Assembly: GCF_022695595.1 (NCBI RefSeq)
Contig: NZ_CP074380.1
Span: 4,624,501 to 4,688,500, forward strand
Direction of reading: 5' to 3'
DNA: 64,000 bases
Source of the DNA: Streptomyces sp. MST-110588
GTDB taxonomy: Bacteria; Actinomycetota; Actinomycetes; Streptomycetales; Streptomycetaceae
The stretch's first letter is position 1. Each line of letters begins with the position of its first letter. Both the position numbers and the translations under genes were made by a program. Below the pieces are notes generated by a model. The model was not told where the DNA came from and did no database searches. It saw only the letters and a list, made by a program, of their open reading frames with translations. Of this stretch, positions 1 to 64,000 are shown one piece after another.

Positions 1-353
1 CGGTCCTGGCGGCCGTCGTCCTGGTTCCGCTGAGCCTTGGCATGGCCGGCTGCGACGCCGACTCCACGAAGAAGGCCGCCAACCGCTCCGACGCCTGCGA
101 GAAGATCATGTCGCTGTCCAACTCGCTGGGCGAGAAGAAGGACACCGCGACGGCCAAGAAGGAAGCCAAGGAACTCGCCGACGAGCTGGACAAGCTGGCG
201 GACGAGAAGAACGACGACAAGCTCCGCAAGGCCGCGAAGGAGCTGCGGACCATCAACCCCGGCGGTGAGCCGGAGTCGGTGGGCGAGATCATCAAGGAGA
301 CGTCGAAGCGGATGAAGATCATCCGTAACGCCTGCGTCAACATCGGGGACTGA
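1..353 (+). CDS. Small secreted lipoprotein, 5' end missing
   Basis: The reading frame is already open at the left edge of the window (first full codon at base 3), so the true start lies upstream. The visible residues are a hydrophobic stretch ending in a lipobox (Leu-Gly-Met-Ala-Gly-Cys, Cys at about base 51), typical of a signal peptidase II site. This predicts a lipid-anchored extracellular protein. The mature part is about 100 residues, very rich in Lys, Glu and Asp and probably helical (repeated KKEAKELADELDKLADEK-like heptads), with two Cys beyond the lipidated one. I do not recognise a specific family and assign no function. A strong hairpin follows the stop codon. Confidence 0.75.
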   Translation, partial: VLAAVVLVPLSLGMAGCDADSTKKAANRSDACEKIMSLSNSLGEKKDTATAKKEAKELADELDKLADEKNDDKLRKAAKELRTINPGGEPESVGEIIKETSKRMKIIRNACVNIGD

Positions 354-485
354 CCCGGGCGGGCGTCCCCCGCCGCCAAGAGCCGGGACTCCGGCGCGGT
401 TGGCCATCCCCCGTTGCGACCGCGCGTGGAATCCCCTTCTCCCGGGTGTTCGGAGTCCCCCGTCTCCGGACACCCGGGCCTTCTC

Positions 486-523
486 GCGCCCCGCGCCGCC
501 CGGTAAGTGGCGGCGCGGGGCGC
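486..523. terminator. Perfect 15-bp hairpin after the lipoprotein gene
   Basis: Bases 486-500 and 509-523 are exact reverse complements separated by an 8-base loop. A short T-containing stretch (TGCTTTGTCTCC) follows on the + strand. Its place, 130 bp after the lipoprotein stop and before a convergent gene, fits an intrinsic terminator. Confidence 0.7.
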
Positions 524-540
524 TGCTTTGTCTCCGTGTG

Positions 541-636
541 AGTTCGTCTTCGTATGAGTTCGTCCTCGTACGGGTTGGTCCTCGTACGGGTCCGTCTTCG
601 TACGGGTCCGTCTTCGTACGGGTACGTCTTCGTACG
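541..636. repeat. Six tandem 16-bp repeats
   Basis: Six head-to-tail 16-base units run 541-556, 557-572, 573-588, 589-604, 605-620 and 621-636. A consensus unit is GGTCCGTCTTCGTACG, and units 4 and 5 are identical. A partial unit follows. Every unit carries the CGTA(C/T)G core. The array fills the gap between the converging lipoprotein and response-regulator genes (354-710), where I see no gene. Function unknown. Confidence 0.85.
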
Positions 637-710
637 GGTCCGTACGAGGCGGGGCGGCGCCGCACCCACCCGGTGCCGCGCCGCCCCGTAACGCCCTCCG
701 GGGGTCCTGC

Positions 711-1379
711 CTAAGCAGGCTGTTCAGGCGCGCTGTTGTTCAGATACGCCAGCACCGCCAGCACCCGGCGGTGCACGTTCCCGCCCTCGGGCGGCAGGCC
801 GAGCTTGTCGAAGACCCCGCGGATGTGCTTGCTGACGGCGCGCTCGGTGACCACGAGCTTCTCCGCGATGGCGCCGTTGGCCAGGCCCTGCGCCATCATC
901 TCCAGCACCTCGTGCTCACGCGGCGTCAGGCTCTGCAGGGGCCGGGCCGCGGACTTCTGGCTGAGGATCTCGGTGACCACCTCGGGGTCCAGGGCCGTGC
1001 CGCCGCTGGTGATCCGCTCCAGCGCCTCCAGGAACTGCTCCACCCGGCCCACCCGGTCCTTGAGCAGATAGCCGATGCCGCGCGCCCCCTGGGCCAGCAG
1101 CTCGGCGGCGTACGCCTGTTCCACGTACTGCGACAGCACCAGGATCGGCAGGTCGGGCAGTTCCCGGCGGGCCTGGACGGCGGCGCGCAGCCCCTCGTCA
1201 CGGAAGGACGGCGGCAGCCGGACGTCCAGGACGGCGGCGTCCGGCCGGTGTTCGCGCAGGGCGGGCATCACCTCCGGCCCGGCGGTGCACGTCGCCACCA
1301 CCTCGTGCCCGTTGCTGGTCAGCAACAGGACCATTCCCTCTCGCAGCAGCGTGTTGTCCTCTGCGATCACGATCCGCAC
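711..1379 (-). CDS. NarL/LuxR-family response regulator
   Basis: Output half of a two-component system. The 222-residue product begins MRIVIAEDN, with the acidic pocket at residues 7-8 and the phospho-acceptor Asp at about residue 52 (VLDVRLPP). The switch Lys lies in the YLLKDR motif. A LuxR-type helix-turn-helix occupies about 150-215 (SLTPREHEVLEMMAQGLAN, then TERAVSKHIRGVFDKLGL). The start is a GTG at 1377-1379 that overlaps the end of the kinase gene by 13 bp, so the two are translationally coupled. Likely targets are the divergent ABC exporter genes and its own operon, but this is inferred only from position. The substrate or signal cannot be read from the sequence. Confidence 0.92.
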   Translation of the reverse strand: MRIVIAEDNTLLREGMVLLLTSNGHEVVATCTAGPEVMPALREHRPDAAVLDVRLPPSFRDEGLRAAVQARRELPDLPILVLSQYVEQAYAAELLAQGARGIGYLLKDRVGRVEQFLEALERITSGGTALDPEVVTEILSQKSAARPLQSLTPREHEVLEMMAQGLANGAIAEKLVVTERAVSKHIRGVFDKLGLPPEGGNVHRRVLAVLAYLNNSAPEQPA

Positions 1380-2578
1380 GGCAGCTCCACTTTCAGCTTG
1401 GTCGGCCCACCTGGGGGGCTGGACAGGCCGGCCGTGCCGTCGAGCGCGGCGACGCGCCGGCGGATTCCGACCAGGCCGCTGCCCTCGTGCTCGTCGGCAC
1501 CGCCGCGGCCGTTGTCGGTCACGGTGACCGTCAGCATGCCGTTGCCCCGGGTGAAGCGTACCGATGCCTGAGTGGCGCCCGAGTGCTTGCGGATGTTGGT
1601 CAGGGCCTCGGCGACCACGAAGTACGCCGCCGCCTCCACCGAGGCCGGCAGCCTGAAGGAGTGTTCCACCGAGCCCAGGCTCATCTCGACCGGGATCTCC
1701 GAGGACGCCGCCAGGGCCCGTACGGCGCCGGCCAGTCCCCGGTCGGTGAGCACCGGCGGATGCACCGTACGCACCACGTGCCGCAGGTGGGCGAGCGCGC
1801 CCTCCACGCCCTGCTGCGCCTCGTCCAGCCGCTGCAGCGCGGCGTCCGGGTCGGTGCGCACCTGCTGCTTGGCCAGTCCGATGCGCATGGACAGGGCCAC
1901 CAACTGGGCCTGTACGCCGTCGTGCAGGTCCCGTTCGATACGGCGCAGCTCGGCGCTGTGCGCCTCCACGGCGCCGGCCCGGCTCTCGGACAGCTCGGCG
2001 ATCCGCTCCTCCAGCCAGGCGGAGGGCGTGTGGCGCAGCAGCGCCGCCGAGCACCGGGCCTGGGCGTCGGCCAGCGACCCCAGGCGGCGCAGGACCAGGG
2101 AGTTGGGGGGCTTGGCGGGGGTGCCGTAGCGGTCCTCGCGGCGCCGGGCCAGCGCGCCGCCCACCCCCATGTGCAGCCCGTCCACGGCCACTCCGGCCAC
2201 CCACACGGCGACGGCCAGGACGCAGAAGGCCACGGCGCACACGATCTGTACGGGAAGCCAGCGGGCGTCGCGCCAGGTGCCGGGGTCGGTCAGGGACAGC
2301 CGCAGCCGGTCGGCCGGTGTCCCGTCGAGCGGGAGGTACTGCTCGGGGATGGGCGAGCGCAGCCGCGTCCCCGCCCGCACCCGCTCGTATCCGGCCAGTC
2401 TGCGCTGTAATTTGACCAGATCCGGCCAGGCCGGGGCACCGATGACGATCGCCACGAAGAACAGCGCCAGCGGCACCGCACACGCCATCAGAAAGCTGAA
2501 CCAGGCCACCGCGACACTGACGAGCAGGTACCAGGTGTCACGCCAGGAGCGCTCTATCTGGGCGGAGAAGTCGTGCAT
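1367..2578 (-). CDS. Sensor histidine kinase (NarL partner type)
   Basis: A 403-residue membrane kinase. Hydrophobic segments at about 15-48 and 107-132 anchor it. The dimerisation/phospho-acceptor motif of the HisKA_3 family is ERDLHDGVQAQL with His at about 219. The ATP-binding domain shows the N box (EALTNIRKHSGA) and G boxes (TDNGRGG, GSGLVGIRRR). The protein has only a short extracytoplasmic part, so it may sense within the membrane. It sits first in an operon with its cognate regulator (13-bp overlap) and divergent from the ABC exporter, an arrangement often seen for cell-envelope or antibiotic-export control. The signal is unknown. Confidence 0.92.
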   Translation of the reverse strand: MHDFSAQIERSWRDTWYLLVSVAVAWFSFLMACAVPLALFFVAIVIGAPAWPDLVKLQRRLAGYERVRAGTRLRSPIPEQYLPLDGTPADRLRLSLTDPGTWRDARWLPVQIVCAVAFCVLAVAVWVAGVAVDGLHMGVGGALARRREDRYGTPAKPPNSLVLRRLGSLADAQARCSAALLRHTPSAWLEERIAELSESRAGAVEAHSAELRRIERDLHDGVQAQLVALSMRIGLAKQQVRTDPDAALQRLDEAQQGVEGALAHLRHVVRTVHPPVLTDRGLAGAVRALAASSEIPVEMSLGSVEHSFRLPASVEAAAYFVVAEALTNIRKHSGATQASVRFTRGNGMLTVTVTDNGRGGADEHEGSGLVGIRRRVAALDGTAGLSSPPGGPTKLKVELPCGS

Positions 2579-2682
2579 GGTGGGTCTCCCTGGTGGGCGG
2601 CACGGGCATCCGGTCCCGGCGCACGGACAACGGTCGCGGGAGTGGAGAACCGGCGGATGAAGGGCGCGGAACGCAGAGGATA

Positions 2683-2765
2683 CGGATCACATTAATCCGC
2701 CCCGCGCCCGGCCGTGGTGTCCCGGACACCCCGGTCGTGGTGCCACGGGTACCCAGCCCGTGGTG
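2683..2765. promoter_or_regulatory. Candidate operator region between kinase and ABC exporter
   Basis: This 341-bp divergent intergenic region (2579-2919) holds an inverted repeat CGGAT-N7-ATCCG at 2683-2699. It also holds three copies of CGTGGTG at 2713-2719, 2736-2742 and 2759-2765, spaced exactly 23 bp. Such phased repeats are plausible binding sites for the adjacent response regulator, but no family consensus was matched. Confidence 0.4.
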
Positions 2766-2919
2766 GAGCTGGCTGAACCCCATGACGGGTGTGCGCCCTA
2801 TCGTGTCCGGCCTGCCCGGTCCGTAGCGTTCCCACCAGGTAAGGAACTGTCCGGTGCGACAGGCCGGTCGGCCGCCCCGCAACCGGCGGTTCGGTCGTAC
2901 AGGCCCGGAGGGCGCGCGC

Positions 2920-3738
2920 ATGGTCAGGCTTCGCAACGGGAAACGTGCCACGGCGAAGGCCGGCACGAAAGGGGCTTCGCACGACTACGAGTCCGGCCCC
3001 GTGGCGGCGCTCTCACTGGAGTCCGTCACCCGCCGCTACCAGCGCAACGGCAAGGCGGTCAACGCCCTGGACGACGTCAGCGTCACCGTCGCCCCCGGCC
3101 GGTTCATGGCGGTCATGGGCCGCTCCGGCTCCGGCAAGACCACGTTCCTGCAGTGCTCGGCCGGGCTGGACCAGCCGACCTCGGGGACCGTACGGATCGG
3201 GGAGACCGACCTGTCCAAGCTCAGCGAGACGGCCCTGACCCGGCTGCGCCGCGAGCGCATCGGCTTCATCTTCCAGGCGCTGAACCTGGTGCCCTCGCTG
3301 ACGGTGGCGGAGAACACCGCGCTGCCGCTGCTGCTGGGCGGCGAGGACCCCCAGGACCCGACCGTACGGGAACGGGCCCTGCGCGTGCTGGAGTCGGTGG
3401 GGATGGCCGAGCGGGCGGACGACTCGCCGCTGCGGCTCTCCGGCGGCCAGCAGCAGCGGGTGGCCATCGCCCGCGCCCTGGTCACCAACCCCGCCGTGAT
3501 CTTCGCGGACGAGCCCACCGGCGCCCTGGACCCGGTCACGGCCCGGGACGTGCTGGTGCTGCTGCGGGACGCGGTGGACCGCGAGGGCCACACCGTCGTG
3601 ATGGTCACCCACGACCCGGTGGCCGCCTCCTGGACCGATGAGGCCCTGTTCATCGAGGCCGGCTGCGTCGTCAACCGCCTGACGGGCCCCGACCCCAACT
3701 CTGTCGCGCAGGCCATGGCACAGCTCGGGGAGCGGTGA
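2920..3738 (+). CDS. ABC transporter ATP-binding protein (MacB/LolD type)
   Basis: A 272-residue ATPase energising the permease encoded next. It has Walker A GRSGSGKTT at about 68-76, a Q-loop (IFQALNL), signature LSGGQQQR at about 173-180, Walker B VIFADE at about 193-198 with the D-loop GALD, and an H-loop His (MVTHDP). I chose the ATG at 2920, which follows a CCCGGAGGG ribosome-binding site; an in-frame GTG at 2854 would add 22 poorly conserved residues. The stop overlaps the permease start by 4 bp. The family normally extrudes peptides, lipids or lipoproteins. Being next to a peptide cluster, it is a candidate exporter or immunity pump, but the link is positional only. Confidence 0.92.
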   Translation: MVRLRNGKRATAKAGTKGASHDYESGPVAALSLESVTRRYQRNGKAVNALDDVSVTVAPGRFMAVMGRSGSGKTTFLQCSAGLDQPTSGTVRIGETDLSKLSETALTRLRRERIGFIFQALNLVPSLTVAENTALPLLLGGEDPQDPTVRERALRVLESVGMAERADDSPLRLSGGQQQRVAIARALVTNPAVIFADEPTGALDPVTARDVLVLLRDAVDREGHTVVMVTHDPVAASWTDEALFIEAGCVVNRLTGPDPNSVAQAMAQLGER

Positions 3739-6506
3739 GCGCCGTGCCGCTGCAGACACACCAGCGCACCGACGGGGCCACCGGGCGGCGCCCGGCGGAC
3801 CCGGCCCGTACGCAGGACAGCCCCTCCCGCACCCGGCGCACCTCCCGCTTCCTGGCCACCCGCTCCATGCGGCTGCACCGCAAGGCGTGGGCGGCGGTCT
3901 TCGCGGCCCTGGTGCTCACCTCCCTGATGCTGGCGGGCTTCGGGCTGACCCTGCTGTCGGCCGCCATCGGCCATGCGCACGTGGAGCGGTACGCCGCCAC
4001 CGCCGCGGTGGTCACCGGCGACCAGAGCACCGACTACACGGCCAAGCCCTGGGGCTCGGAGCCCAAGCACACCAGCGCGGCCCTGACCGAGCGGGTACGG
4101 GTGCCGCGTACGGCGCTGAAGCGGATCGAGGCCGTACCGGGCGTCAAGGCGGCGATCGCCGACGACGCCTTCCCCGTCGCGCTCGCCGGGAAGGGCCGGG
4201 GCGCCGTCCTGGGCCCGGACGGCGACTCCGGCCCCTCCCCGGTCTACGGTCACAGCTGGGACGCCGCCGCGCTGGCGCCGTTCACCCTGCGCTCCGGGCG
4301 CGCCCCCGCCGCGCCCGACCAGGTCGTCCTGGACGGCGACCTCGCCGCGCGGGCCGGGGTGCGGGTGGGCGACACCATCCGGGCCCAGGCCCTGGACGCG
4401 CCCGCCACGTACCGTGTCTCGGGCATCGCCGCGCCCCAAGGCAAGGGCGACACCGCGGGCCTGGGCCACCAGGGCGCCGTCTTCTTCAGCGAGCAGCGGG
4501 CCCGGGAACTGGCCGGCCACCCCGGCACCACCGACGCCATCGGCGTCCTGGCCGACCCGGGAGCCGACGCCGCCGAGCTCCACGACGCGCTGCGTACGGC
4601 CCTGGACGGCGAGCACCCGGTCCGCAGCGCCACCGCCGAGCACCGCTTCGACCAGGACAACACCTCGCTGCGCGTCCTGACCGGTCAGGCGCGCGGCGAA
4701 CCGGAGTTCCTGACCGCGGCCCCCAGCCGGTGGAGCCTGATGGCGCTGATGGGACAGGTCTGCGCGATCGTCGTGATGATCGCCGTGCTGGTCGTCTCCA
4801 GCACCGTCGCCCAGGCCATCCACCAGCGCGCCCGGGAGATGGCGCTGCTGCGCGCGGTGGGAGCCACCCCCCGGCAACTGCGCGCCACCGTCAGCCGGGA
4901 GATCAACGTGGTGGCCACCGCCGCCGCCCTGGTCGGCGCGGTCGGCGCGGTGCCCGTGTTCATCCTGCTGATCCACCTGCTGCGCTCGCGCGGCGCCGTA
5001 CCCATCGGCCTGGAACTGCCCATGCCGGTGTGGATCTTCGCGGCCCCGCTGGTCACCGCCGGCCTGACGCTGCTGGTGGCCCGCATATCCGCCGCCCTGT
5101 CCGCCGGCCGGATCGCCAAGGTGCGGCCCGCGCAGGCGATGGGCGAGGCACAGAGCGAGCCGGAGCGGCCCGGCCGCGGACGGTTCGTCACCGGCATGGT
5201 GCTGCTGCTGGCGGGCATCGCCGCGGGCGGTACGGCGGTGCTCCAGTTCGGCGAGATGGCCGCGATGGCGGCCGGCACCGCCGCGATGACCCTGGTGATC
5301 TCCTGTGCGCTGCTCGGGCCCTGGATCGCCCGCGGCTCCATGCGGGTGCTCGGCGGGGCGGCCCGGCGGATCGGCGGGGCCGGCGGCTACCTGGCGGCGG
5401 CGGCCTGCCGGGCCAACTCCCGCCGTCTGGGCGCCGCGATCACCCCGATCATCCTCGTGGTGGCCTTCGTCGGCGTACAGCTCTCGGCCGGCGCGACCAT
5501 GGACCGGCAGGGCGGCAAGCAGGCCGGCTTGTCCATGCGCGCGGAGCTGGCGGCCGTCACCGACGGGCCGGGCATCCCCGACGAGGCGGTGCGCCGCATC
5601 GCGAAGGTGCCCGGAGTGGCCACGGCTTCCGGGGTCCTGCACTCCACCGTCGTACTGGCCCGCAAGGAGGCGGGCGAACCCAAGCTGGACCGGCTGCCGG
5701 TCATGGCACTGGACCACTCGGCGCTGCCCGCCACGATCGACCCGGACGTCATCAAGGGCGACCTGAAGAACCTGGGCAGGGGCACCGTCGCGGTGGGCAA
5801 GGACCGGGCCCGCTCGCTGGATCTGGACATCGGCTCGAAGGTCACCGTCCGCTACGGCGACGGCGCCAACATCACCCTGAAGGTCGCCGCCGTCTACGAC
5901 CGGGCGCTGGCCCTGGGCGACTTCCTCTTCGACCCGCGGGAGCTGGCGCCGCACCTGGCCGCGCCGCTGAACACCCGCGTCCTGATCAGCCTGGCGCCCG
6001 GCGCCGACCCGGCCAGGGTCAAGGACGCGGCGCAGCGGCAACTGGCGGACGCCGCCCTCGGCGCGAAGATCGTGGACCAGCCCAAGGGCGAGCACCTCCA
6101 GACCGAGGACCGCGGGGTGGGCGAGGTGATCACCGTGGTCGCGGTGGGCGTGATCGGCGGGTTCACCGTCATTGCCGTACTGAGCACCCTGACCCTCATC
6201 ATGATCGGACGGCGCCAGGAAGTGACGCTGCTGCGCCTGGTGGGCGCCGGACGGCGGCAACTGCGGTGGATGCTGCGCATCGAGGCGGCCACCGTGATCC
6301 TGGTGGGCCTGGTGGTCGGCACCGCGGTCGCCCTGGTGCCGCTGACGGCGCTGAGCGTCGCCCTGACCGGGTCCGTGCCCTACATCCCGCCCACCGAGGC
6401 AGGAGTCACCGTCCTGGTGGTGGTGCTGACGGCCTGTGCGGGGTACCTGCTGCCCCTGAGGTCGGTGCTGCGCAAGCGGCACCCGGCCGGCACCGGCCGC
6501 GGGTGA
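3735..6506 (+). CDS. FtsX/MacB-like ABC transporter permease
   Basis: A 923-residue membrane protein with the duplicated architecture of large actinobacterial FtsX permeases. It has an N-terminal membrane segment (about 53-77), a large extracytoplasmic domain, and a first cluster of membrane helices (about 335-450) carrying the coupling motif with AREMALLRAVGATPRQLR. More membrane segments follow near 480-570, then a second extracytoplasmic domain, and a final helix cluster with GRRQEVTLLRLVGAGRRQLR (from about 818). It starts with GTG inside the TGA stop of the ATPase gene (GTGA overlap), so subunit synthesis is coupled. It works with the ATPase to move a substrate across or out of the membrane; the substrate is unknown. 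Confidence 0.9.
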   Translation: MSAVPLQTHQRTDGATGRRPADPARTQDSPSRTRRTSRFLATRSMRLHRKAWAAVFAALVLTSLMLAGFGLTLLSAAIGHAHVERYAATAAVVTGDQSTDYTAKPWGSEPKHTSAALTERVRVPRTALKRIEAVPGVKAAIADDAFPVALAGKGRGAVLGPDGDSGPSPVYGHSWDAAALAPFTLRSGRAPAAPDQVVLDGDLAARAGVRVGDTIRAQALDAPATYRVSGIAAPQGKGDTAGLGHQGAVFFSEQRARELAGHPGTTDAIGVLADPGADAAELHDALRTALDGEHPVRSATAEHRFDQDNTSLRVLTGQARGEPEFLTAAPSRWSLMALMGQVCAIVVMIAVLVVSSTVAQAIHQRAREMALLRAVGATPRQLRATVSREINVVATAAALVGAVGAVPVFILLIHLLRSRGAVPIGLELPMPVWIFAAPLVTAGLTLLVARISAALSAGRIAKVRPAQAMGEAQSEPERPGRGRFVTGMVLLLAGIAAGGTAVLQFGEMAAMAAGTAAMTLVISCALLGPWIARGSMRVLGGAARRIGGAGGYLAAAACRANSRRLGAAITPIILVVAFVGVQLSAGATMDRQGGKQAGLSMRAELAAVTDGPGIPDEAVRRIAKVPGVATASGVLHSTVVLARKEAGEPKLDRLPVMALDHSALPATIDPDVIKGDLKNLGRGTVAVGKDRARSLDLDIGSKVTVRYGDGANITLKVAAVYDRALALGDFLFDPRELAPHLAAPLNTRVLISLAPGADPARVKDAAQRQLADAALGAKIVDQPKGEHLQTEDRGVGEVITVVAVGVIGGFTVIAVLSTLTLIMIGRRQEVTLLRLVGAGRRQLRWMLRIEAATVILVGLVVGTAVALVPLTALSVALTGSVPYIPPTEAGVTVLVVVLTACAGYLLPLRSVLRKRHPAGTGRG

Positions 6507-6591
6507 CCCCGGGACCGCACCGGCACCGGCCGTGCGGCGCCTCGGACCGCCGGGACCGCGAGATGAAGAAAGAGAACAGGAGAGCAGACTG

Positions 6592-7011
6592 ATGGCAGCC
6601 CGTATGTGGGTGGCGAGTTCACTGGCCGTGGTGGCGGCGGCAGCACTGGTACTCAGTGCCTTCCAGCCGTGGTACGGGGGCCGCGAACCCAAGGGGGTAC
6701 CGGCGGCGGACCTGTTCCAGGGCCTGGAGTCCGGCGCGTCCGGCTCTCTCGGCACGTCCATGCTGCTGCCGCTGGCCGGCGCCGCGCTGATCGCGCTGAT
6801 CGCCCTGGTGGTCCGCTCCCGGGTGGCGCTGGCGGTCTCCGGGCTCGTGGCGCTGGCCACCTGCGTGCTGTGGTGGATCCAGCAGGGCAAGGTGGCCTCC
6901 TTTGCGATCACCGACCTGGAGAGCGGGTTCCGCAACGCGGCGGGCGCCGTGCTCTTCCTGCTGGTCGCGGTCGCCGTACTGCCCGGCCGTGAAGGGGGAC
7001 GCCGGTCCTGA
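6592..7011 (+). CDS. Small four-helix membrane protein
   Basis: About 139 residues with four predicted membrane segments (near 5-22, 54-73, 78-97 and 112-132) and a short Arg-rich C-terminus. The ATG at 6592 is preceded by AGGAGAG. A longer frame from 6532 lacks a site and starts inside the previous gene's downstream region. It is probably the last gene of the ABC exporter operon (86 bp after the permease) and ends before a very stable hairpin. I do not recognise the family. Confidence 0.7.
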   Translation: MAARMWVASSLAVVAAAALVLSAFQPWYGGREPKGVPAADLFQGLESGASGSLGTSMLLPLAGAALIALIALVVRSRVALAVSGLVALATCVLWWIQQGKVASFAITDLESGFRNAAGAVLFLLVAVAVLPGREGGRRS

Positions 7012-7043
7012 GTCCGGGCCGCCGAACCGGCCCGCAAACCCCG

Positions 7044-7095
7044 GCCCAGAGGCATGACCACGGCTCTCCAAACAGCCGTGATCATGCCTCTGGGC
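7044..7095. terminator. 22-bp hairpin ending the exporter operon
   Basis: Arms 7044-7065 and 7074-7095 pair over 22 positions with a single C/A mismatch (7058/7081) around an 8-base loop. It lies 33 bp after the membrane-protein stop, directly before the promoter-like element of the cyclase gene, so it probably insulates the two transcripts. Confidence 0.75.
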
Positions 7096-7096
7096 T

Positions 7097-7154
7097 GTGT
7101 GTTTACAACAGCGCTTAAATCCTTGTCCGTGCCTTCGCCCCTGCTGAAGAATTC
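7097..7154 (+). promoter_or_regulatory. Promoter-like element, copy 1 (upstream of the cyclase gene)
   Basis: This 58-base stretch aligns without gaps to 42427-42484. Thirty-eight of 58 positions match by hand count, including CGCTTAAA (7112-7119) and CCCTGCTGAA (7139-7148). Outside it the flanks are unrelated. It starts just after a terminator and ends about 87 bp before the cyclase start, so it is a good candidate for the main promoter/operator of the NRPS transcript. Confidence 0.55.
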
Positions 7155-7240
7155 TTTGCGTGCGGTCGGCTCACCCCCCGGGTGACGCATCGGCCACCCC
7201 GCCGCGCGCGGTCTGCGCCGGCCTTCGTTCAGGGAAGAAG

Positions 7241-8641
7241 GTGTCGTTCGCTGTGCTCGGGATGTCTGCGGAAGCGAAGGGTCGCGGTACCACCATCAGC
7301 CTGCCCCTCGACCGCCTCGCCAAAGAGCACTCCGTCGTCGGCGGCCAACTGGCCGTCCACCACCAAGGAACCACTCACACCTGGGCCTTCGGCGAGGAGG
7401 AGCACGACAGCGGCCGGCCGGTCAGCGTCGGCACCGCCTTCGCCCTCGGCTCGACCACCAAAGCACTGACCGCGACCTCCGTCCTCCAGCTCGTCTCCGA
7501 CGGCGACCTGGACCTGGACAGCCCCGTGAAGACCTGGATCGAGGAGCGCGGCGCGGCGGCGGACCACCCCGCCCTGAACGCCACGCTGCGCCAACTCCTC
7601 AGCCACACCGCCGGGTTGCCCTCCGACCATTTCGACGAGGAAGCGCCCTCGCTGCGCCGCTGGCTGGCCGGGTTCCTCACCTCCGGTGACGAGCGCGCCC
7701 GCGCGTCCTGGCCCACGCCCGGCTCCTTCTCGTACTCCAACATCGGCTACGCCGTCGCCGGCCGCGCCGTGGAGGCCGCCACCGGACTGCCCTGGTGGCA
7801 GGCGGTCCGCGACTACCTGCTGACGCCGCTGGGCACCGGCATCGGCCTGCTGCCCGGCGCCCCCCAGGACGGCCGGCCGCTGACCGCGGCCCCCGGGCAC
7901 ACCGCCCACACCACCCCCGACGGCCGGACGGTGGTGCACGTCGTCCAGAGCACCACCGACGCGGGCTCGGCGCCCTCCGGCGGCCTCGCGGGCAGCGCCG
8001 CCGACCTCGTACGTTTCGCCCGGCTGCACCTGGAGGAGCCCGGCGACCTGGACCGCTCCGCCGTCGCCGACCCGTCCGTATTGCGCGAGATGGCCCAGCC
8101 CGTCACCGGCGCCGAACCCTTCGGGCTGGCCGACGGCTGGGGCCTGGGCCTGGGCCACTTCGGCCCCGCCGGCCGCCACTGGCTGGGCCACGACGGCACC
8201 CTGGACGGCAGCACCTGTCACCTGCGCATCGAGCCGCGGCAGGGCACCGTCGTCGCCCTGACCACCAACACCTCCTCGGGGCTGGCCCTTTGGGACTCCG
8301 TCGTCGAGGAGCTGCGCGAGTGCGGCCTGGACATCGGCCTGCACGCACCGCAGCCGCCGCTGGCCGCGCCCGCCGCGACCTTCGCGGAGTGTACGGGCAC
8401 CTACCGCAACGGGGACCTGGCCGTGACGGTCGGCATCGAGGACCAGCACATCGTCCTGGGACTGCCCAACGGCCAGCGGGACTCCGTCGCCCCGCACACC
8501 GGCCTGTTCTTCTCCGGCCGGCCCGGCAACGCCAGCCTCTTCCTCGGCCGGTTCGTCAAGGACGTGGCCACCGGTGAGATCCGTGCCCTGCAGTACTCCG
8601 GACGCACGCTGACACGCGAGGCGCTCACGGCCAGGAACTGA
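7241..8641 (+). CDS. PBP-type peptide cyclase / thioesterase (SurE/DsaJ type)
   Basis: A 466-residue serine hydrolase of the beta-lactamase/penicillin-binding-protein fold. The active-site motifs are S71-T-T-K74 (GSTTKALTA), Y165-S-N167 ([10 protein letters not shown]) and H317-D-G319 ([10 protein letters not shown]). A C-terminal lipocalin-like domain (about 375-466) is typical of stand-alone cyclases such as SurE. No NRPS here ends in a thioesterase, so this enzyme is the expected release factor: it takes the linear hexapeptide from the last carrier protein and closes the ring, favouring a C-terminal D-residue or Gly. It has no signal peptide, which argues against a cell-wall PBP. The start is GTG 7241 after AGGGAAG; ATG 7262 is an alternative. 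Confidence 0.85.
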
Positions 8642-8888
8642 CCCGCCACGGCGGACGCCGGGCCCACGGCCACCCGACAGGGCGGCCCACGCGGCCCGGC
8701 GGACCGCCGCGCGAAACCCCCACCCCACCACCGGCCGGCGCGCACCAGCCGCGCCCGGCCGCTCACCCGCGGAAGCGGCGGGCCGGTCAGCCCTGCCCGC
8801 GGCAGGCATCCCACGGCGGCAATCCCACAGCGGCCGGCCACGACGGCACTCCCACATTCCCTCTCGGCGCTCTATGGGGTCACTCGAC

Positions 8889-23164
<14,276 letters not shown>

Positions 23165-23342
23165 TCCGCGCGCACCACCGCCCGGCCCGCTCCGGCGGGC
23201 CGGGCCGCCCCGCCGGACCGCACCGCGGCACCCGGCCGGGCCGCACCACAGAGGCAGACCGCCCCACCGGACCGGGCCGCCCCACAGGCCCGGCCCGTAG
23301 CACCCGTACCACCTCGTTCCACCGGTAGAAGGAGAGACACGC

Positions 23343-31268
<7,926 letters not shown>

Positions 31269-31316
31269 CGACCACACCCCTCACTCAACTGAATGCGAAG
31301 TGAACTTCGGTTGAGG

Positions 31317-31376
31317 AGAAAAACAAAAAACAAGAACCAGAACCAAGAACCAGGCATCAGGAAAGAGGACAGAAAA
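31317..31376 (+). promoter_or_regulatory. A-rich leader before the first MbtH gene
   Basis: About 60 bases are composed mostly of A and AAC/AAG triplets, very unlike the surrounding 70% GC DNA. Just upstream, CTCAACTGAA (from about 31283) can pair with TTCGGTTGAG (about one loop later) with one G-U pair. The layout (hairpin, then an unstructured purine-rich leader with an AAAGAGG site) suggests an intercistronic element that moderates read-through and boosts MbtH translation. Confidence 0.4.
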
Positions 31377-31586
31377 ATGTCGAACCCGTTCGAGAACGAT
31401 GAGGCCACCTACCTCGTACTCGTCAACAAGGAGGGCCAGCACTCCCTGTGGCCGTCCTTCGCCGAGGTCCCCGAGGGCTGGGACGTCGCCTTCGGCCCCA
31501 AGCTCCGCCAGGAGTGCCTGGAGTACGTCAACACCAACTGGACCGACATGCGCCCCAAGAGCCTGATCGAGGCCATGGGCGCCTGA
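31377..31586 (+). CDS. MbtH-like protein 1 (canonical)
   Basis: A 69-residue MbtH protein, the small chaperone that binds and activates adenylation domains. The family signature is complete: [12 protein letters not shown], then PEGWDVAFG, then [17 protein letters not shown], with all three conserved Trp. It follows NRPS2 by 108 bp and is preceded by AAAGAGG, so it is probably co-transcribed. It can be expected to serve the Asn and basic-residue A domains and possibly those of NRPS1. Confidence 0.96.
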
Positions 31587-31670
31587 CCGACCCCACCCGA
31601 TCCCCGGGGACGCGGCGGCCACCACTCGTACACACGCAGGTCTACACACGCACGTGATGGAGGACTGGAC

Positions 31671-32051
31671 ATGACGGACAGCGGCGCGGCGGCCCCCGGG
31701 GCCGGAGTGAGCCGGGTACAGGAGTACTACCGGCTGGTGGACGCCGACGACGTCCCCGGGCTCATCGCCCTGTTCACCGAGGACGCCGTCTACCGGCGTC
31801 CCGGCTACGAACCGATGCGCGGACACGACGGCCTGCGGGCCTTCTACTCCGGCGAGCGCGTCATCAAGAGCGGACGGCACACCGTCACCACGGTCGTCGC
31901 CGACGGCGACCGCATCGCGGTCAACGGCACCTTCGAAGGCGTCCTGAAGGACGGCCGGGAAGTCTCCCTGGAGTTCGCCGACTTCTTCGTGCTCGACGGC
32001 GAGCACCGCTTCACCCGGCGGGACACCTACTTCTTCGCCCCGCTGGTCTGA
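31671..32051 (+). CDS. SnoaL-like (NTF2-fold) protein, probable allo-isoleucine isomerase
   Basis: A 126-residue NTF2/SnoaL-fold protein (VQEYYRLVDADDVPGLIALF at the start, an RRPGYEPMRG loop, a C-terminal beta-sheet ending TYFFAPLV). In the desotamide and marformycin clusters a small protein of this class (DsaE/MfnH) works with a PLP aminotransferase (DsaD/MfnO) to invert C-beta of the Ile-derived intermediate, giving L-allo-isoleucine. A branched-chain aminotransferase gene is present at 40654, completing the pair, so I assign that role by context. A GGAGG site precedes the ATG. The gene sits alone between the NRPS2-mbtH and NRPS3-mbtH pairs. Generic ketosteroid-isomerase-like function cannot be excluded from sequence alone. 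Confidence 0.75.
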   Translation: MTDSGAAAPGAGVSRVQEYYRLVDADDVPGLIALFTEDAVYRRPGYEPMRGHDGLRAFYSGERVIKSGRHTVTTVVADGDRIAVNGTFEGVLKDGREVSLEFADFFVLDGEHRFTRRDTYFFAPLV

Positions 32052-32122
32052 CCGGGCCGGCCCGCCCCGGCGCGAGCAGCGTGGCCCGCGCATCACCCCG
32101 CAGTACCCGTTAAGGAGACACC

Positions 32123-40027
<7,905 letters not shown>

Positions 40028-40083
40028 TACACCCACGGCGTCCGAACGCCATCCGCATTTCTACGGGGGAAAGGGAAACAGAA

Positions 40084-40335
40084 ATGCCGAAACCGTTCCG
40101 CAGCGATGAGACCTTCTATCCGGATGAGACCTTCCATCTGGATGAGACCTTCTATCTGGTGGTCAGCAGCAAGGAAGGACGGCATTCCGTCTGGCCGTCC
40201 TTCGCCCAGATCCCGCCCGGCTGGCGGGTCGTCTTCGGCCCGCAGCGCCGCGCGGAGTGCCTGGACTTCGTGAACGCCGTACGGACCGGCCGGCGCCCCG
40301 GGAGCCTGGCCCAGGCCCAGGCCCGGAGCCGCTGA
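40084..40335 (+). CDS. MbtH-like protein 2 (expanded and degenerate)
   Basis: An 83-residue MbtH homologue following NRPS3 by 56 bp, mirroring the NRPS2-mbtH arrangement. It keeps HSVWPSF, PPGW and CLDFVN. It has two peculiarities. An 18-base unit encoding DETF(Y/H)x is repeated three times (40105-40158), adding 12 residues before the first strand. The third signature Trp is replaced: the NWTDMRP of copy 1 reads AVRTGRRP here. It may be a decaying duplicate, with MbtH 1 doing the work. Confidence 0.9.
   Translation: MPKPFRSDETFYPDETFHLDETFYLVVSSKEGRHSVWPSFAQIPPGWRVVFGPQRRAECLDFVNAVRTGRRPGSLAQAQARSR
40105..40158. repeat. Three in-frame 18-bp tandem repeats in mbtH 2
   Basis: Units 40105-40122, 40123-40140 and 40141-40158 are near-identical copies of GATGAGACCTTCTATCTG. 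Removing two units would restore the usual MbtH length, which indicates replication-slippage expansion. Confidence 0.9.
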
Positions 40336-40653
40336 TCGCCGGACCGGCCTGACACACCCCGGGCCGCCGGCCGTCCGGGGACGACGGGCGCTGCGCGCCG
40401 GGTCGTGGAACCCCGGCGCGCCGGCCGTCCGGCGCCCCGGCACGCCCGCTCAGCCCCCGCACATTGGCTTCCCCCACTTCCTCCCACCTCCCCCACGCCC
40501 GCTCCCGCGCGTACCCCCCCCACCGCACCACTTCCTGCTCAACGGCGAGCAGCGCACCCACCCGGCGGCCCGACCGTGCCCGCGTCCCCACACGTGCGCC
40601 CCGCACCCGCCGGCCCGACCGATCGCCCCGCACAACCGCCACAGGAGGCCGGA

Positions 40654-41823
40654 GTGCACATCGTGTCCAAACCCGTAGCCCATCCGCTGACGCCGCAGCA
40701 GCGCGCGGAACGTACCGCCTCGCCCACGTTCGGCACCGCCTTCACCGAGCACATGGTCTCGGTGAAGTGGACCGCCGAGCAGGGCTGGCACGAGGCCGAA
40801 CTCCAGCCGTACGGGCCGCTGCTGCTGGACCCCGCCACGGTCGGCCTGCACTACGGCCAGGTCGTCTTCGAGGGCCTGAAGGCGTTCCGCTCGCACACCG
40901 GTGACGTCGCCGTCTTCCGGCCCGACGCGCACGCCCGCCGCATGCGCGCCTCCGCGCACCGGCTGATGATGCCCGAGCTGCCCGAGGAACTGTTCCTGGC
41001 CGCCGTGGACGCCCTGGTCGCCCAGGACCAGGACTGGATTCCCGACGACCCGAACACGAGCCTGTACCTGCGGCCGGTCACCTTCGCCTCCGAACGCACC
41101 CTGGCGCTGCGGCCCGCCCGCGAGTACCGCTTCCTGCTGCTCGCCTTCGTCACCGAGGGCTACTTCGGCCGCTCGCAGCGCCCCGTACGGGTCTGGGTCA
41201 CCGAGGAGTACACCCGCGCGGCAGCGGGCGGCACCGGCGCCGCCAAGTGCGCCGGTAACTACGCGGGCAGCCTGCGGGCCCAGGAGGAGGCCCAGGACAA
41301 GGGCTGCGACCAGGTCGTCTGGCTCGACCCGACGGAGCGCCGGTGGGTGGAGGAGATGGGCGGCATGAACCTCTTCTTCGTGTACGGGGCGGGCGCCGAG
41401 GCCCGCCTGGTCACCCCGCCGCTGTCCGGCAGCCTGCTGCCCGGTGTCACCCGCGACGCGCTGCTGCGGCTGGCACCCGCGCTGGGCATCCCGGCCACCG
41501 AGGCGCCGGTGAGCCTGGAGGACTGGCGCGCCGGGTGCGCGTCCGGTGAGATCACCGAGGTGTTCGCCTGCGGTACGGCCGCGCGCATCAGCCCCGTCAA
41601 CGAGGTGTGCACGAGCGGCGATTCGTGGACGGTGGGCACTGCGGGCGAGCGCCCCGTCGGCGAGGTCACCGCCAGGCTCTCCGACGCCCTGTTCGGCATC
41701 CAGCGCGGCGAACTGCCCGACCGCTTCTCCTGGATGCGGCCGGTGGCGCCCGCCCCCCGTCCGGCGGCCCCCGCCTCCGGTCAGGCCCCCGCCTCCCTCA
41801 CCGATCAGGCGGCGCGGTCATGA
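40654..41823 (+). CDS. Branched-chain amino acid aminotransferase (IlvE/DsaD-like)
   Basis: A 389-residue fold-type IV PLP enzyme. The PLP lysine lies in the GAAKCAGNYAGS motif, the substrate-side motif is LHYGQVVFEGLKAFR, and the class signature is EVFACGTAARISPV. It transaminates Val, Leu and Ile with their 2-oxo acids. In this cluster it can supply Leu/Val and, with the SnoaL-like protein, convert L-Ile through its oxo/enamine form to L-allo-Ile. I place the start at GTG 40654, 5 bases after AGGAGG (40643-40648); an in-frame GTG at 40663 is too far from that site. Its TGA overlaps the next ATG by 4 bp. The preceding 318 bp (40336-40653) are GC- and pyrimidine-rich with no promoter I can identify. 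Confidence 0.9.
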   Translation: MHIVSKPVAHPLTPQQRAERTASPTFGTAFTEHMVSVKWTAEQGWHEAELQPYGPLLLDPATVGLHYGQVVFEGLKAFRSHTGDVAVFRPDAHARRMRASAHRLMMPELPEELFLAAVDALVAQDQDWIPDDPNTSLYLRPVTFASERTLALRPAREYRFLLLAFVTEGYFGRSQRPVRVWVTEEYTRAAAGGTGAAKCAGNYAGSLRAQEEAQDKGCDQVVWLDPTERRWVEEMGGMNLFFVYGAGAEARLVTPPLSGSLLPGVTRDALLRLAPALGIPATEAPVSLEDWRAGCASGEITEVFACGTAARISPVNEVCTSGDSWTVGTAGERPVGEVTARLSDALFGIQRGELPDRFSWMRPVAPAPRPAAPASGQAPASLTDQAARS

Positions 41824-42323
41824 GCGAGGCGGCCAAGGCGTCCGGGAACCTCGCCTCCGAGCGGCTGCTGCGCCTGCTGGAGGAGGGCGGCGCCCGGTAC
41901 GAGCTCCTGGAGCACGCCCCCGAGGGGCAGACGGTACGGGCCAGCGCGCTGCGCGGGCACGCCCTGTCGGCAGCGGCCAAGTGCATGATCGTCACCGTCC
42001 TCGGCGGCACCCCCGCCGAGCGGCACGTCCTGGCGGTGGTCCCCGGCGACCGGCGGGTGGACCTGGCGCGGGTGGCGGGGGAGTGCGGCGGGCAGCGGGC
42101 CCAGTTGGCCCCGCGCGGGCTGGCCGAGTCCCTGTCCGGCTGCGTCAGCGGCAGCATCATCCCCTTCTCCTTCCACGACGAGCTGTCCGTACTGGCCGAC
42201 ACCGCGCTGTTCGGCGAGCCCACGCTGTACTTCAACGCGGCCCGGCTGGACCTGTCGGTGGCGCTCGCCTCCGAGGACTACCGGGCCCTGGCCAACCCCA
42301 AGATCGTCCCGATCGCCGCATAA
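41820..42323 (+). CDS. YbaK/ProX-family aminoacyl-tRNA deacylase
   Basis: A 167-residue stand-alone editing domain of the YbaK/prolyl-tRNA deacylase family. It has the catalytic-lysine region (SAAAKCMIVTV), a VVPGDRRVDL strand and the C-terminal GSIIPFSF segment. Such proteins hydrolyse mischarged aminoacyl-tRNAs in trans. It starts inside the aminotransferase stop codon (ATGA), so the two are made together. That coupling suggests a link with the unusual amino acid produced there; protecting translation from allo-Ile or another analogue is a reasonable inference but is not shown by the sequence. Confidence 0.85.
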   Translation: MSEAAKASGNLASERLLRLLEEGGARYELLEHAPEGQTVRASALRGHALSAAAKCMIVTVLGGTPAERHVLAVVPGDRRVDLARVAGECGGQRAQLAPRGLAESLSGCVSGSIIPFSFHDELSVLADTALFGEPTLYFNAARLDLSVALASEDYRALANPKIVPIAA

Positions 42324-42426
42324 GGCCACGAGGCCCCGGCCGCCCACCCCGGCCGTGCCCCCTTCGAAGCTGCCTTCGAAGCCGCCTTCCCAGCCCCTCC
42401 CACGAGGGAAAACGCGGCCCTGGAGT

Positions 42427-42484
42427 GCGTGTTTTGAACTCCGCTTAAAAGCCTGTCGGGACACCGGGCCCTGCTGAAAGCTTG
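42427..42484 (+). promoter_or_regulatory. Promoter-like element, copy 2 (upstream of the amidino-enzyme gene)
   Basis: Gap-free partner of the element at 7097-7154, sharing GTGTTT..AAC spacing, CGCTTAAA (42442-42449) and CCCTGCTGAA (42469-42478). It lies about 190 bp before the dimethylargininase-like gene in the 352-bp gap 42324-42675, which contains no gene. The shared element implies that the cyclase and amidino-enzyme transcripts answer to the same regulator or sigma factor. Confidence 0.55.
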
Positions 42485-42498
42485 GCCGTACATGGACC

Positions 42499-42531
42499 AG
42501 ACCGTGCGCGGCGCAAGCCCGCGCACGGTCT
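42499..42531. terminator. 13-bp hairpin in the leader of the amidino-enzyme gene
   Basis: Arms 42499-42511 and 42519-42531 are perfectly complementary with a 7-base loop. It lies between the promoter-like element and the coding start, so it could be an attenuator or mRNA-stabilising structure as well as a terminator. There is no T-run after it. Confidence 0.45.
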
Positions 42532-42675
42532 TCCGCGCGGTCCACCGCACCCGGTGGACCACGCGGACCCCACCGCCGTCGCGGGGCGTGCCGGTGCACC
42601 TCCCGGCCGGCCGGTGGCCCGCCACCCCTGAGCCCCGGCCCGTCCCCCCTCCTTCCTCACCCCGACTGGAGAGTC

Positions 42676-43530
42676 ATGAGTGCTGTCCCCCGCCCCCACA
42701 GCGACGGCGCGAGCGGCCCGCGCACCCAGCGGCCCCGCCGCTACCTGATGTGCCGCCCCACCCACTTCGAGGTCACCTACTCGATCAACCCGTGGATGGA
42801 CCCGGCCAAGCCGGTCGACACCGAACTGGCCGTCGCCCAGTGGGAACGGCTGCGCGCCCTCTACCTCGAACTCGGCCACAAGGTGGAGCTGATCGACCCG
42901 CTCCCGGGCCTGCCCGACATGGTCTACGCGGCCAACGGCGCCACCGTCGTGGACGGCAAGGTGCTCGGCGCCCGCTTCCGCAACGCCGAGCGCACCGCCG
43001 AGGGCCCCGCCTACCTCGACTGGTTCCGCACCCACGGCTTCACCGAACTGCACGACCCGCAGCACATCAACGAGGGCGAGGGCGACTTCCTGGTCACCGG
43101 GAGCTGGGTGCTGGCCGGCCGCGGCTTCCGCTCCGCGCCCGAAGGCCACGCCGAGGCCCAGGAGTTCTTCGGCCGCCCGGTCATCGGCCTGGAACTGACC
43201 GACCCGCGCTACTACCACCTGGACACCGCGCTGGCCGTCCTGGACGAGGACGAGGTCATGTACAACCCGGAGGCGTTCACGCCGGGCAGCCTGGCCGTAC
43301 TTCAGCGCCTCTTCCCCGGCGCGGTGCTCGCCACGCCCGAGGACGCCGCGGTCTTCGGCCTCAACGCGGTCAGCGACGGCCGTCACGTCGTACTGCCCGA
43401 GGCCGCCACCGGACTGGCCGGGCAACTGCGCGAGCGCGGCTTCGAGCCCATCGGCATGGACCTGTCCGAGCTGCTCAAGGGCGGCGGCAGCGTCAAGTGC
43501 TGCACCCTGGAGCTGCGCGAGCGCGCCTGA
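42676..43530 (+). CDS. Dimethylargininase / amidinotransferase-family enzyme
   Basis: A 284-residue member of the guanidine-modifying superfamily (beta/alpha propeller). It has an N-terminal YLMCRPTHFEVTYSINPWM, the NEGEGDFL acidic motif that binds the guanidinium, the His of YYHLDTAL, and a C-terminal nucleophile in GGGSVKCCT (Cys 275/276). Family members hydrolyse methylated arginine or arginine to citrulline, or move the amidino group and leave ornithine. As NRPS2 probably loads a basic residue and this gene shares an upstream element with the cyclase gene, a role in making or trimming the Arg/Orn residue is plausible. Housekeeping arginine catabolism is the alternative. A GGAGAG site precedes the ATG; trpC follows after 112 bp. 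Confidence 0.82.
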   Translation: MSAVPRPHSDGASGPRTQRPRRYLMCRPTHFEVTYSINPWMDPAKPVDTELAVAQWERLRALYLELGHKVELIDPLPGLPDMVYAANGATVVDGKVLGARFRNAERTAEGPAYLDWFRTHGFTELHDPQHINEGEGDFLVTGSWVLAGRGFRSAPEGHAEAQEFFGRPVIGLELTDPRYYHLDTALAVLDEDEVMYNPEAFTPGSLAVLQRLFPGAVLATPEDAAVFGLNAVSDGRHVVLPEAATGLAGQLRERGFEPIGMDLSELLKGGGSVKCCTLELRERA

Positions 43531-43642
43531 CGGCCGCCCGCCCCCGGTGAGCGCCGCACCGTCCTTCCCTTCCACGGCGCGGCGCTCCCGGTCCGCCCGC
43601 CACCGCGTCACCGTTTCCGTTCCCTGAGAGGACCGACACCCC

Positions 43643-44434
43643 ATGACCGTGCTCGACGAGATCATCGACGGAGTACGCGAGGACCTTGCCGAGCGTCGAC
43701 GGCGGGTGCCCGAACGCGAACTGCGCGACCGCGTGGCGCACACCGCCCCCGCGCTGGACGCCGTGGCAGCGCTGCGCAAGCCCACCGGAATCCAGGTCAT
43801 CGCCGAGGTGAAGCGGGCCAGCCCCTCCAAGGGCGCACTGGCCGACATCGCCGACCCGGCGGCGCTGGCCGCCACGTACGAGAAGTCGGGTGCCGCCGCG
43901 GTCAGCGTCCTGACCGAACAGCGGCGCTTCCGCGGCTCGCTGGCCGACCTGGACGCCGTACGCGCCCGGGTCAACATCCCCGTCCTGCGCAAGGACTTCA
44001 TCGTCACCCCCTACCAGCTCTGGGAGGCCCGCGCGCACGGCGCCGACCTGGCGCTGCTGATCGTGGCCGCGCTCGAACAGGACCTGTTCCGGGACCTGCT
44101 GGCGCTGGCGACCGAACTGGGCCTGACCGTGCTGGTGGAGGTGCACGACGAGGCCGAGACCGACCGCGCGCTGGACGCCGGCGCCACGATGATCGGCGTC
44201 AACAACCGCAATCTGAAGACCCTCGACGTCGACCGGGACACCTTCGCCCGGCTCGCGCCCCGGATTCCCCCGAGCGTGGTACGGGTCGCCGAGTCCGGGT
44301 TCCGCGGCCCCCAGGACGTGGCCGCGGTGGCCGCGCACGGCGCGGACGCGGTGCTCGTGGGCGAGGCGCTGGTCACCGGCGAGAGCGGGCCGGGCCCGGC
44401 GCTGACGGCCCTGCTGGCGGCCGGCGCCCGCTGA
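43643..44434 (+). CDS. trpC: Indole-3-glycerol phosphate synthase
   Basis: A 263-residue (beta/alpha)8 barrel enzyme converting carboxyphenylaminodeoxyribulose phosphate to indole-3-glycerol phosphate, the fourth tryptophan step. Diagnostic segments are [13 protein letters not shown], the catalytic [25 protein letters not shown] and [15 protein letters not shown] precedes the ATG. It is a cluster-linked copy, separate from the usual housekeeping trp genes, and follows the amidino-enzyme gene, probably in one transcript. Together with trpD/E/G and DAHP synthase it raises the supply of Trp for the peptide. Confidence 0.95.
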
Positions 44435-44480
44435 CCCGGGCCGCTGAACGGTTCCGGCCGTGCGGCCCCGCCACCAAGCC

Positions 44481-44511
44481 CCGGCCCGTACGCGCGCACC
44501 GTACGGGCCGG
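44481..44511. terminator. Hairpin between convergent trpC and trpD
   Basis: Arms 44481-44492 and 44500-44511 (12 bp, perfect) enclose a 7-base loop. It is 47 bp past the trpC stop in the 307-bp convergent gap 44435-44741, which holds no other feature I can support. Confidence 0.7.
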
Positions 44512-44741
44512 TCACACACTCCGCAGGACATCCGGTACGGGTCCCTACGGCCGGAACTCCTCCCGCACGCGGACGTCATACGGGCAGCGGGAGAGCGCAC
44601 CCCACAGGAGCCGGCCGGCGACCGAAGACACCGGGAACGCGAACGAAGACAGCACAACGCGAGGGCGCCGGGCGACCGATCCGGAATCCTCCCCAGGTCC
44701 CGGTCGGCCCGCCCGGCGCCGGCCTCACAGCAGGAGCCGGG

Positions 44742-45800
44742 TCACCGGCCCGCCGCCAGCTTCGTGGAGACGGCCGCCCACCGCCGGAGGACCTCGGCCG
44801 CCGCCCCCGTGTCGATCGCCCGGCCGCCCCGTTCCATCCCCGCCGCGATCCGTTCGGCCACCGGACGGTCCGAGGGTTCCAGGGCCGCCAGTCCGGCGGC
44901 CGTCGAGAGCAGTACGGCGTCGCGCACCGGCCCGCACTCGCCCGCCAGCAGGGCGCGTGCCACGCCCGCGTTGTGGGCGGCGTCGCCACCGCGCAGCGCC
45001 TCCGGCGGCGCCAGGGCGACCCCGATCTCCCGCGGGTCGAAGGTCTCCCGGCGCACCCGACCACCGGATACCGACCAGACAGTGGAGGTAGTGGTGACCG
45101 TCAGCTCGTCCATCCCGTCGTCCCCGCGGAAGACCAGCGCGCTCACGCCCCGGCGGGCCAGCACCCCGGCCAGCTTCGGCGCCAGCACCGCGTCCGCGAC
45201 GCCGACCGCCATGGCCGCCGGCCGCGCCGGGTTGGTCATCGGGCCCAGCGCGTTGAAGACCGTACGGATGCCCAGCTCGCGGCGGGCGGCGGCGGCATGA
45301 CGCATCGAGGGGTGGAAGAGCGGCGCGAAGCAGAAGGTGATGCCGACCTCGCCCGCCAGCCCGCCGACCTCGGCGGCCGGCAGGTCCAGCGCCACGCCCA
45401 GGTGCTCCAGGACGTCGGCCGAACCGGAGGCCGAGGACGCCGAGCGGTTGCCGTGCTTGACGACCCGGGCGCCCGCACCGGCCGCCACGATCGCCGACAT
45501 GGTCGAGACGTTGACGCTGTTGGAGCCGTCGCCGCCGGTGCCGACGATGTCCAGGACGGGCCCCGGCACCTCCAGGGCGACGGCGTGCTCGTACATGGCC
45601 CGTACGAGCCCCTCGATCTCCTCGACCGTCTCGCCCTTGGTGCGCAGCGCCACCAGCAGCCCCGCGATCTGCGCGTCGGTCACATGCCCGCGCATCACCT
45701 GGTCCATCGCCCACGCCGTGTCCTCGGCGCGCAGATCGTCCCCCGCCAGCAGTGCCGAGAGCAGCACGGGCCAGGACCGCTGCCGATCCGTACCGGTCAC
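44742..45800 (-). CDS. trpD: Anthranilate phosphoribosyltransferase
   Basis: A 352-residue enzyme transferring phosphoribosyl from PRPP to anthranilate (second committed Trp step). It shows the PRPP motif [15 protein letters not shown], the anthranilate-site KHGNRSAS segment and the NPARP(A) loop after FNALGPMT. I start it at GTG 45800, which follows AAAGGGGA; a TTG ten codons upstream is less likely. It is transcribed away from the MocR regulator gene; the 107-bp divergent gap carries a putative MocR box. Confidence 0.93.
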
Positions 45801-45855
45801 CAGGAATCCCCTTTCGTCAGCACGGGGCAAGTCTGCGATCCGCCGTCAACCGGTC

Positions 45856-45868
45856 ACCAGACCACTCG
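45856..45868. promoter_or_regulatory. Putative MocR box between trpD and the regulator gene
   Basis: ACCAGACCACTCG in the divergent trpD/MocR promoter region. GACCACTCG recurs exactly at 49755-49763, and ACCAGACCAATCC is found at 49727-49739 in the other trp promoter region. A reverse-oriented half site (CGGTCCAC) lies at about 45882. The match between the two divergent regions controlled by one nearby regulator suggests an operator. Confidence 0.5.
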
Positions 45869-45907
45869 CCCGCAGCGAATCCGGTCCACTTCCCGGGAGG
45901 AGAAGAA

Positions 45908-47329
45908 ATGGCCTGGCACGCCCTGATAGACGTGTCCCGGGAGTCCGGGGAGCCGCTCACCGCGCAGATCCAGGGAACGATAAAAGCCGAGATCTCCACA
46001 GGAGTTCTGCGCCCGGGCACCCGGCTGCCCTCCAGCCGCCAGCTCGCCGAAGACCTCGGTGTCTCGCGCAGCGTGGTGGTGGAGGCGTACGGACAGCTCA
46101 TCGCCGAGGGCTACCTCGAAGCCGTCCAGGGCTCCGGCACCCGCGTCGCCGCGCACGTCACCCCCGCCCCGGCCGTCCCCACCCTCCTGGACAACGGGGT
46201 TGCGCCACAGGTCCGCTGGGACCTGCGCACCGGTACGGCCCAGGGCGCCGACTTCCCGCACCGCGAATGGCTCGCCGCCTACCAACGCGCCCTGCAGAGC
46301 GCCGACCCCTACGACCTGGACTACCCGCCGCTGTCCGGCTCCGGCGAGCTGCGCGAGGAACTGGCCCAGTACCTCGGCCGGGCCCGCGGGGTGCGCACCA
46401 CACCCGGACAGGTCATGGCGGTCTCCGGCTTCGCGCAGGCACTGGCCCTGCTGTGCACCGTCCTGCCGGGCCTGGGCATCGACCACATCGCCATGGAGGA
46501 CCCCTGCCACCACCGGCAGCGGCAGTTCATCCAGGAGGTGGGGCTGCGTCCACGGCCGGTCCCCGTGGACGAGGAGGGCATCGACGTGGCCGCGCTGGCC
46601 CGTACCGGCGCGCGGGCCGTCCTGGTCACCCCCGCCCACCAGTTCCCCACCGGCGCGACGCTCTCCGGGCCGCGCCGGGAGGCCCTTGTACGGTGGGCCC
46701 GCGAGCACGACGCCTGGATCATCGAGGACGACTACGACGGCGACCTGTGGCTCGAACGCGGCGCCCGCCCCGCGGCGCTCCAGCGGCTGGCACCCGAACG
46801 CGTCGTGTACGGCGGCACGGTGAGCAAGTCCCTGGCCCCCGGGCTGCGCTTCGGCTGGCTCGCGGTACCGCCCCAGTTGATCGGGCCGCTGGAGCGGGTG
46901 CGCTCCCAGCGCGACCTGGGCTCGGACATCTTCACCCAGCTCGCCTTCGCCGAACTGCTGCGCTCGGGCCACTTCGACCGCCACCTGCGCCGTCAGCGCG
47001 CCCGTTACCGGGTCCGCCGGGCCGCCCTGGACCAGGCGGTACGCCGCTATCTGCCCGGCGCACGGATCACCGGGGCGGCGGCGGGGCTGCACGCGTACGT
47101 ACGGCTGCCCCACCGCGTCGACGAGAACGCGCTGGTCACGCGGGCGCTGGGCCGGTCGGTGCTGGTACGGGGCGGGCGCCCGCACCACGCCCACCCCGAA
47201 CGGGCCGCGCCCGCGCTGGTGGTGGGCTACACGGCGGTGCCCCGTACCGGCATCGCGGAAGCGGTGCGGGCGCTGGGCGGCGCCTATGAGCGGCAGCCGG
47301 CGGCGGCGGGCCCGATGCGCTGTGCGTGA
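45908..47329 (+). CDS. MocR/GabR-type regulator (GntR HTH fused to aminotransferase fold)
   Basis: A 473-residue protein. An N-terminal winged helix (about 10-75: LTAQIQGTIKAEISTGVL, LPSSRQLAEDLGVSRSVVVE) joins a fold-type I aminotransferase-like domain (about 100-460) with the PLP lysine in GGTVSKSLAPGLRFGW. Such proteins bind PLP, and often an amino compound, as effector and regulate adjacent genes, usually including their own. It is placed between trpD and trpGE with likely boxes in both flanking promoter regions, so I infer control of tryptophan supply. The ATG is preceded by GGGAGGAGAAG. The stop codon lies inside an 18-bp direct repeat. Confidence 0.93.
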   Translation: MAWHALIDVSRESGEPLTAQIQGTIKAEISTGVLRPGTRLPSSRQLAEDLGVSRSVVVEAYGQLIAEGYLEAVQGSGTRVAAHVTPAPAVPTLLDNGVAPQVRWDLRTGTAQGADFPHREWLAAYQRALQSADPYDLDYPPLSGSGELREELAQYLGRARGVRTTPGQVMAVSGFAQALALLCTVLPGLGIDHIAMEDPCHHRQRQFIQEVGLRPRPVPVDEEGIDVAALARTGARAVLVTPAHQFPTGATLSGPRREALVRWAREHDAWIIEDDYDGDLWLERGARPAALQRLAPERVVYGGTVSKSLAPGLRFGWLAVPPQLIGPLERVRSQRDLGSDIFTQLAFAELLRSGHFDRHLRRQRARYRVRRAALDQAVRRYLPGARITGAAAGLHAYVRLPHRVDENALVTRALGRSVLVRGGRPHHAHPERAAPALVVGYTAVPRTGIAEAVRALGGAYERQPAAAGPMRCA

Positions 47330-47358
47330 CCCCCGCGCCGTGCGTGACCCCCGCGCCG
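47323..47358. repeat. Two 18-bp direct repeats at the MocR stop
   Basis: TGCGTGACCCCCGCGCCG occurs at 47323-47340 and 47341-47358, with a partial third copy after it. The regulator's TGA lies in the first copy. The 79-bp gap to trpG also has GCGTAC-C-GTACGC at 47393-47405. Confidence 0.8.
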
Positions 47359-47408
47359 TGCGTGTCCGCCCCGTCGTGCCCGGCCGCCCGCCGCGTACCG
47401 TACGCCGC

Positions 47409-47984
47409 TCAGCCGACGCCCACCGCGAGGAAGTTCTCCAACAGCCGGAACCCGTCCTCGGTGGTGATGCTCTCCGGATGGAACTGCACGCTCTCCACCG
47501 GCAGCGTCCGGTGCCGCAGCGCCATCACATAGCCGTCGTCCTCGGCCGTGGCGGTCTCCTCCAGCTCCGGCGGCAGCGGACGCGAGACGATCAGCGAGTG
47601 GTAGCGGGTGGCGACCGTGCTGCGCCCCATGCCCCGGAAGATCCCGGACCCGTCGTGCCGCACCGTGCTCGTCCGCCCGTGCATCAGATGGTCGGCCACC
47701 TCCACCGCGCCCCCGAAGGCCAGCGCGATGGCCTGGTGGCCCAGGCACACCCCCAGCAGCGGCACCTCGCCGGCGAAACGGTGCACCAGCTCCACATGGC
47801 CCGAGTCGGCGGGGTGGCCGGGGCCCGGCCCGAGCACCACCGCGTCCGGACGGCGCTCCGCCAGCTCCTCCGGTGTACGCGTCTTGGAGCGCACCACCTC
47901 CGTGGTCACCCCGAGCGTGCGCAGGTACTGGTCGATGATGTGGACGAAACTGTCGTACGCGTCCACCAGCAGCACCTTGGTCAC
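47409..47984 (-). CDS. trpG: Anthranilate synthase, glutamine amidotransferase subunit
   Basis: A 191-residue class I glutaminase that feeds ammonia to TrpE. Catalytic triad motifs are present: GVCLGHQA (Cys) and SVQFHPES (His, Glu), with GPGPGHP forming the oxyanion loop. Its GTG start overlaps the trpE stop by 4 bp (GTGA), so subunits are made together. It is a stand-alone subunit and not fused to TrpE. It converges on the MocR gene. Confidence 0.94.
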   Translation of the reverse strand: MTKVLLVDAYDSFVHIIDQYLRTLGVTTEVVRSKTRTPEELAERRPDAVVLGPGPGHPADSGHVELVHRFAGEVPLLGVCLGHQAIALAFGGAVEVADHLMHGRTSTVRHDGSGIFRGMGRSTVATRYHSLIVSRPLPPELEETATAEDDGYVMALRHRTLPVESVQFHPESITTEDGFRLLENFLAVGVG

Positions 47985-49627
47985 GACAGCTCCTCACCGG
48001 TCAGCGCCCAGTAGGCGGCGCCCATCTTCGCCAGCGTCTCGTTCCACTCGCCCTCCGGGGAGGACTCGGCGACCACACCCGCCGAGCTCTGCGTGGAGTA
48101 GGTCCGGCCGTCGTGCACGATCGTGCGGATGCACAGGGCCAGCTCGCTCCAGCCCCGTACGTCGATCAGGCCGACCGCGCCCGCGTACAGGCCGCGCGGC
48201 TCCTCCTCGATGCCGTCGATGATCTCCATGGCGCGCAGCTTGGGGGCGCCGGTCATCGTGCCGGCGGGGAAGGTGGCGCACAGCGAGCGCCACACGTCGG
48301 CGTCGTCCTCCAGCTTCCCGGCGACGGTGGAGACGATGTGGAAGACGTGGGAGTACGCCTCCACCGTCATCAGGTCGTCCACCGCCAGGGTGCCCGGCCG
48401 GCAGACCCGGCCGATGTCGTTGCGGCACAGGTCGACGAGCATCACGTGCTCGGCCTGTTCCTTGGTGCTGGCCAGCATCTCCTTGATGCGCCGCTGGTTC
48501 TCCTCCGCCGACTCCGCCCGCCGCGTCGTCCCGGCGATCGGCCGCATCAGGATCTCGTCGCCCTCGGTGCGGAAGAACAGCTCGGGGCTGGCCCCGATGA
48601 CCGTCTGGTCCGCGCGCGGCATCAGGTACATGTACGGGGAGGGGTTGCGCGAGCGCAGCCGCCGGTAGACCTCGACGGGCGTCAGCTCGGTCTCGACGTC
48701 GATGCGGTGGCCGATCTGGATCTGGTAGATGTCCCCGATCCGGATGTGCTCCAGGCAGCGGCGGGCCCAGTCCAGGAACGTCTCGCGCGCCACGCTGTCC
48801 CGTACGGAACGGGGCGCGGGCGCCTGCGGGGCTTCCTCCCCGCGCGGGGCGCGGGCGGCGGCCTCGGCGTGTGCCGCGAGGTCCAGCGGCGGCGCGGGCG
48901 GGAAGACCTCGGCGCGGGCCGCCCGGTGGCGGGTCTCGCCGGTCAGCCGGTCGTACCAGACGGTGTCACGGACCAGGGTGAAGGTCATGTCCGGGCCGCC
49001 GCGCGAGGACTCGCGGGCGGGCAGCTCGTCCATGTGCCAGGCGGCCTCGTACGCGAGCGTGGTCAGGAACCCGAAGGCGTAGGTGTCCCGCGGCACGTCC
49101 GTCTCGACGGCGAACAGCTCCTGGGCCCGGCGCAGCAGTTCCCACAACTGCTCGGGACGGTCGAAGCGGCGTGCCACCGCGGCGTCCGCGTCCGCTCCGT
49201 GCGCCGCGTCCGCAGCGTTCGACGTGTCTGCCGCGTCCGCCGCGTCCGCCGCGTGCTCTCCGGCTCCGGTGGTGGCCCCGGTGGCGCCCGGGTCCGCGGT
49301 CATCCCGGCGGCGTCGGCGACGGCCAGTACGGCACCGCGCAACGCGGCCGGGCCGGCGATCTCGACGTGCCGGGCGTACACCCGGATCTCGGCCAGCCGC
49401 CCGAAGCCGACCACCGCCGAACGGCGGTCCTTCTCCGGGCCGGCCAGGCTTTCGAAGAGGAAGACCTCCTCCGCTCCGAGCGGGCCGGCCAGGGCCTCGT
49501 ACAAATGGAGGGGATCGTGCGACGGCAGCTCCGAGGAGGTGACGCGCACGGCGAACGGCGTGCCCGGTGTCTGACCGGCACCTGACGCGGCGCCGGTCCC
49601 GGCATCGACTCGTGTCGTGAATGCCAT
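47981..49627 (-). CDS. trpE: Anthranilate synthase, chorismate-binding subunit
   Basis: A 548-residue chorismate enzyme. C-terminal motifs include IQIGHRIDVE, GASPELFFR, MRPIAGTTRR (PIAGT is typical of TrpE rather than PabB), ATFPAGTMTGAPK and a C-terminal STQSSAGVV. It makes anthranilate from chorismate with TrpG. The N-terminal feedback motif reads LFESLAGP (residues 57-64), keeping the Ser that contacts Trp in studied enzymes, so feedback control may remain. An Ala/Asp-rich insert at about 111-151 (bases about 49175-49297) is unusual. AGAAGGA precedes the ATG. The gene is divergent from the DAHP synthase gene. Confidence 0.94.
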   Translation of the reverse strand: MAFTTRVDAGTGAASGAGQTPGTPFAVRVTSSELPSHDPLHLYEALAGPLGAEEVFLFESLAGPEKDRRSAVVGFGRLAEIRVYARHVEIAGPAALRGAVLAVADAAGMTADPGATGATTGAGEHAADAADAADTSNAADAAHGADADAAVARRFDRPEQLWELLRRAQELFAVETDVPRDTYAFGFLTTLAYEAAWHMDELPARESSRGGPDMTFTLVRDTVWYDRLTGETRHRAARAEVFPPAPPLDLAAHAEAAARAPRGEEAPQAPAPRSVRDSVARETFLDWARRCLEHIRIGDIYQIQIGHRIDVETELTPVEVYRRLRSRNPSPYMYLMPRADQTVIGASPELFFRTEGDEILMRPIAGTTRRAESAEENQRRIKEMLASTKEQAEHVMLVDLCRNDIGRVCRPGTLAVDDLMTVEAYSHVFHIVSTVAGKLEDDADVWRSLCATFPAGTMTGAPKLRAMEIIDGIEEEPRGLYAGAVGLIDVRGWSELALCIRTIVHDGRTYSTQSSAGVVAESSPEGEWNETLAKMGAAYWALTGEELS

Positions 49628-49672
49628 CTGGATTCCTTCTCTGTTCCGCCCCCGCGCGCATTCCGGCCGTGA

Positions 49673-51334
<1,662 letters not shown>

Positions 51335-51615
51335 CCGGAGTCCGCGGTGCCGCGGCACGCCGTCCCGCCAAATCGGCGCGGATTCGCTCCCGTCCGGCCA
51401 CGCAGCGATCATTCTCGGCCAAGTCGGTACGGCCGGGGCGCGCCCCGTACTCGGGCGTACGGGGCCACGCGACCGCGCCGAACCGGGCGTGCACCAGGGG
51501 TGGAGGCACCGTGCACGCACCGTCGCACGGGGCGGGTCCGCAGGGAAGCGTCCCGAGCGGGCCGTGCGCGCCCGCGAAATCGGCGGATTCCTTGCGGTGA
51601 TATTTATCAAAAGGA

Positions 51616-51657
51616 CGATCGACCTGTTTTATAAGCGGGTCGATCGACCTGTTTTAT
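51616..51657. repeat. 17-bp direct repeats with embedded inverted repeat in an AT-rich island
   Basis: CGATCGACCTGTTTTAT occurs at 51616-51632 and 51641-51657, offset by 25 bp. GATCGACC (51618-51625) is also the reverse complement of GGTCGATC (51638-51645). The island is much more AT-rich than its surroundings. The gap 51335-52238 (904 bp) holds no gene I can support; a TTGACA hexamer at 51784-51789 has no convincing -10. The repeats look like an operator, possibly for the downstream ArsR-like regulator. Confidence 0.6.
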
Positions 51658-52238
51658 CGCAATGCACGGACCCGGCTCCGTAACGCGTCCGTGCGAGTTC
51701 GCGCGCTTGTGGAACATCTTGTGCATGCGGTAAAGCGCGCCATCCGCCGGCGCGTCCGGCGTTTGGCCTGATAATTCACGGAGTTGACATCCGGGCGGCA
51801 CACTCCCTTTGTGGAAGTGGGGTCGGCCGGCCGGACGCTACTCGGCAGTCACGATGTCATTTCGGCCAGATCGCCGGTCGGCGCCCGGTACGGGAGCGGG
51901 TGACGGCGCGGCCGAGCAGGATGGCCGATGCACGGATATTTTGGACGGGCCTGCAACTTCGCGCCCTGTACCTGGGATGATGTCTGCCGGCCTTCAGCTT
52001 GCCCGTCGGCGGCGGGTGCAGTTAGCTGAACCCTCATAGGCATGGCTGCTCCCCTGTCGCATGCTCCGGGGGCGAAGCACGATGAAGACCACGGGGGCGA
52101 GGGCGCACTAATGTTCCCGATTGCCTCCCGGAAACTCGTGGTACCGTCGAATGGTCTTACGAGTTGGACGGTGGGGCGGCTTGTCGCCGGTGAATCCCAA
52201 GACCGGGTCGATGATGCGCACGGATCCTGCGGGGGAGT

Positions 52239-53129
52239 ATGCGTCGCATATATTTTACGTCAGAAAGTTTGTCAAGAACTCGAGTTCTGCCCGAGGTAAG
52301 CCAATTACGTGAGGCTCTCTTCGCGCTGGAAATGCTCAGCGTGGGAGGCGGCGGCCCGGTGTTCAAGCCGTGGCGGAAAAAGATAGGCAGCGTCAGCAAC
52401 GTCCGGGCGCTGGTCAAACTCGCCCAGGCCGTACGGCCGTTCCCCGACATGGATCAGGTCGTGCGCCGGCTGGAGGGCGCCGAACCGGGCGCACCCGCCT
52501 CGCGGATCAAGCCACAAGTCGTCCAGGACCTCGAAGAGTTCCACCGGATCGCGGTCGCGCCGTACTGGAAGGCCATCGCCAGACGGCTGAACGCCGACCG
52601 GACCGCGCGCGGCCAGATCATGCTGGGGGACGGAGTGGGCAAACTCCTGGCCACTTTGCATCCGGCCATCCGCTGGACACCGCCGACCCTCGAAGTCCCG
52701 GGAAATGGCGAGGACCTGAAACTGGAGTCGGCCGGCCTCGCGCTGGTGCCCTCCCTTTTCCTCAACGGTCGCCCGCCCGTGCTGGTCGGCCCGGAAACCG
52801 ACGGCGGAGCGGTGACGCTGATCTATCCCACACCGGTGAGCCCGGAATGGGCCGACTCGCTGTGGGAAACCAAGGAGTCCACCGACAACGCGCTCAACGC
52901 GCTCGTGGGCCGGACCAGGGCGTCCGTACTGGAGACGCTGACCAGCAGTTGCACGACCACCGAGGTCGGCGAGCGGGTGGGCATCTCCTCGGCGGCGGCC
53001 AGCCAGCACACCTCCGTGCTGCGCGCGGCCGGACTGATCACCACCCTGCGCACCTTCAACAAGGTCCAGCACACCATCACCCCCCTCGGCGGCGCCCTGT
53101 TGCACGGAGACTCCTCCGGGCGCTTCTGA
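52239..53129 (+). CDS. ArsR-like regulator with a TTA codon
   Basis: A 296-residue protein. The start (MRRIYFTSESLSRTRV) and length match a group of actinobacterial ArsR-like regulators with a long N-terminal domain of unknown role. The C-terminal winged helix (about 224-285) reads RASVLETLTSSCTTTEVGERVGISS AAASQHTSVLRAAGLI. No metal-binding Cys cluster is obvious. GGGGGAG precedes the ATG. Codon 23 is TTA (52305-52307), so translation should depend on the bldA leucyl-tRNA, and the first 80 bases are unusually AT-rich. It is the nearest regulator downstream of the biosynthetic genes and a candidate cluster-linked switch; the targets are unknown. Confidence 0.85.
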   Translation: MRRIYFTSESLSRTRVLPEVSQLREALFALEMLSVGGGGPVFKPWRKKIGSVSNVRALVKLAQAVRPFPDMDQVVRRLEGAEPGAPASRIKPQVVQDLEEFHRIAVAPYWKAIARRLNADRTARGQIMLGDGVGKLLATLHPAIRWTPPTLEVPGNGEDLKLESAGLALVPSLFLNGRPPVLVGPETDGGAVTLIYPTPVSPEWADSLWETKESTDNALNALVGRTRASVLETLTSSCTTTEVGERVGISSAAASQHTSVLRAAGLITTLRTFNKVQHTITPLGGALLHGDSSGRF

Positions 53130-53468
53130 CGGCCCCCACCGCCACGCGCGCCATGCCTCCGCACGTCCCCGCGCCCCGGCGCGACCACGCATTCCGGCAT
53201 GAAGCTGCCGTGCGTGTTCGTGTCGGGGCCTTTCCGCGTTCAGAAAGCCGGGAATACCTCCCGGTCGCTCCGCCGTATCAGCATGATTTGCCGTACGAGT
53301 GCGTTTTGCCGTACGAGCGCGTACGGACGTCCGATGACCTGCCGCACAACCCCACCCCGTCGCCGGTCGAATCGGTGCCGGAATGCCGAAGCCCCGGAAT
53401 GCCGAACAGCGAAACAACTTTGATTAACTTTAGATGGTCATCCGGTGACGGCGACAACGGGTTAAAGC

Positions 53469-53484
53469 TGTGAGCTGTCTCACA
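53469..53484. promoter_or_regulatory. CRP-like palindrome
   Basis: TGTGAGCTGTCTCACA fits TGTGA-N6-TCACA. It lies in the 620-bp gap 53130-53749, followed by GGAGG but no convincing gene. It may be a Crp-family site; its target is unclear since the only adjacent gene ends towards it. Confidence 0.35.
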
Positions 53485-53691
53485 TCTGGAGGTACTGAAA
53501 AGCCTTGCGAATCCACCGCCTATTGCGCGGGGCGGTTCCGGCGCAGGTGAGCAGCTATTCATTGATGCCGAGGCGGGCGGTGGGCCCGTCATCTTTCGTC
53601 CGGGATTAACATAATCCGGTTGCGGTTCTGCCGCGTACCGAATGGGCAGGTGACGCCGGCCGGGGAAACGGTCCGGAAACCCCACGGAAAA

Positions 53692-53731
53692 GCGTGGGCG
53701 CCACCGGGCCGTAAGCCGGTGGCGCCCACGC
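53692..53731 (-). terminator. Intrinsic terminator of the small membrane-protein operon
   Basis: A perfect 16-bp stem (53692-53707 with 53716-53731) and 8-base loop. Read on the minus strand it is followed by TTTTCC. It lies 19 bp beyond the stop of the minus-strand gene ending at 53750. Confidence 0.85.
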
Positions 53732-53749
53732 GGGGATTTCATCGTCCGC

Positions 53750-54067
53750 TCAGCCGCCGATGCTCCAGCTCGGCGTGGCGTCCACTCCGGCGAGCACGGC
53801 CAGCAGAATGAGGTCCACCGCGCCGAGGGCCATGCCCAGGACGGCACGGCCGCGGCGGCCGGTGCCGCGGGCCAGCGCCAGCCCGCCGAGCACGAGCGCG
53901 CACGGGCCGAGAACGACGTTGAAGATCACGGTCCCGACGAGGCCGAGGACGAAGGACGTCACGGCCATTCTGTCGGCGTGGATCCGGCCGGCGTTCCGCG
54001 CGTCGTTCCGTGCGTCGTTCCGTGCGTCACGGGACGAGGGGCGGGTGCGGGAGGTGAGCGTGGTCAT
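53750..54067 (-). CDS. Small membrane protein (DUF4190-like)
   Basis: A 105-residue protein with an Asn/Arg/Asp-rich N-terminus containing a DARN tetrapeptide repeated three times (12-bp DNA repeats at about 53997-54032). Two hydrophobic segments follow (about 36-68 and 78-96), resembling DUF4190-type proteins (FVLGLVGTVIFNVVLGPCALVLG). The ATG overlaps the stop of the upstream 54-codon gene (ATGA). Function unknown. Confidence 0.7.
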   Translation of the reverse strand: MTTLTSRTRPSSRDARNDARNDARNAGRIHADRMAVTSFVLGLVGTVIFNVVLGPCALVLGGLALARGTGRRGRAVLGMALGAVDLILLAVLAGVDATPSWSIGG

Positions 54068-54228
54068 CGCGACGCCCCCTCACCGGTGTGACGGCGTTCG
54101 CGGACGAAGAAGACGACCAGCCACAGGACCACGGCCGCCGCCGCGAGAAGCGTGACGGGGACGGGGAGGTGTGCCGCGGTGCCCAGAAGAACCCCGAACA
54201 GGAGGAGGGCTGCGACGAGGAAAAGCAT
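54064..54228 (-). CDS. 54-residue membrane protein
   Basis: A short gene whose product begins MLFLVAALLLFGVLLGTAAH and continues with a second hydrophobic stretch and a basic tail (FFVRERRHTGEG). A good AAAGG site lies 6 bases before the ATG, and its TGA overlaps the next start by 4 bp, which argues that it is real and co-translated. Two membrane helices are predicted. Function unknown. Confidence 0.7.
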   Translation of the reverse strand: MLFLVAALLLFGVLLGTAAHLPVPVTLLAAAAVVLWLVVFFVRERRHTGEGASR

Positions 54229-54351
54229 GATCCGCCTTTCTCACTCGTTGGACAGTGGACTGTCGTTCACTCCCGTGCGGGTACCCGGTGGCCGTGGGAC
54301 CTATGTGGCATACCTGGCCGTCGCCCGCCGGTGCCCTCGGCCCGCCGGTCG

Positions 54352-55809
54352 TCAGCCCGCCGGCGCCGACGGCTGTACGGCCGACGGCAAGGCCGCCGAC
54401 GGTGACGGCACCGCCGCCGTGGCGGCCTCCGGTGTGCCGGGCGGCGCGGTCGGCGGCGTCGGGGCCGTCGGTACGGGCTGCGGCGACGCGGTGGCCGTAC
54501 CCGGCGCGGTGGCGGTGCCCGGCGCGGTGGGCGTGGCCGACGGCGACGGGGAGGCGTCGCCGGGCGCGGTGACCCGTACGCGGTAGTTGCCGGCGGCGTC
54601 CTTCTCCAGCACGGTGACCGTCGTCCCGTTGCGCGAGTCGGTGAAGGACTGGCCCGGCCGCATGGTGGCGTCGCTCAGCTCCGCGTCGACGTTCCGGTCC
54701 CCGGTGTGGCAGCCGCCGCTGCGGGGGGTGGCGTCCAGGACGCGGACGGGCCCCTGTCCGGACGGCAGGGTGGTGAACACCTGGGAGGCCAGCACCCCGG
54801 GGCGGCAGACCGCCGGGTCCAGCGGGCCGCGCTCCCGGGCCTCCAGTACGAAGGCGTTGTGCGGGGAGAGGGGAATCACCACGATCTTGGTGCCGCCCGG
54901 GGTGTGGAGGGGCGTGAGGGTGTGCTCGGAGACGGCCTTGGCCTTGTTCACACAGTCGACCTGGCCGGCGTCGAGCCAGCCGAGCTTCCACTTGTGCCAG
55001 CCCATGAGGTCGTTGGTGGGCCCCCAGTCCTCGGCCATCAGGTCCCAGTGCCCGACCGGCGCCGGCGCGCGCCGCCCGTCGGTGTAGTACAGGTCGGGCA
55101 GCCCGAAGATGTGGCCGTTCTCGTGGTTGACCACCCGGAAGGCGCTGTCGCCGGTCTGCCGGCTCCAGATGAAGGAGACGTTGCGGAAGGGCACGCCGTC
55201 GGCGGTGGGCACCAGCTTGCCGCCGGAGAAGGTGGAGGACAGCACGGACTCCGTCGCGGGTGGTCCCGCGTTGGGTGTGACCAGGACGTTGACCAGGTCG
55301 TACGAGCGGAAGTCGACCTCGCCGTCCACCGCGCGCACCAGGTCCCGCGAGAGCGCGTGGTACCCGGCGTCGGAGGCGGGGTCGTAGGTGGAGCCGCGCT
55401 TGATCCCGTACGACGCGAAGGTGTGGGGCATGCGGATCCACTTGAGCAGCGGCGTCGAGCGGTAGTCCAGGCTGCCGTAGGAACTGGTCCGGAAGAAGTC
55501 CGCCACGGCCGGGAAGAACTCCCCGTAGCGCGCCTGCGGGGTGATGGCGGCGGCGGCGTCGGGGAAGTCGACGAGCAGGGTGAGGGCCTTGACCGTACCG
55601 CTGGACCTGGCGAAGCCGGCCGGGGTCACCGTGGACTCGTTGGCGCCCGCGGGCGCTCCCCCGAGCGCGCAGGGACCGCTCGGGGCCCCCGCGGCGGCCG
55701 GTGGCGCGGTGACCGCCGCCCGGGCGCGCGGCGTGGCCAGGGAGACGGTGGCCGCCAGGGCGGCCGTGACGGCTGCGGTGGTCGCCAGGGTGGCGGTTGC
55801 CTTCTTCAT
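54352..55809 (-). CDS. Secreted M6-family metalloprotease
   Basis: A 485-residue exported protein. It has a signal peptide (MKKATATLATTAAV.. to about residue 32, cleaved after an Ala-rich ARA), an M6 (immune inhibitor A-like) peptidase domain at about 70-330 with zinc motif H229-E-N-G-H233 followed by IFGLPDLYY, a downstream beta-domain (about 335-415) and a Pro/Ala/Thr/Ser-rich C-terminal tail (about 420-485) that may interact with the cell wall. The Met turn could be HWDLMAEDW. It is probably an extracellular developmental or nutritional protease unrelated to the peptide cluster. It is divergent from TetR across a 534-bp gap. Confidence 0.9.
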   Translation of the reverse strand: MKKATATLATTAAVTAALAATVSLATPRARAAVTAPPAAAGAPSGPCALGGAPAGANESTVTPAGFARSSGTVKALTLLVDFPDAAAAITPQARYGEFFPAVADFFRTSSYGSLDYRSTPLLKWIRMPHTFASYGIKRGSTYDPASDAGYHALSRDLVRAVDGEVDFRSYDLVNVLVTPNAGPPATESVLSSTFSGGKLVPTADGVPFRNVSFIWSRQTGDSAFRVVNHENGHIFGLPDLYYTDGRRAPAPVGHWDLMAEDWGPTNDLMGWHKWKLGWLDAGQVDCVNKAKAVSEHTLTPLHTPGGTKIVVIPLSPHNAFVLEARERGPLDPAVCRPGVLASQVFTTLPSGQGPVRVLDATPRSGGCHTGDRNVDAELSDATMRPGQSFTDSRNGTTVTVLEKDAAGNYRVRVTAPGDASPSPSATPTAPGTATAPGTATASPQPVPTAPTPPTAPPGTPEAATAAVPSPSAALPSAVQPSAPAG

Positions 55810-56231
55810 GGGAATCAGCCTGATCCGACGGCCGGTCAGGTGCGCGCTCAGTTACGGCATATGGATTCTTCGGGCGGCACCGCGCGCGTTGGGCGTGAAT
55901 CTGATGGCCCCTCACATAACCTGGGGAGTGCGGTCCGGCGGTACGTGACGTCCGCGTACGGTCAACTGGTGCGGCGTGCGCGCGGGTTGGCGTCGGGCCG
56001 CCGCGCCGTGCGCGTGACGGCCTCGTGGCGGGCCGCAGTCACCGTCACGGCCGCCGCGCCCCCGCTGTCCGCGCCCCTGTCCCCGCTGCCCGCGCCGCGC
56101 CCCTCCCGTGCGCGGTTGCGCCCCCGCGCGTCCCTCCCGTACGACGAGCCGCACCCCCGCCCGCGTCTTTGCCCGCATCCTCCCCGTCCGCAAGACGAGT
56201 GGCGCAGGTCACATCGCCACGCGAAATAACC

Positions 56232-56286
56232 GGGGACCTTCTCCCCGTTTCACCAGGCGTCCGCACGAAGTGGGGAATCACTCCCC
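56232..56286. promoter_or_regulatory. Two palindromic operators upstream of tetR
   Basis: GGGGA-N5-TCCCC occurs at 56232-56246 and again at 56272-56286, centres exactly 40 bp apart. Each is followed by CG(T/C)TTCAC. They lie 58-112 bp before the TetR start in the gap 55810-56343, which has no other gene. They are likely binding sites for the TetR protein itself. Confidence 0.6.
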
Positions 56287-56343
56287 GCTTCACGACGCGC
56301 CCCGACGACCCGGGCGTACGGACGCCGTCGGAACCAGGACCTG

Positions 56344-57006
56344 ATGCGAGAGGAGCGTGTCGAGGTGGCCACCACCACATCGAAGATGCCGCAGCCCCGG
56401 CTGCGGGCCGACGCCCTGCGCAACAGGGAACGGATCATCGCGGCGGCCCGCGAGATGATGGCCGAGCTGGGGGCGGACGTCCCGCTCGATGAAATCGCTC
56501 GACGCGCGGGCGTCGGCAATGCGACGCTCTACCGTCACTTCGTGGACCGCTTCGAGCTGATCCACCACGTCACGCTGTCCGTCATGTCCCGTACCGCGGC
56601 CACGGCGGAGTCCGTTCTCGTCGAGGAGTCCGATGCCTTCCAGGCGCTACGGCGCTTCGCCCACGCGGCAGTGGGGGAGCGGATCGGTGCGCTGTGTCCG
56701 CTGCTCTCGGACAGCTTCGAGGCCGGCCATCCCGAACTGCTCGCCGCCCGCGAACGTCTGGAGGCGGCCGTCGGGGCGCTGATGGCCGCGGCACGGGAGA
56801 GCGGCCGGCTGCGCCCCGACGTCGCCGTCGGTGATCTGATGGTCGCGATCACCCAGCTCACCCGGCCGCTGCCGGGCCACGGCTGTATCGACTTCGACAA
56901 GTTCGTCCACCGGCACCTGGAGCTGTTCCTGGACGGTCTGGCGGCGCCGGCCCGTTCGCAACTCCCGGGAGCGGCGGCCACGTTGGCGGACTTCAGACGT
57001 CACTGA
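56344..57006 (+). CDS. TetR-family repressor
   Basis: A 220-residue regulator. Its N-terminal helix-turn-helix is at about 25-65 (NRERIIAAAREMMAE, then PLDEIARRAGVGNATLYRHF), followed by an all-helical ligand domain with a SBP/HTH13-like C-terminal part. It sits 219 bp upstream of an MFS efflux gene in the same direction and probably represses both. Paired palindromes before the gene support autoregulation. The inducer is unknown. The start at 56344 is an ATG; a later in-frame Met (residue 15) is an alternative. Confidence 0.9.
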   Translation: MREERVEVATTTSKMPQPRLRADALRNRERIIAAAREMMAELGADVPLDEIARRAGVGNATLYRHFVDRFELIHHVTLSVMSRTAATAESVLVEESDAFQALRRFAHAAVGERIGALCPLLSDSFEAGHPELLAARERLEAAVGALMAAARESGRLRPDVAVGDLMVAITQLTRPLPGHGCIDFDKFVHRHLELFLDGLAAPARSQLPGAAATLADFRRH

Positions 57007-57225
57007 CCTGCCGCTGACACCACCGACGTACCACTGACGGCCCCGGCCGGGGCATCTGCCACCGTCGTCCGACGCCACCGGCCCGTACTTCTGCTCACCC
57101 GTACCACCGGCCCCACCCGTCTCACCCAGCCCATAGCCCTCAGCTCACGCCGTAGCCCTCAGCTCAGCTCTATCCCTTGCTCGCCCCTCGGCTTTCGCCC
57201 TTCGCACCAGTAGGTGGACCCACCC

Positions 57226-58743
57226 ATGCCTGAAACGTCCTCGTACGTCGATCCCCGGCGCTGGAAAGCGCTCATATTCATCGCCCTCGCCCAGTTGATG
57301 GTCGTGCTGGACGCGACGATCGTGAACATCGCGCTGCCCTCCGCCCAGACCGACCTGGGCATCTCCGACGCCAACCGGCAGTGGGTCATCACCGCCTACG
57401 CCCTGGCCTTCGGCGGTCTGCTGCTCTTCGGCGGCCGGGTCGCCGACCTGTGGGGCCGCAAGCGCACCTTCGTCATCGGCCTGATCGGCTTCGCCGTCGC
57501 CTCCGCGCTCGGCGGCGCCGCCGCCAACGAGGGCATGCTCCTGGGCGCCCGCGCCCTCCAGGGCGTCTTCGGCGCGCTGCTGGCGCCCTCCGCCCTCTCC
57601 CTGCTCGCGGTGACGTTCACCGAGGCCCGCGAGCGCGCCAAGGCGTTCGGCATCTTCGGTGCCATCGCCGGTGGCGGTGGCGCGGTCGGCCTGATCCTCG
57701 GCGGCGTGCTGACCGAGTACATGAACTGGCGCTGGACCTTCTTCGTCAACATCCCCTTCGCCGTGATCGCGGCGACCGGCGCGCTCATGGTCATCCGTGA
57801 GCCCGCGGAGAGCCGCAACCCCTCCCGGCTGGACGTCCCCGGCGTCCTCCTGGCCACCCTCGGCCTGGTCGCGCTGGTGTACGGCTTCACCCGCGCCGAG
57901 TCCGACGGCTGGGGCGCCGGCATGACGGTCGGCCTGTTCGTCGCGGCGGCGGTGCTGCTGGGTGCGTTCGTGCTGGTGGAGGCCAAGGTGAAGTCCCCGC
58001 TGCTGCCGCTGCGGGTGGTCACCGAGCGCAACCGTGGCGGCGTCTACATGTCGCTGGGCCTGGCCGTGATCGGCATGTTCGGTCTCTTCCTCTTCCTGAC
58101 CTACTACATGCAGATCGTCAAGGGTTACACCCCGGTCGTCACCGGCCTGGCCTTCCTGCCGATGATCGTCGGCATGATCACCGGCTCGACGCAGATCGGC
58201 GCCCGGCTGATGACCCGCGTGCGGCCCCGGCTCCTGATGGCCCCGGGCTTCCTGCTCGCCGCCGTCGGCATGCTGATGCTGACCCGGATCGGCCTGGACA
58301 CCTCCTACCCGGCGCTGATCCTGCCCGCCTTCCTCCTGCTGGGGCTCGGCATGGGTACGGCGTTCATGCCGGCCATGTCCCTGGCCACGCACGGTGTCCA
58401 GCCGCGCGACGCCGGTGTCGCCTCCGCGATGGTCAACACCTCGCAGCAGGTGGGCGGCGCGATCGGCACGGCCCTGCTGAACACCATCGCGGCCAGCGCC
58501 ACCACCGCGTACGCCACCTCGCACGCGGCCGGCGCCCGCTCCCCGGAGCTGCTCAAGCTCCAGTCGATGGTGCACGGCTACACCAGCGCCATCTGGTGGG
58601 CGGCCGGCATCCTGGTGGTGTCCGCGGCCCTGGCGTTCACCTTCATCAGCACCGGCCACCAGGGCGGCCCCAAGCAGGTCGCCGGCTCCGGTGACGGCGA
58701 GGGCGCGGCCGAGGACGTCCCCGTCCCGGTGATGGCGCACTGA
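57226..58743 (+). CDS. MFS multidrug efflux transporter (DHA2, 14 helices)
   Basis: A 505-residue proton-coupled exporter. Helix 1 has the DHA2 motif (LDATIVNIALPS), loop 2-3 has GRVADLWGRKR, and helix 5 has the antiporter motif (AIAGGGGAVGLILGG). Fourteen hydrophobic segments are visible. AGGTGG precedes the ATG at 57226 (an upstream GTG at 57214 is less likely). It is probably controlled by the adjacent TetR. It may export toxic compounds generally; a role in exporting the cluster's peptide is possible but unsupported. Confidence 0.92.
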   Translation: MPETSSYVDPRRWKALIFIALAQLMVVLDATIVNIALPSAQTDLGISDANRQWVITAYALAFGGLLLFGGRVADLWGRKRTFVIGLIGFAVASALGGAAANEGMLLGARALQGVFGALLAPSALSLLAVTFTEARERAKAFGIFGAIAGGGGAVGLILGGVLTEYMNWRWTFFVNIPFAVIAATGALMVIREPAESRNPSRLDVPGVLLATLGLVALVYGFTRAESDGWGAGMTVGLFVAAAVLLGAFVLVEAKVKSPLLPLRVVTERNRGGVYMSLGLAVIGMFGLFLFLTYYMQIVKGYTPVVTGLAFLPMIVGMITGSTQIGARLMTRVRPRLLMAPGFLLAAVGMLMLTRIGLDTSYPALILPAFLLLGLGMGTAFMPAMSLATHGVQPRDAGVASAMVNTSQQVGGAIGTALLNTIAASATTAYATSHAAGARSPELLKLQSMVHGYTSAIWWAAGILVVSAALAFTFISTGHQGGPKQVAGSGDGEGAAEDVPVPVMAH

Positions 58744-58752
58744 CGCACCCGA

Positions 58753-58827
58753 GCGGCCCGCTGTGTCCGTACGCCGCACGACCGTACGACCCGTACGCCG
58801 TACGACCGTACGGACACAGCGGGCCGC
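58753..58827. terminator. Bidirectional terminator between MFS and MarR genes
   Basis: Arms 58753-58773 and 58807-58827 are perfectly complementary over 21 bp. The 33-base loop contains several CGTACG-like short palindromes. It lies in the convergent gap of 114 bp. Confidence 0.8.
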
Positions 58828-58857
58828 CCCCATGGGCGCCGAGCCCGCCCCGGTCCC

Positions 58858-59355
58858 TCAGCGGAGCCAGGGCAGGTCGGCGCCCGCGGGCTGCAGGCCG
58901 TCCGCCACCACCCGGCAGATCTGCGCCAGTTGGGTGACCTGTTCGGGGGTGAGCCGGTCGAAGATCGCCGCGCGCACGGCGGCGACATGGCCCGGCGCGG
59001 CCTTCTCCAGGACGCGCATCCCCTCGTCGGTCAGCACGGCGTTCTGGCCGCGCTTGTCGGAGGGGCAGTCCTCGCGGCGGACCCAGCCGTTCTTCTCCAG
59101 GCGGGCGACGGCGTGCGAGAGTCGGGACCGGGTGATCTTGGCGTTCTGGGCCAGTTCGGTCATCCGCATCCGGCGTCTGGGGGCCCTGGAGAGCTGGACG
59201 AGCAGACCGTAGTAGATGTGCGGCATGCCGGCGTCGCGCTGGAGCTGCCGGTCGAGATGGTCCTCCAGCAGGGTGCTGGCGTGCAGGTACGACTGCCAGG
59301 CGTACTGCTCGTCCTCACCGAGCCAGCGCGGCTCGCCCGCGGAATCGTTGGTCAT
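58858..59355 (-). CDS. MarR-family regulator
   Basis: A 165-residue protein with a winged helix (about 60-120: RMRMTELAQNAKITRSRLSHAV, then the wing DCPSDKRGQNAVLTDEG). The DKRG wing motif is typical. It converges on the MFS gene. The start could be ATG 59355 or GTG 59364; neither has a strong binding site. Ligand and targets unknown. In its upstream region CCCGACTCCCGTG occurs twice (59415-59427, 59430-59442). Confidence 0.88.
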   Translation of the reverse strand: MTNDSAGEPRWLGEDEQYAWQSYLHASTLLEDHLDRQLQRDAGMPHIYYGLLVQLSRAPRRRMRMTELAQNAKITRSRLSHAVARLEKNGWVRREDCPSDKRGQNAVLTDEGMRVLEKAAPGHVAAVRAAIFDRLTPEQVTQLAQICRVVADGLQPAGADLPWLR

Positions 59356-59491
59356 AGCATCCACTGTCTCACCGGTCGCCCATTCCTTGATCCTCGGGCC
59401 GAATGCCCCTGGTCCCCGACTCCCGTGTTCCCGACTCCCGTGCCCCCGGCCCCCGAGTCCCTCAACAACTCACCGTGGAACGTCGGAAGAC

Positions 59492-60538
59492 TCACTCCCG
59501 CGGAATCAACTCCATCGCACGCAGCGCGGCGGCCGATGCCCGCTCGTCGCCGTCCTGGCTCCACGACATCACGTCCAGCGTCGCGTCGGTCATCTTGATC
59601 ACATGCTCGTCCCCGTGCGCGGTGGCCCGCTCGAAGACCTCCTCAGGGGTGAGCGGACCGGTCCGCAGCGGCGGGAGCGGCTCGTCAGGTGTGTAGACGG
59701 CGGCGAGCGCCGCGCTCGCCGCCCAGGCCGCGTCCAGCGAGGGCCCCCACAGCTCGCGGGGGAGCACCGGCAGCGTGCGGAGGATGGCGTTCGGAGCGGT
59801 CACCGCGTGGACGAGCAGGATGTTGTCGCCGTGGCCGTAGTCGAGGTAGTGATGGGCGGCGGCCCGTACGACCGCGGCGAGCTGCTCACGGGCGGCCTCC
59901 GGGTCCTGCGGGCGGCGCAGCGTCTGGGCGGCCTGGCGCCATCCCCGCGTCCCCGGGAGCTGCGCCAGCCCCGCCACCACCCCGACCTGCTGGTCGGCGA
60001 CGTGCGGCAGCGCGGCCAGGGCCTCGGCGGGGGAGGCCGTGCCGGCGGGCCGTACGGACACCGGGAGGGTGGTGTGCCGGGCCGCCCAGTAACCGAGGCC
60101 GTGCGCCAGCTCCGCCACCCGCGGCGCCGTCTCACCGTCCCGGGTGAGGGTGCGTACGGCATGGCCCACCCGGATGACGGGATGCGTGGCGGCACCGGAG
60201 ATCCCCGGCAGCAGCCGCGGCCACCACTGCACCAGAACCTCACGCCACGGCCGTTCGGCGATCCGCCGCGCGAAGTACGCCGTCCAGTCGGTGACCCGGC
60301 GCGGATCGCCCAGGGCCGCGCGCCAGTTCTCCTCCGTGATCCGCTCCCGGGGCGCGGGCACGTCCTCCAGCCTGGTTTCGTACCGGTCCAGCCAGTTGTG
60401 CACGGAACGGGACCGGCCGTTGCGCACCAGCGCCTCGACGGCCATCGGACCGTGATTGCTCAGATACCCGTGGAACTCCGGACCGCAGGTGTGAAGACGT
60501 TCCAGAGCTTCGTCGAGGATTCCGCTCGTCGTGTCCAT
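59492..60538 (-). CDS. Questin oxidase-like protein
   Basis: A 348-residue protein of the questin oxidase-like family (DUF4243), with the N-terminal NHGPMAVEAL, the DPRRVTDW region, a THPVIRVGHAVR segment and a C-terminal HYLDYGHGDNILLVHAVT. Fungal members cleave the anthraquinone questin. The bacterial members are uncharacterised, so substrate and reaction here are unknown. It stands alone on the minus strand, divergent from a split-barrel protein gene across 267 bp in which I identify no motif. Confidence 0.8.
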   Translation of the reverse strand: MDTTSGILDEALERLHTCGPEFHGYLSNHGPMAVEALVRNGRSRSVHNWLDRYETRLEDVPAPRERITEENWRAALGDPRRVTDWTAYFARRIAERPWREVLVQWWPRLLPGISGAATHPVIRVGHAVRTLTRDGETAPRVAELAHGLGYWAARHTTLPVSVRPAGTASPAEALAALPHVADQQVGVVAGLAQLPGTRGWRQAAQTLRRPQDPEAAREQLAAVVRAAAHHYLDYGHGDNILLVHAVTAPNAILRTLPVLPRELWGPSLDAAWAASAALAAVYTPDEPLPPLRTGPLTPEEVFERATAHGDEHVIKMTDATLDVMSWSQDGDERASAAALRAMELIPRE

Positions 60539-60805
60539 ATGCCGAGGCTAAGTCGTGGGACGCCTGCGGGTAACGGGCTGCGGCCCTACGCCACGGGTCG
60601 TAAGGACACAGGTCGCAGGTGGTACGACCGGGACCGCGGAGGCGACGCCCGCCGCCGGTGCCCCGGACTGCCCGGGAGCCCGAGGCACCGTCCCCCTCCC
60701 GAGACCGATCCCGGACATGCATGCGAAACCCGGGCGGAGCGGGCGGCGCTGTGCGAGCGTATGGAGTCACCGAACGTTCCTGTGCCGAACGCTGAGGAGA
60801 GTCCT

Positions 60806-61228
60806 ATGGCGATGACCGCAGAAGAACGCAGCGAGTTCCTGGCAGGGCCGCATGTGGCCGTGCTGTCCGTGGCGTCGGGGAGCGAGCGGGGGCCGCTCAC
60901 CACGCCCGTCTGGTACCTCTACCGCCCCGGCGGCGATGTCCTGCTCTACACCGGCCGTACGTCCCGCAAGGGCCGGCTGATCGAGCGGGCCGGCCGGTTC
61001 ACGCTGACCGTCCAGAGCACCTCGCCGAACTACCGCTACGCCGCCGTCGAGGGACCGGCCGAGTTCTTCGACATCACCCCTGAACTGGTCAAGGAGGTCA
61101 CCGCCCGCTACGTGCCGCCCGAGGCGGTGGACGGCTACGCCGAGCAGATGCTCGCCAGCCGCAAGGACCTGGTCGCCGTCCGCCTCACCCCGGAGCGGTG
61201 GAACGCCGCGGACATGGGCCCCGCCTGA
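60806..61228 (+). CDS. Pyridoxamine 5'-phosphate oxidase-like (split-barrel FMN) protein
   Basis: A 140-residue split beta-barrel protein (VAVLSVASGSERGPLTTPVWYLY, then LYTGRTSRKGRLIER) of the group that binds FMN, F420 or heme. The ATG at 60806 follows GAGGAGA; an upstream ATG at 60761 is possible. It is probably a small redox enzyme; the substrate is unknown. A second split-barrel gene follows after an inverted repeat. Confidence 0.85.
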   Translation: MAMTAEERSEFLAGPHVAVLSVASGSERGPLTTPVWYLYRPGGDVLLYTGRTSRKGRLIERAGRFTLTVQSTSPNYRYAAVEGPAEFFDITPELVKEVTARYVPPEAVDGYAEQMLASRKDLVAVRLTPERWNAADMGPA

Positions 61229-61267
61229 CCGGAAGCACCAGAAGTACCGGAGGCACCGGAAGCGCCG

Positions 61268-61300
61268 CGGGATACCCGACACAGGATGTCGGGTATCCCG
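61268..61300. promoter_or_regulatory. 14-bp inverted repeat between two split-barrel genes
   Basis: Arms 61268-61281 and 61287-61300 (CGGGATACCCGACA and its complement) flank a 5-base loop. It is 40 bp after one stop and 14 bp before the next ATG. It lacks a T-run, so it may be an operator or an RNA hairpin close to the ribosome binding site. Confidence 0.5.
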
Positions 61301-61314
61301 TCCACCCTGAACCC

Positions 61315-61833
61315 ATGACGAGCGACCCCACACCCGAGGCCCTGACCTGGACGGCCTTCGCAGCCGCCGAACCTGCCCTGGCCCGCCACGTGCAGAACCG
61401 ATTCGGCGCACACCGCCACCACATCCTCGGCACCCTCCGCAGGGACGGCTCGGTCCGGCTCTGCGGCCTGGAGGCGGACTTCCGCTTCGGCGAGCTGTGG
61501 CTGGGCATGATGAACGGCTCCCGCAAGGCACAGGACCTGCGGCGCGACCCGCGGTTCGCACTTCACGCCAACCCCGGCCCGGACACGGACATGGCGGGCG
61601 GCGACGTACGCGTGGCCGGCCGCGCGGTGGAGGTCCACGACCCGGACCTCCTCACCCGCTACGCGGAACAGACCTCCCCGCCGCAGCCCTTCCACCTCTT
61701 CCGGGCGGAGCTGACAGAAGTCGTACGCACGTACATCGATGACCCGCATATCGTCGTGGAGACGTGGCGCCCCGGCCGCCCCTCACGCACCATACGGCGT
61801 ACGAGCGAGAACCCCCCTCCTCCGGAGAGCTGA
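61315..61833 (+). CDS. Pyridoxamine 5'-phosphate oxidase-family protein
   Basis: A 172-residue protein with a split-barrel core (HILGTLRRDGSVRLCGLEADFRF, then LWLGMMNGSRKAQDLRRDPRFAL), typical of uncharacterised FMN-binding stress proteins. The ATG at 61315 directly follows the inverted repeat; no clear ribosome site is visible, so it may be leaderless or coupled to the hairpin. Substrate unknown. Confidence 0.82.
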   Translation: MTSDPTPEALTWTAFAAAEPALARHVQNRFGAHRHHILGTLRRDGSVRLCGLEADFRFGELWLGMMNGSRKAQDLRRDPRFALHANPGPDTDMAGGDVRVAGRAVEVHDPDLLTRYAEQTSPPQPFHLFRAELTEVVRTYIDDPHIVVETWRPGRPSRTIRRTSENPPPPES

Positions 61834-61939
61834 CCGGCCCGCCGCGGCGCCCTGTGGACGCGTCCTGGGCCCAGGTCACGGTCCTCGGCCCAGGTCACGC
61901 GCGAAGGTCCGCCCCCCTGCCGCCCTCCGGATGCCGCCG

Positions 61940-62422
61940 CTACCGCCGCTCCTCGGACCGGCCGGCCGACAGATGGGCGTCACGGGAGACCCGGTGCCCG
62001 CCGTGCAGACCGTGCGGCTCGCGGGTCCGGTGTGTACGGAAGAGGTACAGCGAGGCGACGAACATCGCGGCTCCCAGAATCAGCCCCACGGCCACGGCCC
62101 GCAGCACCGGCGGGCCGGTGAGGCTGTACAGGACGCCCATGGCGGTGCCGAAGAGCGCTCCGTACGCCAGCGCCCGGGTTTCGGTGATCATCGAGGACTG
62201 GTGGCGCACCAGCAGCAGCCCCAGCGCGCCGGAGACCACCGCCGCCAGCAGGCCGAGCAGGACGGCGCGGATCCCGCTCGCGCCGTTGGACTGGAGGATG
62301 AAGAGCGTGTAGATGCCGTACGCCAGGGCCGCGGCGACCGGCAGGGCCACAGCGGTGGACATGTGGTGATGGGCTCGGGCCGGGACGGCGGTAGCGCCGC
62401 GCCGGTGGACGGGTACGTGCAT
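61940..62422 (-). CDS. Four-helix membrane protein
   Basis: A 160-residue protein with four hydrophobic segments (about 24-44, 50-72, 83-103 and 107-128), a His-rich N-terminal tail (RAHHHM) and a basic, His-containing C-terminus. AGGAAGGAG precedes the ATG at 62422. I do not recognise the family. Confidence 0.7.
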   Translation of the reverse strand: MHVPVHRRGATAVPARAHHHMSTAVALPVAAALAYGIYTLFILQSNGASGIRAVLLGLLAAVVSGALGLLLVRHQSSMITETRALAYGALFGTAMGVLYSLTGPPVLRAVAVGLILGAAMFVASLYLFRTHRTREPHGLHGGHRVSRDAHLSAGRSEERR

Positions 62423-62605
62423 GACGGGCTCCTTCCTGTTGCCCCTCGTGTCCAGGCGACACCCGGCCGCCCCCGCCGTCAACTGGATCAGCCCGCAGCC
62501 GAAAAGATCTTTGACGTACTCGTGCCGGGCGGCGGCGTACTCGTACCGGGAGACGTCCTGCCGGCCCCCGAACCCACGGCCCACCCCACCGAACGCACCG
62601 ACGTA

Positions 62606-62640
62606 CCGGAACCCGGAACCCGGAACCCGGAACCCGGAAC
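62606..62640. repeat. Five tandem heptamers CCGGAAC
   Basis: Exactly five copies of CCGGAAC run head to tail. They lie in the 628-bp gap 62423-63050 upstream of the sigma factor gene, in which I see no gene. Function unknown. Confidence 0.9.
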
Positions 62641-62938
62641 GGACGGTCCGGCCCCCGGCCGCCCTCTTGGGCAACTTGGGCAACCACAAGGCGATGAGGG
62701 CCGTCTTTCAGAGGGAAAGAGCAGCCACGACGCCGCTGCGGCGGGTGAAGGGCTGTGCGCCGAATGTGACGGGCGTCTCATGTGCGCAGTGGTCGCACGT
62801 GGTTGCCGAGGCCGATGAGACCTTGGAGGCCCGTTGTGACGCCCGGTCTGACCTGCGCTTCATCGCGCTCCGCCAACGCGCGGCCTCTCCCTGTGAGGGG
62901 GCAGGGTACTGCATGATCAGAAAAAAGGCGTGCGGCGT

Positions 62939-62966
62939 GGGAATTCTGTCCGGATTCCAGCCGTTG
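62939..62966 (+). promoter_or_regulatory. SigR-type promoter of the sigma factor gene
   Basis: GGGAAT (62939-62944), an 18-base spacer and GTTG (62963-62966) match the thiol-stress SigR consensus GGAAT-N18-GTT. It predicts a leader of about 80 bases. hrdD is a reported SigR target in S. coelicolor, which supports both this site and the gene name. Confidence 0.75.
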
Positions 62967-63050
62967 TTTCCTACGGATGGGGTACTCGGGTCGTACTGAT
63001 ACCTCACCGCCACCATCCCGCGACCGACTCATCGCAAAGGGAGCATACGC

Positions 63051-64000
63051 ATGGCAACCCGTGCCGTCGCCCGACGTCAGGCCACCACCAGCGGTGCCGA
63101 CGGGGCCAGCAGTGTTCGCGCCGCAGGCGGGGAGATCGCCGATCGCGACCTGGTCGGCATGTACCTCGACGAGATCGCGCGTACGCCCCTGCTCGACGCC
63201 GCCAAAGAAGTCGAGCTGTCCCAGACCATCGAAGCCGGCGTCTACGCCCGCCAGATCCTGGACGGCGAGATAACCGACGGCAACGCCGCCGGCGCCAGCC
63301 GCGAGGAACTGGAAGCGCTGGCCGCCGAAGGTGACCGCGCCAAGGACGTCTTCATCCGCTCCAACCTCCGCCTGGTGGTCGCGGTCGCCCGCCGCTACCC
63401 GCGCAGCGGCCTTCCCCTCCTGGACCTGATCCAGGAAGGCAACGCGGGCCTGGTGCGCGCCGTCGAGAAGTTCGACTACGCCAAGGGCTTCAAGTTCTCC
63501 ACGTACGCCACGTGGTGGATCCGCCAGGCCATCACCCGCTCCATCGCCGACCAGTCCCGTACGATCCGGCTCCCCGTCCACCTCGTCGAGGAACTGGGCC
63601 GCATCCGCCGCGTCCAGCGCGAGTTCAACCGCGAGAACGGCCGCGACCCGGAGCCCGCCGAGATCGCCAAGGAGCTGAACTCCACGCCGGAGCGCGTCAC
63701 GGACGTACTGGACTGGGCCCGCGACCCGGTCAGTCTGAACATGTCCGTGGACGACGAGGGCGACACCCAGTTCGGCGACCTCCTGGAGGACACCTCCGCC
63801 GCCTCCCCCGAACAGTCCGTCCTCACCCTCCTGCGCAGCGAGGAACTGGAAGACCTCATCGACCGCCTCGACCACCGCACCGCCTCGATCATCAAGGCCC
63901 GCTACGGCATCGAGGACGGCCGCGAGCGCACCCTGACCGAGGTCGGCAAACAGCACGGCCTCACCCGCGAACGAATCCGCCAGATCGAGAAGCACGCCCT
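63051..64000 (+). CDS. hrdD: HrdD-type sigma-70 factor, 3' end cut by the window
   Basis: The visible 316 residues form a group 2 (non-essential principal-like) sigma factor without a long region 1.1. Region 1.2 is [26 protein letters not shown]. Regions 2.1-2.4 run from [28 protein letters not shown] to [29 protein letters not shown]. Region 3 begins [13 protein letters not shown]. Region 4.2 is [23 protein letters not shown], where the window ends. The ATG follows AAAGGGA. The short N-terminus ([10 protein letters not shown]) and the SigR promoter make HrdD the best match among Streptomyces Hrd factors. Confidence 0.85.

Follow-up and report, generated by a model that had tools for sequence, protein, structure and literature searches.

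The forked wol assembly line of Streptomyces sp. MST-110588 (CP074380) has been proven genetically and biochemically (Booth et al. 2022, PMC9205934). As reported there, desotamides come from WolG1 and wollamides from WolG2, and a desotamide-only strain gained wollamide when wolG2 was expressed in it. In assays of the isolated A6 domains, that of WolG1 used Gly and that of WolG2 used L-Orn and, more weakly, Asp/Asn (PMC9205934). The authors took the fork as evidence on the evolution of NRPS assembly lines and as a guide to engineering cut sites, and they named the Orn A6 of WolG2 as the "major parent" of the Gly A6 (PMC9205934). The BE-18257/pentaminomycin cluster likewise encodes a pair of related cyclic peptides (PMC7827011, PMC9205934), but it is described with two parallel tandem synthetases, where wol forks after a common upstream enzyme. 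The ulleungmycin, noursamycin, and curacomycin clusters (ulm/nsm/cur) resemble wol in their homologous tetramodular and terminal synthetases, identical pockets, and similar docking segment.

The forked locus and its published counterpart

The window, the whole stretch of 64,000 nucleotides that we analyzed, lies in an MST-110588 genome of one contig (7,915,503 bp); the published producer is described as a "single 7.9 Mb chromosomal assembly" (PMC9205934). We identify the forked peptide pathway in the window as the wol cluster, with both branches and the domain roles as published, at a probability of about 95%. Its main features are as follows.

7241..8641 (+): stand-alone serine-hydrolase (PBP/SurE-type) peptide cyclase, WolJ-like (PF00144, E 3.8e-48)
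8874..12605 (+): tetramodular synthetase (NRPS1), first frame, A1-T1-C2 and the start of A2 (Pfam)
12290..12299 (+): one-base frame break within A domain 2, next to a short G-run (comparison with relatives)
12296..23164 (+): tetramodular synthetase, second frame, remainder of A2-T2-E2-C3-A3-T3-E3-C4-A4-T4, with the C-terminal docking region
23343..31268 (+): WolG2 (NRPS2), 2641 aa, C5-A5(Asn)-T5-C6-A6(Orn)-T6-E, wollamide branch, docking Ala16
32123..40027 (+): WolG1 (NRPS3), 2634 aa, C5-A5(Asn)-T5-C6-A6(Gly)-T6-E, desotamide branch, docking Glu16

Each terminal synthetase contains three condensation-type, two AMP-binding, and two carrier matches, in keeping with the C-A-T-C-A-T-E layout that the original prediction had given to both. 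The third condensation-type domain carries HHLVTDA and EGHGR motifs, which we take to mark it as E. The docking segments, described in that prediction as nearly identical, are the same at 26 of 29 positions, and both A5 domains indeed share the Asn pocket DLTKVGEVG. The A6 pockets differ as it had read them: NRPS2 has the tri-acidic DTEDMGFVD, with three acidic residues in addition to the first Asp, and NRPS3 has the Gly pocket DILQLGLIW. A gap in a second alignment shifted the third position in the DTEDMGFVD rows, where L/W was read; ungapped counting gives E.

The published landmarks WolG2 Ala16 and WolG1 Glu16 are found in the window, as is a WolH numbering that gives Arg3504 (PMC9205934). 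Glu aligns with Glu16 in 16 of the 17 G proteins compared among the matches listed, with Ala in WolG2 only, and the partner Arg is present in all six upstream C termini compared. These 17 G-type proteins are those of 2550–2750 aa among the matches listed (120 of 3208); proteins truncated at the end of a contig may lie beyond these length limits. WolG1 and WolG2 are 81.2% identical in DNA (2622 aligned codons), close to the published 80.9% (PMC9205934). The fork, the duplicated terminal synthetase and MbtH genes, the A6 Orn/Gly pockets, the protein sizes, and the docking residues thus agree with the wol cluster as far as it is described in PMC9205934. The comparison with the published cluster that the original prediction proposed therefore came out in its favor, its wollamide-like and desotamide-like hexapeptides are the published products, and its remark that the arrangement was "probably known" was right. 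The bifurcation is already in print (PMC9205934); the evolutionary revision proposed below is new but not decisive.

In this pathway, the four-module synthetase builds a common tetrapeptide on its last carrier domain, and its one C-terminal docking region passes this tetrapeptide to either bimodular terminal synthetase. WolG2 appends Asn and then D-Orn to give wollamides, WolG1 appends Asn and then Gly to give desotamides, and the stand-alone cyclase would release and cyclize both hexapeptides. NRPS2 and NRPS3 are adjacent and codirectional, an arrangement that would also suit their acting in series to make an octapeptide. We reject this candidate as extremely improbable: both proteins begin with the docking segment type of the 15 other G proteins compared among the matches listed, both end in an E-type domain, and the products published in PMC9205934 are hexapeptides, with wolG2 transfer alone adding wollamide.

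At E<=1e-90, the genome holds only this one upstream cyclase gene, as expected from the single PBP-type cyclase of the original prediction. Its translation contains STTK, presumably the SxxK motif. No thioesterase family was detected at E<=1e-5 in WolG1 or WolG2, and the locus thus combines a stand-alone serine hydrolase with a last synthetase lacking a C-terminal thioesterase, a trait of the desotamide family. One cyclase is presumably common to both hexapeptides. Of two draws from the genus, the first gave cyclase matches in 2 of 392 genomes and the second in 2 of 393. Both draws found the same two genomes, including that of the window, and the second therefore brought nothing new. A related-locus search with the cyclase gave two loci.

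A frame break in the tetramodular synthetase

The original prediction treated NRPS1 as one synthetase of four modules. The four modules stand, with four A and four T domains upstream of the fork, but NRPS1 is not one reading frame, being broken in A2. In five relatives, NRPS1 is one continuous frame of 4693-4793 aa, and the frame at 8874-12605 covers their residues 1 to 1124-1163. Its match to them ends at about 12290-12299, and the remainder is open in another frame, which contains four condensation-type, three AMP-binding, and three carrier matches to Pfam (12296..23164). Similarly, matches flanking the break site lie in one frame in two further loci. With A2 interrupted as sequenced, the deposited DNA, taken literally, gives no intact NRPS1; both product series are nevertheless made by the strain (PMC9205934).

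We infer that the break is an assembly error. Published WolI presumably lies in the frame at 8874..12605, and the R3504 numbering of WolH fits a start at GTG 12578, a position within A2, so that the WolI/WolH boundary given in PMC9205934 looks like a product of the break. The same naming can be read as two real proteins that cooperate in the cell, WolI with A1-T1-C2 and a piece of A2, and WolH with everything after it, and the dsa cluster in that paper does have three NRPS genes, dsaI, dsaH, and dsaG. This reading is improbable. As described in PMC9205934, dsaI and dsaH encode two modules each and do not divide at this position, whereas the cut here sits within the N-terminal part of an A domain, at a site that the five relatives and two further loci read through in one frame. 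Further, the break adjoins a G-run, and the assembly was built with HGAP from PacBio RSII reads (PMC9205934). The main text of PMC9205934 contains no mention of a frameshift, and a comparison of window positions 11000–13500 with the plasmid collection returned 40 records with partial matches, none covering 80%. The frame break concerns anyone cloning or modeling WolI/WolH from the deposited sequence.

Order and descent of the terminal A domains

Three parts of the terminal synthetases bear on their history.

24885..26399 (+): WolG2 A5, Asn type, in one group with the A6 domains of the ulleungmycin type
28113..29645 (+): WolG2 A6, Orn type (DTEDMGFVD), in one group with the A5 domains of the ulleungmycin type
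37352..37825 (+): WolG1 A6 Gly core, A3 to A5 motifs, descent different from that of its flanks

All eight ulm/nsm/cur-type proteins compared among the matches listed have the order Orn5-Asn6, the reverse of Asn5-Orn6 in WolG2; according to a review, Orn is the fifth residue of ulleungmycin-type peptides. Of the 17 G-type proteins from the matches listed, WolG2 is the only one with the Asn5–Orn6 order. The dsa type (S. scopuliridis and relatives) is like WolG1, with Asn at A5 and Gly at A6 in seven of seven DsaG-type proteins among the matches listed, one of which is named DsaG. A tree in which A domains follow their position is rejected (p-AU 6.8e-43), and a single clade of WolG A5 and DsaG A5 is not (p-AU 0.174), a result that bears on whether the Asn A5 moved once or twice. 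Together, these comparisons suggest that whole A domains were exchanged between modules 5 and 6 while the C and T domains stayed in place.

For the flanks of the Gly A6, the trees disagree with the published parentage. Constraining them to group with WolG2 A6 was rejected in 12 of 12 tests. Because some clades for the AU tests were named after the first trees, values near 0.01 are to be read with caution, a concern that weighs less on values of 1e-4 or lower. For eight Gly domains, p-AU was 9.7e-6, 0.0018, and 0.00018 within the family and 0.0159, 0.0030, and 0.0009 with outgroups; for WolG1 A6 alone, it was 3.4e-10, 0.00034, and 0.0002 and, with outgroups, 0.029, 0.017, and 0.0027. The best outgroup trees place the Asn type as sister to the Gly A6 flanks (support 98, 80, and 99), and a Gly-plus-Orn clade is not rejected with outgroups (p-AU 0.26, 0.29, and 0.089). 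The eight Gly flanks form no single clade in the free family trees; the tests do not reject trees that unite them (p-AU 0.205 to 0.711). As for the core, the orf6595-like domain, likely the in-genome Gly donor of the published account, shares 44.6% identity with the Gly core, which puts it 153rd among the 1205 A domains compared; four MbtH-fused synthetases from elsewhere, three of them from Streptomyces, reach 64-67%.

Comparison with relatives thus suggests that the published evolutionary history may need revising. In that history, an Asn5-Orn6 synthetase was duplicated, the Gly core of orf6595 took the place of one Orn A6 core, and desotamide-only clusters lost the Orn copy. Several results are compatible with it. 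In the tree of the docking segment and C5, WolG1 groups with DsaG proteins (100/98) and WolG1 plus WolG2 is rejected (p-AU 0.0044), which is what a duplication before the split predicts. The outer N-terminal part of WolG1 A6 is closer to WolG2 A6 than to A5 in nucleotides (69.2 versus 63.8%), with protein identity equal, and the linker preceding WolG1 A6 and the T domain behind it are also nearer to module 6 of WolG2. Unrooted family trees have the WolG1 A6 flanks adjoining the whole Orn clade (88/83, 88/74, and 92/70, none starred), a clade of WolG1 A6 with the Orn type is not rejected with outgroups (p-AU 0.24, 0.28, and 0.097), and neither is one of the Gly cores with the orf6595-like core (p-AU 0.0745 and 0.246). 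We nonetheless regard this history as unlikely, given the rejection of WolG2 A6 as partner of the flanks in all six tests with eight Gly domains and all six with WolG1 A6 alone, and the distance of the orf6595-like core.

From these comparisons we infer how WolG1 and WolG2 evolved, and our tentative preference, held at somewhat under even odds, is that desotamide synthesis did not arise from wollamide synthesis by a single core swap. Modules 5 and 6 would have traded whole A domains, cut at the C-A and A-T linkers. The A6 that received the Gly core would have been other than the Orn type of WolG2, best placed beside the Asn type when outgroups are included, and the core lineage would lie nearer to the MbtH-fused synthetases of other strains than to orf6595. 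The tandem copies would then have undergone gene conversion; WolG1 and WolG2 form a mosaic that probably arose in this way. With continued conversion between the tandem copies, the fork would have been the place where A domains were reshuffled. If this exchange-and-conversion account is true, both the wollamide-first direction and the named Gly donor need revision. If whole A domains moved with C and T left in place, there is a second, larger natural cut site beside the published cut within the A domain.

Neighboring and supply genes

Four small or accessory genes accompany the terminal synthetases.

31293..31586 (+): MbtH-like protein 1 (PF03621, E 4.6e-28)
31671..32051 (+): SnoaL-like small protein between WolG2 and WolG1 (PF12680, E 7.4e-20)
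40087..40335 (+): MbtH-like protein 2 (PF03621, E 3.6e-19)
40405..41823 (+): branched-chain aminotransferase, class IV (PF01063; NF009897/TIGR01123 above cut-off)

The two MbtH-like genes required of a wol-type cluster are present. Against the cluster as described in PMC9205934, we found no differences in the synthetases; the six published ornithine genes, wolRSTUVW, were not found among the ORFs scanned, a part of those in the window, 20 kb to its left, and 11.6 kb to its right. The only candidate for ornithine supply among these ORFs is a dimethylargininase-family gene at 42676-43530.

The aminotransferase presumably supplies L-allo-Ile. Its NF009897 match begins at residue 93, and its true start is probably downstream of 40405. 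The dsa-type locus of Streptomyces sp. L-9-10 likewise has a terminal synthetase followed by the same aminotransferase, but with one terminal synthetase in the 20 kb examined versus the window's two. The original prediction had passed over the NRPS1 frame break, the swapped A-domain order in ulleungmycin-type relatives, and the WolG1/WolG2 mosaic. Position 41823, where it ended the assembly line, is the end of the aminotransferase gene and not of an NRPS.

Correspondence with the published wol cluster

The bifurcated system of Streptomyces sp. MST-110588 is already published (Booth et al. 2022, PMC9205934), and the window (bases 4,624,501–4,688,500 in a genome assembled as a single contig of 7,915,503 bp) matches that cluster closely; new here are a correction to the upstream four-module synthetase, NRPS1, and a revised evolutionary history that can be tested. 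In the portions of PMC9205934 available, the tetrapeptide is the product of WolI/WolH (NRPS1), desotamides arise via WolG1 (Gly) and wollamides via WolG2 (Orn), a desotamide-only strain gains wollamide on receiving wolG2, and isolated A6 domains (numbered by module) activate Gly and L-Orn. The original prediction guessed that this fork was probably known, and both products are indeed assigned there; apart from an intact NRPS1, what it observed and how it read the system hold up. NRPS1 is open in two frames, 8874–12605 and then, in another frame, 12296–23164. The terminal synthetases and MbtH-like proteins are as follows.

23343–31268, terminal synthetase NRPS2 (WolG2), co-directional with NRPS3 (Pfam)
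31293–31586, MbtH-like protein
32123–40027, terminal synthetase NRPS3 (WolG1), co-directional with NRPS2 (Pfam)
40087–40335, MbtH-like protein

Each terminal synthetase contains three condensation-type, two AMP-binding, and two carrier domains by Pfam, bearing out the predicted C-A-T-C-A-T-E architecture. In a 58-A-domain alignment, with pocket columns anchored on the Asn and Gly codes of the original prediction, the A5 pocket reads DLTKVGEVG in both proteins and the A6 pockets differ as predicted, with tri-acidic DTEDMGFVD in NRPS2 and the Gly code DILQLGLIW in NRPS3. A second alignment has a gap that gives L or W as the third letter in the DTEDMGFVD rows; counted without gaps from the Asp, that letter is E. 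Upstream, the codes read DVAMAGMVT, DALFMGAVA, DALFMGAVV, and DALWMGGVF. An upstream serine hydrolase of the beta-lactamase/PBP kind, the predicted cyclase, has a single match in the genome at E<=1e-90. A SnoaL-like small protein (31671–32051) lies between the two terminal synthetases, directly ahead of wolG1.

Relatives of WolG2 were taken as the best 120 of 3208 at E<=1e-200, and 17 of these are 2550–2750 aa long: two from the window, seven DsaG-type, and eight ulleungmycin-type, a label based on pocket order and the available part of a review (PMC7459860), none of the eight having a product name. The docking segments, expected to be nearly identical, agree at 26 of the first 29 residues in NRPS2 and NRPS3. 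The E16A change reported in PMC9205934, as far as available, fits exactly, with Glu16 in NRPS3 and Ala16 in NRPS2. If WolH starts at GTG 12578, its published residue Arg3504 coincides with an Arg of the second NRPS1 frame, in the C-terminal region; among alternative starts in the first 114 residues, one further start gives Arg at 3504, but within an A domain. The Glu corresponding to Glu16 is present in 16 of the 17 terminal synthetases, WolG2 being the sole exception, and the partner Arg in 6/6 upstream C termini. These residues support the reading, in the same portions of PMC9205934, that WolG2 docking is the degraded one. The two genes share 81.2% DNA identity here (2622 codons), compared with 80.9% in that account.

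Frame break in NRPS1

Four upstream A-domain codes are read, in keeping with the four modules predicted for NRPS1, but the synthetase is not unbroken. The match of relatives to the first frame ends near residue 1146, and their match to the second begins at residue 1; because their alignments switch frame there, the change is placed at about 12290–12299, adjoining a short G-run within A domain 2. Five relatives of the second frame (from 120 listed of 1756 found) cover it fully at 60% identity or more, and each of the five has one uninterrupted frame, 4693–4793 aa long, and at two further loci (L018 and L038) matches on either side of the break site lie in one frame. The assembly was built from PacBio RSII reads, according to PMC9205934, and both peptide series are produced by the strain, so the break probably reflects an assembly error. 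If so, the published WolI/WolH boundary would be an artefact. The dsa cluster is described in PMC9205934 with a pair of bimodular upstream genes, a split that cuts at a different place from the NRPS1 break.

Ancestry of the terminal synthetases

The ulleungmycin-type proteins (n=8) carry DTEDMGFVD at A5 and DLTKVGEVG at A6. According to PMC7459860, the products of ulm and nsm/cur have Orn at position five; one of the eight proteins is from S. noursei, named there as noursamycin producer, and an upstream relative (P0126) is from KCB13F003, the ulleungmycin producer in that review. In trees of the N-terminal part, core, and C-terminal part, WolG2 A6 groups with ulleungmycin-type A5 (support 98, 100, 94) and WolG A5 with ulleungmycin-type A6 (98, 99, 93). 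Over whole A domains, WolG2 A5 shares 46.8% identity with ulleungmycin-type A5 and 74.7% with ulleungmycin-type A6; for WolG2 A6 the corresponding values are 75.3% and 49.0%. A positional A5-with-A5 tree is rejected (p-AU 6.8e-43); C5/C6 and T5/T6 group by position with support 100. The switch points, near WolG2 residues 450–523 and 1018, fall at the linkers between C and A and between A and T. By these trees and identities, the A-domain types of WolG2 recur in the ulleungmycin-type proteins with their positions exchanged, the C and T domains being kept in place. No description of this exchange was found in titles and abstract starts, a literature excluding most subscription journals and the PMC9205934 supplements.

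In the published scenario, as available in PMC9205934, the major parent of WolG1 A6 is WolG2 A6. Grouping the A6 flanks (the outer N and C parts) of WolG1 and seven DsaG proteins with WolG2 A6 is rejected within the family (p-AU 9.7e-6 for the C part, 0.0018 for the N part, 0.00018 for both) and with 25 outgroup A domains added (0.0159, 0.0030, 0.0009), as is grouping WolG1 A6 alone with WolG2 A6 (3.4e-10, 0.00034, 0.0002; with outgroups 0.029, 0.017, 0.0027). There is contrary signal, however: in unrooted family trees the WolG1 A6 flanks adjoin the Orn clade as a whole (88/83, 88/74, 92/70, none starred), and WolG1 A6 with all Orn types is not rejected with outgroups (p-AU 0.24, 0.28, 0.097). 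The best trees with outgroups join the eight Gly flanks to the Asn type (support 98, 80, 99), but the tests do not reject a clade that unites these flanks with all of the Orn type (p-AU 0.26, 0.29, 0.089). Because the WolG2 A6 grouping is rejected and the whole-Orn clade is not, these tree tests reject descent from WolG2's own Orn A6 lineage, while the flanks may still be related to the Orn type at a deeper level. DNA comparisons within the window are mixed, which may explain the choice of WolG2 by a one-genome comparison: the WolG1 A6 N part is 69.2% identical to G2 A6 versus 63.8% to A5, the C part 76.5% versus 77.8–78.6%, and the linker before A and T after it 80.0 and 85.0% identical to G2 module 6 versus 59.9–64.4% to A5 modules.

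The Gly core (A3 to A5 motifs) of WolG1 A6 was published as donated by orf6595. A genome-wide search listed 42 A-domain matches; among the 21 own-genome A domains read (8 in the window), only one other is Gly coded. This domain (DILQLGVIW) belongs to a C-A-T protein located at 7.45 Mb, whose architecture, code, and distance agree with orf6595. The core of the domain is 44.6% identical to that of WolG1, ranking 153rd of 1205 A domains pooled from three sequence searches, one with the WolG1 core as query, a set that is not a census. DsaG cores reach 73–75%; nearest after these are the first A domains of four proteins (P0278, P0290, P0302, P0323; 64–67%), two-A-domain synthetases with an MbtH domain at the front (P0290 is MbtH-A-T-C-A-T), three of them from named Streptomyces. 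The orf6595 claim is weakened rather than refuted, since the tests do not reject a clade joining the orf6595-like core to the Gly cores (p-AU 0.0745, 0.246) and support for grouping with the four MbtH-fused proteins is weak (84/93, 78/92).

Across the rest of the protein, WolG1 groups with DsaG in the docking segment and C5 (100/98; WolG1+WolG2 rejected, p 0.0044), and with WolG2 in C6 (100/98; WolG1+DsaG rejected, p 0.0084) and T6+E (98/97; rejected, p 0.0117). A5 also joins WolG2 (100/100), yet WolG1+DsaG is not rejected (p 0.164). The two genes share 16 identical-codon runs of at least 20 codons, the longest of 98, and 40-codon stretches fall to 62–67% nucleotide identity in C5 and the linker. 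The simplest reading is that the two genes go back to an old duplication and that gene conversion has since acted between them repeatedly; the portions of PMC9205934 consulted discuss gene conversion in general terms only.

Neighbouring genes and a further locus

The block at 42676–51334 looks like a tryptophan supply set adjoining a Trp-peptide cluster.

711–2483, - strand, response regulator domains
1367–2578, - strand, sensor kinase
2854–3738, ABC ATPase
3735–6506, FtsX-type permease
42676–43530, dimethylargininase-family protein (NF045659, 450.8 bits, above cut-off 300)
43643–44434, indole-3-glycerol-phosphate synthase
44742–45830, - strand, trpD-type transferase
45752–47329, PdxR-like MocR regulator
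47409–47984, - strand, glutamine amidotransferase
47981–49627, - strand, chorismate-binding enzyme
49772–51334, class II DAHP synthase
57214–58743, DHA2-type MFS efflux gene, ordinary
58858–59364, - strand, MarR-type regulator, ordinary

Six ornithine genes, wolRSTUVW, are named in the available portions of PMC9205934; none was found among the ORFs scanned, where the dimethylargininase-family gene is the only arginine/ornithine-related one. The genes at 711–6506, adjoining the cyclase, possibly serve self-protection or export with their own two-component system. Streptomyces sp. L-9-10 (L051, 5911–13876) has a desotamide-type terminal synthetase, 87–95% identical to DsaG pieces, that is split into several frames in a draft assembly and followed by the same aminotransferase that lies downstream of wolG1 in the window; one copy is present in the 20 kb read.
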